From a virus: 64,000 nt of DNA. The position numbers were made by a program, and so were the translations under genes. Under the pieces are notes generated by a model. The model was not told the origin of the DNA. It made no database searches and was given only the letters and a program-made list of their open reading frames with translations. Location of the stretch: positions 124,001-188,000 of IMG/VR virus record IMGVR_UViG_3300042010_000106, one strand, 5' to 3'. The stretch's first letter is position 1, and each line of letters begins with the position of its first letter. Below, piece after piece: positions 1-64,000 of the stretch.

Positions 1-1
1 C

Positions 2-190
2 ATGCCGCGTGCTGACGTGAAAAGCTACGACGCCGAAGATCGTTTCGCATATGTTGAAGAATTCTGGAAGCTTGTTGAACAAGTCGAAGGACTCAACAAA
101 GACACGATCAAAAAGATTGTGGAAAACAAAGTGTGTTCCATTGGCATGATTAACGGCAAGCCTGTCGCCATCGACTACGGGATTATCTAA
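2..190 (+). CDS. Hypothetical protein, possibly 5'-truncated by the window edge
   Basis: Open frame of 62 residues from an ATG at base 2 to a TAA directly in front of the next ATG at 191. It is acidic and helical-looking (YVEEFWKLVEQVE, DTIKKIVENK). The ATG sits at the window edge, so I cannot tell whether it is the true start or an internal methionine. No family recognised. The zero-base spacing to the next gene and the same strand indicate one operon. Confidence 0.6.
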   Translation: MPRADVKSYDAEDRFAYVEEFWKLVEQVEGLNKDTIKKIVENKVCSIGMINGKPVAIDYGII

Positions 191-838
191 ATGAATCGTC
201 CAACTCCTTACCGCCCACGTGTGCCGGATGACCTGTTTGAAGAGCTGAAAAAATTCAGCGACGGCACATTCAAAGGTTTGCATGAACTGACGCTGCGCTA
301 CATTCGCGAAGGCATTGAAAAAGATCGCGCTGTGCAGGCTGGCAAAGAACGTAAAGTTCCCGGCAACGGGTATTTCCCATTCAGTGATGTCACGATCAAC
401 AATTGGGCAAAGTATTACGGCATCGACGTGATGGAAGTTGCAGCCGCTTACCACGCAATGGAACATATCGCGCTCGATAGCGTTGATCGTGTGAACGGTG
501 AATTCAGTCTGGACGGCCACGACATCAAAGGTTTGAACAAATTCTTTTTCGGCGACAATTGGGAAAAAGACATGCTGTTGCGCCAACTGGCTGCAATCGA
601 CGCTGCTGCAAATCACGTTGTAGGTGCAGCGACAGAAGAGCGACCGGAAGAAAGATCAGATATTACCGTGGCGATTCTTGCGGAACGTTTGTCTGTTCGT
701 GCTGCTGAAATCATCAAGTTCATGTTCAAGCGCGGCACACCGGCCACCATGCACCAATTGCTGAGTGATGCAGAAGTCGAACTCGTTACCAACGCAATGC
801 AGGTCGTTCCAAAACTCGCCAAACGGACAAAGAAATGA
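191..838 (+). CDS. Protein with C-terminal IF2-N-like domain and possible N-terminal RHH-like segment
   Basis: 215 residues. The C-terminal part, about residues 157-203 (SDITVAILAERLSVRAAEII, then FKRGTPATMHQLLSDAE), fits the IF2-N domain at the start of bacterial translation initiation factor IF-2: T-V-x-x-LA-x-x-L-S-V-x-A-A-E-I-I-K, then F-x-x-G-x-x-A-T-x-x-x-x-L. The N-terminus (RPRVPDDLFEELKKFSDG) resembles the strand-helix start of ribbon-helix-helix proteins. IF2-N domains are small helical modules thought to bind nucleic acid, so a nucleic-acid or ribosome-binding role is an inference. The gene ends in an ATGA overlap with the next gene, an Arc-like protein, which suggests translational coupling. 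Confidence 0.75.
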   Translation: MNRPTPYRPRVPDDLFEELKKFSDGTFKGLHELTLRYIREGIEKDRAVQAGKERKVPGNGYFPFSDVTINNWAKYYGIDVMEVAAAYHAMEHIALDSVDRVNGEFSLDGHDIKGLNKFFFGDNWEKDMLLRQLAAIDAAANHVVGAATEERPEERSDITVAILAERLSVRAAEIIKFMFKRGTPATMHQLLSDAEVELVTNAMQVVPKLAKRTKK

Positions 839-1263
839 AACCAGTTAAACAAGCCTTGTACAACAGCCGCACCGCTGACAAATTCGTTGTTCGTTTGCCG
901 GACGGCTGGCGTGAAAAGATTGAAGCTTTTGCGCGTGTAAATCACCGTAGCATGAACAGTCATTTGCTGACCTATATCGAAGCGTGCCTGAAGTTGGAAG
1001 AGGCGGAAAACTTCGGTTTGTTGGAAGCGTTGCTGTCTGATGAACCGGGCGGCGCAATCGTGGTTGCACAAGGCCCACGCGTTCCGTACGCAATCAATAT
1101 TCCGGTAATGTTTGAAGGCCACGTTTGGCTGGTGGTAAAACTCAACGTTGAAGACGGCGCTGTGTGGGCGGATTTGGAGCGTACCGATTCGGAATTCGAA
1201 TACGATAACGGACGCCGTTGTATCACTTGCCTGCATAAACATTTGGAGCCGTTCGGTGCGTGA
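835..1263 (+). CDS. Arc-like ribbon-helix-helix DNA-binding protein
   Basis: 142 residues. Residues about 13-57 match the Arc-type ribbon-helix-helix fold: a strand TADKFVVRLPDGWREKIEAF followed by the helix-turn signature NHRSMNSHLLTYIEACLKLE, where R-S-M-N-S-x-L/I is characteristic of Arc/Mnt repressors. Such proteins bind operators as dimers through the N-terminal beta strand. The remaining 85 residues form a beta-rich domain of unknown function (VAQGPRVPYAINIPVMFEG). ATGA overlap with the upstream gene. It is the clearest transcription-regulator candidate in the window. The target is unknown. Confidence 0.8.
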   Translation: MKPVKQALYNSRTADKFVVRLPDGWREKIEAFARVNHRSMNSHLLTYIEACLKLEEAENFGLLEALLSDEPGGAIVVAQGPRVPYAINIPVMFEGHVWLVVKLNVEDGAVWADLERTDSEFEYDNGRRCITCLHKHLEPFGA

Positions 1264-1264
1264 C

Positions 1265-1579
1265 ATGGCGCTGTATGTTATTTGTCCCGGCACCGTGACC
1301 AGTCGCACGGACGGGCAAGAACATTTCGTAGACGAACGTTCGTTGATTTCGTTGTACGGTGTTCACCCTGCACTGTGCGTTGTGTATCCGCGCACAGAAG
1401 CAAATGAACGTGGCTGGCGAAAGCCGCCGCATGCAATGTATTTAGAGCCGCAATACAGCGGTGATTATTCCCTACCAATTTACTACGGGCCAAAATTCCA
1501 ATGGAAACTCAAGTCGCATATACCGGTACTTGCCGCCAAACTGCTTTCGGCATCAACGTTCCTGAGTTTGTTCCAGTAG
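1265..1579 (+). CDS. Hypothetical small protein of a phage family with an 'LYGVxPxxCVV' core
   Basis: 104 residues from ATG 1265, one base after the previous stop. The core SLISLYGVHPALCVVYPR followed by EPQYSGDYSLPIYY resembles short uncharacterised phage proteins that I recall having an LYGV-x-P-x-x-C-V-V motif and ending in D-G-D/N-Y; function unknown. The last about 26 codons overlap the start of the next gene in another frame. The tail reads less like protein than the first 78 residues, so the protein could be shorter in relatives, or a frame change near 1,500 could have separated one ancestral gene. Confidence 0.6.
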   Translation: MALYVICPGTVTSRTDGQEHFVDERSLISLYGVHPALCVVYPRTEANERGWRKPPHAMYLEPQYSGDYSLPIYYGPKFQWKLKSHIPVLAAKLLSASTFLSLFQ

Positions 1580-2124
1580 CAGCCGCTCGCGTTTCGATGG
1601 ACGTAATCAATCTGCCGCATAACTGCGTGCCGTTGAAATACGAAGCCGGTAAAGATTTCTGCAAGGTTCTGCCCGAAGAAAGCATCGACACTTTGTGCTT
1701 TGTTTTCAAACTGGCTGGCGATTATCAGGACATCAACCTTGACGCCATTCGCGATTACATTGCGACTGTGGAAATCGACCACAACAAGTTTCACGTTTCG
1801 GAACGGGCGCTGCTGAACGAAGAAACGAAAATGATTCGGACTTTGTACGTTCGTTTCTACCGCAACGAAGATTTCAAATGCAAAGAACACCCGGAAATGC
1901 TGTTGGGTACGCCGTCCGGTATGTACCACTGCCCGTACTGCTGTGAAATGCAGTTGGCCGGTACTACGCACCTCGATCCAATGTTTGAAGCTGTTGTGGA
2001 ACCTTACACCGATGCAGAAGTTGCAGAAATCGGTGAACAAGATTTCAGCGAAGGTTTCCGTGAGCTGTGCGAAGACGCCGCTGCGTGGGACGATGCAGAC
2101 GGTCGCAAAATGGGTGACGAATGA
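1501..2124 (+). CDS. Zinc-binding phage protein of unknown function
   Basis: 207 residues. A cysteine/histidine cluster at about residues 123-158 (FKCKEHPEMLLGTPSGMYHC, then PYCCEMQLAGTTH) looks like the small metal site in uncharacterised phage proteins: C-x-x-H, G-M-Y-H-C-P-x-C, M-Q-L-A-G-x-x-H. The N-terminal two thirds is an unrecognised alpha/beta domain and the C-terminus is acidic. The start is uncertain: ATG 1501 lacks a good Shine-Dalgarno sequence and overlaps the previous gene by 79 bases; an in-frame ATG at 1597 is an alternative. It ends in an ATGA overlap with a 43-codon gene. Confidence 0.7.
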   Translation: METQVAYTGTCRQTAFGINVPEFVPVAAARVSMDVINLPHNCVPLKYEAGKDFCKVLPEESIDTLCFVFKLAGDYQDINLDAIRDYIATVEIDHNKFHVSERALLNEETKMIRTLYVRFYRNEDFKCKEHPEMLLGTPSGMYHCPYCCEMQLAGTTHLDPMFEAVVEPYTDAEVAEIGEQDFSEGFRELCEDAAAWDDADGRKMGDE

Positions 2125-2252
2125 AATATTTGCGTGAGCTGTTCCGCTGGAGCAGTGGCACAGTGAAGATTCGCGCAAACGGTGAATTAGTTCGTGATCG
2201 TGTGCGCTTCGCAATCGTTCGCGGGCGTTGGGTTTCTATTCCTGTTCGGTGA
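2121..2252 (+). CDS. Very small basic hypothetical protein (43 residues)
   Basis: An open frame of 43 codons between two real genes. It starts at ATG 2121, which overlaps the previous stop as ATGA, and ends with TGA at 2250-2252, three bases before the next ATG. The product is arginine-rich (MKYLRELFRWSSGTVKIRAN, then RDRVRFAIVRGRWVSIPVR). The exact fit into the gap, the ATGA coupling and the same strand argue that it is real. The alternating charged and hydrophobic residues suggest a small beta-barrel-like fold, but this is a guess. Confidence 0.6.
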   Translation: MKYLRELFRWSSGTVKIRANGELVRDRVRFAIVRGRWVSIPVR

Positions 2253-2255
2253 TTT

Positions 2256-2522
2256 ATGTCTGGATTGTTTCTCGAAACAACTGTTGAAAAACGCTTCGCT
2301 TCCGTAGAAGAGGCGCAAGCATTCGGAAAGCAGATGGACTGTTACGGCAGTGTAGCTGCGCGCCCTGACTGCATTACGAGCGACGGTGCAAAATTCAAAC
2401 TGCGTAAATATCACAAACACACCGTCGTAACCGACGTTGATACTTCCAACAAGATGCAACAAACGTTTACGCTGCCTGCGCTTTTCCCCAATCAAAAATT
2501 CGTATATATCTTGGAGGATTGA
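2256..2522 (+). CDS. Hypothetical protein
   Basis: 88 residues from ATG 2256. Predominantly beta with a central helix (VEEAQAFGKQMDCYGSVAAR) and a YKHTVV-type strand towards the end. No family recognised. It overlaps the next gene as TGATG, and the next gene's Shine-Dalgarno (GGAGGA) lies inside its last codons, so the two are probably co-translated. Confidence 0.65.
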   Translation: MSGLFLETTVEKRFASVEEAQAFGKQMDCYGSVAARPDCITSDGAKFKLRKYHKHTVVTDVDTSNKMQQTFTLPALFPNQKFVYILED

Positions 2523-2761
2523 TGTCGAAGGATTACGAAGCACCTGATTCAGATTTTTACAGCGCGCCGGAACACCGGTTGTGTGGTAGCCAAACCGATT
2601 TCAGTCCGCAAGAAATTGCAGGCATGAAATTCGTAGAACAACCACCGACTTGGCAAGGTACACAGACCGGGCGCAAGCAACGCACCATGGAAGATTTTAT
2701 CAAAGAAAACTTTCCAAACGGCATGTACATTCCCGGTTACATGCTGCACAAACGAGGCTGA
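2522..2761 (+). CDS. Hypothetical protein
   Basis: 79 residues. I chose ATG 2522 rather than the TTG one codon earlier, because GGAGGA at 2513-2518 is correctly spaced for the ATG. The protein is polar (MSKDYEAPDSDFYSAPEHRL) and ends in a short amphipathic segment (RTMEDFIKENFPNGMYIPGY). No family recognised; the low-complexity start suggests partial disorder. Confidence 0.6.
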   Translation: MSKDYEAPDSDFYSAPEHRLCGSQTDFSPQEIAGMKFVEQPPTWQGTQTGRKQRTMEDFIKENFPNGMYIPGYMLHKRG

Positions 2762-2763
2762 AA

Positions 2764-3042
2764 ATGAAATTCAGGGAACAACGAGGCAGTCTAGCGGATT
2801 CATTAGAAACAGAAGTCACGATTGATGCAACAAAAGAGGCGGTCGCTGCACACGCTAGGTCAATTCTCAAACGTTTTGGTTTTATTGACTCTGAAGAAAT
2901 TGATCGTGAAATGGTTGCTGGAAACATAAAGAGTGAATTCTATACCCACGATAGCCGGATTGGTTGGGATACGTACATAGCAACCAGTACGTACGAACAC
3001 ATGCCCGTTGTGGGCTGGCATGATTGCCCACTTGAGGATTGA
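2764..3042 (+). CDS. Hypothetical protein
   Basis: 92 residues from ATG 2764, two bases after the previous stop. It has a helical first half (TIDATKEAVAAHARSILKRF) and a histidine- and tryptophan-containing C-terminus (YEHMPVVGWHDCPLED). The open frame extends further upstream, but that part overlaps the previous gene and reads as a shadow. No function can be inferred. Confidence 0.6.
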   Translation: MKFREQRGSLADSLETEVTIDATKEAVAAHARSILKRFGFIDSEEIDREMVAGNIKSEFYTHDSRIGWDTYIATSTYEHMPVVGWHDCPLED

Positions 3043-3046
3043 AAAA

Positions 3047-3367
3047 ATGCAAATGAAATACATCGTTGTTCGCGCAAACGATTTCCGTACAGGCACACAG
3101 CAGTTCGAATTCCCGATCATGTTCCCACATAACATCGTGCACAAAGACATGGCCGATATCACCACGTACGCAACAGGCGACGGTGGCGATTACCGCGTTA
3201 ATCAAGTATTGGGTGCGGGCTTCTGTTCGGTCGGTGTGGATGACAAGGGTAACGCAACTGTAAACTGTTGGGGTCAGAGCGAATCGCTCGAAATCAAATC
3301 GCGTGGCAAGGCAGACGAAGCCGCCTTTATGCGCTGCGCAAATCTGAATTCAACAAGGATTGAGTAA
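3047..3367 (+). CDS. Hypothetical protein
   Basis: 106 residues. ATG 3047 is chosen because GAGG lies about ten bases upstream, inside the end of the previous gene. The sequence alternates strands and turns (MKYIVVRANDFRTGTQQFEF, then INQVLGAGFCSVGVDDKGNA), suggesting a compact beta-rich protein. No family recognised. It overlaps the next start as TAATG. Confidence 0.6.
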   Translation: MQMKYIVVRANDFRTGTQQFEFPIMFPHNIVHKDMADITTYATGDGGDYRVNQVLGAGFCSVGVDDKGNATVNCWGQSESLEIKSRGKADEAAFMRCANLNSTRIE

Positions 3368-4053
3368 TGTTCGAAAAGATTCTGGAAACGCAGGGTTTTA
3401 TCCTTGAAAACGAAATGTGGTATCACCCTAAGTTTCCATGGATTACGTGCACCGGTACACGCACCGATAAAACGGCTGCTATTCGTGGGTTCATGAATAA
3501 ACCGCGTACCGTTCGCGACGAAGAAAGTGCGATTGAAGCAATTGAGCGCTACAAGGTGTGCCCTGACCTAACACGGCAGTACACCTTTGCCGTCGCCACG
3601 TTGACAGAGATTTGCGACGAATTGAATTCGCATTATCCGAACGCTGAATTCAGTTACGTTACGGGCAACAACGGTGTGCCTCTGTTGCAGGTTCGCTATC
3701 CACGTTCCAATCTGACTTCGAATTTTTCGAACTACAACAAATTCATGAGCTTTATGCACAGGACGCGGGCGAAGAATTTCTCGATGTCTTACGTGGAGCT
3801 TGTGGAAGCGTACATGGCAGAGCAACCTGCTGTGACAACACCGTTCGTTAAATCCACTGCTGACACGATCAACATTTTTGCAGATATCAAATGCCTGCGA
3901 AATATCGACTTGTGGAAACTCCGCAACGTGTCCGAAGTGAAGGTTCACAAAATTGTTGCAACGTTCCCGACGTGCCCGCCGTTGCTGGCTTCGGAATTTG
4001 CAGACACTATGTCGCAGACCTTCGTTGAATTTATTTGCCCAAGAAAAGGCTAA
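3367..4053 (+). CDS. Hypothetical protein, member 1 of a proposed divergent paralogue cluster
   Basis: 228 residues. It starts with a short helix and a GF-x-x-E-N-x-x-WYHP hairpin, then a central helix (TLTEICDELNSHYPNAEFSY) followed by strand pairs (GNNGVPLLQVRYP). This plan (N-terminal 'long helix, G, aromatic, strand' unit, then helix plus a G-V-P/S-L-x-x-L strand) recurs in several proteins up to about 10.7 kb. Pairwise identity is low, so the relationship is inferred from motif order. Coupled to the upstream gene by TAATG. Function unknown. Confidence 0.65.
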   Translation: MFEKILETQGFILENEMWYHPKFPWITCTGTRTDKTAAIRGFMNKPRTVRDEESAIEAIERYKVCPDLTRQYTFAVATLTEICDELNSHYPNAEFSYVTGNNGVPLLQVRYPRSNLTSNFSNYNKFMSFMHRTRAKNFSMSYVELVEAYMAEQPAVTTPFVKSTADTINIFADIKCLRNIDLWKLRNVSEVKVHKIVATFPTCPPLLASEFADTMSQTFVEFICPRKG

Positions 4054-4056
4054 GCT

Positions 4057-4809
4057 ATGAACACTGTTCTCTGTAATCGCGTTAAGGCTCTTTGCGAATC
4101 GCTCGGCGGTACATGGGCCATGAATGATTTGGATTGGCTGGAATGCAAGATTGAAGGTCTGCGCGTTTGCATTGGGCCGACTACGGGTATGGTCGAAGTG
4201 AACGAAATCTACGGCAGTAAAATGCCAAGTATTTTTCATCACGGCGATACAGACCTCGCGCTTATCAAGATTACAGAGGTTCATAAAATCGCGAAGGTTC
4301 AGGTTGAGCGCTTCCAACATCTGGTTAATGATGTCGCAGCATTCTTGCGCAGTAAAAAGATTCAGGTAGAAGTGCGCCGTGCCGATGGCGATTACGCAAA
4401 GTTCCTGCTGGGCGACCGCGAATTGTTTAGCCTCGATGCAGATTACTTGCTCGATGGTGGCCCGTACGAACTGCACTTAGGTATCGCTGTTTACGGCGTG
4501 GAAACACTCGACGAAGTTATTGAATGTTTGAACAAGACCACGCAGCAAGACGTGGAAGCGCCATGGATGGTGAAAGGCCCGTACAACAACATTTACTACA
4601 TCGGCGATATTGCCTATCTGATTCCGGCGATGATTCGTCACGGTGTGGAAAACGTTAACCAGCACATTGGCACGTACTGGACAACCAGTGGCGACACGAT
4701 TTTGAATATTTTGCTGGGCAATGAACTGCCGTGCAAAAAGAATTATTTTTCCATCCGTTTTGTTGACGGTGTAATCCCTACAGAGGTTGAGCAAGCATGC
4801 AACTCCTAA
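4057..4809 (+). CDS. Hypothetical protein, member 2 of the proposed paralogue cluster
   Basis: 250 residues. N-terminal unit RVKALCESLGGTWAMNDLDW followed by strands; central unit of a long helix (FQHLVNDVAAFLRSKKIQVE), then AKFLLGDRELFSLDADYLLD, the clearest example of the recurring 'A-x-F-x-L-x-x-x-x-L-F-x-L' pattern. A further helix (YGVETLDEVIECLNK) follows. Unknown function. It overlaps the next gene by 13 bases. Confidence 0.65.
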   Translation: MNTVLCNRVKALCESLGGTWAMNDLDWLECKIEGLRVCIGPTTGMVEVNEIYGSKMPSIFHHGDTDLALIKITEVHKIAKVQVERFQHLVNDVAAFLRSKKIQVEVRRADGDYAKFLLGDRELFSLDADYLLDGGPYELHLGIAVYGVETLDEVIECLNKTTQQDVEAPWMVKGPYNNIYYIGDIAYLIPAMIRHGVENVNQHIGTYWTTSGDTILNILLGNELPCKKNYFSIRFVDGVIPTEVEQACNS

Positions 4810-5540
4810 CCGAAAATGGTTTCATGTTCGACGCCGAAACACAACGCTGGTGGAAAGATCGCGTTAGCGTTCAAGTGTGCGAAATGTTCGCGACCGTTTA
4901 CAGCGACGACGTGTACTCCCCACGCAGAGAACACCTCGACGACAGCGCAGACATCCAGACGGCTATCGACCTCGCCATGGAAGCCAGCGCAGTTCGTCAC
5001 CAGAAAACAATTGATTATGCAGAAGGTGTGAAGGCCGTCTGCCTGCTGAATGCGTTCCCTGTGCTTTACCGCGTGCACAAAAACGAAGCCGTGTTTTTCT
5101 ACAACGGTACGCAAACGTGGCTGACTGACCCAATCTTTTTGTTCGCGCTGGGCATGAATCGCGCTGACGAAATGATGTTCAGAACGCCGGAGTGTATGGT
5201 TTACGCAGAAGAGAATCCGGTCAGTGTTGAACTGCCTGAAATTTTCGATGTGATGCACACGGAAACGAATTACGACATTCACTGCAAAGAAGGTGTGCGC
5301 ACGCATAACCGTGTGAAGGCTGAAGGCAAAACCGTCGTGTATTCCAACATGACCCACGCACTGGCGGAATGTCTGAAGTACGGCGTAGGCAGCATCGGCC
5401 ACCAAGTGGCGCAGATTCAAGTCGAAGACGCACACCACACACAACGCGTTATGCAGATTCTTCGCGAAACAAAATTCCCTGAAGTTCACGCGTTTGCCAT
5501 CACCTTTTTGTCGGAGAATTCCAATGGGACAGTTGCTTGA
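4797..5540 (+). CDS. Hypothetical protein, member 3 of the proposed paralogue cluster
   Basis: 247 residues. It begins MQLLTENGFMFDAETQRWWK, the same 'LL-x-x-x-GF' plus aromatic start as its neighbours. The middle has a helix and a strand pair (FPVLYRVHKNEAVFFYNG). Histidine-rich near the C-terminus (AQIQVEDAHHTQRVMQIL). No catalytic motif. Start 4797 lies inside the previous gene, a normal overlap in this operon. Confidence 0.65.
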   Translation: MQLLTENGFMFDAETQRWWKDRVSVQVCEMFATVYSDDVYSPRREHLDDSADIQTAIDLAMEASAVRHQKTIDYAEGVKAVCLLNAFPVLYRVHKNEAVFFYNGTQTWLTDPIFLFALGMNRADEMMFRTPECMVYAEENPVSVELPEIFDVMHTETNYDIHCKEGVRTHNRVKAEGKTVVYSNMTHALAECLKYGVGSIGHQVAQIQVEDAHHTQRVMQILRETKFPEVHAFAITFLSENSNGTVA

Positions 5541-6330
5541 ACATGCCGCGTTGAAAGACGCGTTGCTCGCCTTGGGTATGACTGAAGGCACCGGTGACGA
5601 TTATTCGTTTTATTTCGGTGAAGTGATTGCCACAATTCAGGGGCGTGTCGCGGTTTTCGAATATTCGTACGAAGAGCTTTACGCTTCCCTTGATTGGGAG
5701 AATTTTGAACCGCGTGACCTGATGGAAAAATACTACCGTCAAAAGGGAGTAAAATCGCCGGAAGCTGTGTTCAAACTGATTTGCTCCAACGCAACAAAAC
5801 GTAAGTGTTTCCAGATGGAATACGCCGACAAAGTTGCAAAGCATTTCGATGCGTGCGGCGTTCCTGTTCAGTATTGCGAAATCGACGGCTATTCGCGGTT
5901 CCGTGTCGATCCTGAATTCGTACGCGGCCCTGAGCCTATTGATCTTTTCCGTATGCAAGTACGTCATGATTTCGGCATGGAATTTTTCTTCGGCGACAGC
6001 AGCATTGTCGTTGACGGTGAAGACGTTGATCGTAACATCAAAGAAGTTTTTTGCGTTGAATCGCTGGGCGACATTTCGCCAGAAAATCCTGTTGATCGTG
6101 TCGATTACTCTTCGACGTACCACTATCGACACATTGTAAATGCGCTGCCTGATATGCTGCGCGTTGGCATCAAAAAGGTTCGCAAAGAAACGGTTGAAAT
6201 CGTCACGGCACTACGCAAGCCAATCACCAATTGCAAAAAGCATTTCCGCCCTGATGTAATCGGCACCATCACCGACTACTGCGTGGATTTCAAAGCATCT
6301 ATTCACCCTCCTAAAAACTGGAACGAATAA
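5524..6330 (+). CDS. Hypothetical protein, member 4 of the proposed paralogue cluster
   Basis: 268 residues. ATG 5524 is preferred to an earlier start because GGAG lies nine bases upstream and the extra ten codons fall inside the preceding gene. Start MGQLLEHAALKDALLALGMT followed by beta strands; central helix (YADKVAKHFDACGVPVQYCE) and a phenylalanine-rich strand region (FGMEFFFGDSSIVVDG). Acidic middle, basic C-terminus. Function unknown. Confidence 0.65.
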   Translation: MGQLLEHAALKDALLALGMTEGTGDDYSFYFGEVIATIQGRVAVFEYSYEELYASLDWENFEPRDLMEKYYRQKGVKSPEAVFKLICSNATKRKCFQMEYADKVAKHFDACGVPVQYCEIDGYSRFRVDPEFVRGPEPIDLFRMQVRHDFGMEFFFGDSSIVVDGEDVDRNIKEVFCVESLGDISPENPVDRVDYSSTYHYRHIVNALPDMLRVGIKKVRKETVEIVTALRKPITNCKKHFRPDVIGTITDYCVDFKASIHPPKNWNE

Positions 6331-7127
6331 TGGATAACGGAATTAAAGAATTGTGCGCACAGGCAGAAGCATACCTGCTTGAAAAAGGTTTCTCGAAAGT
6401 CAACGGCACCACATTGGCGCTCGGCGATATCCGTGTGACCTTACCTGCTGTTGGTCTGCGCAATACATCACGTCGTTTTTCCGTAATGATTCGCGACAAC
6501 GTACAGCGCGGGAAACGCGTAGAAAATCTACGGTACATGCAAAAGCACGTTGAAACCTGCATCGAAATTCGTAACGACTGCATGGATAAATTCAAAGCGT
6601 TTTGCTTGAATGTACAAAGCATTCTGAGTCAGCGCGGGTTGGAGCTGGATCTTAAAATTGAGGCACGTACACGCGCTTCGTTTACGTTGCACGGCACCAG
6701 TCTTTTCGCGCTGCAAGCTTCTTTTGACCACGAAGGCCGTGACCAAAAATTGGTTATGGATATTTGGTGCCCTGACCTCGACGAAGAACTGGAAGTTCCA
6801 GAAGATATCGTCAAGGCTTGCCAGCACGCACATAAATATCGTCGTGGGCAATTGATCAGTGAAGGCACCAAGATTATCACCACTGAACAACCACACGTTT
6901 TCGCCGCAGTCATGCTGGAAAATCCGTGCATCGGTATCGAGAAAAAGTCGTGTGTAGTTCGTGAAGTTTGCGACGATGAAAACATGCAACTCATTCTGAA
7001 TTTCGAAGGTCGTTCGCGAAAGCAGGACATGGTCGTAATCAGCTTTGCAAACGATGTGACTTTGACGCCGCTTGTAGTACGTGAGCCGAAAGTGTTCCGT
7101 GTGCGTGAGGAAGATTGCGATGACTGA
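6330..7127 (+). CDS. Hypothetical protein, member 5 of the proposed paralogue cluster
   Basis: 265 residues. Start helix CAQAEAYLLEKGFSKVNGTT, then strands; a long central helix (MDKFKAFCLNVQSILSQRGL) leading into ASFTLHGTSLFALQASFD, which matches the A-x-F-x-L-x-x-x-x-LF-x-L signature of its neighbours. C-terminal half beta-rich. It starts on the last base of the previous stop (TAATG). No recognisable enzyme motif. Confidence 0.65.
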   Translation: MDNGIKELCAQAEAYLLEKGFSKVNGTTLALGDIRVTLPAVGLRNTSRRFSVMIRDNVQRGKRVENLRYMQKHVETCIEIRNDCMDKFKAFCLNVQSILSQRGLELDLKIEARTRASFTLHGTSLFALQASFDHEGRDQKLVMDIWCPDLDEELEVPEDIVKACQHAHKYRRGQLISEGTKIITTEQPHVFAAVMLENPCIGIEKKSCVVREVCDDENMQLILNFEGRSRKQDMVVISFANDVTLTPLVVREPKVFRVREEDCDD

Positions 7128-8013
7128 GTTTGAAAAGTTCGTAGAATTGATGGGTGCCATCGGTGCTAAAAAGACCTACGATCAGTATTACGAAAAAGAT
7201 TTTGTAGAGCTTTCATTTGATGAAATGCGACTGGCTGGCGTCGTTGTACGTGTTGATGGTTATCACCGCACGGATGTTCACCCTATCGACATCGACCCTA
7301 CTGCCCTCGCGCTGTTGGTTAGCAAGGCAAACGAACACGCTGCAAAATACGTGGGCATTAACACCAAGCTGGCAAACCTCATTGTTGACCAGTACAAAGA
7401 CGCACCGTATGTCCTGCGCATTGAGCAGAAGGGTATTGAAACGAAAGTCGTTGTCAGTGTTCGTCAGAAAGATATGGAATTGAGCCTGCGTAATTCTGAA
7501 ATCTGGAACGACGTGGACGTGCTGAGTTTCCGCGTTCGTTTGCTAGATAACAACGAACTGTTTTTGATTGCCAAGCAAGGCCGTGTTACCCGTCGTCGTT
7601 CGTTCCGGTTGCCTTACGATCCCGTGGCTGAACCACAACGGTTCCTCGACGAAGTTATGCCGTGGTTTGAACATCGACACGAAGGCTGTTTGCGCAAAGC
7701 AACGGTCAGTTTTCCACACACGCTTACCGGCGAGCATCAAACCCGAACGGAATGGTACGAAGTTTACCCCGGTGACGAAGCTGACAAGGCAATCCTCGGT
7801 TTCAGAAACTGTAAAGTAATGATGATCGACACGCTGAAGATTCAACAAGTTGTTGCACGTGACTTGTTCGGCGTTGTGAATGGTTTGTACGACTATCACT
7901 TGTCCAAAGACATTACAGAAACAGTTTTCGCTTTCCGGTTGCCCGACGACTTCGAACCGAATGGACGTGAGTTTGCAGAAATCAGCATGCTTGCACCTAT
8001 GTGCGTAGGGTAA
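7120..8013 (+). CDS. Hypothetical protein, member 6 of the proposed paralogue cluster
   Basis: 297 residues, the longest of the cluster. ATG 7120 has GAGGAAG upstream and overlaps the previous stop. Start MTEFEKFVELMGAIGAKKTY plus strands; central helix and strand unit (NLIVDQYKDAPYVLRIEQKG); arginine-rich stretch KQGRVTRRRSFRLPYDP. Followed by a 54-base gap before the Nudix gene, the first real intergenic space in this operon, so it may close a transcriptional subunit. Confidence 0.65.
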   Translation: MTEFEKFVELMGAIGAKKTYDQYYEKDFVELSFDEMRLAGVVVRVDGYHRTDVHPIDIDPTALALLVSKANEHAAKYVGINTKLANLIVDQYKDAPYVLRIEQKGIETKVVVSVRQKDMELSLRNSEIWNDVDVLSFRVRLLDNNELFLIAKQGRVTRRRSFRLPYDPVAEPQRFLDEVMPWFEHRHEGCLRKATVSFPHTLTGEHQTRTEWYEVYPGDEADKAILGFRNCKVMMIDTLKIQQVVARDLFGVVNGLYDYHLSKDITETVFAFRLPDDFEPNGREFAEISMLAPMCVG

Positions 8014-8067
8014 TTTAAAAGGGAAGGGGAGACACAGAGTTTTCCCAACTTTTGCACAGGGTTTACA

Positions 8068-8499
8068 ATGCAAGTTCAAATCGCAATCGCTCGTAACATT
8101 CCAACCAAAACGCGTTTCCAATCTGGCTGCATTCCTTACCGTGATGTTGACGGCGTGCGCCAAGTGTTGTTGGTCAAGAAGCTGAAGAAAGGCGCGTGGT
8201 GGGGCTTCACAAAAGGTGGTGTTGAAAAAGGTATCACCAAGAAAGAAAACGCGGCAAAAGAGTGCATGGAAGAAGCGGGCGTGTACGGTAAAGTGACCAA
8301 GAAACTTGGGCAGTTCACCTACATCAAAGATTCTGCTTTCCAGATCGTCGATATGTACGCGATGGAATTCCGTGAAGAAGCAGAACATTGGGATGAAAAA
8401 ACCGTACGTAAACGCAAGTGGTTCACCCTTGCAGAAGCTCGCGACAAGTTGAGTCGTGAACATCACAACTTCCTGACTGAAATTCGCAAACTCGCGTAA
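8068..8499 (+). CDS. Nudix hydrolase family protein
   Basis: 143 residues. The Nudix box is at residues 50-72: GGVEKGITKKENAAKECMEE then AGV, matching G-x5-E-x7-R-E-U-x-E-E-x-G-U in spacing and in the metal-binding EC-M-EE core (Lys for the usual Arg). It departs at the first conserved Glu, where Ile stands; the Glu at box position 4 is present. Nudix enzymes hydrolyse nucleoside diphosphates linked to another group: dNTPs, NADH, Ap4A or capped RNA. The substrate here is unknown; phages use such enzymes for nucleotide-pool cleaning or RNA decapping. AGGG lies seven bases before the ATG. Confidence 0.88.
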   Translation: MQVQIAIARNIPTKTRFQSGCIPYRDVDGVRQVLLVKKLKKGAWWGFTKGGVEKGITKKENAAKECMEEAGVYGKVTKKLGQFTYIKDSAFQIVDMYAMEFREEAEHWDEKTVRKRKWFTLAEARDKLSREHHNFLTEIRKLA

Positions 8500-8507
8500 G
8501 GTAAAAC

Positions 8508-8885
8508 ATGAACTGGATGACGCCCCACGATATTTATTTGAACAGTGCGCAGGTTGCTTTGCACGAAGCGGTAAAAGCGTCGGGCGCCACCAGTGTGCAT
8601 GTGGAAAGTACAACAAACGGAATCGGTAACGAACCAAACATCGCTAACGTAACGTGGGCCAGTGTTCGTGTGATAAATATTTCCCGGCGTGTCGCTGTTA
8701 TGGCACACTATTTCACGAACAACAAATTCAAAATTGAAACTGGTTGGGATAACTCGGAAAGTGAATTGATCGCTGACCGGATGCGTGCCCGCCTGTTGGA
8801 AATCCAGATAGGCTACGAAAATGAACGAAGACCTGATTACTCAATTTTGCCAGCTCCTGCCAACAAAGTTCTTGCGCCGATCTAA
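8508..8885 (+). CDS. Hypothetical protein
   Basis: 125 residues, starting eight bases after the Nudix gene. It begins with a helix (NSAQVALHEAVKASGATSVH), continues with strands and ends in a helix (ESELIADRMRARLLEIQIGY) and a short proline-containing tail. No family recognised. The last 65 bases overlap the following gene in another frame, unusually long for this operon. Confidence 0.6.
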   Translation: MNWMTPHDIYLNSAQVALHEAVKASGATSVHVESTTNGIGNEPNIANVTWASVRVINISRRVAVMAHYFTNNKFKIETGWDNSESELIADRMRARLLEIQIGYENERRPDYSILPAPANKVLAPI

Positions 8886-9312
8886 CGAAAACTTTGTGAT
8901 CATTTGTACGCCGTATCTGCGTGCGGAATTTGGTCGCAATGGTTTGGTTGACATCGCGTTCACTGGTTCGGAAAAGCTGCGTTTCTACGCAGATGATGAA
9001 ATTGATTTCAAAGAGCTGCGCCGCCGTGTTATCAATTCTCACGGTGACTATCGCGTGATGGCTACGGCGATTAAAGAGCGCTATGTTCTGATGCGTCCGC
9101 ACTTCCCAAAACGTTTCAAAACTTTTGCAGTGCATGGGACTGAAGGACAAAGCTTGACCATCACCATTGCCGACTTCGAAACGAAAGAAGCCATTGCACG
9201 GCTTTACGTGAACGATTGGAAATGCGAAATCGGTATCACGATGCTCGGCCCGCATTTAGACCTGCATACGCCAATGCGCGTGGCCTACAACAAATCGAGA
9301 GACGGTAAATGA
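8821..9312 (+). CDS. Hypothetical protein, possible shorter member of the paralogue cluster
   Basis: 163 residues from ATG 8821. Start MNEDLITQFCQLLPTKFLRR, then strand NFVIICTPYLRAEFG and helical segments; similar in plan to the N-terminal unit of its neighbours but shorter. The start overlaps the previous gene by 65 bases; no good in-frame ATG exists soon after, so 8821 is the best choice despite the overlap. It overlaps the next gene by four bases (ATGA). Confidence 0.6.
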   Translation: MNEDLITQFCQLLPTKFLRRSNENFVIICTPYLRAEFGRNGLVDIAFTGSEKLRFYADDEIDFKELRRRVINSHGDYRVMATAIKERYVLMRPHFPKRFKTFAVHGTEGQSLTITIADFETKEAIARLYVNDWKCEIGITMLGPHLDLHTPMRVAYNKSRDGK

Positions 9313-9998
9313 ATCGCGAAGAATTTCTGGTTAAGGCAAGCGCCTACATCGGCGTTGCAGTTGGCATGCGTGATAATGAAATGTGCATCGACGGCCCGCA
9401 CGTAATTATCGAAATGGCAAACAACGAAGACAGCCTGTTTATCCAGACGCCGGAACGCACTGACTTTCTGGAAACGGAAAATGGCGACTGGACGATTTGC
9501 TACGAAGAGCTGGTTAAACTGACTGACGAAGCACGAATTGACTTTGATAAAAATGTGCTTGCTTTGCGTGCTGAAATTGCAGAACATTTGGCCGCGATCA
9601 ATCCTGCGCTGCAAATCAGCGTGTTGGAAAGCGTAGAAAAATGTCACCCTAAAGCGACGTTCTTTTTGCATGACACTGGTGTGGCTTTGTACGCGTTCAC
9701 CATGTACGGCGAGCATGCACACCACGAGGCGCACAATTCCGGTGACGGCTGGTCGATTCGTCCTGAATACATTCATCGCCGCAAATGGCCTACGGGCGAA
9801 ACAGGCTCGATGGAAGTAGACGAAAACGGTTTCGCAATGTGTGACGATATTCAGGGTTTGTTGGGTAGCAATATCCGCTACAACATCAATGAATTCATCA
9901 CTACGATTATCACGAACAAGCCGTTGCCCAACAACGATACGTACCGTGAATTGACAACGCCCCGCTACCGCAAGTTTGTCGATTTCGAGGTGCTGTAA
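9309..9998 (+). CDS. Hypothetical protein, member of the proposed paralogue cluster
   Basis: 229 residues. N-terminal unit MNREEFLVKASAYIGVAVGM with strands, central helix LALRAEIAEHLAAINPALQI followed by ATFFLHDTGVALYAFTMYGE, again the A-x-F-x-L-x-x-x-x-(L)-x-L pattern. Histidine-rich loop after it (GEHAHHEAHNSGDGW). Coupled by ATGA upstream and TAATG downstream. Function unknown. Confidence 0.65.
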   Translation: MNREEFLVKASAYIGVAVGMRDNEMCIDGPHVIIEMANNEDSLFIQTPERTDFLETENGDWTICYEELVKLTDEARIDFDKNVLALRAEIAEHLAAINPALQISVLESVEKCHPKATFFLHDTGVALYAFTMYGEHAHHEAHNSGDGWSIRPEYIHRRKWPTGETGSMEVDENGFAMCDDIQGLLGSNIRYNINEFITTIITNKPLPNNDTYRELTTPRYRKFVDFEVL

Positions 9999-10735
9999 TG
10001 GATTTTGAAAAGCTGTTGGCTGCATTGGAATCTTTGTTGGGCGGCAAGTTTTATTTCCGTGAAGCAGAAGATGACAATCTGTACTGCGACGTTGGCCGAC
10101 ACTTCCTGAAAACACCGAACGGGAACGTGACCATTTACGGAAAGGCCCGCATCCGTTTTGAAGGTAATGGAAACTACCATGACAACATGGAGTTTTTGGA
10201 TTCTTTCGAAGACGTTTATGATTTCGTTGTACGCAACATGTTCGAACACAAGGTCAAGTTCGAAACAAAAGTTTTGCTGCTGCGCGAGGCTGTTGAAACG
10301 ATGCAGAAACTGAATTGCATCGGCGCTCGTTTCGTTGAAGAGTTTGACACAATCAGTCCTATTGTTCGCGTTGAAATTGGCGGCGTTCCGCTCTTCTGCT
10401 TGATTCCAAAATTCCGTACCATTTTCGCGCAGTTCAATGAAGACGATTCGTTCGATGATACGGGCAAAGCCTCTTACAATGGCTTTGACCTGCGTGTCTC
10501 CGTCGTTGCAGAGTCTGGCCGTCAACTGCCGTCCGGTTTTCATGTGTTCCCGAATGGTGTACGTGACTGTTACGCACCGTTTGGTTTGCGTGCGTTCCTC
10601 ACACCGGGTTGCATTGTCACAGCGCGTACACTCACACTGAAGAAAGCCATTCAGGAAGAGCATTCTGCACACGCTTTTTACGACAGTTTGTGCAGTGAAG
10701 AAACTGTAAAGGTTATCGAGTACACCGTACCCTAA
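9998..10735 (+). CDS. Hypothetical protein, last member of the proposed paralogue cluster
   Basis: 245 residues. Start MDFEKLLAALESLLGGKFYF, then strands; central helix LLLREAVETMQKLNCIGARF leading to IVRVEIGGVPLFCLIPKFRT, with the recurring strand plus P-L-F-x-L motif. Overlaps the previous stop as TAATG. After it the operon changes to genes of other types, so it marks the right end of the cluster. Confidence 0.65.
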   Translation: MDFEKLLAALESLLGGKFYFREAEDDNLYCDVGRHFLKTPNGNVTIYGKARIRFEGNGNYHDNMEFLDSFEDVYDFVVRNMFEHKVKFETKVLLLREAVETMQKLNCIGARFVEEFDTISPIVRVEIGGVPLFCLIPKFRTIFAQFNEDDSFDDTGKASYNGFDLRVSVVAESGRQLPSGFHVFPNGVRDCYAPFGLRAFLTPGCIVTARTLTLKKAIQEEHSAHAFYDSLCSEETVKVIEYTVP

Positions 10736-10747
10736 CAGGCAATCAAA

Positions 10748-11017
10748 ATGATCTTTTCAGGTAAGAAGCTGTTTGAGCTGAAGGCCACGCACGGTATGCC
10801 ACTCGACGTAGCCATTCAGGAAATTGTCGATAGCGGCGCTCGCATTAGCTGGGGCGAATTTGTTGATCAGGCACGTTTGAACAAGTGGTGGGATTTTCAG
10901 ATTCTGGAGCTGGTGGAAACCGCGCTCGGCATGACGATTCTTGATCGCGATTATCGTGCTGAAGTTATCGCACGAATGAAGCTTTACATGTATACGAACA
11001 AACTTCAGCGAGACTAA
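10748..11017 (+). CDS. Hypothetical helical protein
   Basis: 89 residues, mostly alpha-helical, with a distinctive core GARISWGEFVDQARLNKWWD followed by helix ILELVETALGMTILDRDYRA. The S-W-x-E-F-V-x-x-A-R-x-x-x-W-W-D-F pattern seems likely to be conserved, but I cannot attach a function to it. Spacing to the next gene is one base. Confidence 0.6.
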   Translation: MIFSGKKLFELKATHGMPLDVAIQEIVDSGARISWGEFVDQARLNKWWDFQILELVETALGMTILDRDYRAEVIARMKLYMYTNKLQRD

Positions 11018-11018
11018 A

Positions 11019-11339
11019 ATGCAGATGAATAAGCATGAACAAGGTCAGTTCCTTTGTGACCGCATTGAAGCGGCGCGACCGCATATTGGTTTCCCGATTC
11101 AAACGTATTTGAGTGAAGTGTTTCCTGACAAACCTGTCATGATCGTACACCGCAAACATTCTGTACGTGGTGCAAGTAATTACCCGGCCACCACGCAGCT
11201 TGAATTGCTCGCCGTCATTTCCGTGACAGAGGAAAACAAGCTGTACATTTTCAACCATAGTGAAGACGCGACAGGTACTGATTTTCACATGCTGTCGTCG
11301 CCACTGATTTATCCCGAGCAATTCACGGCGTCTGCGTAA
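11019..11339 (+). CDS. Hypothetical protein
   Basis: 106 residues. Helical start (EQGQFLCDRIEAARPHIGFP) and a beta-rich second half (LELLAVISVTEENKLYIFNH). No recognised family. It lies between a helical protein and a winged-helix candidate in the same operon and overlaps the next start by one base (TAATG). Confidence 0.6.
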   Translation: MQMNKHEQGQFLCDRIEAARPHIGFPIQTYLSEVFPDKPVMIVHRKHSVRGASNYPATTQLELLAVISVTEENKLYIFNHSEDATGTDFHMLSSPLIYPEQFTASA

Positions 11340-11935
11340 TGAAAGAATCCCGACAAACGCAATTACTCAATGGCGTATCTACGCTAGCGCAGAAAACGTT
11401 TCCGTTTGTTCCCATTCAGGAATCGTGGTCGTGCACAGACATTCACCGCGCAATGACAAAAGGCGGTGCCACAAGTACAGCCTTTCGCGTTGTGCGTGCG
11501 TGCTTGGGTGAAATGAAAGATGCTGGTTTGATTCGTGAGCCAAAGCCTGATTTTTTCCAGCGCGAAGCCGTGAAACACAAGACTGTCGAACAGCCATATT
11601 TGCGTGATGCAACACCCGCAGGCTACACGCCTAACGGTATGATCATTCGCGAAGAAAAGTTTGTTCCAAAAAATCCCCCGCAAGGAAATAAAGACGTGTC
11701 CAATAAAGCCCCGGCTGTTGTTGCATCTGAAGCCAAAACGGTTAGCGCTGTCGAGCTGCTGACTGAACTGGCTGTAGACTTCGGTGACTTTGCCGAACAA
11801 GTTGCAAAAAGTCACAAAGCTTTCGCTTCACGTCTGGTTGATATCTCGGCACAGATCGAAAATGATTTGTCCTCGAATTCAGAAGAGCTGGAAAAACTGC
11901 GCTCCCTGAAATCCCTGCTGAAATCGCTTGGGTAA
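11339..11935 (+). CDS. Winged-helix-like protein with C-terminal coiled coil
   Basis: 198 residues. Residues about 8-63 look like a winged helix-turn-helix: helix LLNGVSTLAQKTF, then WSCTDIHRAMTKGGATSTAF and RVVRACLGEMKDAGLIREPK, the latter resembling a recognition helix and wing (L-x-x-M-x-x-A-G-L-I). A polar linker (about 70-140) is followed by a heptad-like helical region ending EELEKLRSLKSLLKSLG, suitable for oligomerisation. A DNA-binding regulator is plausible but not proven. TAATG coupling on both sides. Confidence 0.6.
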   Translation: MKESRQTQLLNGVSTLAQKTFPFVPIQESWSCTDIHRAMTKGGATSTAFRVVRACLGEMKDAGLIREPKPDFFQREAVKHKTVEQPYLRDATPAGYTPNGMIIREEKFVPKNPPQGNKDVSNKAPAVVASEAKTVSAVELLTELAVDFGDFAEQVAKSHKAFASRLVDISAQIENDLSSNSEELEKLRSLKSLLKSLG

Positions 11936-12261
11936 TGGCAGGAATGTTTTCTACCGGCACAGTCATAATTGGCCGTGTCGGTGATGATCCGTTGCCCGGT
12001 GTGCTAGACGTTCGTGTTGATCGCAAAACGATTTTCGGCAACCCCAATCCGAAAGGCGTTAACGGTACACGGAAAGAAGTCTGCCAGATGTACAAGGTCT
12101 ACGCGGTTAAGCGTATGGCAAAACGTGGTAAGTATTTCCGGCGTATTGAAAAGCTACGGGCACTTTACAACGCCGGTCAAAACATTCGGTTACTTTGTCA
12201 TTGCTTTCCGAAGCAGTGCCACGGCCTAACTGTGAAGGATTTAATTGAGGGTCGTTTGTGA
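11935..12261 (+). CDS. DUF4326-like protein
   Basis: 108 residues. The features of DUF4326 are visible in order: VIIGR near the start, DRKTIFGNPNPKG (normally WGNPF), a stretch with Y-x-x-Y-x-x-x, and RLLCHCFPKQCHGLTVKDLI, the conserved C-x-C-x-P-x-x-C-H-G motif near the end. The Cys/His set suggests metal binding; the family's biochemical role is not established to my knowledge, though it recurs in phages. GTGA overlap with the next gene. Confidence 0.82.
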   Translation: MAGMFSTGTVIIGRVGDDPLPGVLDVRVDRKTIFGNPNPKGVNGTRKEVCQMYKVYAVKRMAKRGKYFRRIEKLRALYNAGQNIRLLCHCFPKQCHGLTVKDLIEGRL

Positions 12262-12509
12262 AGAAGAAAATTAAAGCGATTCGTCACGCAGATGTTGGGC
12301 CGGGTAAATACTGGATGTTTGATTCAGATCCTGAGTACCAGCACGAAGACCCATCATCCGTTACGATTGTCGAGAAAGACGGCTGCACTTACGTAATCGG
12401 TGCAAATGCGGGCCTCGACGATTCAGACATTGCACACATTGACGACATTGTTGATACAGTCGTTTTCGTTCCCATCGTGCCACCTAAATATTCGGAGTTG
12501 GAATTTTGA
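12258..12509 (+). CDS. Small 'GxYW' family protein, copy 1
   Basis: 83 residues, GTG start at 12258 overlapping the previous TGA. Shared plan with the next two genes: near the start, H-A-D-V-G-P-G-K-Y-W-M-F; an acidic middle with a strand (CTYVIGANAG); near the end, V-V-F-V-P-I-V followed by Y-S-E-L-E-F. Three consecutive genes with the same opening and closing motifs suggest tandem duplication. No function known. Confidence 0.65.
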   Translation: MKKKIKAIRHADVGPGKYWMFDSDPEYQHEDPSSVTIVEKDGCTYVIGANAGLDDSDIAHIDDIVDTVVFVPIVPPKYSELEF

Positions 12510-12736
12510 AAGGGTTTAAATTCGAAGAATGTCCGATGGGTTTTTACTGGTGTTTCAATATCCAACGCCCGGAAGACAGACCCAATCTGGTCGAGCTGTA
12601 TCAGGCCGTGAATGATGGCGCTGTTTACTTCGCTGCGATGGGCCGCGCATGGCGTGAACCAGCTAAAGCACTGAAGCTGGAAATTCTGCGTTTCGTTCCG
12701 GTGGTCGAGCCGATGTTTGGAGAACTGGATTTATGA
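12506..12736 (+). CDS. Small 'GxYW' family protein, copy 2
   Basis: 76 residues, TTG start at 12506 overlapping the previous TGA as TTGA. Opening FEECPMGFYWCFNIQRPEDR and closing EILRFVPVVEPMFGELDL line up with copies 1 and 3 (G-x-Y-W near residue 12; R/V-F-V-P-V/I near residue 62; G/S-E-L-D/E-L/F at the end, shared with copy 1). An uncommon start codon, but the coupling and the paralogy support it. Confidence 0.65.
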   Translation: MKGFKFEECPMGFYWCFNIQRPEDRPNLVELYQAVNDGAVYFAAMGRAWREPAKALKLEILRFVPVVEPMFGELDL

Positions 12737-13008
12737 GCGGCGCATTAACGTTCGAAGAAATCGAACACGGCCTTTACTGGATGACGCAAACGAATTTACC
12801 GGATGCACAAGCTTTGCGCGTTCGATACTTCGGTAATTATTTGCATTTCATAGACAACCGTAACACCGTGGCTGTTAGCGATGTGGAATTGCACCTGCTG
12901 CGTTTCGTGCCAATCACAGAACACAACGTCGGTCGGCCCGGTACAGGTTCTGGCCCCGGTGGTGCTGTGACCATCTGTGATGAACATTACGAATTGGGCG
13001 AGCAATGA
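12733..13008 (+). CDS. Small 'GxYW' family protein, copy 3
   Basis: 91 residues, ATG 12733 overlapping the previous TGA. Opening LTFEEIEHGLYWMTQTNLPD and LHLLRFVPITEHN towards the end match copies 1 and 2; the C-terminal 25 residues add a glycine-rich segment (RPGTGSGPGGAVTI) absent from the others. Probably the same fold with a short extension. Confidence 0.65.
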   Translation: MSGALTFEEIEHGLYWMTQTNLPDAQALRVRYFGNYLHFIDNRNTVAVSDVELHLLRFVPITEHNVGRPGTGSGPGGAVTICDEHYELGEQ

Positions 13009-13250
13009 ACGTTCTGAATTGGGATGAACTGGAAGACGGCAAAGCCTACCTGAAGCACGATATTGACGAAGGGTATACTTCAATGTGTCGCGCTCGGCAT
13101 ACGTGCGGTGGTCGCTATCAATACATTCTGGTCGAAGGCGATGTCGTTCCTAAATTCGCGATCAAATACAAAGACTGTGTTTTTGTCGAAGTTGAAATGC
13201 CTTCACGATCCGATTGGGCCTTGGCAATCCTGCAAAAAGATTCACAGTAA
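13005..13250 (+). CDS. Small hypothetical protein, possible divergent fourth copy
   Basis: 81 residues, coupled to copy 3 by ATGA. The opening NWDELEDGKAYLKHD can be lined up with F-E-E-x-x-x-G-x-Y-W and the later strand CVFVEVEMP with the F-V-P strand, but the tryptophan of G-x-Y-W is missing, so membership is uncertain. Ends 49 bases before the next gene. Confidence 0.6.
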   Translation: MNVLNWDELEDGKAYLKHDIDEGYTSMCRARHTCGGRYQYILVEGDVVPKFAIKYKDCVFVEVEMPSRSDWALAILQKDSQ

Positions 13251-13299
13251 TTTCTAGGTATCATCCACTACACAGGCCGGTCGTAAGATCGAGAAATGA

Positions 13300-13545
13300 A
13301 TGCTCTCACTAAATAAAAAACAAGCGCTTAAAATGCGCGGCGAACTGCTCTCACTTAGCGTTGTTGCACTTGATGGGAAAACGTACGGTTACGAATTGCT
13401 TCACCAGTCTGGAAAGATATTCACGCTGTGGCGGATTGATTCACCGAACCGCCTGACGTGTTCTCAATTGGATACTGCGAAAGCGCTCGCCGACTATTTG
13501 AAGTTTGACAGGTTCGCGATTCGCCTACAGGAAATCACTGCATGA
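13300..13545 (+). CDS. Hypothetical protein
   Basis: 81 residues from ATG 13300, preceded by GAGAA. Basic N-terminus (LNKKQALKMRGELLSLSVVA), strands in the middle and a helix near the end (QLDTAKALADYLKFDRF). The 49 bases in front contain no obvious promoter. No family recognised. Overlaps the next gene as ATGA. Confidence 0.6.
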   Translation: MLSLNKKQALKMRGELLSLSVVALDGKTYGYELLHQSGKIFTLWRIDSPNRLTCSQLDTAKALADYLKFDRFAIRLQEITA

Positions 13546-14135
13546 GATTGTTTTTATCCTTGTCGCAACTTGATCGCTTGTTGACTACCGGGCGAATTGA
13601 TTTGCTGCCTGCGTACATCGACAAAGGCGTTACGTATTACTCGCACAATTGCATGCTTCCTGTGGCGATTGCGGAATTGAATTGTCCTGAGCCTTTCATT
13701 GTGCACAATCAGCCATTTGTTGAAGCCGGTGCGTGGTTGACTGCTGTGCACACGTGCGTAATGCCGGAGACAACGAATTTTCACCCTATGTTCGTGTACC
13801 CGGATTTCGACACGATGGTGGCTCACGACATGCGTACGGTGGTCAACGCCTTACATCGTGCCATGAGTCGCCCTGTGGCGCGTTCTAACGACCTTCAGGC
13901 GCTCTCTGTGGCCTTCCTACAGGGTTGCACTGACGAAGAGGTGGCGACGTACCACGCGGTGTTCACTTCGTTCATTGAACTGAATCCGAAATTCGTACGC
14001 ATGGCGTGGAACGCAAACGATATTCCCAACGCCGACAAATTCAAAACGCTTTGCTTGCAGTTACCATCGTCCGGCATGGGCATTTGGGAATCCGCAGCAC
14101 AACACATTTTCAAGAAGTGGACGCTGTACACGTAG
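13542..14135 (+). CDS. Hypothetical protein, last gene of the left operon
   Basis: 197 residues, alpha/beta, with several Cys and His (YYSHNCMLPVAIAELNCPEP; VHTCVMPETTNFHP). No recognised motif. It is followed directly by a strong bidirectional terminator, so it closes the plus-strand operon that fills the first 14 kb. Confidence 0.65.
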   Translation: MRLFLSLSQLDRLLTTGRIDLLPAYIDKGVTYYSHNCMLPVAIAELNCPEPFIVHNQPFVEAGAWLTAVHTCVMPETTNFHPMFVYPDFDTMVAHDMRTVVNALHRAMSRPVARSNDLQALSVAFLQGCTDEEVATYHAVFTSFIELNPKFVRMAWNANDIPNADKFKTLCLQLPSSGMGIWESAAQHIFKKWTLYT

Positions 14136-14142
14136 CGCAAAC

Positions 14143-14187
14143 GAAAAAAGCCCCGAATCCAATTACGGAAACGGGGCTTTTTTTTTG
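14143..14187. terminator. Bidirectional rho-independent terminator at a convergent junction
   Basis: A-rich left arm plus GCCCCG (14150-14155) pairs with CGGGGC (14172-14177), followed by nine T on the plus strand; the A run before the left arm gives the T run on the minus strand. It lies between the converging genes ending at 14135 (+) and 14196 (-). It is nearly the same sequence as the terminator at 60,621-60,665. Confidence 0.9.
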
Positions 14188-14195
14188 CTTCGAAT

Positions 14196-14639
14196 TTACT
14201 TCAGAATCAGGCGCCGATTGGCACCCTTCACAAACGATATGTGAATGTAGTTGTCACGCATCTGCAAAATGTCGAATTCTTCCGACTGCAAATATTCGTA
14301 AATCATTTCGAGGTCATTGGACACGATAGAAACTGCGTGCCCGGTGACGTGTTGTTTTTGCTGGATGTAATCAAACCAGTTTTTATCGCTGCATGTCAGT
14401 TTGTTCTGACGGCACCAATCGAAGAAACCCGGTTTGCTGTATTCGCGTTCCAGTGTAGGCGAGCGATACCAACTGACGATCCGAAAGTTGTAAGCGTTGC
14501 GCAATGGTTCCAGCACAAACTCTGCCATGTCCTCGGCAGCGCGCAGCACATTGCGGGGCGGCGTATTGTCGATTTTGTTTTTAATCGCAACGAGGTCGAA
14601 ACCCACGTCAAGATCGGTATAGTTTGGACTGATTTTCAT
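14196..14639 (-). CDS. Peptidase M15-like protein (endolysin candidate) lacking a zinc ligand
   Basis: 147 residues. The fold signature of phage M15 peptidases is visible: FRIVSWYRSPTLEREY (S-G-Y-R-S-P-x-L-N), QKQHVTGHAVSIVSND (S-x-H-x-x-G-x-A-x-D), EEFDILQMRDNYIHISFVKG and NRR near the end. In active enzymes His and Asp of the second motif and His of the last bind zinc. Here the Asp position is Ser, while both His remain. It is the last gene of a lysis-type cassette; AAGGA precedes the ATG. It may be an altered or inactive peptidase, a virion-associated domain, or use another ligand. Confidence 0.75.
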   Translation of the reverse strand: MKISPNYTDLDVGFDLVAIKNKIDNTPPRNVLRAAEDMAEFVLEPLRNAYNFRIVSWYRSPTLEREYSKPGFFDWCRQNKLTCSDKNWFDYIQQKQHVTGHAVSIVSNDLEMIYEYLQSEEFDILQMRDNYIHISFVKGANRRLILK

Positions 14640-14650
14640 AACGTTTTCCT

Positions 14651-15097
14651 TTACAACGCAAGGCCGATAATGGCAATCGCTTGCCAGAATACTTTTTCAA
14701 TTGCGAACCACGTTTTATCGCGTTCGTGTTCTTGCTGTTCCTTCAGATACAGCGCGTAATTTTCGTTGGCGCGTACCTCCTGTTTCAGCGCAATATCTAC
14801 GACCGTGTTGTGTTGCTGGATCGTTTGATTATGCGCTACCACAAGAAGATTTAAGCCTTCGGTATTTGCTTTCGATTGCCGTACATAATCCGTAAGCTTT
14901 CGCGTGTTATTCAGATCGAGTACGGCAACTTCTTTTCCGTCAACTTGCGCTTGGCTTATCGCTGGTTTGTCCGGCAGGGACGCTTCCAACGTAAGCTTTT
15001 CCAATTTCTGCAATGGCAGTGGCGGTGGTGGATTCCACTGTTGGGACGTTTGACATCCCGGCACCATGAGAATCAACAATAACAGGATTAGCCGCAT
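14651..15097 (-). CDS. Lipoprotein, spanin candidate (u-spanin or o-spanin)
   Basis: 148 residues from the ATG at 15097; the open frame runs further upstream but MRLILLLLILMVPGCQTS is a clear lipoprotein signal with lipobox VPGC, so this start is chosen. A proline run (NPPPPLPLQK) follows, as in many outer-membrane spanins. The middle is helical and polar, and the last about 18 residues (FAIEKVFWQAIAIIGLAL) are hydrophobic. Lipoprotein at one end and a membrane segment at the other is the layout of unimolecular spanins such as T1 gp11, which fuse inner and outer membranes at lysis. If the C-terminal segment is too short to span, it would be an o-spanin. Confidence 0.72.
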   Translation of the reverse strand: MRLILLLLILMVPGCQTSQQWNPPPPLPLQKLEKLTLEASLPDKPAISQAQVDGKEVAVLDLNNTRKLTDYVRQSKANTEGLNLLVVAHNQTIQQHNTVVDIALKQEVRANENYALYLKEQQEHERDKTWFAIEKVFWQAIAIIGLAL

Positions 15098-15443
15098 TTT
15101 CTGTACTCGCTTGTAAGCGTTCCAGCGCGGTGCGTACTGCCAATGGCATTGGTGGTTTACCAATCATGGAATCAGCAGCAATACCGATTGCGAAATAAGT
15201 AATCTTTCCCACACCCGGTTCGATGATCACAGTCGTCAGAAACGTTGCGAACGCACCAGCAAAAACCCAAAAGGTAGATTTAACATCGTCGAGCCAATAC
15301 GACGACAGTTTGATTCCCTCTTTCTTGCATTTCCAAATCCAGTTTACGATCACACCTGCAAGGGTGCAAAAGAAAAAACCGAACGCGTCATCGAGGGGAA
15401 TTTCGATGGCTTTTTCAATCGCTTTTACAAACCATTCCATCAT
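14940..15443 (-). CDS. Holin candidate, two to three transmembrane segments
   Basis: 167 residues. Hydrophobic segments at about 21-38 (GFFFCTLAGVIVNWIW) and 58-92 (TFWVFAGAFATFLTTVII and ITYFAIGIAADSMIG) flank a basic loop (KCKKEGIKLSSYWLDDVK). The C-terminal 60 residues are polar and flexible. Size, membrane topology and position between two other membrane lysis genes and the M15-like gene fit a holin that times inner-membrane permeabilisation. Two ATG codons stand in tandem at 15438-15443. The 3' end overlaps the lipoprotein gene by 158 bases, as spanin and holin genes often do. Confidence 0.65.
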   Translation of the reverse strand: MMEWFVKAIEKAIEIPLDDAFGFFFCTLAGVIVNWIWKCKKEGIKLSSYWLDDVKSTFWVFAGAFATFLTTVIIEPGVGKITYFAIGIAADSMIGKPPMPLAVRTALERLQASTENAANPVIVDSHGAGMSNVPTVESTTATAIAEIGKAYVGSVPAGQTSDKPSAS

Positions 15444-15453
15444 CGCGCACTCA

Positions 15454-15708
15454 CTATTCTTTGTTGTATTCCTCTATCGCTGCGCTTATTGAAGCCGCAT
15501 CCGACTTCGGAACGGGTTTTGTTTTTTCGACGACGGCTACATGGGCCTCTTCGATTTTCTCGTTCTGCTCTGTGTAATCCGGTGGCAACTCTACTTCTGG
15601 TGCTGGCGGTTGTGGCTTTTCTTTAGTCCGACCTACAGCCGCAAAAAGAGTCAGCAAAAAGATTGCTGCGCCCACAATCCACAAACCCCATTTCTTTAGC
15701 GTTTCCAT
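15454..15708 (-). CDS. Small single-pass membrane protein of the lysis region
   Basis: 84 residues from ATG 15708 (GGTGAA upstream); the longer open frame reads as shadow of the neighbouring small gene. METLKKWGLWIVGAAIFLLT gives a basic N-terminus and one transmembrane helix, followed by a proline/glutamate-rich tail (TKEKPQPPAPEVELPPDYTE) and a short helix. N-in/C-out is likely. It could be an accessory holin/antiholin or a small inner-membrane spanin partner for the lipoprotein; the sequence does not decide. Confidence 0.6.
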   Translation of the reverse strand: METLKKWGLWIVGAAIFLLTLFAAVGRTKEKPQPPAPEVELPPDYTEQNEKIEEAHVAVVEKTKPVPKSDAASISAAIEEYNKE

Positions 15709-15712
15709 ATAT

Positions 15713-15889
15713 TCACCGTGATGTGAAAGTGTGTTCCAGACCGCGATTCGAACCAACCTTTTCGCCTTCGTCGTCGATGGTGTCTTGACGGTTAAGCATT
15801 TTGCGTCGATTCAATCGCTGCATTTTCGAAATAACTTTCTTGTTTCTCACGGGTTTTGCATCAATCAAAATAAGCATTGCATTCCCCAT
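15713..15889 (-). CDS. Very small basic hypothetical protein
   Basis: 58 codons between the terminator and the membrane-protein gene. The product is lysine/arginine-rich (KPVRNKKVISKMQRLNRRKM) with an acidic patch (DTIDDEGEKVG). The stop lies four bases before the next ATG. An internal ATG at 15877 with GGGG six bases upstream may be the true start (54 residues). It fits the gap exactly but has no recognised relative, so it is tentative. Confidence 0.45.
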   Translation of the reverse strand: MGNAMLILIDAKPVRNKKVISKMQRLNRRKMLNRQDTIDDEGEKVGSNRGLEHTFTSR

Positions 15890-15930
15890 ATGCGAAAGAA
15901 CGTGTGTTCCTCATAGCATTAAATTACGCA

Positions 15931-15964
15931 AAAGAAAAAGGGGAACCAAATGGCTCCCCTTAAT
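15931..15964 (-). terminator. Rho-independent terminator after the fibre gene
   Basis: On the minus strand AAGGGGAGCC and GGTTCCCCTT form a 10-position stem with one G-T pair and a four-base loop, followed by TTTTTCTTTT. It separates the structural gene ending at 15981 from the lysis cassette, so lysis genes may have their own promoter or depend on read-through. Confidence 0.85.
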
Positions 15965-15980
15965 CTATACCACTATGTGC

Positions 15981-17111
15981 CTACGTGTTCAGCCAGCTCA
16001 CGCCACCTTTGATTGCCGCAGCAACGCCAAGGGTGATAACCAGTTCATTCACGGTGGTGAATTCAACGTCATCAGGAGTGATTTGTTTGTTGGTTGCAGC
16101 ATCAACGACAATCACGTTCGGCCAGCGATAGCCGAGGTTGTGAGTGATTGTGTGGGTGGTTGCAGAAGCACTGTCGATTGGAAAGAACAGACCAGCAACT
16201 TTCGTGTTCATTTCCGTTTCAGTTGGGTACGTATCCAGCGCAGTAGTCAATGCCGCAGGAGTAACGTAGGTGCCGGAAAGATCGCCAACTTTCAAACCCG
16301 CAGCGGATTTGGTCAGCGTGGCACCGTCCAGTTTAACGGAAACAACATCACCGGCAGTTTCAATACCGTCGCCGGGAGTGATGCCAGAAATGCCGCCGAA
16401 TTCTGCCCAATCAGTACCGTTCCAACGCAGCCACATACCATCAGCACGATCCCAAACGAGGGCGCCGGGGCCTTGTGCAGAAACGTCGTAAGCGAGAACG
16501 GTTGCTTCACCGCCTGCTGTAACTTCTACGATGTCATTTGCATTGCCGACTGTTGGAGTAATACCGCTCAAACCATCAGTCAGAATGTAACGACCTGCAA
16601 CGCCTGCGAAATCAGCTTCGCGACCGAGAACGTCGGCTTGGAAATCCAAACCGGCCAGCGCGTTGTCAATTGCGTTATTCAGTTGGGTAGTGTTTACCAA
16701 ACCGGTAACAGCAGTTGCGATTTCATCAGTTACATCGGTGCTTTGTGCATACGGTGCGAGCGCCGCAGTCAAAGCAGTTGTCAGCACGTACGAACTGAGG
16801 GCGGTTGTCAATTCGCCATCGGTTGTGTAACCGCCCAAAAGGGCAGTCAGTGCGGTGGTTGTGGTGTAATCCGCAAGCGCTGTATCCAGCTCTTCAGGAG
16901 TGACGCCGCCAGCACCAGCAGCGCCGAGGCTAACGGTTGTGGTGCCGTTGTAAAAACGCAGCGTGTCGGTGGTAGTGTTTACCCACAAACGCGGTGCAGT
17001 AAGATCACCGGCAATTGGATCTTCCACCAATTGTTCGATGCGCAAGTTTTTGATTTCGCCAGTCAGGGTAACGTCACCCTTGACTAACAGTGAACCATTA
17101 ATTTCTGCCAT
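15981..17111 (-). CDS. Tail-fibre/virion structural protein
   Basis: 376 residues with fibre-like composition: Thr, Ala, Gly and Val dominate, Cys is absent, and a repetitive stretch (about 75-150) repeats T-T-A-L-T-A-L and Y-T/A motifs (DYTTTTALTALLGGYTTDGE, TALSSYVLTTALTAALAPYA), typical of trimeric shafts. Starts MAEINGSLLVKGDVTLTGEI, like phage appendage proteins; later W-D-R-A-D-G-M-W-L-R-W-N-G-T-D-W is common in fibre tip domains. The C-terminus ends in a compact beta region (HTITHNLGYRWPNVIVVDAA). It lies between a terminator and a four-gene island. Confidence 0.8.
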   Translation of the reverse strand: MAEINGSLLVKGDVTLTGEIKNLRIEQLVEDPIAGDLTAPRLWVNTTTDTLRFYNGTTTVSLGAAGAGGVTPEELDTALADYTTTTALTALLGGYTTDGELTTALSSYVLTTALTAALAPYAQSTDVTDEIATAVTGLVNTTQLNNAIDNALAGLDFQADVLGREADFAGVAGRYILTDGLSGITPTVGNANDIVEVTAGGEATVLAYDVSAQGPGALVWDRADGMWLRWNGTDWAEFGGISGITPGDGIETAGDVVSVKLDGATLTKSAAGLKVGDLSGTYVTPAALTTALDTYPTETEMNTKVAGLFFPIDSASATTHTITHNLGYRWPNVIVVDAATNKQITPDDVEFTTVNELVITLGVAAAIKGGVSWLNT

Positions 17112-17134
17112 GTTATGTGTATCCTTTGCTTATT

Positions 17135-17923
17135 TCATAGTGCTGGTGGGCACGAAATAACATCAACAATATCAACGTATTCCGTGCAGCGTTTCAGAAG
17201 AGACGCCAGCGGTTCGTCACCTTCGATTACGCCAGCAAAGCTAAGCCTGCTGGTCGAATAGTTCTTTATCAACACGGGGAAAGATCCACATGCGATTGTC
17301 AGGTAATATTTTATGCGTTCTTCACACATAAAAATCCCCGACTGGAAATAGTAATCAATGGTAAAATTGTCGATGTAGACAATCAGTCGATCAGCATTGG
17401 AACGATTTGTCGTGCACTGATTCGGAACGTAGTTGCTTCCTAACAGGCAGTCGATTTCGTATAACTCGTACAAGCACATTTGAAGCATTGAACTTAACCC
17501 GGCGACGATTATCGGGAAGGCTTCAAGGGTGTGCATTCCATTTGTACTTTTAATCATGGCTCTGAAAGCATTGCGCGTGTGCACGTTAACCGTATACCAC
17601 TGGTCAACGAAACCCTCACAAAACAGAGTCGGATAAAGCTCAAATATTTCAAGGTGATATGACTGCACCTTGTCGTCATCAGCTAACACCGCGTCAATTG
17701 TTGCTTCTGTCACGGTGCTATTGTTGAGGAAGGTATACTCGACCCGCTGCGCCCAATTCGTGTAGCTATTGAATAAAAGCAGCAGCGTTTCTCTAGCAAC
17801 CTCGCTGAATTGGTTGCGTTCCATCAACAAATCATTGAGGATAAATGCCTTGTTCCCGTAAAAGAGCGACATCGCTTTTGAACTGACGGAACGGAATCGA
17901 ATATTGTTCGGAACGAATGACAT
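17135..17923 (-). CDS. Hypothetical protein of the 17-19 kb island
   Basis: 262 residues. ATG 17923 is chosen over a TTG four codons earlier because TTGAGG lies six bases in front. Helix-rich, with Cys and Tyr clusters (MLQMCLYELYEIDCLLGSNY; YYFQSGIFMCEERIKYYLTI). No signal peptide or clear membrane span; no family recognised. It sits among envelope proteins and between two fibre genes, so it may be part of an inserted set rather than a structural protein. Confidence 0.6.
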   Translation of the reverse strand: MSFVPNNIRFRSVSSKAMSLFYGNKAFILNDLLMERNQFSEVARETLLLLFNSYTNWAQRVEYTFLNNSTVTEATIDAVLADDDKVQSYHLEIFELYPTLFCEGFVDQWYTVNVHTRNAFRAMIKSTNGMHTLEAFPIIVAGLSSMLQMCLYELYEIDCLLGSNYVPNQCTTNRSNADRLIVYIDNFTIDYYFQSGIFMCEERIKYYLTIACGSFPVLIKNYSTSRLSFAGVIEGDEPLASLLKRCTEYVDIVDVISCPPAL

Positions 17924-17931
17924 GAGTAACC

Positions 17932-18417
17932 TCAAACGCCTCTCGGCGCTTCACCACGGTGCATGTTGAGTCCTAGAATGATACCCGACACTTGGCTTTG
18001 TTTCTCACTGACTTCTGACAATGTGCGCAAAAGCCGCTCAGTGTTTCTGTCAATGGTGTTCATACAGTTCTGAAGTTCACGAACTGTCGTCGAATCCAAA
18101 TGGCGATTACCGTTTAGTGCCCCCGACATTGAATTTAGCAAACTGCGCAATTCTTCTAGGGCAGGAATACTGACGGGGCGTTCAACAATTGCTAAGATTT
18201 CGCTCAGCATTTGGCTCATTTTTTTAAGGTCATCAGTATGTGTTGTGCGAAGCTCCTTTATCTCTTCATCCTTATCCACAATCGTTGCCAGCGCTTCCTT
18301 GAGCTGCGCAGCCTGTGGAATTGCAAACCACCAGATAACAGCGCCGAAGGCTAGCGCCAGCATCATTGCAATAATCGTGGGGATAGGACTGGAGAATATT
18401 GTGTCAATCATCCCCAT
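17932..18417 (-). CDS. Inner-membrane protein with long coiled coil
   Basis: 161 residues. One N-terminal transmembrane helix (PTIIAMMLALAFGAVIWWFA) followed by a long charged helical region with heptads (LKEALATIVDKDEEIKELRT, LKKMSQMLSEILAIVE, STTVRELQNCMNTIDRNTER). This is the layout of inner-membrane spanins (Rz type), but it stands 3 kb from the lysis cassette; a role in envelope interaction or superinfection exclusion is equally possible. GAGG for the next gene lies at its end. Confidence 0.62.
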   Translation of the reverse strand: MGMIDTIFSSPIPTIIAMMLALAFGAVIWWFAIPQAAQLKEALATIVDKDEEIKELRTTHTDDLKKMSQMLSEILAIVERPVSIPALEELRSLLNSMSGALNGNRHLDSTTVRELQNCMNTIDRNTERLLRTLSEVSEKQSQVSGIILGLNMHRGEAPRGV

Positions 18418-18712
18418 ATTTGCACCTATCGTTTGTTGGAGTGAACTGGTATGTTTTTACGCCATCGTTATTGGTAACGACGATCTTTGTTATCAGGGGT
18501 TTCTGAATTGCGCACGCAAGTCCAGCACCCGGCAGATTTTTGCAAACGGCTTCTACACAATCTACGAATTCTGTCACAACTGGTTTAGGCCCAGCAGAAT
18601 CAAATTCCGTGACCGCCCACGATCCAAACATAATCGCTAGCAGAAGTAGCAGCAGTGCCCTACTCCCTTTTGTTTGTAATGACACGGTAGAAAGTCCCCG
18701 ACAGTTGGTCAT
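18404..18712 (-). CDS. Small membrane-anchored, exported protein
   Basis: 102 residues. Hydrophobic segment RALLLLLLAIMFGSWAVTEF near the N-terminus, then a polar domain with four Cys (VDCVEAVCKNLPGAGLACAI; later DRC) that could form two disulfides in the periplasm. The start is uncertain: ATG 18712 overlaps the previous gene by 53 bases and a GTG a few codons later is possible. Partner of the neighbouring membrane genes by position only. Confidence 0.55.
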   Translation of the reverse strand: MTNCRGLSTVSLQTKGSRALLLLLLAIMFGSWAVTEFDSAGPKPVVTEFVDCVEAVCKNLPGAGLACAIQKPLITKIVVTNNDGVKTYQFTPTNDRCKYGDD

Positions 18713-19421
18713 ATATATCCATACTACCCAACTTTTTCAGTCGCTCTAACGAGGCGCAGATGCTTGTAGATTTTCCACCAGTCAAAACGATTATTGCATC
18801 GTCCGGCGTCGGCCCGATGGCTAATGCTGTGCGGAAATCTTTGTAGCAGATTCCCACGTCCACATGCGTTCTGTTAGCTTCAACCACAATTTCTTCGATG
18901 GCAGGGTAAGAGAGTTTGGCATTCCAATTATCACGTAAGTTAAATACATTGATGATTAGGAAGCCCTTATCTTTTCGTTTCAATTTGATCAGTGCTAAGC
19001 GCAAGTCGTGTTCTGTTTTCATTTCGAACACTTCTGTAACTGTCGTCTGTTCTTTGATCGCTGCCAATCGCTCGGTTTCCAATTCCCCCGTGCCTTGCAA
19101 CACGTACACTTTATCTTTTATGACTTTGTTCAGCGTGAACTGAGACACAATCGAAAAGCGCTTACTGGATTCAATTGGGTAGAGCTGCCCAAGCACCGTA
19201 ACTTCCTTGTATTTCTCTGTTTGGGCATATTGATTTAGGATGTGGGTTACGTCCTTTGGCCGTGCGCGTCGATCCAACATTACCACTTGACTGCTAAGCT
19301 CTTCGGCGAATGTTGTGCCGTAAAGATCAGTAATCACGTGGCTTTGCACAACCAACGTTTCCGCACTGGCAATGCCTATCAGGCTATACAAGTAAATTAA
19401 CGAGGCTAGGATTAATCGCAT
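18660..19421 (-). CDS. Periplasmic protein with signal peptide, possible type-1 binding-protein fold
   Basis: 253 residues. Signal peptide MRLILASLIYLYSLIGIASA with cleavage after ASA. The rest alternates strands and helices (KYKEVTVLGQLYPIE, KGFLIINVFNLRDNWNAKLS, YPAIEEIVVEANRTHVDVGI) and ends GPTPDDAIIVLTGGKSTSIC. The order resembles periplasmic binding proteins of the kind found in front of histidine kinases, but similarity is only in general fold. A secreted phage protein with such a domain is uncommon and could act on the infected cell's envelope. Confidence 0.6.
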   Translation of the reverse strand: MRLILASLIYLYSLIGIASAETLVVQSHVITDLYGTTFAEELSSQVVMLDRRARPKDVTHILNQYAQTEKYKEVTVLGQLYPIESSKRFSIVSQFTLNKVIKDKVYVLQGTGELETERLAAIKEQTTVTEVFEMKTEHDLRLALIKLKRKDKGFLIINVFNLRDNWNAKLSYPAIEEIVVEANRTHVDVGICYKDFRTALAIGPTPDDAIIVLTGGKSTSICASLERLKKLGSMDIYDQLSGTFYRVITNKRE

Positions 19422-19439
19422 TTTTACAAACCTTTTTAT

Positions 19440-22019
19440 CTACGGCGTTTGGTCAATAACACCTATGCTAAAGTTTTTAACAGTCCAATCACCGTACCAG
19501 AATACGTTTCCGGTTGAACCACCAATGCGACGACCAATATAGAACGGTGAAGAAACATCGTTCAAAAGGTTTTCGGTGTACGGAGATTCGCCAATTTTAG
19601 TTCCGTTTACAAAGCAGGCCAATACACCAGCGGTTCGGATAAACTTCACCAAATACTGAGTATTGAATGCCAATGCAAACGGGAAAACAACGAACGTTCC
19701 AGCAGTGCCATCATGGGATGCAGAAATCACGAACTGTTGCGCTGTGTGGCTGTATTGGATTTCGTAGTTGACGAGTTTTCCCGGTGCTGCCCACGTGCCC
19801 CAATAAACCATTGGAGTAATTGCGCTGCCAGAAACGGTTGTCGCCGTTTGCACACTGAAATCAACTTCACACACAAAGTCTTTCGAACCCGGACACAATT
19901 CAGGCGCGTTTGGCATTGTCAAATACGCGTTGAATGGCATGCGCCAAGATCCAGCAGAAGCAGAACCGCCAGTTGCTGTAATACCTTTTGCAACCACACC
20001 TTCTTTGATCAAAGATGTAGGAATTGCTTTAACTTTCGGCGGTGCAGCGAGTGGTTTAATCACGCCGTTATACATCGCACGTTTTGCAATTCGAATCCAT
20101 TTGATCGACAGCGGGTTAGTGCTGGCGGTGTAGTTCCAGTTGTTGCGCATTGGAACCGTATCGGTGTTATCCATGAGTGGGAACGTGTGAGCTTGTGTGC
20201 CCACTAATACACCATCCATATAAGCATTCAAAACATTGTTAACTTTCTCAACAACTAGGTGAACGTCTCTGTTTAATGGAACCAGATTCGAACCCAAAGA
20301 CAGAGATTGCAAAGCCGTGCCGCCACTGGCTTGCGATGCGGTATAAATAATCATCCCGCCACCGCTGCTGTACCAGAGCAACCAACTGTTTGGATTTCCG
20401 GGATCTATGTACTGACCCAACACGCAGTTTTCCGCTGTGCCGGGATACGCAGGCAAACGGAATAACAATTCAATTGTGAAATCGCCAGCACCGAAATACT
20501 TACATGGCGCACTGAATCGCGAAGTTGTTGCTGCCGTGGTTTGCAAACGACCATTCGCAACCGAAGTTGGGCCAGCCATAACGATTTGCCGACCGCCCAC
20601 AAAATCCATTTCGTTTAGCAGCGAATTGTTTCGGAATGCAGCTTGGAAAACAATGTCGTCACGTACAGCAGGTTCGTAGTATTGAGGCGTCAACGCAGGC
20701 AATGTAGCCAACGGTTCAAACGCATCCGTGTACGCAGATTTACCGCGACAAATACGCATGCCCCAACGACGACCAATTGCACCGTTACGAATGTTCAAAA
20801 ATTCCGTACTTTTGAACGTCGCGGTGTTGTTTGCCGCCGAATAAATCTGTGCACCGTTGAGGTAAATTTTCAATACACCACTAACACGACACACCGCGAT
20901 ATGGTGATCATTGTTCAGAGTCAAACCAGCGGCGCTTACGTTGATTCGTCCGGTGCTAGAATTCGAACCGTCTGCGTTGACGATTACAAGCACGTTGCCA
21001 ATTTGCGCACCCACAAAGAACGCGAAGTTTGTAGAGCCAGAAGGTGCATACATCGACAACAATGCAGCCGCATCAGGAATTGCAGACATATTCAACCAAC
21101 CTTCGATACTGAAATCTTCGGAGGCTGAAAAGTAAACCGGTGTGGCGCGGTCTAATGGATATCCTGTTGCAGAAGTGTTCACCAATTTGTTGCTGGAAAC
21201 GGTGGCGTTCGTCAGCAACACTGCTGCTTCGGTTACGTCTTCAATCGCTTGGTTATTTTGGAAACTGAATTGCGACCAAACATATGGCGTCATGTCTTCA
21301 GAGGCTGGAATCTCCATTACATTTGCACGCAGTTTATCCGGATTGCTTTGCGGGTACAGCCGCTGGTACGCCCAATCAAATGCACCGTCATTCGCCACAA
21401 TAAAGTTGCCAACGTTGCGATGGTAGTAAAGCTTCGGCATTCCTGTACGCGTAAGGCCGTTGTATTGAACGCTGCCGTTTTCGAAAAAGAATGCGAATTT
21501 GTCACCCGTTGCAGCGATTACAAATGCTGCTGAATATGCAAAGACGTTTTGTGCTACAGTCGATCCGATAAAGGAACCGGAAAGATAACGCGATTTGTTG
21601 TAGACGATGAACGTGCTTGAGCCAATTGCAATCTTGTCATTTGCTGTGACAGCCACACTGAAATTTCGGGTCAGTGTTTGCACCACGCTAATCTGTTGTG
21701 CAGTCACGCTGACGATAACAATTGTGCCATTGCTCGCTACGTCGAACGCGCCAACAATGTCGATTGGGGTTTGTACACCACCGGTCAGGCGATACGTTTT
21801 ATCTACTGTTTGTGCAGCGATTACGGTTCCGTCATTCGACATTTTCAATGCGAGAACGTCAGCCAGCGCATACGTGGTTGGCTGAAGAGTTAGCGTATTG
21901 TTTGCTTCGTCTTTTGCGTAGGTTGAAACCACGCCATTCTGATAGACAGCGACGTGGTTTTTCCCGTGAGCAAGCAAAACGTTTGGCAGCGCGACTGTGT
22001 TTAAAAGTGCCATGCTCAT
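19440..22019 (-). CDS. Tail fibre/adhesin with three LamG/ConA-like domains
   Basis: 859 residues. The first 240 are beta-rich with repeated 'GT-V/I-x-x-V' strands, possibly propeller-like. Three concanavalin/laminin-G-like domains follow at about 250-435, 455-650 and 695-857. Each shows the family pattern: D/E-F-x-I/C-E-x-x-F/L near the start (DFSIEGWLNMS; DFTIELLFRLP; DFVCEVDFSVQ), then V-x-K/R-x-x-x-V-L-x-x-Y/F-x-N/D-G (VCRVSGVLKIYLNG; EKVNNVLNAYMDG; IRTAGVLACFVNG). Such domains bind carbohydrates, suggesting receptor recognition on surface polysaccharide. MALLNTVALPN two codons in is an alternative start. Confidence 0.85.
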   Translation of the reverse strand: MSMALLNTVALPNVLLAHGKNHVAVYQNGVVSTYAKDEANNTLTLQPTTYALADVLALKMSNDGTVIAAQTVDKTYRLTGGVQTPIDIVGAFDVASNGTIVIVSVTAQQISVVQTLTRNFSVAVTANDKIAIGSSTFIVYNKSRYLSGSFIGSTVAQNVFAYSAAFVIAATGDKFAFFFENGSVQYNGLTRTGMPKLYYHRNVGNFIVANDGAFDWAYQRLYPQSNPDKLRANVMEIPASEDMTPYVWSQFSFQNNQAIEDVTEAAVLLTNATVSSNKLVNTSATGYPLDRATPVYFSASEDFSIEGWLNMSAIPDAAALLSMYAPSGSTNFAFFVGAQIGNVLVIVNADGSNSSTGRINVSAAGLTLNNDHHIAVCRVSGVLKIYLNGAQIYSAANNTATFKSTEFLNIRNGAIGRRWGMRICRGKSAYTDAFEPLATLPALTPQYYEPAVRDDIVFQAAFRNNSLLNEMDFVGGRQIVMAGPTSVANGRLQTTAATTSRFSAPCKYFGAGDFTIELLFRLPAYPGTAENCVLGQYIDPGNPNSWLLWYSSGGGMIIYTASQASGGTALQSLSLGSNLVPLNRDVHLVVEKVNNVLNAYMDGVLVGTQAHTFPLMDNTDTVPMRNNWNYTASTNPLSIKWIRIAKRAMYNGVIKPLAAPPKVKAIPTSLIKEGVVAKGITATGGSASAGSWRMPFNAYLTMPNAPELCPGSKDFVCEVDFSVQTATTVSGSAITPMVYWGTWAAPGKLVNYEIQYSHTAQQFVISASHDGTAGTFVVFPFALAFNTQYLVKFIRTAGVLACFVNGTKIGESPYTENLLNDVSSPFYIGRRIGGSTGNVFWYGDWTVKNFSIGVIDQTP

Positions 22020-22029
22020 AAATGATTAC

Positions 22030-23406
22030 TCATGCTTTTACGGTGATAACACCGAGTTTGTCTGCGCCCGCCGCGCCCTCTCTGAAACAGCCAATGACCC
22101 AAAAGGCTGTGTCATTAATCCTGTGAATCATTGCACCACGATTGTAGAAATCTTTTGTGAAATATGGTGTGGAAACAGGATCGAATGGGCCTACGTACAA
22201 ACCGCCGCCGACAATCTTTTTGAAAGCGATACTTAAACGCCGCACACTGCTGCCCGTGTTGTATGGCGTAGCGTGATACAGAGGATTCAAACTCAGTGCC
22301 GCGTCATGGTCGTAAACCGGCGTTGGAAATGTCGCAGGGTTTTCACCAGCACTTATTTCACCCGCCATACCAATAACAGCAGCGACATCGTTTGTAACCC
22401 ACGCTGAATCTAATGGGTTGACAATTTGTGCACCAGCGTTCAGCAGGTTGTTATTTAGATAGCAGTTACCACCCAAATTCAATTGACGCCCGCCTGTGTA
22501 CAGAAACGTTTTCGCCACAATATCAATTGGTAAATACGCATTCAAATTCAGGAAGTTTCCGGTGGCGTTTGCCCCGGCAGCGGGCCACGAATCCAATGCA
22601 GCAGGGTTGAAATATTCACGCGCAAGGATAGCCGTTGCTGCGTTGTAAACTGCAACCCACGGCTGTGCAAAGTTCGGTGCTACCGAATATATTTTGAGTG
22701 GCACAAGTTGGGGAGTTAAAACCTCACGCACGGCAGTTGCTAATGTTGCTTGTGGTTGCGTTGAAAACGCTTGTTCTACCACGACAGCCTGTGCTGTGAG
22801 TTTGCCCGCTGCAAGTGTCAGTGTATTTTTCATCACCAAACGTTGTGCAACGTTGTTCGCACCTACAGGTTGACGCAGAAGAATTTGCAAACCGTTTGGA
22901 TTCACGTCGATATCAATTGGTGCACCATACGTTGGGTACGAGTTACCCTCGGCAATGTTTTGTGTGCGTGTGTCAATTTGTGAATCGACTGTATACGTAC
23001 CGTCCGCATTACGCACAGCAACAATGCACGTATGCGTAAGCGGAATATCCAGTGTTGCATTCAATGCTGTGTAATCTGCTGTCCCTACGTTGCGTATGGT
23101 GCCAGCGGCTGTTGGAGTCTGAGCAAACGACGCAGGAACCATTATGAAAAGTCTGTCATTCCCCAAACTTTTAATTCGTGGTTTAAAATACGTGTAGTTG
23201 GTCTGACTACGCAATGTCACTTGTTTCAGAAACGATGCAGGGCCTAATTCCGTGGCGCCTGCGTTGTAGTTTACTTCCTGCACCAACGCTTTGTTATCAG
23301 CCGTGAAAGTCACGATTGCTACGCGTGTAGGAGAAATGCGGCACCAATCCATTTGGCCGCCGTGGTGCTGAATGCCAGCCGGGTTATCTATGGATACGAA
23401 GGCCAT
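22030..23406 (-). CDS. Virion structural protein, beta-propeller-like
   Basis: 458 residues, beta-rich, few charged residues. Repeated strand units (RVAIVTFTADNKALVQEVNY, DRLFIMVPASFAQTPTA, TCIVAVRNADGTYTVDSQID) resemble blades of phage adhesin propellers. It lies ten bases from the triple LamG gene and one base from the next upstream gene, so these products are probably made together and may assemble in one appendage. Confidence 0.65.
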   Translation of the reverse strand: MAFVSIDNPAGIQHHGGQMDWCRISPTRVAIVTFTADNKALVQEVNYNAGATELGPASFLKQVTLRSQTNYTYFKPRIKSLGNDRLFIMVPASFAQTPTAAGTIRNVGTADYTALNATLDIPLTHTCIVAVRNADGTYTVDSQIDTRTQNIAEGNSYPTYGAPIDIDVNPNGLQILLRQPVGANNVAQRLVMKNTLTLAAGKLTAQAVVVEQAFSTQPQATLATAVREVLTPQLVPLKIYSVAPNFAQPWVAVYNAATAILAREYFNPAALDSWPAAGANATGNFLNLNAYLPIDIVAKTFLYTGGRQLNLGGNCYLNNNLLNAGAQIVNPLDSAWVTNDVAAVIGMAGEISAGENPATFPTPVYDHDAALSLNPLYHATPYNTGSSVRRLSIAFKKIVGGGLYVGPFDPVSTPYFTKDFYNRGAMIHRINDTAFWVIGCFREGAAGADKLGVITVKA

Positions 23407-24759
23407 TTAGGATTCCTGCAAATAAGTCAGGTTGTTGATTGTCGTGTTGGCAATGTCCAAACTCGATTTCGCGTAGTCGAACACATATGCGCTATATGCC
23501 GCAGTTTGCAAAGTCACTTGAGTTTGTGTCGGCTCACGATCTTGATAAGGCAAGCTTGGATTGTACGCTGGTGTTACGTTTTCACCATACACTTCAACTT
23601 TCGCACGATCATCGACATAGACTTTCGCAGTCGATGCAGGGAAATCGTTTTGGAAACCGAATTCGAAAGTGTCCACTGTTAAATCTGGCGTGATCGCCAT
23701 CGGCATACAAGATGCTTTCCAGCGTGCACGTGGTGTGTACGTACCGCCGTATTCTTCAGTGGTCGCAAGTTTGATGTACGGCAAAAGGGTCATGCCATCT
23801 GCCGCCAATTCACGACGTTTTGCCTGAATGTTTATCGCCGCTGCATAAATCTTTTTCGGTGTGCCAATCGACCCGATAAGAGACGTGCGGGCAAAAGGAA
23901 CGGCGGAATAAACGTTGCCGTAACCGAGCGCTGCCGTGGTGTTCAAATCTGGTGTTTGCATAGGCGTTTGCAACGTCTGCGCAAATGTTACGCCACCCAA
24001 TTGTTCAAACGAATGCTGCGTGCTTGGAACACTGGAAAGCGCAATGGATTTCGGAAGCTTTCGACCAATGCGTGTATTCAACGCTGTGCCGGAACTGTCC
24101 GAAACGATGATCCCTAACAATTTGAATCCGCTTGCCGTGCTGTTAAATGTGATTGCGCGAGGCATGCGAATTTGGAAATTCTTGATTGGAACTGTTGTCG
24201 TGGTTTGGCGAGTAATCAGGTTATCACCGTTCCACAATTCCGCGTAGCCGGGGCCGACAATGATTTCCAGAAACTGAGTTATTTCTACATCAAATACAGC
24301 ATCGTATCCGGTGTCCACGCCATTGAAAATGTACGTGTAGTTTGTAGAAATTTCTACAGAAAACAAACCATCATTCAAGCGCAGGAATGGGCCGGGGTAC
24401 GTAGCAGGTAAATAGCCGCTTTGCTGACAGGCCCACTGAATGCTTAGGAAAAACGTGTCGCCTTTTTGCACAACGTCGCGTTTCAATCCGTCTACTGTTG
24501 TTGACGTAGCAAGGTACGGGTTATTGGCCTGTGCGCGGTCTATGAAAAACAGACTACCTGTTGCGGTGTTATACGCAACCGAAGACCAATACTGCAAAAC
24601 GGTGCCCCAAACAAAAGCGGAGGGGCGGTAAAACCCCATCGCTTCTATGGCATCACTGATTGCAATTGATTGTCCCGCAGACACAGAGTTTGAAGTGTTC
24701 GCTGCGTTGTTTTGGTTTTTTGCAAACTGTTGAAAATCGTCTGCGTAAATCAGGGCCAT
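23407..24759 (-). CDS. Virion structural protein
   Basis: 450 residues. Start MALIYADDFQQFAKNQNNAA. The Y-A-D-D-F-Q-Q-F opening resembles F-D-x-F at the start of phage proteins with LamG-like domains. Central beta-sandwich region (FLSIQWACQQSGYLPATYPG, FLEIIVGPGYAELWNGDNLI) looks jelly-roll-like. The neighbour at 24777-25868 has the same plan (MLLQHDGFDNYGTTAL), so the two may be related. Confidence 0.68.
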   Translation of the reverse strand: MALIYADDFQQFAKNQNNAANTSNSVSAGQSIAISDAIEAMGFYRPSAFVWGTVLQYWSSVAYNTATGSLFFIDRAQANNPYLATSTTVDGLKRDVVQKGDTFFLSIQWACQQSGYLPATYPGPFLRLNDGLFSVEISTNYTYIFNGVDTGYDAVFDVEITQFLEIIVGPGYAELWNGDNLITRQTTTTVPIKNFQIRMPRAITFNSTASGFKLLGIIVSDSSGTALNTRIGRKLPKSIALSSVPSTQHSFEQLGGVTFAQTLQTPMQTPDLNTTAALGYGNVYSAVPFARTSLIGSIGTPKKIYAAAINIQAKRRELAADGMTLLPYIKLATTEEYGGTYTPRARWKASCMPMAITPDLTVDTFEFGFQNDFPASTAKVYVDDRAKVEVYGENVTPAYNPSLPYQDREPTQTQVTLQTAAYSAYVFDYAKSSLDIANTTINNLTYLQES

Positions 24760-24776
24760 AAATCACCTACCGTATT

Positions 24777-25868
24777 TTAGGTTGGTTTAGGCAGAAGGCG
24801 CTGACCAAATTTCACGTTCTGTGCTTCGGTTGGAGTCCACTGCACACCGGTCGCCGGGTTGACTTCGAAGATGTGGTTTTCAGCAGTGTAAGAACCTGCT
24901 TTCAACTTCATTCGGTGCCCTTCTTTAATCGTCGCACCAACTTGCACAACTGCCGTCAAGCTCATGGAATCCGGTTCAAGCATACGGGCGACCGGGCAGA
25001 TAGTAACTGCGCGAATTGCCGCATCATCAACCGTTGGAAATGCAGTTGGGTTGACGTAGAAATCGGTTGTACCGGGAACGTTTGTGCTGACATAAGTGGT
25101 ATCGCCATCGTGCGTCGGTTGGTTAACTTTCGAGAAGTTGTTTGCAGGCGAAGCAGGAAACGGTGTCATTGCAACGGCGCTATCCGCAGTTGGATATTGC
25201 GTGATCGTGTTGCATTTTCCGATACGTTCAATGTTCGTAGTTGCCGAACCATTCGGGCTAGTCGGGTTACTGTCCAGCAAATAATGATCGTCAACGTGCA
25301 TGTAAATGCTGGTGTTGCCGCCGCTGGTGAATTGCGAACGAATTTCCCAAAAATCGAGAACTGGTGTACCGGTCAAAACTTTGGTGGCAACAAGCGTGTC
25401 AGTCATGTAAACGCGCATTGTTTTTGTAGCAATTTCGTATTCCAGTTCAACGAAGTTCCAGATGTTCAATTCGCATTGATAATCTGTGACCACGCCGTCT
25501 GCGTAAATGAACCAGTCCGAACCAATGTTCAGATTGAATCCGGCCAGACGAGCAAAGTTCAGCGAACCGGTTGGCTGCAAAACAAAACGAACTGCAAAAG
25601 CGTGAACCAATTTCCCTTGTGGAGTAAAGGCTGCGCCAGTGTTATTCGATTCGTGACGAATTGGACGTTTGATCCAAGTTTGATCAGTGGTAGCACCGTT
25701 CAAACCGAGGCCAAAACTACCAGAGTTTTTACCGTATGCAGTGGCGGGAGTTACACCGGCTGTAGGCAAAACATAACCACGACTAACCCATTGCTTCGAC
25801 GATTCGTTCGTGGCCGTTTGCAGGGCAGTGGTTCCGTAGTTATCGAAGCCATCGTGTTGTAAAAGCAT
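24777..25868 (-). CDS. Virion structural protein, jelly-roll/LamG-like
   Basis: 363 residues. ATG 25868 has GGAGAAATATTT in front; the longer frame is rejected because it runs into a terminator hairpin. Start MLLQHDGFDNYGTTAL; later KLVHAFAVRFVLQPTGSLNF, NIWNFVELEYEIATKTMRVY and MHVDDHYLLDSN, the D-D-x-Y-x-x-D strand of phage LamG-like proteins. Same plan as the following gene, suggesting an older duplication. Confidence 0.7.
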   Translation of the reverse strand: MLLQHDGFDNYGTTALQTATNESSKQWVSRGYVLPTAGVTPATAYGKNSGSFGLGLNGATTDQTWIKRPIRHESNNTGAAFTPQGKLVHAFAVRFVLQPTGSLNFARLAGFNLNIGSDWFIYADGVVTDYQCELNIWNFVELEYEIATKTMRVYMTDTLVATKVLTGTPVLDFWEIRSQFTSGGNTSIYMHVDDHYLLDSNPTSPNGSATTNIERIGKCNTITQYPTADSAVAMTPFPASPANNFSKVNQPTHDGDTTYVSTNVPGTTDFYVNPTAFPTVDDAAIRAVTICPVARMLEPDSMSLTAVVQVGATIKEGHRMKLKAGSYTAENHIFEVNPATGVQWTPTEAQNVKFGQRLLPKPT

Positions 25869-25884
25869 AAATATTTCTCCGAAA

Positions 25885-25917
25885 AATGGAAAAGGGGGAA
25901 TAAATCCCCCTTCCAAG
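25885..25917 (-). terminator. Rho-independent terminator between structural genes
   Basis: On the minus strand AAGGGGGA and TCCCCCTT pair around a five-base loop (TTTAT), with a T-rich run after it. It separates the paralogue pair (25938-28170) from the next structural genes. Confidence 0.8.
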
Positions 25918-25937
25918 GGAACGCGTCCCGGTGTTGC

Positions 25938-26984
25938 TTACGGTGCTGTGATACCGCCGCCAGATTTCAGTGCGACAATACGCATGCCGGTGTTATTCGG
26001 CCCGTTCGCCAGAAGCGAAACGTAATTGCGTGGTGGATCAGCTTCGTTGTAAACCTTCAGTGGAACGTCGGTGTTTTCCGAAACAACGTCACCACTGGTG
26101 TAACCGAGCAAATCCAGTTCGTAGGTGTATGCGTAACGAGTGGTGTTCAAACGCGACGGGAACGAAACCACATAGCGGTTGCCTTCGGAAATTGCTACCT
26201 GTTCCGCAATGTTGATAATTGCGTTGTTGTATTCGGTATCAATGCCCGCATCCACTGCATCGGAAGGACGCATAACGTCAGATTCACGAACGGTGAAACG
26301 TTGAATCTTTTCAGCGGTGGAAAACATTGCAAATACTGGTGCTTTACCAGTGATAACAACGGCACCGGAAACACGATCAACCGGACGCTGTGCAACAACC
26401 CACGAAACCGATTTCGCGCCGAGGTCAGAAGTGAAGTCTTCCCAAACGCACAGAACAAAACCACGTTCTGCAATGCAGAGGTAGTAGGTCATTGGTGCAG
26501 AATCGGAAATGTCAGCGGAACCGACAACTACACGCGAAGTACGGTTAATAAAACCGTCTTCTGGTTTGGTTGGATCAGGAGCTTTATCCGCTGGCGTAGT
26601 GCCTTTGGTGTAGCGACCGCCGACAACGCCGATGGGGCCAGCCAGAACCTTTGTGGTGGTGCCTGTGGTAGTCCAAGAAAGCGAACCATCGGTACGCAAA
26701 CTTTGGTTAGAACCGAGAACCATACCGGCAGTGTGCTTATCGAAAACTTCGATTTGTACGCGCCATGGTTGCTTTGCAGGAAGTGCAGGGTTATTCAACG
26801 GGTCAACCGCAATACCTGCTTCCAACATCACTTTGAATTTGGCGCGCCCGGTTGCATCTACAGGCGGAACCCAAGGCACCGGATTGATTACAGAAAAACC
26901 GTTGTCCGTAAGGTCGGCAACAACGGCGAGCATCAGTTCACCCACGTGGGTATAACCGCTGCGACGGATGGAAATTCCAGCCAT
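25938..26984 (-). CDS. Virion structural protein, tandem paralogue B
   Basis: 348 residues. MAGISIRRSGYTHVGELMLA, QPWRVQIEVFDKHTAGMVLG, YRYAYTYELDLLGYTSGDVV-type segment and NNTGMRIVALKSGGGITAP each correspond to segments in the gene at 27001-28170 in the same order. The conserved SRLNT-x-RYAYTYELD-x-x-GYTS core marks a close pair. Found together among fibre genes, so probably an abundant structural or decoration component; exact role unknown. Confidence 0.78.
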   Translation of the reverse strand: MAGISIRRSGYTHVGELMLAVVADLTDNGFSVINPVPWVPPVDATGRAKFKVMLEAGIAVDPLNNPALPAKQPWRVQIEVFDKHTAGMVLGSNQSLRTDGSLSWTTTGTTTKVLAGPIGVVGGRYTKGTTPADKAPDPTKPEDGFINRTSRVVVGSADISDSAPMTYYLCIAERGFVLCVWEDFTSDLGAKSVSWVVAQRPVDRVSGAVVITGKAPVFAMFSTAEKIQRFTVRESDVMRPSDAVDAGIDTEYNNAIINIAEQVAISEGNRYVVSFPSRLNTTRYAYTYELDLLGYTSGDVVSENTDVPLKVYNEADPPRNYVSLLANGPNNTGMRIVALKSGGGITAP

Positions 26985-27000
26985 GATTTATTCCCCTTGA

Positions 27001-28170
27001 TTAAGGTGCAGGAGCAGCAATGCCGCCGCCTTCTTTGAGCGCAACAATTCGCATGCCGTTGTTGTTCAGAATGTTCGCGTGCATACCAATGTATTTACGC
27101 GGAGTTTCTTCACCGTACAGAGTTTGCGGAACTTCTGTGGTGCCACCGACAACGGTTGCAGACGTGTAGCCGATCATGTCCAGTTCGTAGGTGTATGCGT
27201 AACGCGGAGTGTTCAGGCGCGACGGATAGTTAACGATGTACTGGTTGTTTTCGGAAACACCGATTTGTTTTTTGTCGTTGATGATTGCGGTTGTATCTTT
27301 GGTATCCAGAACAGCCGAAGTAATTGTGGAAGCGTCAACCAAATCGGCTTCACGAACCACGAAACGGTTGATTTGGTTGCCCACTGCGTTAACGCAAAAT
27401 ACAGGAGCTTTACCTTCAACAACAACGATGCCTGTATCGCGATGCACAGGACGTTGAACCAGAACCCACGAAAAATCTGTACCGCTTACGTTTGTGCCGG
27501 CGCCTTGCCAAATCGACAAGTAGAAACCACGTGGAGTGATTGCCAGATAGTACGACATTGGGTAGGTCGCGCTAACGTCTTTGGTTGGATCAGTCGGGAA
27601 AACTGGTGGTGTTTCGATTTGCGATTGGGAGTTACCAACAATCGAATCAACCCAAACTTTGGTACGACGGTTGATGAAACCTTCTGTTTTGTTTTTCCAA
27701 TGCGGCTGGAAAAGACCAGCATTTTGGAAATACGGTTTGTCAGCGGTTTGCGTCAAACGATACGGGGTGTAATCTTCACCGACAATCCCGCGTGCACCGA
27801 TAATACGAACGGTGGTCGTGGTGATTTCAGTAACGGAATCGGTTGTGTAAGGCAGCGAACCGTCGTTAGGCAATGCAGTCGGCGAACCTGCAAACATACC
27901 CATTGTGGCGTTGTCAGTTACGGAAAACGCAACGCGCCACGGTTGATTCGGAGTAGCGCCGGGAATCAATGGATTCAATGGGTCAACGCTTGGCCCAGCT
28001 TCCAAAGTAACGCTGAATTTTTCAGCAGTTGCGCCAACAGGTTTTACGTAGGCGCCAGTTCCATCGACAGGGAAAATGGCTTTGAAACCATTCGCCAACA
28101 TGTCGTCAATTACAGCGAGAGTGATTTTACCGGCTGTGGTAAAACCCTCTTTGCGGATTGCAATACCCAT
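27001..28170 (-). CDS. Virion structural protein, tandem paralogue A
   Basis: 389 residues. MGIAIRKEGFTTAGKITLAV, QPWRVAFSVTDNATMGMFAG, SRLNTPRYAYTYELDMIGYT and NNNGMRIVALKEGGGIAAP parallel the adjacent paralogue; differences concentrate in the loop at about 140-170 (LTQTADKPYFQNAGLFQPHW). Two neighbouring copies allow different surfaces on a shared fold. Ends 16 bases before paralogue B. Confidence 0.78.
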   Translation of the reverse strand: MGIAIRKEGFTTAGKITLAVIDDMLANGFKAIFPVDGTGAYVKPVGATAEKFSVTLEAGPSVDPLNPLIPGATPNQPWRVAFSVTDNATMGMFAGSPTALPNDGSLPYTTDSVTEITTTTVRIIGARGIVGEDYTPYRLTQTADKPYFQNAGLFQPHWKNKTEGFINRRTKVWVDSIVGNSQSQIETPPVFPTDPTKDVSATYPMSYYLAITPRGFYLSIWQGAGTNVSGTDFSWVLVQRPVHRDTGIVVVEGKAPVFCVNAVGNQINRFVVREADLVDASTITSAVLDTKDTTAIINDKKQIGVSENNQYIVNYPSRLNTPRYAYTYELDMIGYTSATVVGGTTEVPQTLYGEETPRKYIGMHANILNNNGMRIVALKEGGGIAAPAP

Positions 28171-28599
28171 TTAGAAATCCTCAACGGTCAGGTATGTGAG
28201 TGTAAGTTTAATCGCGACACTTTGCGCGGTTGTGTTTGTGATAACGCCGTACATTTGGGGCTTCAAAGGCGTGTCCAAATTTACGAACATCGAATACTGT
28301 CGAGTTTTGATAATTGTCCCGTCCCGCATAACGGTAGAACCATCATCAAATAAGTGGTCAGCGGTTGCCAAAAACTTGTACGGCGTCGGGTCAATGATTG
28401 GGCTATGATCCGCTACGCCGTACACTTCCACCATACAAGGGGCGGAAACTCTGAGCCTTTGCACTATCGCGGTTGCGCCGCAAGGAATGACAAAAGACTC
28501 AGAGGCATTTGGGGCCAACAAAAGAGTTGTTATTTCAAACAATTTTCTTGGCCGATTGCCGACTTCACTTAACTTCTTGCGAGGTATAAGTGCAGCCAT
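28171..28599 (-). CDS. Small virion-associated protein
   Basis: 142 residues. Basic start (AALIPRKKLSEVGNRPRKLF), then a beta-sandwich-like sequence (SFVIPCGATAIVQRLRVSAP; YSMFVNLDTPLKPQMYGVIT). It abuts paralogue A with no spacing and so is probably a partner of the paralogue pair. No recognised family. Confidence 0.65.
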   Translation of the reverse strand: MAALIPRKKLSEVGNRPRKLFEITTLLLAPNASESFVIPCGATAIVQRLRVSAPCMVEVYGVADHSPIIDPTPYKFLATADHLFDDGSTVMRDGTIIKTRQYSMFVNLDTPLKPQMYGVITNTTAQSVAIKLTLTYLTVEDF

Positions 28600-28626
28600 T
28601 GTTTTTTCTCCGGGGTTTCCATTAAA

Positions 28627-31600
28627 TTAACCACCTTGCAGCAACCATTTGACCGGGCCATTGTTGAATATTTCACAAATAAACGATTTGTCTACATCCA
28701 ATGTGTAAACGTAACCGTTGTATTTCATGCCAATGTGAACACCAGCAAAATTCTCTGTGAAAGCTTCAATGTCTGACAACGAATCAAACCCTTTGTACAA
28801 CGAAGCAGGGCCGATTTGGTTAACCGATTGCATATCAAGGAATGGTTTCAGATTATAGACACCGTTTTTCGCAGTGGTTTTAATCGGCGTTACGTCAAAC
28901 AGTGCGGTTTTTTCCGAACGTTTAATGGTTGGGCTTCGTTCAGCATATGCGGAATAGTTTTGCATCCACAAAGAAGTCGTGCCGAAATAACCCTGTTGCG
29001 GGCCGTTGATTGCCAGCGTTTCCCGTTCTGTATATTCGCTATGGCCGGAATTTGCATCCACGCCGTCAGCACCAAACATTCCGTAATACGTTTGAGTGTG
29101 CAAAGCAACATCCGTTGGAATTACCCAATGGCCGGTGCCCTGTGCCACGCTACGTTCCCACAACATTCCCGAAAGAACGCTATAGGCTTTGGTACTCATT
29201 GGTTCCATATCAAACAGAATGGTTGTGCTGCTACTTGGAACAGCGACATAAACCACTGTGTAATGGACTGAATGATCGACAGCGTAATACACATATTCAG
29301 TATCAACGTTTCCGTAACCCGCCTTTTGATCGACGAATTCAGCAGCGTTGTAATCCCCGTAATAAGCTTGGGTGAATGTGGTATCCAATTCGAAATGTGC
29401 GTAATTCGTTGACAGCAATGTAACGCCGCTGCTTGCAAAGTACGACAGACCCGAACCACTGCGAACATCGTAGGAAGTTTCAACATTTCCATACAAAGCT
29501 TTTGTGTCAATGAAATCAGCTTGTTTGAAATCGCTGGTTTGTGCTTTCAGTGTGCCCCAAGTCACAACGTTTTTCACGTCGGTACTCAATGCCTGCACGT
29601 AATCCCAAACGACAGTATCGGAAACTTTCGACAACGCTTTCGACATGTCCCAACCAATTGTTACTTCTGCAATCCGTGTGTTAACACTCGTTTTTTCCTG
29701 AATCAAATCAACGAGACTACCGAACAGGTTATGCACCGCCTCTGTAGTGAGTTGCACAAGTGACATCAAAGCTTTCGTCACAAAGGATTGCAATGCAGCC
29801 GCGCTAAACCCTGTGCGCGATTGCAGCCACGACGGTGTGATTTTCGAACCGTAGTAAGCTTGTGTATGTTTCGGCACCAATACAGGCTGGTTGATATTCC
29901 AGCTACCAACCAACAAACGCGCTGTCTCGCCGTTCTCTTCGTAGTAGGCATAAACCGGCATTGTTTTCTGCCAGTAGTTTGTCACGCCGCCATGAATGTA
30001 AACGCGATCATTGTTTTGCACGTTTGCAACAATGCCACTTGGAACACCGTTGATTACCAGATGCGTCCCTTCTGCGAAATAACCCTCAATTTGAATCTTG
30101 CAATTCGGCGGAACCGAAGATGCACGACCAATTGCAGAATCATACAGTTGGAAACGAATCGGATTATCCAGTGTACCGAAATTCAACCAGAAAATGGTCG
30201 GTGTTTCTGCGACCAAAAACAGTTCCGAAACCTGCGTCAAACGATACGGGCTACGTGCTGTTTTCTGGAGAACCAATTGTGCAGTTTGTGTGGTTGCCGT
30301 TCCGCCAATCTTTTCCTTCTGCAAAACCAATTCAGAAGTTTGTGTGATGTTCATGCCTGTAGGCGGCGCATCATAGACCAGCGTTGCGTAAACGTTCGCT
30401 ACCTGCATATCAGGAACGGACGTATCTTTCACCAGAACCAATTCAGCAACTTGTGAGGTGCGAATAGGGCCGAGTGCACTTTTCTGCAAAACAAGTTCAG
30501 CAGTTTGTGTAACGGTTGTTGCAGCAATAGCCGATTTGGTCAGAAGTAATTCAGACAATTGCGTTGTGGCAAATCCGAAACCAGATTCAGTTTCGAAAAT
30601 AAACACGGCGCCGGGATTACCTACGTCGTATTGTCCAGTTGCAGGCGCGCGACCACCACCGGGAACCTGAATATCAATTGTGCCGCTCGCAATATCGTCA
30701 CCAGAAAGGATGAACATTGCAGTAGAACCTGCACCACCCGGCCACGCAGAGTTGTTAATGCCGTCACCAGCACCTTGAACACCACCACCAGACCAACCGT
30801 AATTGCCCACAACACCAGAACTATTTGGACTGGCAAAGTTTGAACCACCGGGGCCGTTTGTTTGGTAAATCGTTTCGGCATTACTTGTGAAAATACCACC
30901 ATCACCAGCATTACACGGATACTGACCAGACGTACCAGACATAATCCGATAACTAGAAGAACCAGAACCAGCAGTGAACGTTTTCGCGCCTATGCTGACA
31001 ATTGCAGGATCGTTCGGAACCGATGCTGAAGGGCCTGTGTACGTGTTTACCGTACCACCGCCTGCACCAGTCATAATCACGTAAACGTATTTGGTACGCG
31101 GACGCAATTTGTGCACATAGTTTTGCTTTGTTCCCAACCCTTGACCGATAAAATTTGTGCGGTAAATACCGACAAGTTCAGCCGTCAAATTGTTGTAGTT
31201 TGGAAACAGTGGAACGATGGGCCTTTCAAAAACTACAGAGCCTTTGAATTCGTAAATGACGACAACGCCGTCACCACCTTTACCGCCCGGTGCACCACCA
31301 GAACCACGCAAACCATTTTGTGCAGCCGCTACAGTTTGGCCACCGGCTTGACCAATACCACCAGCACCAACGTGAACGTTTAAAACTTTTGGAATTATGT
31401 AGGCTTGTGCAAGGCGACCAGAACCACCAGAAATAGAACCTGCTTGGCCGAAGTTGCCGAACGTAATCGACGCGATACCCAACGTTCCGACAGAGCTATC
31501 AACTTTAGTTAAAACGAGAGTTTGATCACCTGTAGTTGCGAGGGTGTATGTGCGCGAAAAACCACCTGAAGAAGCGGTAGCACCGTCAATGGCATTACCA

Positions 31601-33285
31601 TTGAGTGTAACTGTGAATTGCGTTGTGCCTGTGCTGTTATACGGAACCGTTAATTGCTGTCCTGCAAAACCTTTGAAGTTGAGCGTTACGGAATCATTTG
31701 CAGCAGAAACAGACAAACCATAAGTCGCGTTTCGTGCCGCATTACCCGTATAAATCGGCGTCAGTTGTAACGCGCCTGCGCCAGTAAATGTATTGAGTGC
31801 TGCTGTAGCTGGCAGGTTTGTTTGTTGCGCAACCATTGTGAAAGCCGCACCAACCGTTCCCGTAAGGAAAGATTGCGCACCAGCCACGGTATTTGCACTC
31901 GCGCTTGTACCGCCTGCGCGTGAGCCTGTATCAACTTCACGTAGCCAATCAATACCTTTATTGAAAGTTGCAACACCGCCGCCTGATACGCCTGTACCAC
32001 CGGGAGCAGTTAAAAACAAACCTTCTGTTGTAGCAATTGTGGAAGCGCCGCCATTCAACGTGGAATCGTTCTGTGTAACGGTTCCGTTTACGTTCATGTT
32101 GGTGCGGCCACCAGAACCAGCCGCTTGAACGATTGCTAAAACTAACGTTGTGTCAGCAGCCGGGGTGAAAACAAAATCACCGGGCGTATTGTATTCAGTA
32201 CGTACCCAACTTGCGGGCGTTGCACTGAATGGCAAAACAGGAACGATTGCAGGAGGTTTAGGGTTCAAACCGTCTGCACTTGTTTGCACTGGCCCGTAAA
32301 CACTTAATTCCATCAAACGTGTACGATCAAGCCCGCCATTGTTGTAACCCATGATGCTGGCGCCGAAATCGTTTGTCCACGTACCCCAAACAGAACCAGA
32401 AGGCCCATCGGCTGGAATCAAAAGTGTGTTTACTTTGCCGCGACCCCACGGAACGCCGAGGTCATCGGTTGGTGTAACCGTAACGTCAATCAAACGGTGA
32501 ACAGTGAAATCGCCTTTTACCGTTGGCGTACCGTTTGAATAACCGAGTGCAATTGTTTTACCCCACGAATAAAAATAGAACTCAACTTTTCGTGGTTTTA
32601 TTGGGCTTGGAAATTGAAGCGCAACCCAATCAATAATAGCGTTTGCACCAACGTTACCACCAGACCAGCCGCTTGCAGTGTTGCCATCGTTTACCGCTGC
32701 AACTGTACCGAAATCGTTGTATTGCGAAGAGCAAATAGCTGTGCCAATTTGCTTAGCCCATTCAGGTTCTAATGCGTTGACGCCTCTGACAACTACTTCG
32801 TTGATACTGAGGTTTGTGTTAGCACTGCCCGGTGTATTCGTAAGCGCACTGAAACTGTTGCTGTCACTGTACAGAACTATGCCGGGAATTTGTGAAGCGT
32901 TAACAAGAAAACGTAAATTCGTGCTGACGTTGATTACGCTGCCATCTGCATCAGTCTGTCCGTTTACGGTGTAGCTTTGCAGCGGAATAATATCTGCCTT
33001 TGTAAAACTTGCAGACGCAGGATCGGCACCTTGTGCCCACGTACCAATGCGAATGCTGTTACCCCAAGACGCGAAGTTGATTACGATGTCTTCTACGTTT
33101 TTCGGGCCTACAAATTTGATACCAACAAAGTTTAAAAGCGATGTTGTTGCGTCTACGTTCGAACCAATCCAGCGCCGACCATCCGCCAAACCATCATTGA
33201 TTGACGATGGCGCATAGTTCACGTTGTTACTGGAGTACCATACGTTTTTATCGCAAAACGCTGTCCCAATTATTTCTGTTGCCAT
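28627..33285 (-). CDS. Giant tail fibre/adhesin (1,552 residues) with discoidin-like, glycine-rich and TQxxEL repeats
   Basis: 1,552 residues. The start has two similar blocks (about 1-170 and 178-345): IGTAFCDKNVWYSSNNVNYA and IGTAICSSQYNDFGTVAAVN, each with N-D-G-x-A/T and W-x-G-G/S, like coagulation-factor 5/8 C (discoidin) domains. Glycine-rich blocks follow (GSGGAPGGKGGDGVVVIYEF; GAGGGTVNTYTGPSA; GWSGGGVQGAGDGINNSAWP). At about 908-1025 a roughly 20-residue unit, T-Q-T-A/S-E-L-V-L-Q-K, repeats about six times. The last 500 residues are beta-rich and repeat 'Q-A/T-Y-Y-G' (TQAYYGSKI; TQAYYGDYN; TQTYYGMFG). Probably a long appendage with host-binding regions. Confidence 0.8.
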   Translation of the reverse strand: MATEIIGTAFCDKNVWYSSNNVNYAPSSINDGLADGRRWIGSNVDATTSLLNFVGIKFVGPKNVEDIVINFASWGNSIRIGTWAQGADPASASFTKADIIPLQSYTVNGQTDADGSVINVSTNLRFLVNASQIPGIVLYSDSNSFSALTNTPGSANTNLSINEVVVRGVNALEPEWAKQIGTAICSSQYNDFGTVAAVNDGNTASGWSGGNVGANAIIDWVALQFPSPIKPRKVEFYFYSWGKTIALGYSNGTPTVKGDFTVHRLIDVTVTPTDDLGVPWGRGKVNTLLIPADGPSGSVWGTWTNDFGASIMGYNNGGLDRTRLMELSVYGPVQTSADGLNPKPPAIVPVLPFSATPASWVRTEYNTPGDFVFTPAADTTLVLAIVQAAGSGGRTNMNVNGTVTQNDSTLNGGASTIATTEGLFLTAPGGTGVSGGGVATFNKGIDWLREVDTGSRAGGTSASANTVAGAQSFLTGTVGAAFTMVAQQTNLPATAALNTFTGAGALQLTPIYTGNAARNATYGLSVSAANDSVTLNFKGFAGQQLTVPYNSTGTTQFTVTLNGNAIDGATASSGGFSRTYTLATTGDQTLVLTKVDSSVGTLGIASITFGNFGQAGSISGGSGRLAQAYIIPKVLNVHVGAGGIGQAGGQTVAAAQNGLRGSGGAPGGKGGDGVVVIYEFKGSVVFERPIVPLFPNYNNLTAELVGIYRTNFIGQGLGTKQNYVHKLRPRTKYVYVIMTGAGGGTVNTYTGPSASVPNDPAIVSIGAKTFTAGSGSSSYRIMSGTSGQYPCNAGDGGIFTSNAETIYQTNGPGGSNFASPNSSGVVGNYGWSGGGVQGAGDGINNSAWPGGAGSTAMFILSGDDIASGTIDIQVPGGGRAPATGQYDVGNPGAVFIFETESGFGFATTQLSELLLTKSAIAATTVTQTAELVLQKSALGPIRTSQVAELVLVKDTSVPDMQVANVYATLVYDAPPTGMNITQTSELVLQKEKIGGTATTQTAQLVLQKTARSPYRLTQVSELFLVAETPTIFWLNFGTLDNPIRFQLYDSAIGRASSVPPNCKIQIEGYFAEGTHLVINGVPSGIVANVQNNDRVYIHGGVTNYWQKTMPVYAYYEENGETARLLVGSWNINQPVLVPKHTQAYYGSKITPSWLQSRTGFSAAALQSFVTKALMSLVQLTTEAVHNLFGSLVDLIQEKTSVNTRIAEVTIGWDMSKALSKVSDTVVWDYVQALSTDVKNVVTWGTLKAQTSDFKQADFIDTKALYGNVETSYDVRSGSGLSYFASSGVTLLSTNYAHFELDTTFTQAYYGDYNAAEFVDQKAGYGNVDTEYVYYAVDHSVHYTVVYVAVPSSSTTILFDMEPMSTKAYSVLSGMLWERSVAQGTGHWVIPTDVALHTQTYYGMFGADGVDANSGHSEYTERETLAINGPQQGYFGTTSLWMQNYSAYAERSPTIKRSEKTALFDVTPIKTTAKNGVYNLKPFLDMQSVNQIGPASLYKGFDSLSDIEAFTENFAGVHIGMKYNGYVYTLDVDKSFICEIFNNGPVKWLLQGG

Positions 33286-33330
33286 ACGAACTCCGAAGGC
33301 GGGAAGTTTTTACGCTCCCCGCCATTTTAT

Positions 33331-35346
33331 TTAGAACGTACCGTTTGCAGTACCCGGAGGTGTAATGGTTACGCCACGCGGATTCGACAGCCGAATTTGT
33401 ACCGTTTTCTGTGGCGGATTTGGAACGTCTGTGCCGATGATCGTTACGGGGATTTGTTTCTCAGATTCGCCCGCTTCAAACATCATTGTGCCGCTCGCTG
33501 TTTCGTAATCTGGTTCGCCGAAATCGAACACCATATCGGTGAATGCAGAACTTGCTTGCGAGTAAGTGAAGAAGCCGAAATTGCAGCTTGTGTTAAACAC
33601 TGCCAAATCAGGATCGGTACTCACGTTGCAAGTAAGCGGCGTTGCGTCCAGAACATCAGAACCGAACGGCGTTGCAAACGCACGCAGAACAGGGCCGTCA
33701 CGATCAATTTTCACCGTGGAATATGCGCCCGACCATGCGTGACCAGTTGCACCGATATCAACTTCAGAAATCACTTTGATTACGACATTGTTTCTTACGT
33801 AAGAAAGTTGGAAGTTTTTCGATGTCGAACCAGCAGCCATACCACCTTGGTTACGGTTTGCAACGATCATGTGGTTTGCGCCAGCATCACGAACAAATGC
33901 CAACACCAGACCCATTGCATCGTCGTCCGCATCGGTAGAACTGAGTTTCGCTTGTGCCGAGAAGAAGTTGAAAGCATTCGGACTCAACAACGAAACGTAA
34001 TTACCGCTGTTTTTAATCGACTCAATATGATCGCCAGTCAGCACCATATTGTTCGCGTCATCGGCGGCAGGAATTTGCATACCCGGCAGATAAAGCGCTG
34101 CACCAGAAGCATGCGACCAGTTCTGATAATTGTCGTAGGTATTTGGAATCGGAATTCCTGAACCTTTCGCATCATTCGAAACGGTTTCCCAATCAACCAA
34201 ACATGTGCGTTTTGCAGCAGTGTTCAACACAAGATCATAGAACATGACGTTGGTTGTTGCAGGATCATCAGGACGCACAGCAGTTGTATCGTAAACCTGT
34301 ACAGCGGAGAACGGTTCGGTATCCAGCAAAACTACGCGCCAGTTGAAATCTACATCCGCAACCGCTTCACCAAATGTCACAGTAAACGAACCGGTTGTTG
34401 TGCCTTGATCGGTGCTAGTTGCAAGCACGTACGATTGTGCGCCGGAATATTTGTTGAAACTGATATACACGCGTGGAAGCCGTGCAGTTTCACCGTCAAA
34501 TTCATAGGTAATTGTCAGCGCTTGAACAGGCGCAACCGATTTGAATTCGCCGTAAACTTCCAACGTTGCATCATTCGTTTCGAGCGTGTGATATTCACCT
34601 ACACGCGGATCAGCATTTTGTCGCGGGTTATTTGTGAACAATGCAGAAACACCGGGCGGGCCTTGAATACCTTGACCGGGTGCGCCTGTTTCGCCTTGCG
34701 GGCCTTGTTGACCTTGCAAACCGCGTTCGCCTTGTGGGCCAGTCGGGCCTATTGGGCCATTCAAACCAGTTTCACCGATTTGACCTTGTGGGCCTGTTGC
34801 GCCTGTCAAACCTTGCAAACCTTGTGGGCCGGTTGGGCCTTGTTGTCCGGGTGTTCCTTGTGGGCCTAATTGACCTTGTGGGCCAGTCGGGCCGGTTGGG
34901 CCAATGCTACCGGGCAAGCCTTGTGCGCCTTGCGGGCCTGTAGGGCCAACGGGGCCACGCGGGCCGATACCACCATAACCACCGGCAGGGCCAGCGGGGC
35001 CGACATCACCTTTAGGGCCAATACATCCCATCGGGCCGTCGCGTCCGTCTTTGCCGTTGCGACCATTTAAACCTTGCGCACCTTCAGGGCCAGTCGGGCC
35101 AGTTGCACCAACACCAATATTATTTACTGTTGGAAAACCTTCGGAACGAATTACAGTTCCGTCAGTATTTGTAATTGTGAAAACGCCAGTTTCTTTATCG
35201 TAAACCGCAGTTTTTACGCCACCTTGTGCCGCCGTTTCGTCGGTACTCGGTTCAAATTCAACGCCCGTATCTTTCAGCACTGCGCCCGGTACAGAGCGAG
35301 ACGTGCTAATCATCGACGGTGGTACTTTTGTTAATCCGCCAGCCAT
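33331..35346 (-). CDS. Collagen-like fibre protein with Calx-beta-like C-terminus
   Basis: 671 residues. N-terminal anchor [20 protein letters not shown], then [20 protein letters not shown], then about 50 Gly-X-Y triplets (residues about 79-232) with one conserved Cys ([10 protein letters not shown]). The rest is a beta-rich head, closing with a Calx-beta-like segment ([35 protein letters not shown]-x-x-K-x-I-x-V, then T-V-x-x-x-L-S-N-P). Collagen-like phage proteins form trimeric triple helices. It shares its anchor with three other genes in the window. Confidence 0.88.
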
Positions 35347-35362
35347 AAAAATATTCCTTAAA

Positions 35363-35388
35363 ATTGCCCTCCATTTCTGAAGGGCGAA
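35363..35388 (-). terminator. Probable weak terminator
   Basis: Minus strand GCCCT and AGGGC pair around a ten-base loop, with AATTTT after the stem. It lies in the gap between the genes at 35393 and 35346. The stem is only five pairs, so partial termination is more likely. Confidence 0.45.
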
Positions 35389-35392
35389 TTGA

Positions 35393-38300
35393 TTAGCTCA
35401 TGCCGGAAAAATCGAGGTCAGACCATTTCCCTTTCCAGCCAGCAGCGGCAGTGCTATAAATAACCTGTCCTGCTTGGTTGTAAAGTGTGAACCAGCAATA
35501 GTTCGGATTCTTCGATTTCAGGTTGTAGCAACGAATGTGCATTTTTTGCGGGCCTGCTTCCAATGCAAACAATCCGCCAGCAGTGGAAACAGCTTGGCAG
35601 CCTACATAAACGCCGAGCTGGTCATCTGCACCGCCTACAACGTAATACAAACCATCCGCTGGAATGTTGATATCACGTTCTGCACTCCACCAATTGTAAT
35701 TCGGGCCACCACTTCCGATGCTTGGGGAAATGTGAATCACTGTGCGACCGCCGTAAAACGATTGATAAAGTGGAACACCTACAGTGCCCGCAACAACATC
35801 ACCAATTGCAGAAGCTTGTCCCGGCAGACCCGGCAACGAAACAGAAACGGCTTGACCTGCGCCATTCAAAATTGCCCAGTTACACCACGCAACGTTACCG
35901 CCTGTGTTGCGATAAATAACTGTGATTGGAACTGCACCGCCCGGATGCGCAAAAGTGAATGTATCAATATCTCGCCAGTTCGAATTTTTATCGCGAATGT
36001 GATTACAGTTGACGTAGAAACTTGCAACGTCGTCCGCAGTCCATTTAACGGTGTATGTTCCGGCTGGAAGGTTTGGTGTGTACTGCAACGAATAATTGAT
36101 TCCGTTTGGCTGGCTTCCGTTTCCGTGCAAAGAAGTCCGCACTTGTACGCTGCCATAACCAACCGTGTAGTTTGTAGAACCACCACCGCCACTTTGTTGC
36201 TTCTCAATTGTGTTGCCACTAATCAAGCAAGAAGTAGCGAATTGATTACACGTTGGTTTCACACCGCCGTTGATAATACGTCCGCGCCAATCCGCAGCAT
36301 TCGACGAATAAATAATCTGATTCGAAGGATCGAGAACACACATTGAAGCATATGCGTTCCGACGACCACCGCCCGCCGATTGATAATTGATGAACAAATG
36401 ACGTGTGCCACGATTCACCGCTGTACGCACACGGGTTGCACGTGCGACAGAACCACCACTCGACTGCGCGATCAGATTACAATCCATGTAAAGCTGTGCA
36501 CCATCTTTGCCGAAGAAAATGAACGTATAAATACCCGAAACCGGGAACGTCATTTCTCTTTCCATCACGTACGAAGCACCGCCGTAAGAAGCGAGCGCTT
36601 TTTGTACGAACATTCGGCGAGACAAACGGTTTACGAATTCACACGCGCCACCATCGTTAACCGCTACCAAAGTCGCTTGATCACACTGGTAATTGTTTTC
36701 GTTGATGATTGTTCCGATTGCCGCAGGACGTTCAGCTTTCACACCAGTCAGGTTATAAATCTCAACCTTGAACTGTACGTTCGGCCCCATCAAATCCGTG
36801 CCGCAAATTGGAACGCAAATATCAATGCCATTTTCAGAGCATGCAGGAATGTGCCCGGTGCTTTGAGTTTTGTTGTAATCGGCGCCGTAGTTCAGCGGTT
36901 CTGGTACAGGTTCCGAAGTCAGCGAGCCTGTTTTAGAACGCCATTGATATGCGGATGCGTTCGTTGCAAATACAACCTGTCCGTTTCCGAGGATCGCACA
37001 CTTAACCCAACCCGGTGTGCAATGCGGAACGTTTTGATACATGATCGAAAGTGTTTGCAGACCTTTACGACCGACAAAGTTTGTTTGCTGGTTTGCTTCC
37101 CACGTCGAAGATTTTTGCACCTTCAATTCGCAATCCAGATAGATGTAGCAGTTATCGTCCGCTGTTCCGATCCACGTATAAACGCCGTCGTAAGGCAGAT
37201 TGATTTCTGTTTCCATCACGTAATACTGACCACCTTGCGCGCAGTTGTAGCCGTGAGCTTGCGAGCAAATTCGATAAGCACCATAACCGCCAATGTTTAC
37301 GTCGTTTGTCGAGTAGGCAAATTGCACACCAGTTTCAGACAAAATGTCGCAATAAAGCGAAGGTGTAATCGAGCCGGGAATAATGCAATCACCCTGCGCT
37401 TCAATTGCATCGAGTGGCGTTGTTTTGAAACTGAAATTCACGTCACGCGGAGTGCGGTGATTCAAACGTGCGCGGAAACACAGGTAATTCACTTGACCTT
37501 TCTTCAGACGAACTTTCGAACCGTCGTCGATGATCAAACGTGCAAAAGGAACCGGGCAACTAACTGTCATTGCCCAATCAGGGCAGCACGGGCCGAGAAC
37601 ACGCACGTGAATTGTCGTACCGTTTTTCGGATAGAATTCAAAGTAGAAACGCTGGTGGCCACTTACAAATCCATCAGTACCACCGACCACGATATCATTC
37701 GGGTAGGTGCCTTGATAAAAGATCATTTGCACAGGATCAGCAGCAAAGAATTCTACGACGACATCGCCTTCTGCTTTGCCTGAATAATCGTAGTAAATGT
37801 CGTTGTATTGCGCGCCCTGTCCGACTTGTGCGTAAACAGGATCGAGCGTTGGATTCAACGGCAAACACAAAACGTCGTCCGGCACTGGCATGCAGAACAT
37901 TGGAAACACCCGGCTACCGCGTTGCTCAGGGCAGTAGATCGAATATTGCCATTTGTTGTAATTGCGTGGTGCATCGTAACGAACAATAATGAAATCATCG
38001 CCGCCGACGCTAGTGAAATTGAACGGAATGGAAATCGCCGAATATTGATTCGTACCAGAATTCAAACTGGCTGCTTGTGCAATCATTCCGCCGTTGTAAA
38101 ACACAGAAACGGTAACAGGCGCCACGCCCTGAACAGTCAGGTCAATGTGCATGATACCGTTGGCGGGAATTCGATGTACCATTTCGTAACTTGCTGCACC
38201 GGGAACAACGCGATGATCTTCATTTACGCGGCATGGCAGGTTAGGGCCAAATGTTCCGAAGCATGGTGCTGGGCGTTCATAGTTCGTCAATTGAACGACG

Positions 38301-39004
38301 TTTACTTCGCCCAATTTGATTCGCCACCGCGCATTCGCAGGAGCATCAACACGAACGGTTAGGAAATTGTTTGCAGGACGCGGAACACCGCAATCAACTT
38401 CACGCAATTCAGGTGGTTCGGCATTGTAGAAAATGTTGAAGTAATTGCCGCTGGTTTTGCTATCACCAAGCAATTCGCAACCGTGATAAATACGGAAACG
38501 AACACCGGGATCTAATTCAAGTGCGCTAACGTCAATTGCACCCGATGCAGAACCAGCCCAAACCAACATTTCATTTATTTCTGCTGTTTCACCATACAAC
38601 GTAACGGGCAATGCCTCGGCTACAGCGTTTGGCAGCAATGGTGCGGTTGCAAAGAAACGACCGCCAGCCACATCAAAATTTGGTGTGTGTCCTGTATATG
38701 TTTTCGGTGCCAATCCGTCGCAGGTTGAAACCAAATAGCCAGTTGGGCCACCGGTTTTAAATTCCCCGCTATCAAAATCTCCCGCGTAACCCGGCCAGCA
38801 TTCAACCATTTCTTCAGGTGGGCAATAGTCAACGCCGCTATCACATTCAATCGTTAACCAATATTCATTTGAACCATGGCGAACGCGCAAATCGTTAACC
38901 GGATCAATTCGAAACCACGTCCCATCATCCTGATAAACATTCCATTCACTTTCACAAATGTCCAGATTGGCATCTTGTGGAGTGCGTATGGTCAACTGAC
39001 TCAT
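35393..39004 (-). CDS. Large virion protein with four PA14-like modules and Cys-bracketed domains
   Basis: 1,203 residues from ATG 39004 (GAAGGA upstream; a longer frame is possible but less likely). The first 580 residues hold Cys-bracketed beta domains similar to those of the gene at 40271. Four PA14-like modules follow at about 594-690, 811-910, 965-1055 and 1100-1195; each has G-x/I-Y-T/Y-x-x-x-x-x-x-D-D/G-x-x-x-x-Y/V-D/N-C ([80 protein letters not shown]). PA14 domains often bind sugars, so a receptor-binding role is inferred. Confidence 0.8.
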
Positions 39005-39044
39005 AGCAATTTCCTTCGGTTTTAATATGTTTAAATTACCGAAA

Positions 39045-39078
39045 AACAACGAAAGGGGCGCAAAGGCCCCTTTAATTG
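39045..39078 (-). terminator. Rho-independent terminator after a collagen-like gene
   Basis: AAAGGGGC (39052-39059) pairs exactly with GCCCCTTT (39066-39073) around a six-base loop; on the minus strand CGTTGTTTTT follows. It separates the collagen-like gene at 39101 from the PA14-like gene. Confidence 0.8.
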
Positions 39079-39100
39079 TGTAGCTTTTTACAAACGTTTA

Positions 39101-39619
39101 TTACGGTTTCACCCACAATGTTCCGGGTTTTACGTAACTGCCTTCCGCTTGGCTTGGGTCTTCGCTTTGAATAAAGATTTGAACAAATCCGTCTTCGCCA
39201 CGTGGCCCCGGTGTTCCTTGTGGCCCCGGTGGGCCTTGAATACCTTGTGGCCCGCGTGGGCCTTCAGGGCCGACATCACCGCGAGGGCCTGCTGGGCCTT
39301 GGCAACCGGTTGGCCCTTGTTCACCATCACGACCATCTGCACCGTCAACACCATTCATTCCGCTTAAACCACGTGGGCCAGCGGGGCCTTGCACAATGCT
39401 ATTCGTTGTAAAAAATCCATCAACTTTAATGAATGTGTTATCACTCAATGTCAGTTGAAGAACGCCTGTCAATTGTTCCAAATGCCCGCTAACCAAAACA
39501 GGACTTTGTGATTCATCCTGTTCGGCAACTTGCAAACTTGTACCCGTGTTTTTCAGGTTTGCACCAACGCGACCGCGTGCACGAACCATTTCCACGGGCA
39601 CCCGTGTTAACTCACCCAT
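39101..39619 (-). CDS. Collagen-like protein, short form
   Basis: 172 residues. Anchor start [20 protein letters not shown], then [20 protein letters not shown], then about 25 Gly-X-Y triplets including [20 protein letters not shown] with the family Cys. The C-terminus [20 protein letters not shown] then PGTLWVKP resembles the end of the gene at 39632. Probably trimeric and attached by the same type of anchor as the other collagen-like proteins. Confidence 0.85.
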
Positions 39620-39631
39620 AAAAATGCTCCT

Positions 39632-40258
39632 TTAACCGCAGTTATAATCGGCGTTTGGATTTACCCAAAGCATTCCGTGCACGCGTGCTTCTTCTGCCGG
39701 TTCAACCGTTGAAACAACGATATTCATAAAACCTTCAGGGCCACGCGGGCCGGGTTTACCTTGTGGGCCTTGATCACCACGCGGGCCTTTCGGGCCTTGT
39801 GGCCCTTGTGGGCCGGTGGGGCCTATTGGGCCTTGCAAACCTGTTGGGCCGACAGGGCCAGTTGGGCCGATTGGCCCCGGTTGACCAGTGCGACCGGTTT
39901 CACCTTTCGGGCCTGTTTGTCCAATTGCACCTTGAGGGCCAGCACAACCGGGGCCACCGGCTGCACCATCGCGACCATCTTTTCCAATTTTCCCATCCTT
40001 TCCCGCTAAACCTTGTGGCCCCGTAGGGCCTGCTGGAATTTTGTCTGGAGTAGGAAAACCCGAAGTGCGAATTTCTTGGCCGTTCGCGAAACGCAGAGTT
40101 AAAACACCCTGCGAAGCGTCGAACAACATTGAAGCAACTTCTGAAACTTCCGTATCTTTCGGCGAAGTGGCGGCAAGTCGTTCGTTCTTAACTTCAAGAA
40201 CGCTCGAATCTTTTTCACCCTTTGCACGAATCATCGGCGTTGGGATTTTCGTTAGCAT
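39632..40258 (-). CDS. Collagen-like protein, intermediate form
   Basis: 208 residues. Anchor start [16 protein letters not shown], then [20 protein letters not shown], then about 35 Gly-X-Y triplets with [10 protein letters not shown] (family Cys). The C-terminal cap ([20 protein letters not shown] then [12 protein letters not shown]) shares its LWV-N/K-P ending with the next collagen-like gene. Adjacent copies imply duplication of a collagen-like cassette. Confidence 0.85.
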
Positions 40259-40270
40259 TTCTGCATTCCT

Positions 40271-42757
40271 TTAGACTTTGTACTTAACCGTGTACGATTC
40301 GCTCAGCGTTCCGCCTTGCAGTGCTGTGTCTTCCTTCTTACGAATCAGCCAATCACGTTCGCCTGTACCGTCATCGTAACGAACAGTAAGAATTTCAGGA
40401 AGATTTGGATCGTATTCAGGGTAGTCCGGGCCGTTAGGGATAATGTCATTACGCAACGCAACACCTTTCCACGTAACAGGAAGGTCTAAAGGCAACACAC
40501 GCAATTCAACGTCTGGCCCTGCGCGCTTATCCCACATCAAATAGATGTAATCGTCTGCTGGTGCAACCGTATCTATTTGAATAGTCGTCGTGCTATTTGG
40601 GACGATTGTGTTTGTCATTACCTTATCGGCAAAGTCCTGAATGCCTGTCCAACGCGTGTAAGGTTTTCCGTATGGTGTTATGTTCGAATTCACGCCGTAA
40701 TCGCGTTCTTCTTGCGTAATTTCCGATTCAATCGGGCCACCAGTGAACAAACGGTTAGCAAACATTGCAACGCCCCAACGCGCAGGACGAATAGGAACTT
40801 CAGTCACTGGCATACACACACCGTCGTAAACTTTCTCTGACGTTGTTGTGGTGCCATCGCTCCATTCTGTGACTGTCCAAGACGCTGTGACAAACGTATC
40901 ACCGCCCGGAACACCACCACTCGTTTGACCCGGTTGGCAATTCACTACTTCAGTAAATGGCGTAACTGTTACAGGTACGATCGGTGTTGCACAATACACT
41001 TTGATTTTAAATGTTCCTGTGCCAGAACTAACAGCACGCAGGCCATCAACTGTACGCAGAATCAATTCAAAATTTTCAGTGGCCGTGGACGTTTTGACAG
41101 TGGTGTTACCCACACGCCACGCAATGGAAACGGAACCGGTTATTTCTACTTCGAATTTCACGTGACCGCGAATGTTTGGAATCGCAAAATCTACGATTAC
41201 GCTATCGCCGCCGTTGAATTGTGTCAGTGGATCGTTGCACGGCAAATGGTTGATTGCCGGACATGTCGCGTTAATCGTCAACTGTTGGTCAGTTGTTAAC
41301 GAAACGATTTTAACCACGCCAGTGCCTGCGTAAAAGAACGTGATGTTTTGGCCCATGCCTTGGAGAACACCGTCTCGATATACAGATACGTCGAGGTTTG
41401 TTGTAATCGTTGTATTTCCCGGCGAGCTGCCGTAACGAACGACCGTATTTGAGAAACTATCAACTGTTTTTTGAGTGCCACAATCCATTACCTCTTCGGT
41501 CGGAATTCGTACCGGGCAAGATGCGCGCATACGGTAATCATTGCCGCGACTTTTGATCACGAAAGAAACGTCTTTATCTACAGCGAATTCGTACGAACCG
41601 GATTCAGTAATTGTTTGAACCACTGTGTGTTCGACAGTTACAGGCGTTCCAGTTAACACGATATCCAGAATCGTCGTGCCATTTACGCCGCCCATGTCGA
41701 GCGTAACGTTTGACCAGCCGGGGAATGTTTCGAGTGTTGTTCCGCAGCTATCCAAAACGTCAGTCGGATCAGGATCGGGCGCGTTGTACGGGCATTTCAC
41801 TTTGACGCTGATTGCACCGTAACCCGTGGTTTCAATTGTCACTTTCCCTTTATCGGGATCGAAGTCATACGAGAATGTCACAGTGCCCGCGTGATTCGAA
41901 AGGACGTAAAAAGGAACGTTGTTTTGACGGAATTCAACACGCACCGTTTCAACTAGCGTTACTTCAATATCAATCGTACCAATTTCTACAGGCAGTTTAA
42001 CTTCCACGCTGCGCGGTGCTTCGTACGCGTATGGTTCTGCACCACACGTGAATTCATACACCGGAACTTCTGGATCAACTGGAATGTATGGGCAAGTGAA
42101 AATGTAATCGACAGAGCCGGTGCCCTGCGTGGTTGCATAAACATCGCCCAATGCCGGATCGTAGAAAAAACTAAACGTTCCGTCACGGTTGGAAGTAATC
42201 GTTTTCAGCAAAGTTTTGTCTTGGAAGAAACGAACTTCTGCTGTGCCAATCACTTCCCAAATAACTTCAACAAAACCCGGTTCATCGCCGAGCAAAATTG
42301 TGTTCTTTTTTACGTATCCTGCTTGGTGCCATTGCTTCCCGCATTTGATCGACGTTTCTTGCAGCGGTGGCGGCTTAACGTTGTTGGGAAGACACAAACT
42401 TTCAGGACAATCCACACGGACATGCACGCGACTGTTAACGCTGTTGCCTTCGTGCGTGATAATGATTTCGTCATTACCGGGTTTTTTATCCAGTGGCGCA
42501 TATTGAAACGTGAACGAACCAACGGCATCGTCCAACGGCGCAGCGGCCACAATTTCATCGAATTGGTGAACGTATAAAGCGTCTTCCGGCGTGTCCCGTT
42601 CATACCAAATAACAACGGGGGCCTGAATCGTTCCCAAAAATAATGAAACTGAGTGCTTTCCCTTACCGCAAAACGTAATCCATTTGCCGCATTCAGCAAT
42701 TGTTTTCGCTACGGGTACGGGGGATTTCGCTACGACTGGAATAGTCGTACAAAGCAT
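40271..42757 (-). CDS. Virion protein with six tandem Cys-bracketed beta modules
   Basis: 828 residues. Six consecutive modules of 75-95 residues, each opened by C-G/N and closed by C-P/A: Cys pairs 23/117, 139/222, 238/322, 338/414, 426/499 and 507/589. Each module has the same strand order, including 'V-x-I/V-E/D-V' and 'G-T/S-x-x-F-x-Y/F' (RDGTFSFFYDPALGDV; HAGTVTFSYDFDPDKG; ESGSYEFAVDKDVSFV). A different 230-residue domain follows (RPARWGVAMFANRLFTGGPI; WTGIQDFADKVMTNTIV). I do not recognise the family. Six Ig-sized beta modules in series suggest an extended, possibly disulfide-stabilised spike. Confidence 0.78.
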   Translation of the reverse strand: MLCTTIPVVAKSPVPVAKTIAECGKWITFCGKGKHSVSLFLGTIQAPVVIWYERDTPEDALYVHQFDEIVAAAPLDDAVGSFTFQYAPLDKKPGNDEIIITHEGNSVNSRVHVRVDCPESLCLPNNVKPPPLQETSIKCGKQWHQAGYVKKNTILLGDEPGFVEVIWEVIGTAEVRFFQDKTLLKTITSNRDGTFSFFYDPALGDVYATTQGTGSVDYIFTCPYIPVDPEVPVYEFTCGAEPYAYEAPRSVEVKLPVEIGTIDIEVTLVETVRVEFRQNNVPFYVLSNHAGTVTFSYDFDPDKGKVTIETTGYGAISVKVKCPYNAPDPDPTDVLDSCGTTLETFPGWSNVTLDMGGVNGTTILDIVLTGTPVTVEHTVVQTITESGSYEFAVDKDVSFVIKSRGNDYRMRASCPVRIPTEEVMDCGTQKTVDSFSNTVVRYGSSPGNTTITTNLDVSVYRDGVLQGMGQNITFFYAGTGVVKIVSLTTDQQLTINATCPAINHLPCNDPLTQFNGGDSVIVDFAIPNIRGHVKFEVEITGSVSIAWRVGNTTVKTSTATENFELILRTVDGLRAVSSGTGTFKIKVYCATPIVPVTVTPFTEVVNCQPGQTSGGVPGGDTFVTASWTVTEWSDGTTTTSEKVYDGVCMPVTEVPIRPARWGVAMFANRLFTGGPIESEITQEERDYGVNSNITPYGKPYTRWTGIQDFADKVMTNTIVPNSTTTIQIDTVAPADDYIYLMWDKRAGPDVELRVLPLDLPVTWKGVALRNDIIPNGPDYPEYDPNLPEILTVRYDDGTGERDWLIRKKEDTALQGGTLSESYTVKYKV

Positions 42758-42767
42758 TCAATTCCCC

Positions 42768-43565
42768 TTATGCAAAAATAACAAGTTTCCTGACGTACTC
42801 AGGATAAACTTCGTTCGGACGAATTGGGCAAACACAATCTTCAGCAGCGGCCCAAATCAATTCATCCGGTTGAGGATGTTCTAACAGGGAAACTTCTTTC
42901 TTCATTGTCATGCCTTCAGGGCCGCACGGGCCTTGGCTTGTGGTTGGGCAACTAGGGCCGCACAAACCGCGTTTGCCTTCGAATCCGGGAGGGCCAGCGG
43001 GGCCACGATCACCACGCGGGCCGGTAGGGCCTAATGGCCCGAACATTCCTTGCTGACCTACAGGGCCTTCAATACCGAAATCGCCCATTGGCCCCGGACG
43101 ACCTTCTGCACCATTTGGCCCCGCGCAACCTGTTACACCGTCCGCACCGTCGCGACCGTCTACGCCGTCTTCTTGATCTTTTCCAGAATCACCGCGTGGG
43201 CCTTGTGGGCCAACACCGAAATCTATTTGCCGGAGAAAACTAGAAGCAGTAATTACTTCACCATTCTTTCGAACTATTGTGAAAAGCCCTTTGTCATTGT
43301 CGAAACTGCATTCAGCAATTTGGCGACTTTCACGATCCAAAGGCTTATCGAAATAAACTTCGTCAATGTTCGAACGATACGCCTGTTCACCATCGTAGCC
43401 GGGGGCTTCAATGAGTTGATACGTAGGCGCTTTTAGTTCTTCGCCAGTCTGTGCGGCTTGCACGACTTTTGAGTTCTGTTTCTTTGTGTTCGTAAATACC
43501 GTGCGGCCAATTGGAACCGTCACAGAGTTATTGTCTAACTGCGCAATCGTTAGGGCGTTTGACAT
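42768..43565 (-). CDS. Collagen-like protein with Cys-containing C-terminal cap
   Basis: 265 residues. Longer N-terminal domain (about 1-115) ending in GLFTIVRKNGEVITASSFLR, which corresponds to the anchor strand pair of the other three; then about 30 Gly-X-Y triplets with GVTGCAGPNG and several interruptions (GLCGPSCPTTSQGPCGPEG). Cap contains CVCP and ends RKLVIFA. Starts at 43565, overlapping the upstream gene by 16 bases. Confidence 0.85.
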   Translation of the reverse strand: MSNALTIAQLDNNSVTVPIGRTVFTNTKKQNSKVVQAAQTGEELKAPTYQLIEAPGYDGEQAYRSNIDEVYFDKPLDRESRQIAECSFDNDKGLFTIVRKNGEVITASSFLRQIDFGVGPQGPRGDSGKDQEDGVDGRDGADGVTGCAGPNGAEGRPGPMGDFGIEGPVGQQGMFGPLGPTGPRGDRGPAGPPGFEGKRGLCGPSCPTTSQGPCGPEGMTMKKEVSLLEHPQPDELIWAAAEDCVCPIRPNEVYPEYVRKLVIFA

Positions 43566-43972
43566 AGATACCCCTCAATCTCTTCAGGTGTTCGCGCACT
43601 GTTTATGCCGCTACGTTTGTATGCGAATAACCGATTCCTTTCGGTCACTTTATCAATCATTTGTTTCTGACTGAGAACGCACGGATACCCACTACGTGTT
43701 ATGTACGTGGCACTCAAGTAGCCGAGTTCATCGTCATAATATTTCACGTTGTTGTGCACGATATAATCAACGTTAACCAATTTCGATAATGCTGTTGCGC
43801 GAAACGCAGGCATGTCGATTGTGATATGCAGTTGATTATCCCGTACAAAAATATCCAGTAATTCGTAGTTGTCACGGCAGTGCGCGAAGGTAGCTTCGTC
43901 GAGTGGAAATGCACGGCCTTCTGGCTCAACGTTTCCTGAAACGAGTCCTCTACCTTCGACGTACCAGTACAT
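43550..43972 (-). CDS. Hypothetical protein between fibre genes
   Basis: 140 residues. MYWYVEGRGLVSGNVEPEGR; helix and strand units (YELLDIFVRDNQLHITIDMP); C-terminal QKQMIDKVTERNRLFAYKRS. Size and position directly after a fibre gene would suit a fibre assembly chaperone or cap, but there is no recognised motif. The stop overlaps the collagen-like gene start; the start overlaps the upstream stop by one base. Confidence 0.6.
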   Translation of the reverse strand: MYWYVEGRGLVSGNVEPEGRAFPLDEATFAHCRDNYELLDIFVRDNQLHITIDMPAFRATALSKLVNVDYIVHNNVKYYDDELGYLSATYITRSGYPCVLSQKQMIDKVTERNRLFAYKRSGINSARTPEEIEGYLCQTP

Positions 43973-46272
43973 TATTTCGGAATCTCAAGTGCGTTAAAAT
44001 TGAGTGTCAGCAATGACGTGAACTGCGAAGTGTTTGCGTTGTTAATCCGCATTTTTGCAACCAGTTCCACATAACCTGTGTTGTGGTTCGACGGATCAAG
44101 TTCAAACATTTGCGTCATGCTGGCGTTGGCATAACCAATTGTGGATTTCGATTGCGAGCCAGTGAACAAACCGGCTGTATTCGTACCACGAATTGCACGA
44201 CCAAAATCAGGCTCTTTCGATTGTGAAGAACGAATCCCCACAACGTATTCCATGTTTTCCGCGCCTTCTGTTGAAACGTAACCCGGCCCGAGTTTCGCGG
44301 CGAAGTCACAAGTCACAAAAATGATGCACGGTTTCGTCAGGTCGATTCGTTGGGTAACGATAATCGTGGCCTGATTCTTTTCAATCTGGTCGATACTCCA
44401 TTTCGTGAACACTGGCGCATTCGGGAAACTTGCGGCGTCAATGCTGATTAGAGCTTGGCCGCTGGACGCATCAATTTGCAGACCTTTACCAACGCTGATT
44501 GCTGGCGCTGGAATTGGAAGCATTACAGCCGGTGCACCGTGGCGCAGCAATGTGATGTTTTTATTCGTCACATAGCCGTCAATAACAATGCCGTTCAAAC
44601 CAGTTGCTTCACTACCCTGCGCTTGAATGTTTTCGAAGATCATTACTTCCACTTCGACGCCTTTTTCAAGCGACTCCGTGAACACCAGACCGTCTTCAAT
44701 CAAAGAGTAGTTTTCTTGGTGTACATGCGCACCAGATTGCGAAACAAATACCTGTTCGATGCTTTGCGGTGTGGTCGGCAACTTCAGGAAGAACGTATCG
44801 CTATCGGTGTTATACAGGCGTGTCACAATCCGCGTGCTGTAGCCGGTATCGTTAACGTATGTCAGACAACGGAATTCAATTGGCAGACCCGCAGCCGGTG
44901 GAGAAATGAAACGAATCTTTTTGGTGATTGCGTCAAACGTGTACGTGGAAACTGGTTGCAGCATGCTCGAAATAAATGCGAAAACATGCGCGGCGCTATC
45001 GACTGCGAAACCGATATCGAATTCAACTGTTTCACCATCGCCAACTGCGTCAATGGTTTTGAACAGTACACGTGTGCCAGTCGAGGGCGAGCGCGTGAAC
45101 ACACGCAAATCAACTGGAATGGTGGACGGCAAAACTTCGGCGAATTCCAATTCAGAACCGTTCAATTCGAAAGCTGTACGGTGCTGCGTTGCCATACCGA
45201 GTGCAGGGTAAATATAGTTTGCGTTTTCCGCAATCAATTCACCGGTGCTGTAACGAGATTGATCACCAGTACCCATAAACGTCAGAGCATTTACTTCAAG
45301 GCGAGTCGGTTTCGTGTACAGCGTTGCAATGATTTTCGATGCTGCTTTCGGCGGTTGCCATGTACCTGTTCCGTCAGGGCCGGGAGTTAATACCCAATCG
45401 TTCGGAATGTTATCGGTAGGTGGCAAACCAGCGCCCGGTGCGCCCGAACCTGTAGAAGTTCCAACCATGCGCCATACAGCAATTGTGCATGTTTGCAGAT
45501 TCGGAATCGGTTGGTTATCAACGTCGCGGAATTCAGCCGCAGCAGTGTTGTAGCGATAACGCCGCGTTTTACCTTCACCGCTACCGGAAACAACGTGAAC
45601 AATTACCTGTTCGTTCGCTGCCCACGATTGGTTAGGGATTTTGAAAGATGTTGCAGTGGCCGACGTTGGAACACCGTTAAAGACGCGTTGGTGTTCGCTA
45701 AAAGCCCATTGAAACGCACCAGCCCCGTAACGCTGAGCGAGTACAGGGCCGTTTGTTCCATCAAAGTGACGCATACCATTCAGAACAGAAATGGCATTGA
45801 ATTCGGAGTTACCCGGTGGTGGCAGACGATACAAAAACGGCGTGGCCGGAATCGAATCATGCTCGCCGATAATCACACTGATTGTAGTCAGGTCGGCGCG
45901 ACTTGTACCGAGAACGACGCTCAAACGCAGCGGTTCATCAGGTTGCAGAATGTATGGCTTTGCAAATACACAACGTGCAAAAGCAATGTTGCCTTCGAAG
46001 AAAATCACCACTTCTTTAACAGTGGTTGGCCCCGCCAGCGAACGGGTATCAACACTCAATACAAAGCGAGCTGTTTTAGCGCTCAAAACTTCGACGTGGT
46101 GAATCTCGCCACCGGTTACGAAATTTCCGACAATGTTCGTGTGCTGTGTGGACGACGGATAAAGGTCTGAATCGCCCATGCGAAAACTTGCAGGGTTAAT
46201 TAAAAGCCCGCCAGCATTCGCATTGTTAATTGCGGATTCGCCCGCATCAAGTAATACCAGCTTATCAACCAT
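43972..46272 (-). CDS. Tail fibre protein with tail-collar-like N-terminus
   Basis: 766 residues from ATG 46272 (GGA at correct spacing; a GTG one codon earlier is possible). The N-terminal 160 residues (VDKLVLLDAGESAINNANAG; TTVKEVVIFFEGNIAFARCV; FAKPYILQPDEPLRLSVVLG) have the strand order of phage tail-fibre/tail-collar attachment domains, where E-V/I-x-x-F-x-x-x-G-x-x-F-A is followed by L-R-x-x-V-V-L. Long beta-rich shaft follows. First large fibre downstream of the baseplate genes, so a good candidate for a primary fibre attached to the baseplate. Confidence 0.75.
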   Translation of the reverse strand: MVDKLVLLDAGESAINNANAGGLLINPASFRMGDSDLYPSSTQHTNIVGNFVTGGEIHHVEVLSAKTARFVLSVDTRSLAGPTTVKEVVIFFEGNIAFARCVFAKPYILQPDEPLRLSVVLGTSRADLTTISVIIGEHDSIPATPFLYRLPPPGNSEFNAISVLNGMRHFDGTNGPVLAQRYGAGAFQWAFSEHQRVFNGVPTSATATSFKIPNQSWAANEQVIVHVVSGSGEGKTRRYRYNTAAAEFRDVDNQPIPNLQTCTIAVWRMVGTSTGSGAPGAGLPPTDNIPNDWVLTPGPDGTGTWQPPKAASKIIATLYTKPTRLEVNALTFMGTGDQSRYSTGELIAENANYIYPALGMATQHRTAFELNGSELEFAEVLPSTIPVDLRVFTRSPSTGTRVLFKTIDAVGDGETVEFDIGFAVDSAAHVFAFISSMLQPVSTYTFDAITKKIRFISPPAAGLPIEFRCLTYVNDTGYSTRIVTRLYNTDSDTFFLKLPTTPQSIEQVFVSQSGAHVHQENYSLIEDGLVFTESLEKGVEVEVMIFENIQAQGSEATGLNGIVIDGYVTNKNITLLRHGAPAVMLPIPAPAISVGKGLQIDASSGQALISIDAASFPNAPVFTKWSIDQIEKNQATIIVTQRIDLTKPCIIFVTCDFAAKLGPGYVSTEGAENMEYVVGIRSSQSKEPDFGRAIRGTNTAGLFTGSQSKSTIGYANASMTQMFELDPSNHNTGYVELVAKMRINNANTSQFTSLLTLNFNALEIPK

Positions 46273-46276
46273 CACT

Positions 46277-46498
46277 TTATTCCTTTGGGTGTGTTACACG
46301 GCACGCGTCACAGTAGTAAACCTGTCGGCGATCATAGATCATTGCCGTGGACATTTTCGCCGGACACTTCGGGCATTGAGAAGGATCAACGTTGGTAAGA
46401 GCGGACGCCGTTGCAACTTCTTGGTTTTCTACTTTTGGTGCAGCCTCAACCTTTTTAGGTGCGGCATTGAACGGGTTAAAAATCTTGCGCTCTGTCAT
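46277..46498 (-). CDS. Small zinc-ribbon-like protein
   Basis: 73 residues. Polar N-terminus (MTERKIFNPFNAAPKKVEAA) followed by a likely metal site: SQCPKCPAKMSTAMIYDRRQ then VYYCDACRVTHPKE, giving C-x-x-C and C-x-x-C pairs about 18 residues apart, the spacing of a zinc ribbon. It stands between a baseplate-associated gene and a fibre gene; small zinc proteins here might be structural plugs or regulators. Ends four bases before the fibre start. Confidence 0.65.
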   Translation of the reverse strand: MTERKIFNPFNAAPKKVEAAPKVENQEVATASALTNVDPSQCPKCPAKMSTAMIYDRRQVYYCDACRVTHPKE

Positions 46499-46522
46499 GT
46501 TTCCCTCTCAAATCAATTGGTT

Positions 46523-46547
46523 AAACGGCGCAAACATCACGCCGTTT
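46523..46547 (-). terminator. Intergenic hairpin, possible attenuator or terminator
   Basis: AAACGGCG and CGCCGTTT form a perfect eight-pair stem with a nine-base loop in the gap between 46498 and 46559. On the minus strand no T run follows (AACCAATTGATTT), so it is not a classical terminator; RNA processing or attenuation is possible. Confidence 0.5.
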
Positions 46548-46558
46548 CTATTAGTAAA

Positions 46559-48028
46559 TTACGGTATGCTCCATTTGTTTGTGTATGTGAACGTTAAAGG
46601 TTCGTAAACATACATGTCCGACCATATGTCTGCATTACGCCAGAGCATGGTTTTCGGCAACAAGACAATGGAACTATTAGGCGCAATCACATTGTTTTCT
46701 AATGGATCTTCAGCAGTAATGAAACGCCCGCTGATAACCCGGCTCACATCGAATTCAGCCTGCGTAAATGCGGCTGCTACTGGATCGTACAATGGTTCGG
46801 TAAACGTAACCGTTCCTTTGAAATCCAATTCAACGCGATGATCCTCAAACAAATCATTTGCAAAGCTTGTGGTTGTGGTAATTCCGTACGGGCCAAACTC
46901 TTCGGAATCAACATCCCATATAACGTCTGCATTTGTTCCGTCTGGATCTTTGTTGTATGTGAATTCCGTATCCGTAATCTCGCGTGGGACATCCAGCACA
47001 GCCAACACTTCAGGGCCGCGACCGACAATGCTCACATCGAATATGGATTTGCTATCCACACGCAGGCTAATGTTCAGCGGAGACGTTGCAGTTTGTTTGC
47101 ACATTACCGATAAACGTTCGCCGTTTTCAAAGCCCCATTCAGTTGTGGAACCTTGCTGAGTAATCACGAAATCATCGTTGTGTTCCAGAACGATTTCATA
47201 TTCACCAACGTCGAAATATTCCTGAAGTTCGAACCATTTCCCCTCTTCGTCACGGCCTTGGATAACGAAGTGGTATTCGTGCATTTCTTCTAGGGTTGCT
47301 TTGTTCGGCAATTCAATCGTGCCGGTCATTGCTTCCCCGTACATCTGCCATTCACCCGGCGTTTCAATGTTCACCACCGTTCCGTTTACACGCAGCGGTT
47401 TAGAGGTTGCAGAGATTGCTTGAATGCGAATTGGCGGAATGTAATTCGGGTCACGAATACGAATGTCGATACAGCGATAATCAGACAATTGCCCTGCGTC
47501 TGTCATCAATGCGTACGTGATTGTGTCCCGACCGAAACGCCCATACAAAGAGCTAAACAAAAGCTTTGAATTGTCTGCACTAGGGCGGCAGAAACCTAGA
47601 CCGCCTTGGCTAATACAAATGGGCTTTGTGAACGTTGCAACTTGGTGCTGTTCCGTTCGATCTGTGCCGTATGCAGTTGTAGAAAAGTCGTCGCTTTGAA
47701 TCAGATTCTGCGTTGGTATTTCCAACCATTTCAGGCCGGGGTCAACCAATTGCGTATCCGAGATAAAGAACAGACGACCATTCTTTGGTGCAGTGAAAGT
47801 CACCACGCTTTTGTTGATTGTGTAACCGCCCACCACACGAACGTCATCCAGATAAATTTCGAGATTTTCTGGTGCGTCCGGGGTGAATGGAAGACTCACG
47901 TTTACCTGATTGTTTCCGCTGACTTCGTATTCAAGGGCGAGCCGTTGTCGCCCAATCATTCGAACTTTCAAGTCCATGTATTTGCTTAATGGCTTGACGG
48001 CGCGCAGGTTTGGATTTTGTGCCATCAT
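46559..48028 (-). CDS. Virion/baseplate-associated protein, beta-rich
   Basis: 489 residues (MM start; second ATG equally possible). N-terminal RAVKPLSKYMDLKVRMIGRQ, then strands DAPENLEIYLDDVRVVGGYT and NGRLFFISDTQLVDPGLKWL. Central and C-terminal parts look like Ig-type strands (GEWQMYGEAMTGTIELPNKA; FDVSIVGRGPEVLAVLDVPR). It begins inside the last bases of the Ig-repeat baseplate gene, so both are made together. Probably a baseplate or fibre-base component; no family recognised. Confidence 0.65.
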   Translation of the reverse strand: MMAQNPNLRAVKPLSKYMDLKVRMIGRQRLALEYEVSGNNQVNVSLPFTPDAPENLEIYLDDVRVVGGYTINKSVVTFTAPKNGRLFFISDTQLVDPGLKWLEIPTQNLIQSDDFSTTAYGTDRTEQHQVATFTKPICISQGGLGFCRPSADNSKLLFSSLYGRFGRDTITYALMTDAGQLSDYRCIDIRIRDPNYIPPIRIQAISATSKPLRVNGTVVNIETPGEWQMYGEAMTGTIELPNKATLEEMHEYHFVIQGRDEEGKWFELQEYFDVGEYEIVLEHNDDFVITQQGSTTEWGFENGERLSVMCKQTATSPLNISLRVDSKSIFDVSIVGRGPEVLAVLDVPREITDTEFTYNKDPDGTNADVIWDVDSEEFGPYGITTTTSFANDLFEDHRVELDFKGTVTFTEPLYDPVAAAFTQAEFDVSRVISGRFITAEDPLENNVIAPNSSIVLLPKTMLWRNADIWSDMYVYEPLTFTYTNKWSIP

Positions 48029-51000
48029 GAGAATACAACCTCATAAACTTTCGGGCCGAGTGCCGCTGTTTTAGTGCGATACACGTACCAGTCAAAAGAA
48101 ATGCCGTTTGTTTCGCGACGGATAACCTGTGGATCACCGCTTTCTGTATTCCCTTGCCAATCCCCTTCGGAACCGTTGGACAGCACTTTCGCAGGCCCGA
48201 AGACTGCCGGATAAACAAGCCATCCGTATTCCTCAAAGTTTTCTGTAATTGTGTTATTCACAATCATCAATTGCGATGCAAACAGGTTGTCGATTGGAAC
48301 GTTTAACGGTGCGTCACCATAGAACGGACTGGAACCGAGTACACGAATTTGTTTCGTGCCTTCTACACGTTCGTTATCGACTGTGTACGTTGCTGCAAGT
48401 GTGATGGTTTGGTTTACAACCGGGCCACCTACGCGCAAATCACCGTTGTCGCCGATTTGAACATTGTTCAGGTCTGTCAGCACTTGCCATTGTGCGGTTA
48501 CGATCTTTCCTTGACCGGGATTAATGCCGACATCGGACGTATAAACTTCGGCGCTAAAGCGTTGTGTTTCGCCGAGGTTAATTGTGTCTACGCCAATGAT
48601 TCCAAGGCCGATGTATTGCGCGTCAAGCGGAATAACTGTCACCACCATAGAATCCGTTACGGTGTAGCCTCCGCACGACCAAACAGCAGTCAAAACGAAT
48701 GTGATATCGCCATTTACAAGCGCGGTAACAAAACCGTTTTCGTCAACGCGTACGTCTTCGTTATCAACAGTCCAATCCGAGGAAACCAGCAATTCAGCGG
48801 TGCATTGTTTGAAAAGAATTGCCTGCGAGAAAGAAGCGATTTGTGTGCTGTACATTACCGCGTTACCGATAATGCGACTGGACACAGGAACATCAGGGCC
48901 TTTCTGCATTACGTATTTCACGGTGATTGGATATTCTGCAACTTCTTGGAAGTAAGTTGCTTTCACAATCACTTTCATATCTTCGTCAACGCTTCGGCCT
49001 TGAATCACACCATAACCGGCTACGTCAGCAGCAATGAATTCTGCGTTTGCATCTTCGGTGTAAACTTCCCAAACCGGGTTAACAGTTGCGAAACTTCCGT
49101 CCTCATAAACAGCGGTTGCAGTGAGGATAATTCGTTCGCGGGAATTGACTTCGTTTGCACCAGTGATGAACAGGCCGGTGATGTTATTCGAAGCGCCAAC
49201 AACCACAACTGTTTTAGCTTGTGAAATTGTGCGCCCGCTAACGTCGTATTTGGCGAGTACAGAAACGGTGCTGTCTTGTGGATTGGAAACAACCAATTCA
49301 CCGTCAACAATTGTCGCCCAATCTACAGGCGTTTCAAGATCCCACGTCGGTTCAACTTTCAACACATTGCCATTCGAATATTGCACGTAGGCATCGTATT
49401 GCGCGGCTGTACCTTCGCGTACGGTGTTTTGTCCTGAAACCATTAACGATTGCAGCACGACCGGTGCACGACGAACAGTGACAGGATAAACAACGATTTG
49501 ATCTTCAAATGTTGCGCGAATTTCAATGTCGAGGAAATCCATTACAAGGCCGGTATTCAGCAAACCATTTTCGGAAATGCTGTAGGCCGTGGTAAACCAT
49601 GCCGGGGTGATAACCGTTTTCTGTCCGTTGGAGAATGTTGCAATGCACGTGTACTGGCCTTTCTGTTCCTCAAGCAATTCCTGTGGGCCGAGGATTTCCA
49701 GCGCAGCAACAGTAAGGAATTTCGGACTAACTTTCACGTCTTTGTAAGCCGTCATTGTCAGACCGCGATAGCTATGCGTTGCTTTGATTTCAACATCCGT
49801 TACACCGTGCACAATCTTGGTGTAAACGTCGCCGTTATCAACGATCACAGCAGGACTATTGGTTTCCCAAACAGCGAGAACTTGTGCACTGGTATTGTCC
49901 GAATAAAACGCTGTCGCTGTGAAAGGATAATGACTCGATTCTTCCAAGTCGGTATCGCCTCCAATTACAAAGCCGGTCAGATGGGTGTTAGGATCAACCC
50001 AAATCAGTTTAACCAGTTTCGCACCAACGTATTTCACACCGCCGATTTTGATTTCAACATACAAACCGGCTTCCTGATTCGAAGGCAAAGTTTTAACAAC
50101 CAATTGCCCGCCAATCATCGACGCATAAGGACTCGTTACTTTGATATCGCCTTTGATTTCCACGGCGCCATCTGCTGTGTGAGCGATCAACATGTAATCG
50201 CCAGCTTCACCGCCTTTCAGCGAATCAGGGCCGTGAATTTCAACCAGCGAAACGTCAACCATGCCACGGCGAACAGTAACGTTTTTGGTGTAAATCAAAC
50301 CTTTCACTGTCGCGTTAATTGTCACCAGTGTATCGGTGTCGAATCCGCTAAACGAAATGGTATTTCCGTTGAATACAACTTGCTGCGGATGGCTGGTAGT
50401 CCATTTGGAAACAACGGCTACCGCACCCTTTGCAGTCATTACGCCGAAGTCAGCCGATTCGTTATTGTCGATTTCATCAGGGCCGACAATGTGCATATCC
50501 ACGTTTTCGAAAACGTATTCAGGGTCTGCAATCAACCGGCGTACAGGCTGCTTGTAAACGAACCCGTAAATGCCGAAGTCTTCCGTGTTTTCAACTTCAA
50601 TCAAAAAGAAGAATTGATCGACCACGATATTGATTGGAGCAAGCTGATAAAACGCAGAAAGGAACCGGTCTTTCAACGTGGTTCCTTCCGGTAGGCTCAT
50701 TTCCTGATCGTCTGCAACCTTCTGCATTTCCAAAACAATGTGCGTGGTTTTGTACCACGTACCACCGTCGATGCGCAGGGCACCGAACGGGGTTTCGTAG
50801 AAGTCTGCATAATCCTCGGTGTAAAGGTCGCGCACAACAACTCGACGACCCAACACAAAAGAGATTGCACGGTAAGCGCTTTCCAATCCTAACACTTGAT
50901 GCAGCAGCGGAATCATGTAAACGGAATTAAACAAACGTTCCGGTTCCACAATCATATCTTGAGGAATGGTGATACCCATATCCTGCAAAGCTTGCTGCAC

Positions 51001-51168
51001 AAAGATTGCCGGTGTGCTTGCCTTGATATCGCGAATTTCTTGCAGTTCTTTCAGCGGGGCGCGCACGTCCTGTGTGTAGAATTCTTCCAACGCATGCAGA
51101 AAAGATCCCCACAAAGGTTCCTGACGAATGAACTCTACGTCCAAATCGTCAAATGTGATTCTATTCAT
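48025..51168 (-). CDS. Baseplate protein (gpI-like N-terminus) fused to bacterial Ig-like repeats
   Basis: 1,047 residues from ATG 51168 (GGAG upstream; the longer frame is rejected). It follows the J/gp6-like gene exactly as gene I follows J in P2-type tails, and its first 220 residues (MNRITFDDLDVEFIRQEPLW; SVYMIPLLHQVLGLESAYRA) have the length and helical look of tail protein I; identity is not proven. From about 240 to 970 it carries about eight Ig-like units of 85-95 residues of the BIG2 type: start L-x-x-L/I-x-I-x-G-x-x-x-L/V, middle Y-x-x-x-A-x-Y/F-S/T-N/D-G/N, then W-x-x-x (PQELLEEQKGQYTCIATFSN; QNTVREGTAAQYDAYVQYSN; ADEVNS-like starts). These may contact fibres or host. Confidence 0.75.
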   Translation of the reverse strand: MNRITFDDLDVEFIRQEPLWGSFLHALEEFYTQDVRAPLKELQEIRDIKASTPAIFVQQALQDMGITIPQDMIVEPERLFNSVYMIPLLHQVLGLESAYRAISFVLGRRVVVRDLYTEDYADFYETPFGALRIDGGTWYKTTHIVLEMQKVADDQEMSLPEGTTLKDRFLSAFYQLAPINIVVDQFFFLIEVENTEDFGIYGFVYKQPVRRLIADPEYVFENVDMHIVGPDEIDNNESADFGVMTAKGAVAVVSKWTTSHPQQVVFNGNTISFSGFDTDTLVTINATVKGLIYTKNVTVRRGMVDVSLVEIHGPDSLKGGEAGDYMLIAHTADGAVEIKGDIKVTSPYASMIGGQLVVKTLPSNQEAGLYVEIKIGGVKYVGAKLVKLIWVDPNTHLTGFVIGGDTDLEESSHYPFTATAFYSDNTSAQVLAVWETNSPAVIVDNGDVYTKIVHGVTDVEIKATHSYRGLTMTAYKDVKVSPKFLTVAALEILGPQELLEEQKGQYTCIATFSNGQKTVITPAWFTTAYSISENGLLNTGLVMDFLDIEIRATFEDQIVVYPVTVRRAPVVLQSLMVSGQNTVREGTAAQYDAYVQYSNGNVLKVEPTWDLETPVDWATIVDGELVVSNPQDSTVSVLAKYDVSGRTISQAKTVVVVGASNNITGLFITGANEVNSRERIILTATAVYEDGSFATVNPVWEVYTEDANAEFIAADVAGYGVIQGRSVDEDMKVIVKATYFQEVAEYPITVKYVMQKGPDVPVSSRIIGNAVMYSTQIASFSQAILFKQCTAELLVSSDWTVDNEDVRVDENGFVTALVNGDITFVLTAVWSCGGYTVTDSMVVTVIPLDAQYIGLGIIGVDTINLGETQRFSAEVYTSDVGINPGQGKIVTAQWQVLTDLNNVQIGDNGDLRVGGPVVNQTITLAATYTVDNERVEGTKQIRVLGSSPFYGDAPLNVPIDNLFASQLMIVNNTITENFEEYGWLVYPAVFGPAKVLSNGSEGDWQGNTESGDPQVIRRETNGISFDWYVYRTKTAALGPKVYEVVFS

Positions 51169-52621
51169 CAGAACGCTCCGAAATAACGGTGTCAATTTGC
51201 GGTGCAGATTGCAGAGCGCAATAAGTCGTCGGGTCATCCAGCACAACCGACGTTTCCAACGGACTCAAAACTTCTACGTAATCGACGCCTTCAACCTGAC
51301 ATGCTTTCCAGATATCCGACTTGGAAATACGGCGCTTCAGAACACCCGGACGCTTCTTGAAAAGCTTCAGAATATTCTCGTTAATCTGCGCTTTGATTTC
51401 CCCTTCCTTGTGTGCAGCCCAACCGAAGATCGCAATGGAAACACGCACGTAAACGAATACCTTTTCAGCGTTCCACGTTTGGATTTCAAGACGGTCATGC
51501 AGTTGTGGGTGAATCCATTCGCGGAATTGTTCCCACGTTGCAGACTTCGGATTAGGATTGCGGGAACCCCACGTGTCTGTCTTTTCAGGCAGCACGCAAA
51601 GACGCGTTGTGTTCATCCAAGTTTTGTCGTCTGGCGCGATATCACGTTGGCCTAATACAGCACAGTCAGCCACACCCGGATAACCGAGAATTGCAGCGCG
51701 AATTTCTTCACCAGAAATCTTTTTGTTGCGACTGCGAAACATCACAGGGCCGTACTGGCGATAATACGAAGCTTCTTTCTGTGCAGCGCCGCCCGTGGTG
51801 GTTTCAGCCGTTTGGCCTTGCACCAATGGATAATCGACATAAACGGTTTTAACACCGGTCAGAATGTCGTTGTGCAAATCGCCTTCAGAGTAAATATAAC
51901 GAACTGTCAGCGTGGCTTTGCGTGGCAGTGCAGCACCATAATTCCCGTCACCGAAAATCAACGACGCATCGCCATTTGCAGTGGTGCCGTGGAAGAACAC
52001 ACGATCATCTGCATTGCTTTCGAAAAGGCCGTCCGTGGTTGGGTGCCATTCGGTTACGTTGCCAGTGTTTTTGTCGGTTGTGTAAACCAGCAAATCAGAG
52101 GTAACGACGAAACCCGGCTCGCCCAAAATGAATTCGAAAAGCGCGGTGTTTGCAATCAAATCAAGGTCGAATGTTTTGGTGCGCACTTCACCTTGCAGCA
52201 TGTCAGCAGCAGTCGTGCCACCGGGCGTAACGAAATACTGTTTCGGGTTGTAGAAACTTACGCTATCCACTTTGTGCTGCGAATACGGCGGAACAAAAAT
52301 CGTGGTCGGATAATTGTTGTTCATGTTGACGGTACAGGCAGCAGATTTGCGGCGCTCAAGGAAAATGCCTTGGCCGCGTGCGATTGCAAAGATTGCAGAA
52401 TCGCGACGTGCTGTTTTGTAGAAGGCGTTCCGTGCACTCACTTGAATATTATGCTGGTGCCCGATTGCCATACCGGCAAAAATACGTTTGATGAACGCGC
52501 CAACCGTAGTCGGCAGCATGTCATTCCAAGTACCTTCTTCGCGCAGCTTTTCATCGAAATGTTGAGCCGCTTCGCTGAGGTCGGAAATCGTTATTGGGAA
52601 TTCTTCACGCATCGAATTCAT
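51161..52621 (-). CDS. Baseplate J/gp6-like wedge protein
   Basis: 486 residues. Signs of the baseplate J family: early helix and AGMAIGHQHNIQVSARNAFY, then AIARGQGIFLERRKSAACTV (normally A-x-x-x-G-x-x-R-x-x-A), beta-rich middle with ASLIFGDGNYGAALPRKATL (F-G-D-G-x-x-G-x-x-P), and later EIRAAILGYPGVADCAVLG. Forms the wedge ring around the hub of contractile tails. MNSMREEF offers two starts. It overlaps the gp25-like gene by four bases (ATGA). Confidence 0.86.
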   Translation of the reverse strand: MNSMREEFPITISDLSEAAQHFDEKLREEGTWNDMLPTTVGAFIKRIFAGMAIGHQHNIQVSARNAFYKTARRDSAIFAIARGQGIFLERRKSAACTVNMNNNYPTTIFVPPYSQHKVDSVSFYNPKQYFVTPGGTTAADMLQGEVRTKTFDLDLIANTALFEFILGEPGFVVTSDLLVYTTDKNTGNVTEWHPTTDGLFESNADDRVFFHGTTANGDASLIFGDGNYGAALPRKATLTVRYIYSEGDLHNDILTGVKTVYVDYPLVQGQTAETTTGGAAQKEASYYRQYGPVMFRSRNKKISGEEIRAAILGYPGVADCAVLGQRDIAPDDKTWMNTTRLCVLPEKTDTWGSRNPNPKSATWEQFREWIHPQLHDRLEIQTWNAEKVFVYVRVSIAIFGWAAHKEGEIKAQINENILKLFKKRPGVLKRRISKSDIWKACQVEGVDYVEVLSPLETSVVLDDPTTYCALQSAPQIDTVISERSDE

Positions 52622-53001
52622 GGCCCCATATTAAAAATAAAGTGAATTTTACGCCCGTCTAATCCCGGCGCTTCGTACCCGATGTCAACGTAATAGTCTT
52701 GTGCATCAGGGTTTGCCAATACGCGGCAGCTTGTTACCTTCACGCGCAATTCACCGTGACGCGGCAGAATTGTCATGATTTCTCGCTGAATTTTCAACGC
52801 TGTTAAATCGTCAATTGGATCGAACAGCAATTGCATGATGATGCAACCAATACCCGGATCAAACCACGCAGAACGAATCGGCGTCATCATGATCAACAGA
52901 ATGTTTTGGTTAATTGCATCCTCTTCGTAAACGAGTGCGCTAGGCAAACGGCCAGCGTTTAGATTGATGTCGCTGTACCGATATGTTTTAACCGTTGCCA
53001 T
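52618..53001 (-). CDS. GPW/gp25-like baseplate wedge protein
   Basis: 127 residues, the usual family length. Core matches gp25/W: ALVYEEDAINQNILLIMMTP, RSAWFDPGIGCIIMQLLFDP, IDDLTALKIQREIMTILPRH, giving the V-x-x-x-x-A-I-x-x-x-I-x-x-x-L-x-T-x-x-G-E/x-R-x-x-x-x-x-x-G pattern with N-terminal glycine-proline region. The glutamate in the family's E-x-R motif is replaced (P-I-R-S). Part of the sheath-initiating baseplate core. Next to PAAR and J, as in P2/T4-like tails. Confidence 0.88.
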   Translation of the reverse strand: MATVKTYRYSDINLNAGRLPSALVYEEDAINQNILLIMMTPIRSAWFDPGIGCIIMQLLFDPIDDLTALKIQREIMTILPRHGELRVKVTSCRVLANPDAQDYYVDIGYEAPGLDGRKIHFIFNMGP

Positions 53002-53004
53002 GAT

Positions 53005-53298
53005 TTACCCCGAAAATGTATCAGGACTGCCATTGCTCGCGAAGTCGCCGCAATCAATCGAACCGCCCGCCGTGTGAACCAATCGTTTATTTGTGTATGT
53101 CTTTGTCGCACCGGTTAAAGCCATTCCGGTATGCGCGCCTTTGCCGGGGCACAGGTGGGGAATGTAATTGTCGCCTACCCGAACCTCTGCCTTGCCATTG
53201 CAAAACACGTTGATAGACGCAGCAGCGGGCAACGTAGGAGGCCAGCAGCCGTGGCCGGTGGTTTGGTCGGTACTCAAGCGAATGTTAGGTGCGCCCAT
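53005..53298 (-). CDS. PAAR-like tail spike-tip protein
   Basis: 97 residues from ATG 53298 (GGAG upstream, nine bases). MGAPNIRLSTDQTTGHGCWP begins with the typical 'D-x-x-x-G-H-G' of PAAR proteins, followed by INVFCNGKAEVRVGDNYIPH and LCPGKGAHTG: strands plus His and Cys residues likely to bind metal at the tip. PAAR proteins cap the membrane-piercing spike. First gene of the minus-strand tail block, 73 bases from the divergent thymidylate synthase gene, so a late promoter probably lies in that gap. Confidence 0.86.
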   Translation of the reverse strand: MGAPNIRLSTDQTTGHGCWPPTLPAAASINVFCNGKAEVRVGDNYIPHLCPGKGAHTGMALTGATKTYTNKRLVHTAGGSIDCGDFASNGSPDTFSG

Positions 53299-53371
53299 GA
53301 CAGCTCCGAAAACTGTAAAGTGAGTGTGAGGTTCATACCAGTAAATTACGCTGTTCTTTAGGTGATTATTC
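53299..53371. promoter_or_regulatory. Divergent intergenic region between late tail genes and thymidylate synthase
   Basis: Only 73 bases separate two divergent operons, so promoters for both must overlap here or lie within genes. AGGTGA (53360-53365) serves the plus-strand gene; GGAG serves PAAR. A minus-strand TGGTATGAA resembles an extended -10, but no good -35 is visible. Phage-specific late promoters would not be recognised by eye. Confidence 0.4.
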
Positions 53372-55159
53372 ATGACTGATTCAAAAGTAAACATTCCAGC
53401 CGACTATTTCCGTACTGAAGGCGAAGTACCAAATGCGGAAAGCAAACAAAGTTTTGCATCGTTGTTCGAACAGGTTGTGGGCGAAGGTGCTATTCCGCCT
53501 AGTCTCGAAATGCCTGATCACGTTGTCGTTGGTACTGAATACGCTATCGACTTGGGCGACCAAACGTTGGCAGACGGCACACCTTTGAAGGTGGTGCGTA
53601 CAACGGTTGATACGATGCTGGCGAAAAGCAGTTTGAGTCCGGGCATTTCGATTGCGGAAAACCACGACAATGTTCAAGGTATGCGCCGTCTTTCACATAG
53701 TGCGCGTATCAACATGCTGAATGAAAAGGATCGCGAAAACTTCGACGAAGTTATGACGTATATGCGCGAAGACAATCGCACACAAAGCCACATTCAACGT
53801 GTGCAAGAATCGTTGCTGGATAAAGCAGGCATTCCAACTTTCTATTCCGTCGAAGAACGTCCGCAACCGATGGAAATGTGGGGCCATTGGTTCAATCCAG
53901 TTACAGGCGAACGTGTTGATAATCCGAACGTTACCTATCGTCGGCATGAATTGGTGAACAATCAGTTTGATCGTCAATACAATGCGAACCTGCTCGACAT
54001 TTTGCAGACAGGTGAACCACGTTTGGATCGTACCGGCATCGGCACATTGATGAAGTTCGGTACGGTTCAACACCACATTGATTTGCGTGAAGGTTTCCCG
54101 GCAACTACCGGCAAGAAATTCGCGTTTGAAACAATGAAAAAAGAAACGATCAAATGGATGCTTGAAGGCAAGTTTGATTTGAAGTCCCTGAAGGATATGG
54201 GCGTCCGCATTTGGGATCAAAACGTAAAGGCTGGCACCGAAGTTTACGGTGAAATGCTCACGTGGGCGGATCGCATTCGCATGCTGACGCCGGGTCAATT
54301 GAAATCGTTCACCGATTACAAAGAAACATACTTTGAACGCGACGATGCAACCGAAAGCGGCTGGCTCGATTACGCAGAAATGAAACTGAACAATTGGGGC
54401 GTTCCTGACCGCGCTTTGATTGACGGTGATTTGGGGCCAATCTACGGTAAGCAATGGCGCGCATGGGAAGACATTCGCATTGTTGATATTGAGGATTGGG
54501 CAGAGAATTGGAAATCGTACCGCGACCGTGGCTTCGATGCGTTTCCAGAAGGCTATTTCGAATACGATGATCGACAGCATGATCGTCCTGTTCGTACACA
54601 CGCAATCATCAAACGTGAAATTGATCAGATTGCAAACATCGAAATCGCCATTCAAAACGAACTGAAATTTCACAATGGCGAAATCTACAAGCACAGCGAA
54701 GGCCGTCGAATTATTCTGACCGGGTGGAACGTTGCGCAGCTCGACGAAATGTCTTTGCCTCCTTGCCACACACTGGCGCAATGGTCGGTATCGCAAACCA
54801 AAGACGAAAACGGTCGCAATTATCTGGATTGTGAATTGTACCAACGCAGCAACGATATGTTTTTGGGTTGCCCGTTCAACGTTGCACAATACGCATTGAT
54901 TACCGAAATGCTCGCACACGCTCACGGCATGACAGCGCGTTGGTTGCACCACACAATCGGTGATGCGCACATTTACCAGAATCACATTGAAGGCGATGAT
55001 GGCGTGAAAGCTTTGCTGCAACGTCCAATCATTCACAACAGTCCGCGTCTGCATATTGCCGGTGAACACACGTCGATTCTCGATATCAAAATTGAGGATG
55101 TCACCATGTCCGGCTACGAAAGCCATCCGCCGTTTGTAGGCGTCCCAATCGCCAAGTGA
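53372..55159 (+). CDS. thyA: Thymidylate synthase with about 195-residue N-terminal extension
   Basis: 595 residues; makes dTMP from dUMP with methylene-tetrahydrofolate. The catalytic core starts near residue 198 (LLDILQTGEPRLDRTGIGTL). Visible key sites: Arg220 in RTGIGT, nucleophile Cys465 in LPPCHTLAQW, YQRSNDMFLGCPFNVAQYAL (phosphate-binding Arg, Asp, Asn) and GDAHIYQNH. Typical enzymes are 260-320 residues; this one has a long unrecognised N-terminal domain plus insertions in the core (about 300-360 and 420-455). First gene of an operon that ends in dihydrofolate reductase. AGGTGA precedes ATG 53372. Confidence 0.95.
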   Translation: MTDSKVNIPADYFRTEGEVPNAESKQSFASLFEQVVGEGAIPPSLEMPDHVVVGTEYAIDLGDQTLADGTPLKVVRTTVDTMLAKSSLSPGISIAENHDNVQGMRRLSHSARINMLNEKDRENFDEVMTYMREDNRTQSHIQRVQESLLDKAGIPTFYSVEERPQPMEMWGHWFNPVTGERVDNPNVTYRRHELVNNQFDRQYNANLLDILQTGEPRLDRTGIGTLMKFGTVQHHIDLREGFPATTGKKFAFETMKKETIKWMLEGKFDLKSLKDMGVRIWDQNVKAGTEVYGEMLTWADRIRMLTPGQLKSFTDYKETYFERDDATESGWLDYAEMKLNNWGVPDRALIDGDLGPIYGKQWRAWEDIRIVDIEDWAENWKSYRDRGFDAFPEGYFEYDDRQHDRPVRTHAIIKREIDQIANIEIAIQNELKFHNGEIYKHSEGRRIILTGWNVAQLDEMSLPPCHTLAQWSVSQTKDENGRNYLDCELYQRSNDMFLGCPFNVAQYALITEMLAHAHGMTARWLHHTIGDAHIYQNHIEGDDGVKALLQRPIIHNSPRLHIAGEHTSILDIKIEDVTMSGYESHPPFVGVPIAK

Positions 55160-55165
55160 GTGCCT

Positions 55166-55552
55166 ATGCAATTCCCAAAAGAAATCGCTTTTGCTGACAT
55201 TGTGACCGCACTATATTCGCATATGATGGCGGAAGCAGACTTTAGCCATCGTGGTAGTCACGGCAGATTCCACAACATGCACGAAGCAATGAAAGCCAGT
55301 AATCACGACGAAGTTTGGGAAATTGCTAAAGCCTTTGCAGACGCCGACCCATTCGCTTTGTGGACTGAACGTAAAACCATTCGTGATCTTTTTGAAATCG
55401 GTGAAAAGTGCTTCGGTTTGTGCGAGCTTGGTTTCGCACAAATCACGCGAAAAGGTTACATATTCAAGTCGTTCGAATATACCGAACACATGGACAAGGA
55501 AATGATCGTTGTTAAAAGTGGGAAGCACGTAAATGAAAAAGCTACTGCTTAG
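55166..55552 (+). CDS. Hypothetical protein
   Basis: 128 residues from ATG 55166 (GTGAG five bases upstream); a GTG two codons earlier overlaps the thymidylate synthase stop. Histidine-rich middle (AEADFSHRGSHGRFHNMHEA), C-terminal strands (FAQITRKGYIFKSFEYTEHM). The EADFS-x-R-G pattern is unrecognised. It overlaps the next gene by 20 bases. Confidence 0.62.
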   Translation: MQFPKEIAFADIVTALYSHMMAEADFSHRGSHGRFHNMHEAMKASNHDEVWEIAKAFADADPFALWTERKTIRDLFEIGEKCFGLCELGFAQITRKGYIFKSFEYTEHMDKEMIVVKSGKHVNEKATA

Positions 55553-55946
55553 GTGGTGGCCGTTGTGGGTATGGGTCGCTTCGGTGGCCCTTATCCTTTT
55601 GGCAGCTCCATACGTTCCGTTCAAACTGTTTCAATTTCTGTTCCTGTTTTGGATATGTGTTTCTATCGTCGGTTTCATTCCTGTAGGTGCAAGCCTGCTA
55701 ACTGACATCGAAGACACGCTGCGCAGAAAGCAGGTTGAACCGCCGTTCATAGGCCCGCGTATCCGTCGAGAATTCGATTGGAAACGCATGCGTATGGTCG
55801 AGATAGACACGCAGCCGGAAATCTGTAAAGGACTACAAGACATCCACAAAACATTAGATGATTGCCACGCCAGCCTTGATCGTACGATTGAGTTAGTGCG
55901 TGAAACCAATCGTATTAAAAGGGAATTGTATGACAGCAACCCATGA
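55533..55946 (+). CDS. Membrane protein with two transmembrane helices
   Basis: 137 residues. Two hydrophobic segments at about 10-27 (LWVWVASVALILLAAPYV) and 32-55 (LFQFLFLFWICVSIVGFIPV), then a soluble basic and helical tail (ICKGLQDIHKTLDDCHASLD). Small inner-membrane protein, role unknown. Its coupling to nucleotide-metabolism genes does not indicate function. Confidence 0.65.
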   Translation: MKKLLLRWWPLWVWVASVALILLAAPYVPFKLFQFLFLFWICVSIVGFIPVGASLLTDIEDTLRRKQVEPPFIGPRIRREFDWKRMRMVEIDTQPEICKGLQDIHKTLDDCHASLDRTIELVRETNRIKRELYDSNP

Positions 55947-56274
55947 AACGTACATGTTTTCTAGCCTGAAAGGAAAGCGTGAAGAATGGTCGCCACCGCT
56001 CACGCTAACCGTTGCTGAATTTTGGGAACGTGTGCGCGTTTGCCATGCAGTGTTTATTCCAATTGCTTACTGGCGTGTGCTGATTCGACAGGACAATATT
56101 ATTCACATGGTTGCAGGCGGTGTTATGCGTGCGTCTTGCGAATACCCTGTCGGCGTGAAGAATGGCGTTCACATTTATTCCGATGCTTTCACCGGCGTTG
56201 ACGTTAAAGGCTTCGGCAATCCAATTATTTTGGTACATCCATACCAGTCACCAGCTTTCGAGGATATTACATGA
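55930..56274 (+). CDS. Hypothetical protein
   Basis: 114 residues from ATG 55930, with AAGGGA upstream. Mixed alpha/beta sequence with tryptophans (KREEWSPPLTLTVAEFWERV) and strand-rich end (VHIYSDAFTGVDVKGFGNPI). No recognised motif. ATGA overlap with the next gene. Confidence 0.6.
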   Translation: MTATHETYMFSSLKGKREEWSPPLTLTVAEFWERVRVCHAVFIPIAYWRVLIRQDNIIHMVAGGVMRASCEYPVGVKNGVHIYSDAFTGVDVKGFGNPIILVHPYQSPAFEDIT

Positions 56275-56987
56275 GCCTCACAACCGATTTAGAAATCTTC
56301 AGCCCCACCGATTTGGTGCGTTTGTCTGAAGGTGCTGAAAAGATTTTCATGCCGCGTGTGCAGTTCGACGTTTACATAAAAGTTGATTCAATTCGCGGTT
56401 TGTTCGAACCGTACCAGCATGAAACCATTCCCGGCCCATCGTGGAAATTCAACGGTGTGCATATCGCAATTGACGACGTATTTCTCGACGAAGGTGAACC
56501 AATCATCACGTCGTTTAAATACCCGAACTTTGTGGAGCCGAAACGCGATTATCCGTACAGCATTCACAAGCAAACGATTCCACACGTGCCGAGCATGGGC
56601 CTGTATGGCGATTGCCACCGCGTTGTAATTGCGTGCATGCTGAATAAGCGTCCTGAAGAGGTTCCGCATTTCCACGAAGGTTTACCGCCTGTGCCTGAAA
56701 GCGGTGAAGAATTCGAACGTCGTGTGGATGAATACCTTGCCACGCAAAACCTTCAGCAATTTCAGGTTCGCTATCAAGACAATTTGCGTGTGCGTGATGT
56801 TCTGCGCGAAAGCCGTGGTGCGCTCTGCATTCTCAGTGGCACCAGCGTTGGCAAAGTTGACCATAGCGTTCTGGTTCACGACAGCAAAATTGTTGTCGAT
56901 CCGAGTCCGAGCAATGTTGGTATTAACGGGCCAATGTCAAACAACTATTACAGCCTCACTTTCCTGATCCCCAAACGGTACAGCTAA
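56271..56987 (+). CDS. Putative cysteine-protease-fold (C39/papain-like) protein
   Basis: 238 residues. Likely catalytic region starts at GLYGDCHRVVIACMLNKRPE: GDC followed by a helix is typical of a papain-like nucleophile. Later ALCILSGTSVGKVDHSVLVH and DSKIVVDPSPSNVGI provide a His on a strand (H-S-V-L-V) and an Asp (V-V-D-P-S-P-S), completing a possible Cys-His-Asp triad. I recall phage proteins with the same 'GDC-helix ... HHAVV-x-x-D-G-x-x-x-H-D-P-H-P-S' order. An enzymatic role (protease, transglutaminase-like or amidase) is an inference. Confidence 0.65.
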   Translation: MSLTTDLEIFSPTDLVRLSEGAEKIFMPRVQFDVYIKVDSIRGLFEPYQHETIPGPSWKFNGVHIAIDDVFLDEGEPIITSFKYPNFVEPKRDYPYSIHKQTIPHVPSMGLYGDCHRVVIACMLNKRPEEVPHFHEGLPPVPESGEEFERRVDEYLATQNLQQFQVRYQDNLRVRDVLRESRGALCILSGTSVGKVDHSVLVHDSKIVVDPSPSNVGINGPMSNNYYSLTFLIPKRYS

Positions 56988-57371
56988 ATGGAACAATTCG
57001 ATACTGATTCGTTGAACCGTGCGTATATGAGTACGCTGCGTGCGCTGTTTCGAATTGAAGTCCCATCGTTTGTTGCACCGGGTAAAGGTATCGAAACACT
57101 GCGTGAAAATCTCGGCTGTTTTCTTCGTGCCCAAGGTATCGAAGCGCGCCGGGTTGAAATGCCCAACCTGAAGAAAGCTTTGCGTTATACAAAGCATGGT
57201 GCAGGCGTTTTGGAATGCACAATGGTTAACGATTTAACCTATGGCGCTATCAGCTTTGACGGGCAATTCTATGAGCATGGCAGCGCCGCAGGTTTCCACA
57301 AATACGCCGCACGCAAATACACGTGCGTTACCTTCCACAAGCAAGCAACGACAGGCACATACAATGCGTGA
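56988..57371 (+). CDS. Hypothetical protein
   Basis: 127 residues, starting on the base after the previous stop. Mixed composition with a helix (KGIETLRENLGCFLRAQGIE) and strands (GAVLECTMVNDLTYGAIS-like region, CVTFHKQATT). No family recognised. The following gene begins eight bases before its stop. Confidence 0.6.
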   Translation: MEQFDTDSLNRAYMSTLRALFRIEVPSFVAPGKGIETLRENLGCFLRAQGIEARRVEMPNLKKALRYTKHGAGVLECTMVNDLTYGAISFDGQFYEHGSAAGFHKYAARKYTCVTFHKQATTGTYNA

Positions 57372-57780
57372 ATTTCATCGTGTTATTTCGGCATTCCCCG
57401 GCGTAGGTAAATCCAAAGCTGTAGAGATTGTGCCGAACCTGATCGACCTCGATTTGCCGGGTATTCCAATGGGTGAATACATCGACAAAATCAACGATCA
57501 TTTGAGCAACGATATGCGTGTGCTGGTGCCATCGTGGGAAACTCTGCGCGTGGCTATGCGTGACGCTGGGATTATCTATTCCCTCGTTTATCCGCAGCGT
57601 GATTTAAAAGCCGATTACATGATGCGTTACATTCGTCGCGGTTCGGATGAAAAGTTTCTGAATACTTTGAACAATCGTTGGGATGCGTTCATTGATTCCT
57701 GCATTGCCGATCCAATCGACGACCATTTGGTTCTCAAACAATCGCAAGCCTACCTTTCGGACTTCTTCATCTATGAATGA
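57364..57780 (+). CDS. P-loop nucleotide-binding protein (phage kinase-like)
   Basis: 138 residues from ATG 57364. Walker A-type loop near the N-terminus: HRVISAFPGVGKSKAVEIVP (G-x-x-G-x-G-K-S variant). Later segments (MRVLVPSWETLRVAMRDAGI; YSLVYPQRDLKADYMMRYIR; RRGSDEKFLNTLNNRWDAFI) resemble small phage P-loop proteins I know as uncharacterised kinase-like ATPases: V-P/S-S-W/H-x-x-x-R-x-A-L, Y-x-L-V-Y-P, R-G-S-D-x-x-F. Substrate unknown; nucleotide kinase is a reasonable guess given its neighbours TS and DHFR. Confidence 0.78.
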   Translation: MREFHRVISAFPGVGKSKAVEIVPNLIDLDLPGIPMGEYIDKINDHLSNDMRVLVPSWETLRVAMRDAGIIYSLVYPQRDLKADYMMRYIRRGSDEKFLNTLNNRWDAFIDSCIADPIDDHLVLKQSQAYLSDFFIYE

Positions 57781-58279
57781 CATTAGCGCAATTGCTTTTC
57801 CAACCGCAGAAGAACGGGCGCAGCGCGTGCGCGACGAATTCAACGCTGATTTCAAAAAGCGTTGGAAAGCCAAAGGCGATTGCGGCGAATTCACCAGCGA
57901 TATTTGGGCATGGCAGGAAATGCTTGAACAATCGGGTTGGGAAATCCAACTGTACGCACGGCACATTGCAGTGTTCACAACGTTCGTGGATTTCGATGCA
58001 AAGTTGATCGTCAATAACAATCCGAAAGCGTTCCATGCGCAGGGTGCGTTGCGCGAAATCGTTGATTGTATCTTTGCCGATGCAAAAGGCCGGTGGCTGT
58101 TCTATTGGGAAGAGGTTCACGACGATGCACACCGCCACGTGCGTGATGGCGACGAATACAAAGACTCCCCGTATTACATGACTGTTTGGTACAGCATGGA
58201 ATTGCGCGTGCGTGAAATGGCTGAAGGCGAAGACCTTCCGTTACCGTCCGCTGAAGAAATTGCGCCGGTGATGCTATGA
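57773..58279 (+). CDS. Hypothetical protein
   Basis: 168 residues from ATG 57773, overlapping the P-loop gene by eight bases. Helical N-terminus (AEERAQRVRDEFNADFKKRW), middle strand LYARHIAVFTTFVDF, and C-terminal WYSMELRVREMAEGEDLPLP. No motif. Coupled to the next gene by ATGA. Confidence 0.6.
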   Translation: MNDISAIAFPTAEERAQRVRDEFNADFKKRWKAKGDCGEFTSDIWAWQEMLEQSGWEIQLYARHIAVFTTFVDFDAKLIVNNNPKAFHAQGALREIVDCIFADAKGRWLFYWEEVHDDAHRHVRDGDEYKDSPYYMTVWYSMELRVREMAEGEDLPLPSAEEIAPVML

Positions 58280-58560
58280 GTAGCCGCGACCGCAGGTCAG
58301 TGTTCCTTCTGCACTTCATTTTCAACCCGGCTGAAGTTGATTTGCCGGACGGTTTCGACGACGTGTTGATTAGCCTGAACATCTGGCCCAAACACATTGG
58401 CGGAATTGAACAGAAAAAGGCGATTCTGAATCAACAGGAATTCAACATTCGCGGCACCACGTTCTATCGGAACCCACCGAACCGGAAAGAAAGTGGCACC
58501 ATCACATTTCGTTATGCACAGGGCAACAAAACCCGTGTGACAAGGGAAGAATATGATTGA
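58276..58560 (+). CDS. Small hypothetical protein
   Basis: 94 residues. MSSRDRRSVFLLHFIFNPAE and later AILNQQEFNIRGTTFYRNPP; alternating strands and basic loops. No recognisable domain. It overlaps the next gene by eight bases. Confidence 0.58.
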   Translation: MSSRDRRSVFLLHFIFNPAEVDLPDGFDDVLISLNIWPKHIGGIEQKKAILNQQEFNIRGTTFYRNPPNRKESGTITFRYAQGNKTRVTREEYD

Positions 58561-58909
58561 TCCTCTGATCAAAGCAGCGTTGAAAGAAATGGATCGCCAA
58601 GAAATGGATTTGTTTTCGCGCCTGCATAACACCATTACCGATAACAGCTTCGCGTACAACACAATTGAGTACGTGATTCACCGCATGGAAAATGCAAAGG
58701 TAATGTTGGTGCCACATAACCATCCGCTGCGCAGGCTGATTGAAAAGCACGTGTATTTCATGCCGCTGATTCAGCCAGAAGATCCCGGCCACATTGGTAA
58801 TTGGGATGGTGTGCCTGTCGTTGTGAATGTTCACCCTACAAAACAAACCCGGTTGGCAACTGTCTACGGTTTGAATCCTGTCGGCCACCACATTTTGGGC
58901 ACGCTATGA
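58553..58909 (+). CDS. Hypothetical protein
   Basis: 118 residues. Acidic helical start (DPLIKAALKEMDRQEMDLFS), His-containing strands (AKVMLVPHNHPLRRLIEKHV). No recognised family. Overlaps its successor by four bases (ATGA). Confidence 0.6.
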   Translation: MIDPLIKAALKEMDRQEMDLFSRLHNTITDNSFAYNTIEYVIHRMENAKVMLVPHNHPLRRLIEKHVYFMPLIQPEDPGHIGNWDGVPVVVNVHPTKQTRLATVYGLNPVGHHILGTL

Positions 58910-59229
58910 ATATCTATATCGTTAACAGTAGGGTAAACAAAGCCATTCTGTGTGGATATCTTTATGCAATTACAGACTCTACGCAATTCTCTGAATACAT
59001 AGGGCAAGAACTGCGTGGGCATCTGACCAATATCGGCGATTTTGAAACGATGGCATTTAACGGTGCTGTAGCTGCTATCGGTTGCACCAATCCGAAACGC
59101 ATTTTTAACGACCGTGATTACTACATAGATCGCGGTGATGAATACGGCGATACATCTGGCGATTTCCGTTTCTACTGTGAAGACGATTTGCCAAGCGCCT
59201 ACGATATCATTAAACCGGAGCCTATGTGA
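58906..59229 (+). CDS. Hypothetical protein
   Basis: 107 residues from ATG 58906. MNIYIVNSRVNKAILCGYLY, then aromatic, acidic second half (RDYYIDRGDEYGDTSGDFRF). No domain recognised. The stop overlaps the next ATG as TGATG. Confidence 0.58.
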   Translation: MNIYIVNSRVNKAILCGYLYAITDSTQFSEYIGQELRGHLTNIGDFETMAFNGAVAAIGCTNPKRIFNDRDYYIDRGDEYGDTSGDFRFYCEDDLPSAYDIIKPEPM

Positions 59230-59486
59230 TGCTCGTTTATGCACTCAATAAATCGGCAAACAAAGCGCTGACCATTGGCTGTCTGTTCTGGTTCGGCGCA
59301 CGTGAAATCAAAGACATGACCAATGAAGAAATTCTTCAGGTCTGCCGTCCAACTAATCCGAAATGCCGTGAAGCTTTCGACATGATGTACACCAATTTCA
59401 AATCGGATGAAATCGTGTTGAAAAACTGGTTGCCTGAGAATTGCAAAGTGATCAAAGGTTATTGGGAGACTGAACATGCTCGATAA
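59229..59486 (+). CDS. Hypothetical protein
   Basis: 85 residues from ATG 59229 (a GTG one codon earlier overlaps the previous stop). Helical with Cys (LTIGCLFWFGAREIKDMTNE; EILQVCRPTNPKCREAFDMM). No clear family. Overlaps the next gene by 11 bases. Confidence 0.58.
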   Translation: MLVYALNKSANKALTIGCLFWFGAREIKDMTNEEILQVCRPTNPKCREAFDMMYTNFKSDEIVLKNWLPENCKVIKGYWETEHAR

Positions 59487-59763
59487 GAATTTGACGATTT
59501 ACGAAATGCACGACAAGAAACGCCCGAAAGCTCCAATGGCAGAAATGCTTATGGGGTTTATGAAAAACCCGGCGTACAAAGTCAGCTTCTACGCGACTCC
59601 GCAAATGCTGCAAAAGATCATTGATGTCTACGGCCCGGTTGAGGATTTGACGCACATTCCTAAACACTATGTGCCGTCGATGATCTTCGTTCAGATTGAA
59701 CAAACGCGCTTTGTTAAAAAGCTCATGTTCGGCAACTTCTCAAAGGAAATGATTCTGCCATGA
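59476..59763 (+). CDS. Hypothetical protein
   Basis: 95 residues. Basic and methionine-rich in the first half (EMHDKKRPKAPMAEMLMGFM); strand/helix unit YATPQMLQKIIDVYGPVEDL. It runs into dihydrofolate reductase with a four-base overlap (ATGA), so expression is coupled. Confidence 0.58.
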   Translation: MLDKNLTIYEMHDKKRPKAPMAEMLMGFMKNPAYKVSFYATPQMLQKIIDVYGPVEDLTHIPKHYVPSMIFVQIEQTRFVKKLMFGNFSKEMILP

Positions 59764-60269
59764 CATTTAAAGTCGGCGTTATCTTTGCGTGTGACAAAAA
59801 CGGCGGTATTGGTTTCGAAGGCCATATGCCTTGGCACGCGCCCGAGGATTTGAAGCAATTCAAAATCCGCACAATGGGCAAACCAATTATCATGGGGCGT
59901 AAGACGTGGGAAAGTTTCGAAGGCCGCATGCTTCCCGGTCGTCCGCACATTGTAATCACGTCGCAGAACATTTCGATTCCGTTGACGGGTTTGCAACAAA
60001 TGCACATTGCACGTGATTATGCCGAAGCGCTTTATCAGGCTATGCAGTACGGTGACGAAGCGTGGGTAATTGGCGGCGCGTCATTGATTGAACAGGCAAT
60101 GCGTAGTGCTTCAATGATTCGTATCACGCATATGAAACATGAATACAAAACCGATGTCCGTGTGAATAAGAAAGCGTTGGAACGCGTTTATGCAAACCGT
60201 GTTTCTGCGCATGAAATCTGGTCGTTGGAAACTGAACAGTTCACAGTCACTGAATACCAGATGAACTAA
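59760..60269 (+). CDS. folA: Dihydrofolate reductase
   Basis: 169 residues, the usual bacterial length. Reduces dihydrofolate with NADPH, regenerating the cofactor consumed by the thymidylate synthase at the start of this operon. Visible features: NGGIGFEGHMPWHAPEDLKQ with the catalytic acid Asp30 (P-W-x-x-P-x-D-L-x-x-F-K), GKPIIMGRKTWESF (M-G-R-x-T-W-E-S), LPGRPHIVITSQN (L-P-x-R-x-x-x-V-x-S/T) and EAWVIGGASLIEQAM (V-I-G-G). All four are standard and intact. Last gene of the operon, followed by a terminator. Confidence 0.95.
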   Translation: MTFKVGVIFACDKNGGIGFEGHMPWHAPEDLKQFKIRTMGKPIIMGRKTWESFEGRMLPGRPHIVITSQNISIPLTGLQQMHIARDYAEALYQAMQYGDEAWVIGGASLIEQAMRSASMIRITHMKHEYKTDVRVNKKALERVYANRVSAHEIWSLETEQFTVTEYQMN

Positions 60270-60270
60270 G

Positions 60271-60311
60271 CCGAAGCCCGCATTCCTTAACTGGTCTGGC
60301 GGGCTTTTTAG
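60271..60311 (+). terminator. Rho-independent terminator after dihydrofolate reductase
   Basis: AAGCCCGC and GCGGGCTT pair around a loop containing CCTTAACTGG, followed by a run of T. It closes the plus-strand nucleotide-metabolism operon directly after the stop codon. Confidence 0.85.
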
Positions 60312-60317
60312 TTTGTG

Positions 60318-60347
60318 TTGACAGGCACTTATGCGTTCTGGCATAGT
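60318..60347 (+). promoter_or_regulatory. Sigma-70-type promoter
   Basis: A perfect -35 (TTGACA at 60318-60323), 18 bases, then CATAGT at 60342-60347 preceded by TGG (extended -10). It directly follows a terminator and lies about 30 bases before the ATG of the single gene at 60378. It looks like a host-RNA-polymerase promoter, suggesting early or constitutive expression. Confidence 0.75.
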
Positions 60348-60377
60348 ACGGCTTCCTTTAACTAGGTAGGACGCAAG

Positions 60378-60608
60378 ATGAAAGCAATTAAGGAAACCGC
60401 TGTAGTGTTCGAACATGTTGTTGTAGTCGAGTACATAGCACCGCAGAACTTCTACAGCATCACGATTGACGATGTTTGTTATACGGACTTGAAGGGCAGC
60501 GGCGCTCTTAACGATGTACACCGCCGAGCCGCACGCAAGGTTCTGGACATGATCGAAGAGCGCACCGGCTACACCGCAGCAATACAGACGGCCTACAAGC
60601 TCCTGTAA
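60378..60608 (+). CDS. Small protein, independently transcribed
   Basis: 76 residues, with AGGTAGGA upstream of the ATG at 60378. MKAIKETAVVFEHVVVVEYI and later helices (DVHRRAARKVLDMIEERTGY; TAAIQTAYKLL). No family recognised. It has its own sigma-70-like promoter and a terminator on either side, an arrangement typical of a regulatory or host-modifying early gene. Confidence 0.65.
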   Translation: MKAIKETAVVFEHVVVVEYIAPQNFYSITIDDVCYTDLKGSGALNDVHRRAARKVLDMIEERTGYTAAIQTAYKLL

Positions 60609-60620
60609 CAGTCCTAGAAA

Positions 60621-60665
60621 CGAAAAAGCCCCCGAATCCATGACAGAGACGGGGGCTTTTCTTTG
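60621..60665. terminator. Bidirectional rho-independent terminator at a convergent junction
   Basis: A-run, GCCCCCG and CGGGGGC with T-run on both sides, between genes ending at 60608 (+) and 60682 (-). Besides the stem it shares the loop start GAATCCA and the stretch before the right arm with the terminator at 14,143-14,187, so the two probably share one origin. Confidence 0.9.
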
Positions 60666-60681
60666 CGCGGCGTATACGCGA

Positions 60682-60945
60682 TTAGGCGTAGTGCTGTTTC
60701 AGTATGGCGAGCTTGCGTTGCGTCATGCGTAACTGAGTCATTAGCGCACGGGTGTTAGGCGAATCATCGTCTGTAGCTTCCAATTGCTTTTTAAGTCTCA
60801 GAATTTCATCACGAAGGGCCTGAACTTGTTCCCGGTATCCTGAAGCCATTGCAGCGCGAGCGCCCGCATAAATCGACTTCGGGTGTTTCTTTAGATACTT
60901 TCTTTTTGCAGATGATGCCTTACCGTGAAACCAATGCTTAGCCAT
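60682..60945 (-). CDS. Small basic protein with coiled coil
   Basis: 87 residues. The basic N-terminus (HWFHGKASSAKRKYLKKHPK, then SIYAGARAA) shares the motif W/N-F ... K-Y-L-K-K/S-H-P-K/N-S-x-Y with the gene at 61764. The rest is a likely coiled coil (LRDEILRLKKQLEATDD; LRMTQRKLAILKQHYA). Nucleic-acid binding or a scaffold/virion-internal role are possible. Confidence 0.62.
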   Translation of the reverse strand: MAKHWFHGKASSAKRKYLKKHPKSIYAGARAAMASGYREQVQALRDEILRLKKQLEATDDDSPNTRALMTQLRMTQRKLAILKQHYA

Positions 60946-60947
60946 GA

Positions 60948-61406
60948 TTACGCTGCCTTACGTTTCGCGCCAAGTTTGACGGAACGGTCGTGGGCTTTCT
61001 GGCCCTCTTTCCGCACTTTCTCATATACGGATGTCAGATGCTTAACTTGCGCATCGTCACCGCGTCCCTTAGCCTTTTGAATGGCTGTTTTTACTTTGAC
61101 CATTTTCAACGCATATTGCGCTTTGAGTTTGGTCAATGCCGTGTCGGCTTTAACTTTCCCATCCCGCGACATTTTGCGATTGTGCTTACTGTCCTTAACT
61201 TCGGTCAGTTTGCCACCTTTAGTGCTGTGCGTGATACGGCCCATCTTACCCCAACGTCCGTACCCCATACTTTCCAAACCGAGTTTACGCGCACGGTTTG
61301 CAACTGCACTAACCTTTGGCTTTTTCTTGCCAGATTTCTTTGCAACTTTTTTCACAGCAGGTTTAGGCTTTGCACTAGCGACCCGCTTCGGTTTGGTCGT
61401 GGCCAT
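60948..61406 (-). CDS. Lysine-rich protein
   Basis: 152 residues, very basic: repeated K/A/P motifs at the N-terminus (TTKPKRVASAKPKPAVKKVA, KKSGKKKPKV), then a compact unit KLGLESMGYGRWGKMGRITH followed by STKGGKLTEVKD, and a lysine-rich helix at the end. The G-Y-G-R-W-G-K-x-G-R/K-x-T-H motif probably defines a conserved domain. DNA-binding, histone-like or virion-internal function is inferred only from charge. Two bases from the next gene. Confidence 0.62.
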   Translation of the reverse strand: MATTKPKRVASAKPKPAVKKVAKKSGKKKPKVSAVANRARKLGLESMGYGRWGKMGRITHSTKGGKLTEVKDSKHNRKMSRDGKVKADTALTKLKAQYALKMVKVKTAIQKAKGRGDDAQVKHLTSVYEKVRKEGQKAHDRSVKLGAKRKAA

Positions 61407-61764
61407 TTAGGAATCCTGTTAATTCAGTTGTGATTACGTGGAGCAGATTAATACTGTCCGCAATTGCTACCGTGTACAAACGTCGCACAACCACTTTCGT
61501 GTTCACGCGCTGAATGACGTATATTTCGGTAGTGTCTTTGAAGTCAATGTGCACAAACAATTCCAATCCATATTTCTGAATTGAGAACGTCGCACGTGTA
61601 TACGCGTCTGCTTCCAAAAAGAAGTCGCGAAGTTCCCCGCGTGGAACCAGTGTGCACGTGTAATTCACACACCAGCCGGGGAACTCCTGTTCAATCAGGC
61701 GCGATATATTGTGCATTGAATTCGTGATCAATATATCGGGTTGAGCGGTTACGTTGACAAGCAT
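61375..61764 (-). CDS. Hypothetical protein
   Basis: 129 residues from ATG 61764; the longer open frame upstream overlaps the next gene and is rejected. MLVNVTAQPDILITNSMHNI, FFLEADAYTRATFSIQKYGL, FVHIDFKDTTEIYVIQRVNT: beta-rich, neutral, unlike its basic neighbours. The end overlaps the lysine-rich gene by 32 bases; the start overlaps the neighbouring stop by one base (TAATG). Confidence 0.58.
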   Translation of the reverse strand: MLVNVTAQPDILITNSMHNISRLIEQEFPGWCVNYTCTLVPRGELRDFFLEADAYTRATFSIQKYGLELFVHIDFKDTTEIYVIQRVNTKVVVRRLYTVAIADSINLLHVITTELTGFLNGHDQTEAGR

Positions 61765-62189
61765 TAGCTGCGCCTCAAATTCATAACACGTTGAGTTGTG
61801 GCGCGCATACTGTCGCGTACCCCTTTGATCCTGTCCTGCAATGCTTTCTTGCGTGCGGCCCACGTTACAGCTTTCTTTGGATCTTTTGGCCGTGGTGGAA
61901 ACGTTGCCAACTGAGAACGAAGTTTAGACATTTGCTGTCCTTTTTTCATCTTCGCATCAGTCGTGCTTTTAATCGTTCGATTTGTCTTCACGTCTGCACG
62001 ATGTTCCGCGTGTTGACGTTTGGACGGCGGGGCAGTTTTCGTGCTGGCACCATCGAGACTCAAGCCCGCTTTCTTGTAGCGTGAATTCGGGTGACTCTTC
62101 AGGTATTTCGCTTGCTGATTCTTACTCGCACGATTCAGAAACCAATTGCCTTTCGGTTTGGTCTTAGCTTTCTTCGGTTTTAGGGCCAT
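61764..62189 (-). CDS. Lysine-rich protein sharing a motif with 60682
   Basis: 141 residues from ATG 62189 (AGGGAC upstream). N-terminus KPKKAKTKPKGNWFLNRASK then NQQAKYLKSHPNSRYKKAGL, the same N-W-F ... K-Y-L-K-x-H-P-x-S-x-Y unit as the gene at 60682. C-terminal helices are basic (WAARKKALQDRIKGVRDSMR). A shared substrate or partner of the two basic proteins is likely; function unknown. Confidence 0.62.
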   Translation of the reverse strand: MALKPKKAKTKPKGNWFLNRASKNQQAKYLKSHPNSRYKKAGLSLDGASTKTAPPSKRQHAEHRADVKTNRTIKSTTDAKMKKGQQMSKLRSQLATFPPRPKDPKKAVTWAARKKALQDRIKGVRDSMRATTQRVMNLRRS

Positions 62190-62472
62190 CTGGCGTCCCT
62201 CCCCGCGCACGTTCGTTATCCAGAATACGTGCAAACGATTCACCAAAGAATCCGTATTTTGGATCGCGATATTTGCTAACGTCGATACGATTCCTTTGAT
62301 TCGGAATCAATTCGTCAGCAGTGAAATCTGGTTCCGTATCAGGCATTACAAACGGCGGGAACATCTTGGCTGTGCGGCGTTCCGCAATGGCCTGCAATTC
62401 CTGTGTGGCACCTTTGAAAATGTCTTTGAAATCTTTTGGTTCCTCGCTGGCAAGGCAGAGCATGATTTTCAT
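62164..62472 (-). CDS. Hypothetical protein
   Basis: 102 residues. MKIMLCLASEEPKDFKDIFK then a helical segment and acidic linker (PPFVMPDTEPDFTADELIPN), ending in SFARILDNERARGGTP. No recognised family. Overlaps both neighbours (26 and four bases), so it belongs to the same minus-strand operon. Confidence 0.6.
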   Translation of the reverse strand: MKIMLCLASEEPKDFKDIFKGATQELQAIAERRTAKMFPPFVMPDTEPDFTADELIPNQRNRIDVSKYRDPKYGFFGESFARILDNERARGGTPDGPKTEES

Positions 62473-62732
62473 CGGGCTTCACCTTGTCGATTCATACGGC
62501 CCAACCAATTCGATTTGGACACGTGCATTTTGTCGATGTAATCGTGAGGCATTGTCGCCCCTTGATCTTGAACCTGTGATTCGTTGGCAAGCAGGCTTTT
62601 CTTCTTTGACCGTGGAATGTCACCGATCAATTCGTCATCGTCTGCCCAGCGTGCAATACGGGCGCCGCCGCGTTGGTCACTGTCGGTACTCTTTGATTCA
62701 CGGCCTTGGATTTTAAGCGAGATTTTTGCCAT
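62469..62732 (-). CDS. Hypothetical polar protein
   Basis: 87 residues. MAKISLKIQGRESKSTDSDQ, then RRGGARIARWADDDELIGDI-like charged stretch and HDYIDKMHVSKSNWLGRMNR. Low-complexity, probably partly disordered. The first residues (KISLKIQG) look like one strand. Ends in an ATGA overlap. Confidence 0.55.
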   Translation of the reverse strand: MAKISLKIQGRESKSTDSDQRGGARIARWADDDELIGDIPRSKKKSLLANESQVQDQGATMPHDYIDKMHVSKSNWLGRMNRQGEAR

Positions 62733-62738
62733 TTGTTT

Positions 62739-62969
62739 TTACTGGAAGCGCACGGTATCCACTATATCAATCCGCGTACGTTCCGCTCCTTTCGTATTGG
62801 TGTCGATAATTCCCTTACGTTTCCGTTTGGGGATTTTCTTTGTCTTTTTGCCTTTCGTTTTGTAAACAGGTGGCTTACCTTCTTTCGCATTGTCGAAACT
62901 GATATAGGGCAATGCGTCCCAACGGTCAGCACTTCGACTAGTACGAGCCAATGACAATTCAATTTCCAT
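62739..62969 (-). CDS. Small basic protein
   Basis: 76 residues. Starts MEIELSLARTSRSADRWDAL; a cluster of basic residues (KTKGKKTKKIPKRKRKGIID) in the second half. It lies directly downstream of a terminator that follows the gene at 63030, so it either has its own promoter or is expressed by read-through. Confidence 0.55.
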   Translation of the reverse strand: MEIELSLARTSRSADRWDALPYISFDNAKEGKPPVYKTKGKKTKKIPKRKRKGIIDTNTKGAERTRIDIVDTVRFQ

Positions 62970-62995
62970 TTGCGTTCCTCTGCTACAAAATTACG

Positions 62996-63024
62996 AAAAG
63001 AGCGGGGTTTTTAGGCCCCGCCCA
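62996..63024 (-). terminator. Rho-independent terminator
   Basis: Minus strand GCGGGG and CCCCGC pair around a CCTAAAAA-type loop, followed by TCTTTTCG. It sits between the genes at 63030 and 62969. Confidence 0.75.
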
Positions 63025-63029
63025 TTCGC

Positions 63030-64000
63030 TTAGTTGTAGCCTGCTGTATTGCGGTACTCTTCTGCGTTCTCAATCAAACCACGCAAAAGATCCGCAATGT
63101 TCTGCCCACTGTTCGCGAGGTTGTCTTCGTAATCTTCCAATTCATCTTCAGGGAAGTTATCGAAGAACTGACGCAAATCAGCCAGTTGTGAATCATCATC
63201 GTAACCAATCATCGACAGAATTTCTTCTGCAACCCGAACGATTTTGCTATTCAAATCAACCTTGGCATAGTTGCGATCTTCAATGATCTTTTTCGCTTCG
63301 TCTAAAACTTCAGCGTATTGTTCATCGTAGTTGTCGTCATCTGGATTGAGTGCAACACCCATTTCCTCGGTGTAAACCAATTCGCGGGCGGCTTCGTCTT
63401 CGTCCTGTGTTTCTTCGACTTCCAAAGATTCACAATAGTTTTCGAATTGCGTAATGGCTGTGCCCAGCATTGGCAACGACTTGATTGTACGAATGATTTG
63501 ACGATTGGAACGCGCCACTTCTTTCATACTGAAACGCGAAAATGCCAAGGTGTCTTCTTCCATACCACTGGCGTTTGCTGCATCTACGAGCAGGGGCAAG
63601 ATCGAAAGCATTTCAACTTTACGTGCGTTTTCATCCGTGCCGAAAACTACGTGACCGAACAGTTTGCCGAGTGGTGGGAAATCGTGTTCCTTATTCTCGT
63701 TGTACCATTCGTAGAACGCATCGTTATCCATGTCTTCCAGCGCGACTTTATGGCTGAGTGTCATTGGTGGATCGAGCAAGCGCCCGGTTGCCACACAAAG
63801 ACGCAGAACCAATTCAATAAAATCGTTTTCGTCTGGATCAATTGGATCGCCTTTCCATTCGTTAAGCTTGTCTGCAATGAATGGAACCATGTCGCTCAAG
63901 TTATTCGCAACGCTAGGCACGTTACGGTTTACGTACTTGAGCAAAGGCAGATGGAAGTGCGCCAGCATTTTGATGTTCCAATGCGTCCAGCGAGTCGAAT
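63030..64000 (-). CDS. Acidic protein, 5' part beyond the window
   Basis: At least 312 residues; the frame stays open to the window edge (reading S-T-R-W-T-H-W-N-I-K before the first ATG at 63968), so the true start is probably to the right. Acidic and helical throughout (DPIDPDENDFIELVLRLCVA; EEDTLAFSRFSMKEVARSNR; TQDEDEAARELVYTEEMGVA; LADLRQFFDNFPEDELEDYE). No catalytic motif. Its charge complements the basic small proteins downstream, which would suit a scaffold or virion-internal partner, but this is speculation. Confidence 0.65.
   Translation of the reverse strand, partial: STRWTHWNIKMLAHFHLPLLKYVNRNVPSVANNLSDMVPFIADKLNEWKGDPIDPDENDFIELVLRLCVATGRLLDPPMTLSHKVALEDMDNDAFYEWYNENKEHDFPPLGKLFGHVVFGTDENARKVEMLSILPLLVDAANASGMEEDTLAFSRFSMKEVARSNRQIIRTIKSLPMLGTAITQFENYCESLEVEETQDEDEAARELVYTEEMGVALNPDDDNYDEQYAEVLDEAKKIIEDRNYAKVDLNSKIVRVAEEILSMIGYDDDSQLADLRQFFDNFPEDELEDYEDNLANSGQNIADLLRGLIENAEEYRNTAGYN

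Follow-up and report, generated by a model that had tools for sequence, protein, structure and literature searches.

A fast-diverging paralogue family in a jumbo-phage gene array with counterparts in Pseudomonas phages Lu11 and HRDY3

Pseudomonas phage Lu11 has been placed with PaBG and NCTB in one group of jumbo phages (PMC7412058). Paralogue expansion in jumbo phages has a precedent in Bacillus phage G, which carries a lineage-specific expansion of zinc-ribbon proteins in about 35 copies (PMC7824862); that expansion differs from the one described here in its unrelated protein type and in its far greater number of copies. The closest counterpart of the array studied here is found in Lu11, where gp281, gp280, gp271, gp270 and gp267 belong to the same family by sequence profile, and gp281 and gp280 also by predicted fold. 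The Lu11 proteins differ from their counterparts in that they have very low identity to them and carry hypothetical annotation only, and in that Lu11 has fewer copies between the orthologue of the ORF at 3047 and a Nudix hydrolase gene.

The window is a 64-kb stretch of DNA, positions 124001-188000 within a 312,325-base jumbo-phage record, and the closest named relatives of its phage are HRDY3 and Lu11. An earlier note on this DNA had proposed that nine consecutive genes in one operon are a paralogue family expanded by duplication. All nine ORFs (named here by their start positions, all on the + strand) are present, and they are closely packed, with overlaps mostly of 1-17 nt. They are not consecutive, since a Nudix hydrolase gene outside the family (8068..8499, +; PF00293, E 5e-11) and a small ORF with no Pfam or PHROG match (8508..8885, +) sit between 7120 and 8821, splitting the array into its first six and its last three ORFs. 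The tight packing expected of a single operon was thus found, but the unbroken run of nine was not. The start of 8821 is uncertain, as the 163-aa version (8821..9312, +) shares 65 nt with the ORF at 8508, and a start at the internal ATG at position 8896 would yield a product of 138 aa. The middle/late promoter word of Lu11 is absent throughout the window, and sigma-70-like sites in the window occur at below chance frequency.

Identity between the array proteins had been described as very low. Consistent with this, all-against-all BLAST and phmmer comparisons among them gave no significant match, the top pair being 4057 and 6330, which align in register at E 0.015. Pfam, PHROGs and PADLOC gave no match for any array family protein, no relative was found in the PDB either by Foldseek with the 6330 model or by profile searches of PDB sequences, and scans of IMG/VR with the single proteins 9309 and 4057 returned no relative. 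A literature search did not find a description of the family, and the suggestion that it is an undescribed one agrees with the lack of a Pfam, PHROG, PADLOC or PDB relative. With pairwise comparison and the Pfam, PHROGs and PADLOC searches silent, kinship could not be decided from the window alone.

The array was located in related phages using the Nudix gene as a conserved synteny anchor, its product being 64-66% identical between the window and each of three comparison phages: Lu11, HRDY3 and an IMG/VR record labelled here G001. Gene coordinates given for HRDY3, Lu11 and G001 refer to loci L002, L003 and L005; the IMG/VR loci L004 and L005 are identical in sequence. Proteins of 200-300 aa flank the Nudix gene on both sides in all four phages. 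Paralogues were detected within the separate genomes of HRDY3 (4125-4982, E 3e-5), Lu11 (4291-5088, E 2e-7) and G001 (716-1543, E 3e-6). The family was also searched for in Erwinia, PaBG and NCTB phages and none was detected, an empty answer that proves little there.

Subfamily A was defined with a profile of ten proteins drawn from Lu11, HRDY3 and G001 and free of window sequences. When this relatives-only profile was run with hmmsearch against several hundred proteins, it recovered 6330 (6330..7127, +; 265 aa) at E 1.4e-12 and 4057 (4057..4809, +; 250 aa) at E 6.9e-12, followed by 4797 (4797..5540, +; 247 aa) at E 0.1; an iterative HMM brought 4797 to E 2e-4. Semi-global scoring, which evaluates motif order across the full length with shuffles as the null, gave the same order among 207 proteins, with z values of 10.3 for 6330, 8.5 for 4057 (rank 2/207) and 6.8 for 4797 (rank 3/207), and 4.1 for the next protein. 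Whole-genome searches with ten members, in an alignment that left out HRDY3, identified three genes each in the window record, G001 and HRDY3, and four in Lu11. In the 13-member alignment of subfamily A, two proteins share on average 17% identity; for the three members from the window the values are 12-14%. The common motif order from which the relationship had originally been proposed holds where it can be tested, in that it recurs in register across the 13 members: an N-terminal L-x3-G-F (L16 in 13/13, G20 in 10/13, F21 in 12/13), followed by the central helix and then by strands bearing -L-F-x-L. The alignment also contains a C-terminal block that had not been noticed before, I-x-T-x3-P-x2-F ... 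YG ... D ... LL ... Y-x2-I-x-F. Profiles of sub-domains alone were too short to discriminate. An NCTB protein of 119 aa (L017_16367) that was drawn in by an iterated HMM was judged to reflect drift and excluded.

The ORFs 9309 (9309..9998, +; 229 aa) and 9998 (9998..10735, +; 245 aa) form a second subfamily, B, in which each is the other's best or near-best match, alongside genes that follow Nudix in the other phages. The best single matches of 9309 are G001 11161 and 9998, and that of 9998 is 9309. A B profile built from two post-Nudix proteins, one each from G001 and HRDY3, and containing no window sequences, placed Lu11 gene 12457 at the top of about 205 proteins, followed by 9998 and then 9309. 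A search of HRDY3 with an HRDY3-free alignment retrieved two B genes at about 1e-6; this is a weaker test than the two-protein profile because both genes have G001 orthologues. Profile-profile comparison of A with B scored 28.5 and aligned the two from start to start, in register (columns 1-152 against 1-146). This exceeds all of the 78 unrelated orthologue-group pairs from the same region that served as the null (mean 14.4, SD 2.7, maximum 22.9), and block shuffles of B never come near it. An additional post-Nudix group (HRDY3 14594, G001 12230, Lu11 13246) reaches 28.2 against B and is a further possible part of the family. The profiles thus argue strongly for the kinship of subfamily B, and, at the level of sequence, strongly for a diverged paralogue family in the array with a common ancestor of at least five members.

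The remaining ORFs were placed with less certainty. ORF 5524 (5524..6330, +; 268 aa) is a probable member nearest to subfamily A, and we have moderate confidence in it as a sixth: its hhalign score to A is 26.3, collinear over residues 99-236 (138 residues) and above all 78 unrelated pairs, and it ranks first with the 13-member A profile. ORFs 3367 (3367..4053, +; 228 aa) and 7120 (7120..8013, +; 297 aa) are candidates, with weak affinity to B and A, respectively. The hhalign score of 3367 to B is 21.3 over residues 46-222, a value reached by none of 25 block shuffles and by three of the 78 unrelated pairs; that of 7120 to A is 19.6, with residues 101-144 in register, and it beats the shuffles, but a few unrelated pairs score as high. 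ORF 8821 scores above the null with none of the profiles, and its membership is unsupported. The claim of nine paralogues therefore stands firmly for 4057, 6330, 4797, 9309 and 9998 and moderately for 5524, is weak for 3367 and 7120, and is without support for 8821; of the profile-profile comparisons, A with B and 5524 with A came out clearly, and those of 3367 and 7120 were borderline. Kinship may indeed stop at the five or six genes detected, with 3367, 7120 and 8821 being unrelated accessory genes of similar size. We give this reading slightly less than an even chance, considering that 8821 is free of signal with every profile and that 3367 and 7120 lie inside the upper tail of the unrelated pairs, but that these two nevertheless align in register with the profiles and exceed all block shuffles.

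A structural comparison was made with an AlphaFold (AF2) model of 6330 generated from a ten-sequence alignment (mean pLDDT 74.1, pTM 0.65). It has a helix at residues 2-18, short strands between 22 and 64 and a helix at 67-101; these are followed by strands at 107-154, a helix at 157-165, strands at 175-184 and a helix at 188-197, and the model ends with a strand (200-213), a helix (217-223) and a strand (229-239). The central helix and subsequent strand pair of the earlier note correspond to residues 67-101 and 107-135. Foldseek searches of predicted viral structures matched the model to I1TQT2 (266 aa; E 1.4e-12, TM 0.71), to A0A8S5UG47 of Myoviridae sp. ctshb19 (267 aa; E 6.4e-9, TM 0.64), which is thus like 6330 in predicted fold, and to I1TQT1 (278 aa; E 3.6e-8, TM 0.46). 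Going by their lengths of 266 and 278 aa, we take I1TQT2 to be Lu11 gp281 and I1TQT1 to be gp280. The agreement of 6330 with these separately predicted Lu11 proteins supports a shared predicted fold for subfamily A. Among the nine array proteins 6330 has the sole usable model. The model of 9998 (five sequences) has a pLDDT of 36 and no meaningful Foldseek matches; its order of helices and strands resembles that of the 6330 model, a resemblance that carries no weight at such a pLDDT. Against the PDB, the 6330 model gave nothing with E below 0.1. The best match there, 8bv8 (E 0.1, TM 0.18), raised the candidate of a GNAT acetyltransferase like Mom of phage Mu, a likeness that consists of a weak Foldseek ranking only (TM 0.18-0.20 to solved GNAT members); it was rejected, and the Q/R-x-x-G-x-G/A loop for the acetyl-CoA cofactor is missing in 13/13 A members.

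The family genes change far faster than their surroundings. Of 29 orthologue pairs compared between HRDY3 and G001, the five that belong to the family rank lowest in conservation: their identities are 26-33%, while the remaining pairs have a median of 63% (rank-sum p 8e-6). The Nudix protein encoded next to them is 92% identical. Copy number also varies, as the slot from the orthologue of the ORF at 3047 to the Nudix gene holds six family-sized ORFs in the window, two in Lu11, and one each in HRDY3 and G001. In a tree whose deep forks are weakly supported and whose branches are long, 4057 clusters with genes from a different slot in other phages, and 4797 and 6330 cluster with slot genes. Tree and slot positions together fit a long-standing paralogy in which genes were gained, lost and moved from slot to slot. 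Duplication is accordingly retained from the original description, but a recent run of local copies is not, and the pattern suggests an old expansion with turnover and no fresh local amplification.

Fast change can also stem from relaxed constraint, and the search for close relatives whose synonymous sites are unsaturated, as a measurement of selection requires, gave none. The family could be real and yet free of any conflict with the host, consisting of weakly constrained accessory proteins that duplicate, drift and are lost. The variation in slot occupancy and copy number among phages would suit this, as would the confinement of conserved positions to core residues. We nonetheless regard it as rather unlikely, given that in four phages the ORFs are still intact, full-length and closely packed although their mean identity is about 17%, a persistence that requires lasting purifying selection on the scaffold.

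The pattern of conservation bears on what the proteins may do. In subfamily A, the columns that at least 7 of the 13 members have in common hold mainly L, V, I, F and G, and the conserved positions are core and turn residues. The polar positions shared most often, T184 and D216 (9/13 each), may mark a weak catalytic or ligand site. A conserved core with a free surface makes binding likelier than catalysis. No 19-residue stretch with mean hydropathy >1.6, indicative of a strongly hydrophobic segment, occurs in the family proteins, as expected if they are soluble. Isoelectric points range from 4.75 to 9.3 and charge is not conserved, a poor fit to a DNA mimic, and a DNA-mimic anti-restriction protein was rejected as a candidate. 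More broadly, the array might encode a set of regulators or nucleic-acid mimics that bind nucleic acid or the transcription machinery; several members are acidic (pI 4.8-5.5) and the same strand block holds an Arc-like regulator gene, but this spread of pI among members and the failure of DNA-binding families to match the array proteins make such a role quite improbable.

Jumbo phages commonly carry paralogous virion proteins, and the strand block of the array ends beside oppositely oriented lysis and structural genes. The proteins could accordingly be virion or assembly components, or adaptors of the phage machinery, that diverge alongside phage partners. We consider this improbable, as the family genes are grouped with Arc-like regulators and the Nudix gene, outside the structural genes, in the window as well as in Lu11 and HRDY3, and their annotation is hypothetical, whereas other proteins nearby are labelled as virion structural.

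The explanation that we prefer, with a probability of roughly 40%, is a family of fast-evolving binding scaffolds directed at host targets. The array would encode, in one tightly packed operon, soluble phage proteins of an old family that evolves very fast. Each paralogue would keep the same scaffold, with an N-terminal helix and strands, a long central helix followed by a beta-meander, and a C-terminal alpha/beta block; scaffold and pattern of change were seen in subfamily A, and the same fold is presumed for B. Each would act as a small non-catalytic binder whose variable surface grips a host factor, either a defence component or a takeover target, and the duplicates would specialise and diverge in an arms race in which the hydrophobic core alone is kept. 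A host factor as target is inferred from the speed of change and the variation in copy number. A host-facing or anti-defence role, as the earlier note had proposed, is plausible, in that it fits the extreme divergence, the varying copy number and the missing conserved catalytic residues. Known anti-phage defence proteins were considered and rejected, since PADLOC matches none of the array proteins to them, and no known anti-defence gene was found among the neighbours within the 64-kb window. In a wider form of the proposal, an undescribed phage fold works as a variable binding scaffold for many purposes: both subfamilies, almost all of the nine genes and additional genes beyond Nudix would go back to one ancestor, and the copies would each neutralise a host target of their own. 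This wider form appears unlikely.

Every jumbo-phage genome consists to a large extent of rows of small genes without assigned function, and these are usually taken as unrelated orphans. A large part of one such row turns out to be one hidden family, which could be recovered only by using synteny together with profiles of proteins from a small number of related phages; other orphan arrays could be approached in this way. The family probably binds bacterial proteins and may sabotage them. If its copies are host-targeting binders, it would provide ready sets of paralogues with which to look for new host targets.

Another orthologue group downstream of the Nudix gene is represented in the relatives HRDY3 (locus L002, 14594-15301), G001 (L005, 12230-12946) and Lu11 (L003, 13246-14280). 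Profile-profile alignment of this group with subfamily B of the array (ORFs 9309 and 9998) was collinear with an hhalign score of 28.2, and the group is perhaps a further branch of the array family. A second Nudix-like gene occurs in locus L006 (1254-1703) with 32% identity to the Nudix gene of the array; a second Nudix is also annotated in Lu11.

Four small tandem ORFs of 83, 76, 91 and 81 aa occupy window positions 12258-13250. At least the first three have in common YW near the N-terminus and FVP-I/V near the C-terminus, which suggests a further row of small paralogues; when seven phage records were searched at the protein level with the first ORF, only its self-match was returned. A DUF4326 domain protein (PF14216, E 9e-11) is encoded at 11935-12261. 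On the minus strand, two adjacent genes at 25938-28170 share 44% identity and are clearly a tandem duplication. Repeated segments that are tail-fibre-like are shared by ORFs 33331, 39101, 39632 and 42768 (33331-43463, minus strand).

The 215-aa protein encoded at 191-838 matches the N-terminal domain of IF-2 (PF04760, E 4.7e-9), which is unexpected for a phage. The protein possibly targets translation.

Follow-up and report, generated by a model that had tools for sequence, protein, structure and literature searches.

Our analysis highlights a conserved block of four genes at positions 17135-19421 (minus strand) of the window, the 64,000-nucleotide stretch of viral DNA examined here, which belongs to a 312-kb virus record related to the Pseudomonas jumbo phages HRDY3, Lu11 and PaBG. 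The envelope of the infected cell is the probable site of action of the block's products, and we tentatively propose, at a confidence we consider low, that together they represent an envelope-spanning sensor or guard, perhaps directed against superinfection. The four genes are kept in 11 of 12 loci from named relatives and one of them, ORF1, in 65 of 68 related records, yet they carry either no assigned function or a misleading name ('ABC transporter'). Our searches linked none of the four to a homologue whose function is known, and the literature that we searched held no account of a multi-gene block running from periplasm to cytoplasm in jumbo-phage superinfection. If the block does guard or read the envelope, it would open superinfection biology in these phages.

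The four tandem ORFs are transcribed in the order ORF4 (18660-19421, 253 aa), ORF3 (18404-18712, 102 aa), ORF2 (17932-18417, 161 aa) and ORF1 (17135-17923, 262 aa). ORF4 and ORF3 overlap by 53 bp and ORF3 and ORF2 by 14 bp, while a gap of 8 bp separates ORF2 from ORF1 when the latter begins at the ATG at 17923. This start, rather than the TTG at 17935 of the program-listed frame (17135-17935), is indicated by the ORF1 starts of relatives, and the presence of homologues of each ORF in distant phages argues that all four are real genes. Upstream, 18 bp from ORF4, lies a fiber-type gene (19440-22019, minus) whose position corresponds to fiber or hypothetical genes in HRDY3 and Lu11; downstream, 23 bp from ORF1, lies a gene for a virion structural (tail) protein (15981-17111, minus; phrog_16122, E 9.9e-63), probably the last of the block's transcription unit. 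The initial annotation placed the block between two fiber genes, which is correct on the 19440 side, whereas 15981-17111 is better named a virion structural or tail component in view of its phrog_16122 match and of PaBG, where the protein encoded just beyond the block, at a computed 57,162 Da, has the mass of virion band 6, gp257 (57,162.97). Elsewhere in the window, 33331-35346 encodes a fiber-type protein with collagen triple-helix repeats (Pfam E 4.5e-20).

The simplest reading of this arrangement is that fibers, block and virion protein constitute a single transcription unit. A terminator-like hairpin of 10 pairs with a T-rich tail (15938-15961, minus) lies just 3' of the virion gene, ahead of the lysis genes, likely marking the end of the unit, and a second (25889-25914, minus) lies upstream of the fiber genes as a possible start boundary. 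The scan returned 21 such sites against 16.3 (sd 4.4) expected, the 15938-15961 hairpin being notable through its position and stem length alone, and it found no strong terminator-like hairpin flanking the four-gene block itself. Two weak promoter-like sites occur upstream of the block (19536-19622, minus), in a region with 5 such sites against 15.4 expected by chance. The location of the block inside the fiber operon, with no strong terminator-like site ahead of it, suggests late expression. Beyond the 15938-15961 hairpin, the lysis region (14196-15880) encodes an endolysin-like protein (phrog_894, E 6.7e-9), a lipoprotein (phrog_23384) and a multi-TM holin-like protein, and a TM protein in this region (15457-15756) has a weak match to phrog_4980, 'superinfection exclusion' (E 0.0025).

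The block was initially likened to a moron, and comparison of its junctions with those of related phages, which had been proposed as a check, argues against a recent, optional insert. All four genes are present in identical order and place in the scanned loci of 11 of the 12 named relatives, with identity to the window down to ~12-25%, and are flanked on one side by fiber or HNH-annotated genes and on the other by a virion protein that is of the same kind throughout; the sole exception is Alcaligenes Afa-NA1 (78 kb), which has ORF1 only. A tblastn search with ORF1 (E ≤ 0.01) matched 71 phage records (Erwinia 48, Dickeya 8, Vibrio 6, Pseudomonas 5 and four singles), and the window's tail-sheath protein matched 68 (Erwinia 48, Dickeya 8, Pseudomonas 5, the same four singles, Agrobacterium 2 and Sinorhizobium 1). 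The figure of 65 ORF1-bearing records among these 68 is a comparison of organism-group counts, the matches listed being 60 of 71 for ORF1, 60 of 68 for the sheath and 40 of 72 for a repeat of the ORF1 search. The three sheath-bearing exceptions are phages of 470-490 kb, and both ORF1 and ORF4 are absent from the two distant phages of this size that were searched whole. In IMG/VR, 35 of 47 loci found via ORF1 hold all four genes, several of the 35 being named phages already counted; these loci came from an alignment scan, single-sequence scans having returned nothing. The block thus looks old and vertically inherited in the PaBG/Lu11-type ('Lupandier', hairy myovirus) jumbo phages. ORF3 is readable yet unannotated in the public records of HRDY3 (L001:9704-9970), Lu11 (L002:9686-9973) and Y3 (L012:4202-4486). 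The records of Salmonella Sen-NF (L010, 108 kb) and Alcaligenes Afa-NA1 (L011, 78 kb) resemble incomplete jumbo-group members or ones with unusual annotation, with contiguous tiled CDS in which ORF4 is short or missing.

The composition of the block does set it apart from its neighbors. The earlier impression that CTA, ATA and CGA are uncommon codons in this part of the window is borne out by counts: across the four genes CTA accounts for 11 of 88 Leu codons, ATA for 11 of 59 Ile codons and CGA for 7 of 39 Arg codons. In a reference of 37 curated window genes the shares of these three among their synonyms are 2.7, 5.5 and 8.7%. No equal-length reference segment scored lower than its block gene (0 of 106, 221, 408 and 113 for ORF1, ORF2, ORF3 and ORF4), a null that is dominated by long virion genes. 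Set against 22 small window genes, ORF1 and ORF3 scored below all 22, while ORF2 and ORF4 each scored below 19 and are ordinary-low. The GC content of the block, 0.447-0.476 against ~0.48, is lower as well. These same offsets appear in all seven relatives compared, where the codon scores of all four genes fall below the neighbors' median and GC is below that of the neighbors in 27 of 28 block genes and equal in one; with the window included, block codons are poorly adapted relative to neighboring virion-type genes in eight of eight genomes.

Because the odd codons and lower GC are common to all seven relatives, we consider them an inherited trait rather than evidence of a recent arrival. A bias brought in by import would fade or vary between hosts, whereas a shared signal fits long-standing low expression, which is the simplest explanation of the codon bias; the block is probably weakly expressed. 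A recent moron acquisition, complete with control signals of its own, is therefore highly improbable. It would account for the GC and codon scores, a composition unlike that of the neighbors being a moron-like feature, but the block is fixed at one place in the group rather than variably present among close relatives, the relatives carry the same composition offset, and the block itself has no strong terminator-like hairpin at its flanks.

The constant association with fiber genes and a virion protein in this jumbo group raises an alternative in which the products are low-copy, tail-linked proteins that, for example, enter the envelope by ejection at infection or aid fiber assembly. Also in its favor, the authors of the PaBG study mention further virion-associated products beyond their Table 1 (PMC7412058). 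The PaBG block corresponds to gp253-gp256 (deposited tags PaBG_00253 to 00256), however, and none of these is among the 14 virion bands listed for that phage, a test at the level of Coomassie staining only (PMC7412058); the listed band closest in mass to the ORF2 homologue differs from it by 421 Da. Codons poorly adapted relative to those of neighboring virion-type genes in all eight genomes also argue against this alternative, as does the export of ORF4: in the relatives read, it either has a signal peptide as annotated or regains one from an earlier start. We regard the alternative as improbable. The block products are probably not structural. The initial annotation held that presence in all relatives, fiber-like codon usage and products in the virion would count against its interpretation; the block is indeed present in nearly all of the loci compared, but its codons are unlike those of fibers and its products are absent from the listed PaBG bands. 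What stands of that interpretation is a membrane and periplasmic block that is not fiber-like in its products or codons and for which we found no virion evidence, and what falls is its recent and optional acquisition.

ORF4 begins with a signal peptide that ends in an A-x-A site by direct reading, and its homologues also have signal peptides; in several Erwinia records (L004:8440-9468 and others) the annotated start is too late, and an in-frame upstream ATG restores the signal. The AlphaFold2 model (pLDDT 88.9) has the two lobes of a type I periplasmic-binding fold of the TrpX/CD0873 kind. In the VIA comparison the best three of 999 aligned chains are 3lft (Z 14.1), 6hni (13.3) and 3lkv (13.2), over 213-215 residues, while LacI-type rows reach Z 10.9 and lower, and Foldseek gives E 2e-4 to LacI/SBP folds; at the sequence level the match is to phrog_31505 (E 3.4e-7). 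The exported binding-fold protein first suspected here is thus upheld, with the fold as a prediction. The three best chains, presumably members of PF04392, are ABC_sub_bind-type proteins of S. pneumoniae (3lft), C. difficile (CD0873, 6hni) and V. cholerae (3lkv). ORF4 is like them in its export signal and type I fold, but shares only 10-11% identity with them, lacks a Pfam match and is ~60 residues shorter in its mature form.

These likenesses raise the possibility of nutrient capture, in which ORF4 would be a phage-borne substrate-binding protein that feeds a host ABC transporter. In its favor, the best structural matches are ligand-binding proteins (3lft as an L-Trp complex, and 6hni), and the PHROGs label of the ORF1 family is 'ABC transporter'. 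Yet none of 25 ORF4 homologues matches PF04392 (ABC_sub_bind) at E ≤ 1, and the 312-kb genome has no match at E ≤ 10, whereas eight of 14 control genomes do match. The shortened mature protein and the presence of only four invariant residues among the 25 homologues also count against it, no partner permease or ATPase gene was found at the locus, where the other neighbors are fiber and virion genes, and the proposal leaves the other three genes unaccounted for. Together with the ORF1 results below, this makes nutrient capture a rather improbable function.

The initial description of ORF1 as a soluble helical protein agrees with its AlphaFold2 model (pLDDT 93.6), a bundle of six helices with a small alpha/beta C-terminal part, and with its lack of a TM segment. 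Structure comparison of the model gave no credible solved-fold match; the best, a catenin-like fold (Z 8.2, Foldseek E 0.75), was rejected as within the chance range for helical bundles. Sequence comparison likewise gave no solved-structure match worth naming for ORF1, ORF3 or ORF4. In BFVD, ORF1 has only four relatives at E ≤ 0.001, all from phages, and among bacterial and archaeal genome contigs a pattern (A1) matched eight times without yielding a relative, a weak test since it uses a single short pattern. ORF1 is a clear member of phrog_19088 (E 4.6e-83), but the name of that family, 'ABC transporter', finds no support in an ABC-type Pfam match, a solved fold or a TM segment. We rejected ORF1 as an ABC ATPase, since none of 13 homologues matches an ABC family in Pfam (E ≤ 0.1), and direct reading found no Walker A motif, which also counts against nutrient capture; ORF1-ORF3 have no ABC transporter family match in Pfam or NCBIfam. 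Database names such as 'ABC transporter' and 'moron' should not be taken as evidence of function.

The two membrane proteins have complementary features. In ORF2 (phrog_28931, E 1.5e-22), a TM segment at residues 15-33 is followed by a helical tail, in keeping with the TM plus coiled-coil protein first described. Its homologues show an excess of K/R C-terminal of the TM in 29 of 31 cases and an N-terminal excess in none, and the coil should therefore face the cytoplasm, where ORF1 must be. ORF3, which was taken for an exported Cys-rich protein with a TM, has one TM and a small domain predicted to be periplasmic, and this description is borne out by its homologues, all 13 of which carry four cysteines past the TM, invariant in the ten of ten aligned. 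Counting K/R does not by itself settle its orientation (5 v 4 of 13), and the N-in reading draws on net charge and the cysteines. Four such cysteines are what a disulfide-held periplasmic head would be expected to have.

Outside the jumbo group, ORF1 occurs without ORF3 or ORF4 in the other 12 IMG/VR loci, six of these records having been searched whole and the remainder over the fetched locus alone, and in two Vibrio phages searched whole. A TM plus coiled-coil gene adjoins ORF1, before or after it, in 11 of these 12 loci and in both Vibrio phages; in the twelfth the ORF1 region ends at the contig end. The surroundings of this pair in Vibrio and other phages are quite different from those of the jumbo-group locus. 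Alignments of the ORF2-type partners (A8 v A9) match with an hhalign probability of 98.5 over 47 columns around the TM, and A9 matches A10 at 61.8 and A7 at 36.1, scores that coiled coils inflate; homology of the partners between phage groups is likely, though the link is weak. The occurrence of the pair without ORF3 or ORF4 makes ORF1-ORF2 look like an ancient core and ORF3-ORF4 a jumbo-phage addition, and ORF1, a phage family for which no solved relative was found, now has a likely partner and cellular place. A response-regulator receiver domain (Pfam E 1.1e-20) directly follows ORF1 at L060:6782-7150 and might hint at signaling, and a RimK-type ATP-grasp protein with a putative zinc-protease domain lies upstream of ORF1 at L052:4495-5982; similar-looking neighbors recur in L047, L058 and L062, the L052 protein alone having been scanned.

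A bolder extension, which we think unlikely, is that the block is a new type of trans-envelope signaling or gating apparatus. Its ancient core, common to several unrelated phage groups, would be the phage-only ORF1 protein docked on an N-out/C-in ORF2, to which jumbo phages would have added a captured and reshaped ORF4 and a disulfide-held ORF3 adaptor that read the periplasm for an incoming phage or envelope stress.

In the guard reading that we tentatively favor, the four products would assemble into one complex spanning the inner membrane of the infected host. ORF4 would be free in the periplasm with its binding-protein fold, ORF3 would be anchored in the membrane with its disulfide-held head in the periplasm, ORF2 would be a membrane anchor whose coiled coil lies on the cytoplasmic side, and ORF1 would be a cytoplasmic helical effector or scaffold docked on ORF2. 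The complex would sense or block a periplasmic event, such as the arrival of a second phage's tail or DNA, and relay it to or through the membrane; it may act in superinfection exclusion. Gene order, conservation, topology signals, predicted folds and codon bias are observed here, whereas the mutual contact of the four products, their time of expression and their function are inferred. This reading is favored by the complementary topologies of ORF2 (K/R in 29 of 31), ORF3 (cysteines in 13 of 13) and ORF4 (a signal peptide and VIA Z 14.1 over 215 residues), and also by the conserved order and place of the block, the TM/coiled-coil gene beside ORF1 in distant loci, the inherited poorly adapted codons and the absence of the products from the listed PaBG bands. 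Against it, the occurrence of ORF1-ORF2 without ORF3-ORF4 in Vibrio and other phages indicates that the periplasmic half is not needed everywhere; the differing surroundings of the pair in those phages, and the failure to find a homologue of known function, count against it as well.

Two systems of phage T4 offer points of comparison. In the holin/antiholin set T, RI and RIII, periplasmic, membrane and cytoplasmic parts delay lysis after superinfection, and the four-gene block might control lysis timing in the same way. The distribution over compartments is the same, RI acting in the periplasm and RIII being described as cytoplasmic (PMC8385771, PMC11413866). In the window, HRDY3 and Lu11, lysis genes lie within ~1.5-2.5 kb downstream of the block, ORF2 matches Rz-like spanins in PHROGs very weakly (E 0.22 and 0.79), and one distant locus (L048:4565-6723) has the order endolysin (phrog_315, E 1.6e-52), holin (phrog_3427, E 1.8e-6), ORF2-like, ORF1-like; a scan with the L048 protein returned that contig alone. 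In the window, however, a terminator-like hairpin stands between the block and the lysis genes, and the stretches shown for PaBG, the Erwinia phages and NCTB carry no annotated lysis gene. ORF2 and T4 holin T have opposite orientations. The likeness to RI, T and RIII is one of analogy only, with no sequence link found and no PHROG antiholin match at E up to 1, by which homology was judged, and in most relatives the block is tied to fiber genes, not lysis genes. We consider a role in lysis timing unlikely, placing it second to the guard reading and ahead of a virion or assembly role and then nutrient capture. The other comparison is the T4 exclusion protein Spackle (gp61.3), described as an early secreted protein that inhibits the gp5 lysozyme (PMC7650644, PMC7677548). 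Its early expression counts against the guard reading, as the block sits in an apparently late fiber unit. ORF3 and ORF4 would resemble Spackle as small phage proteins working in the periplasm, and they would differ in that Spackle is free and secreted, whereas ORF3 looks membrane-anchored and part of a four-gene set.
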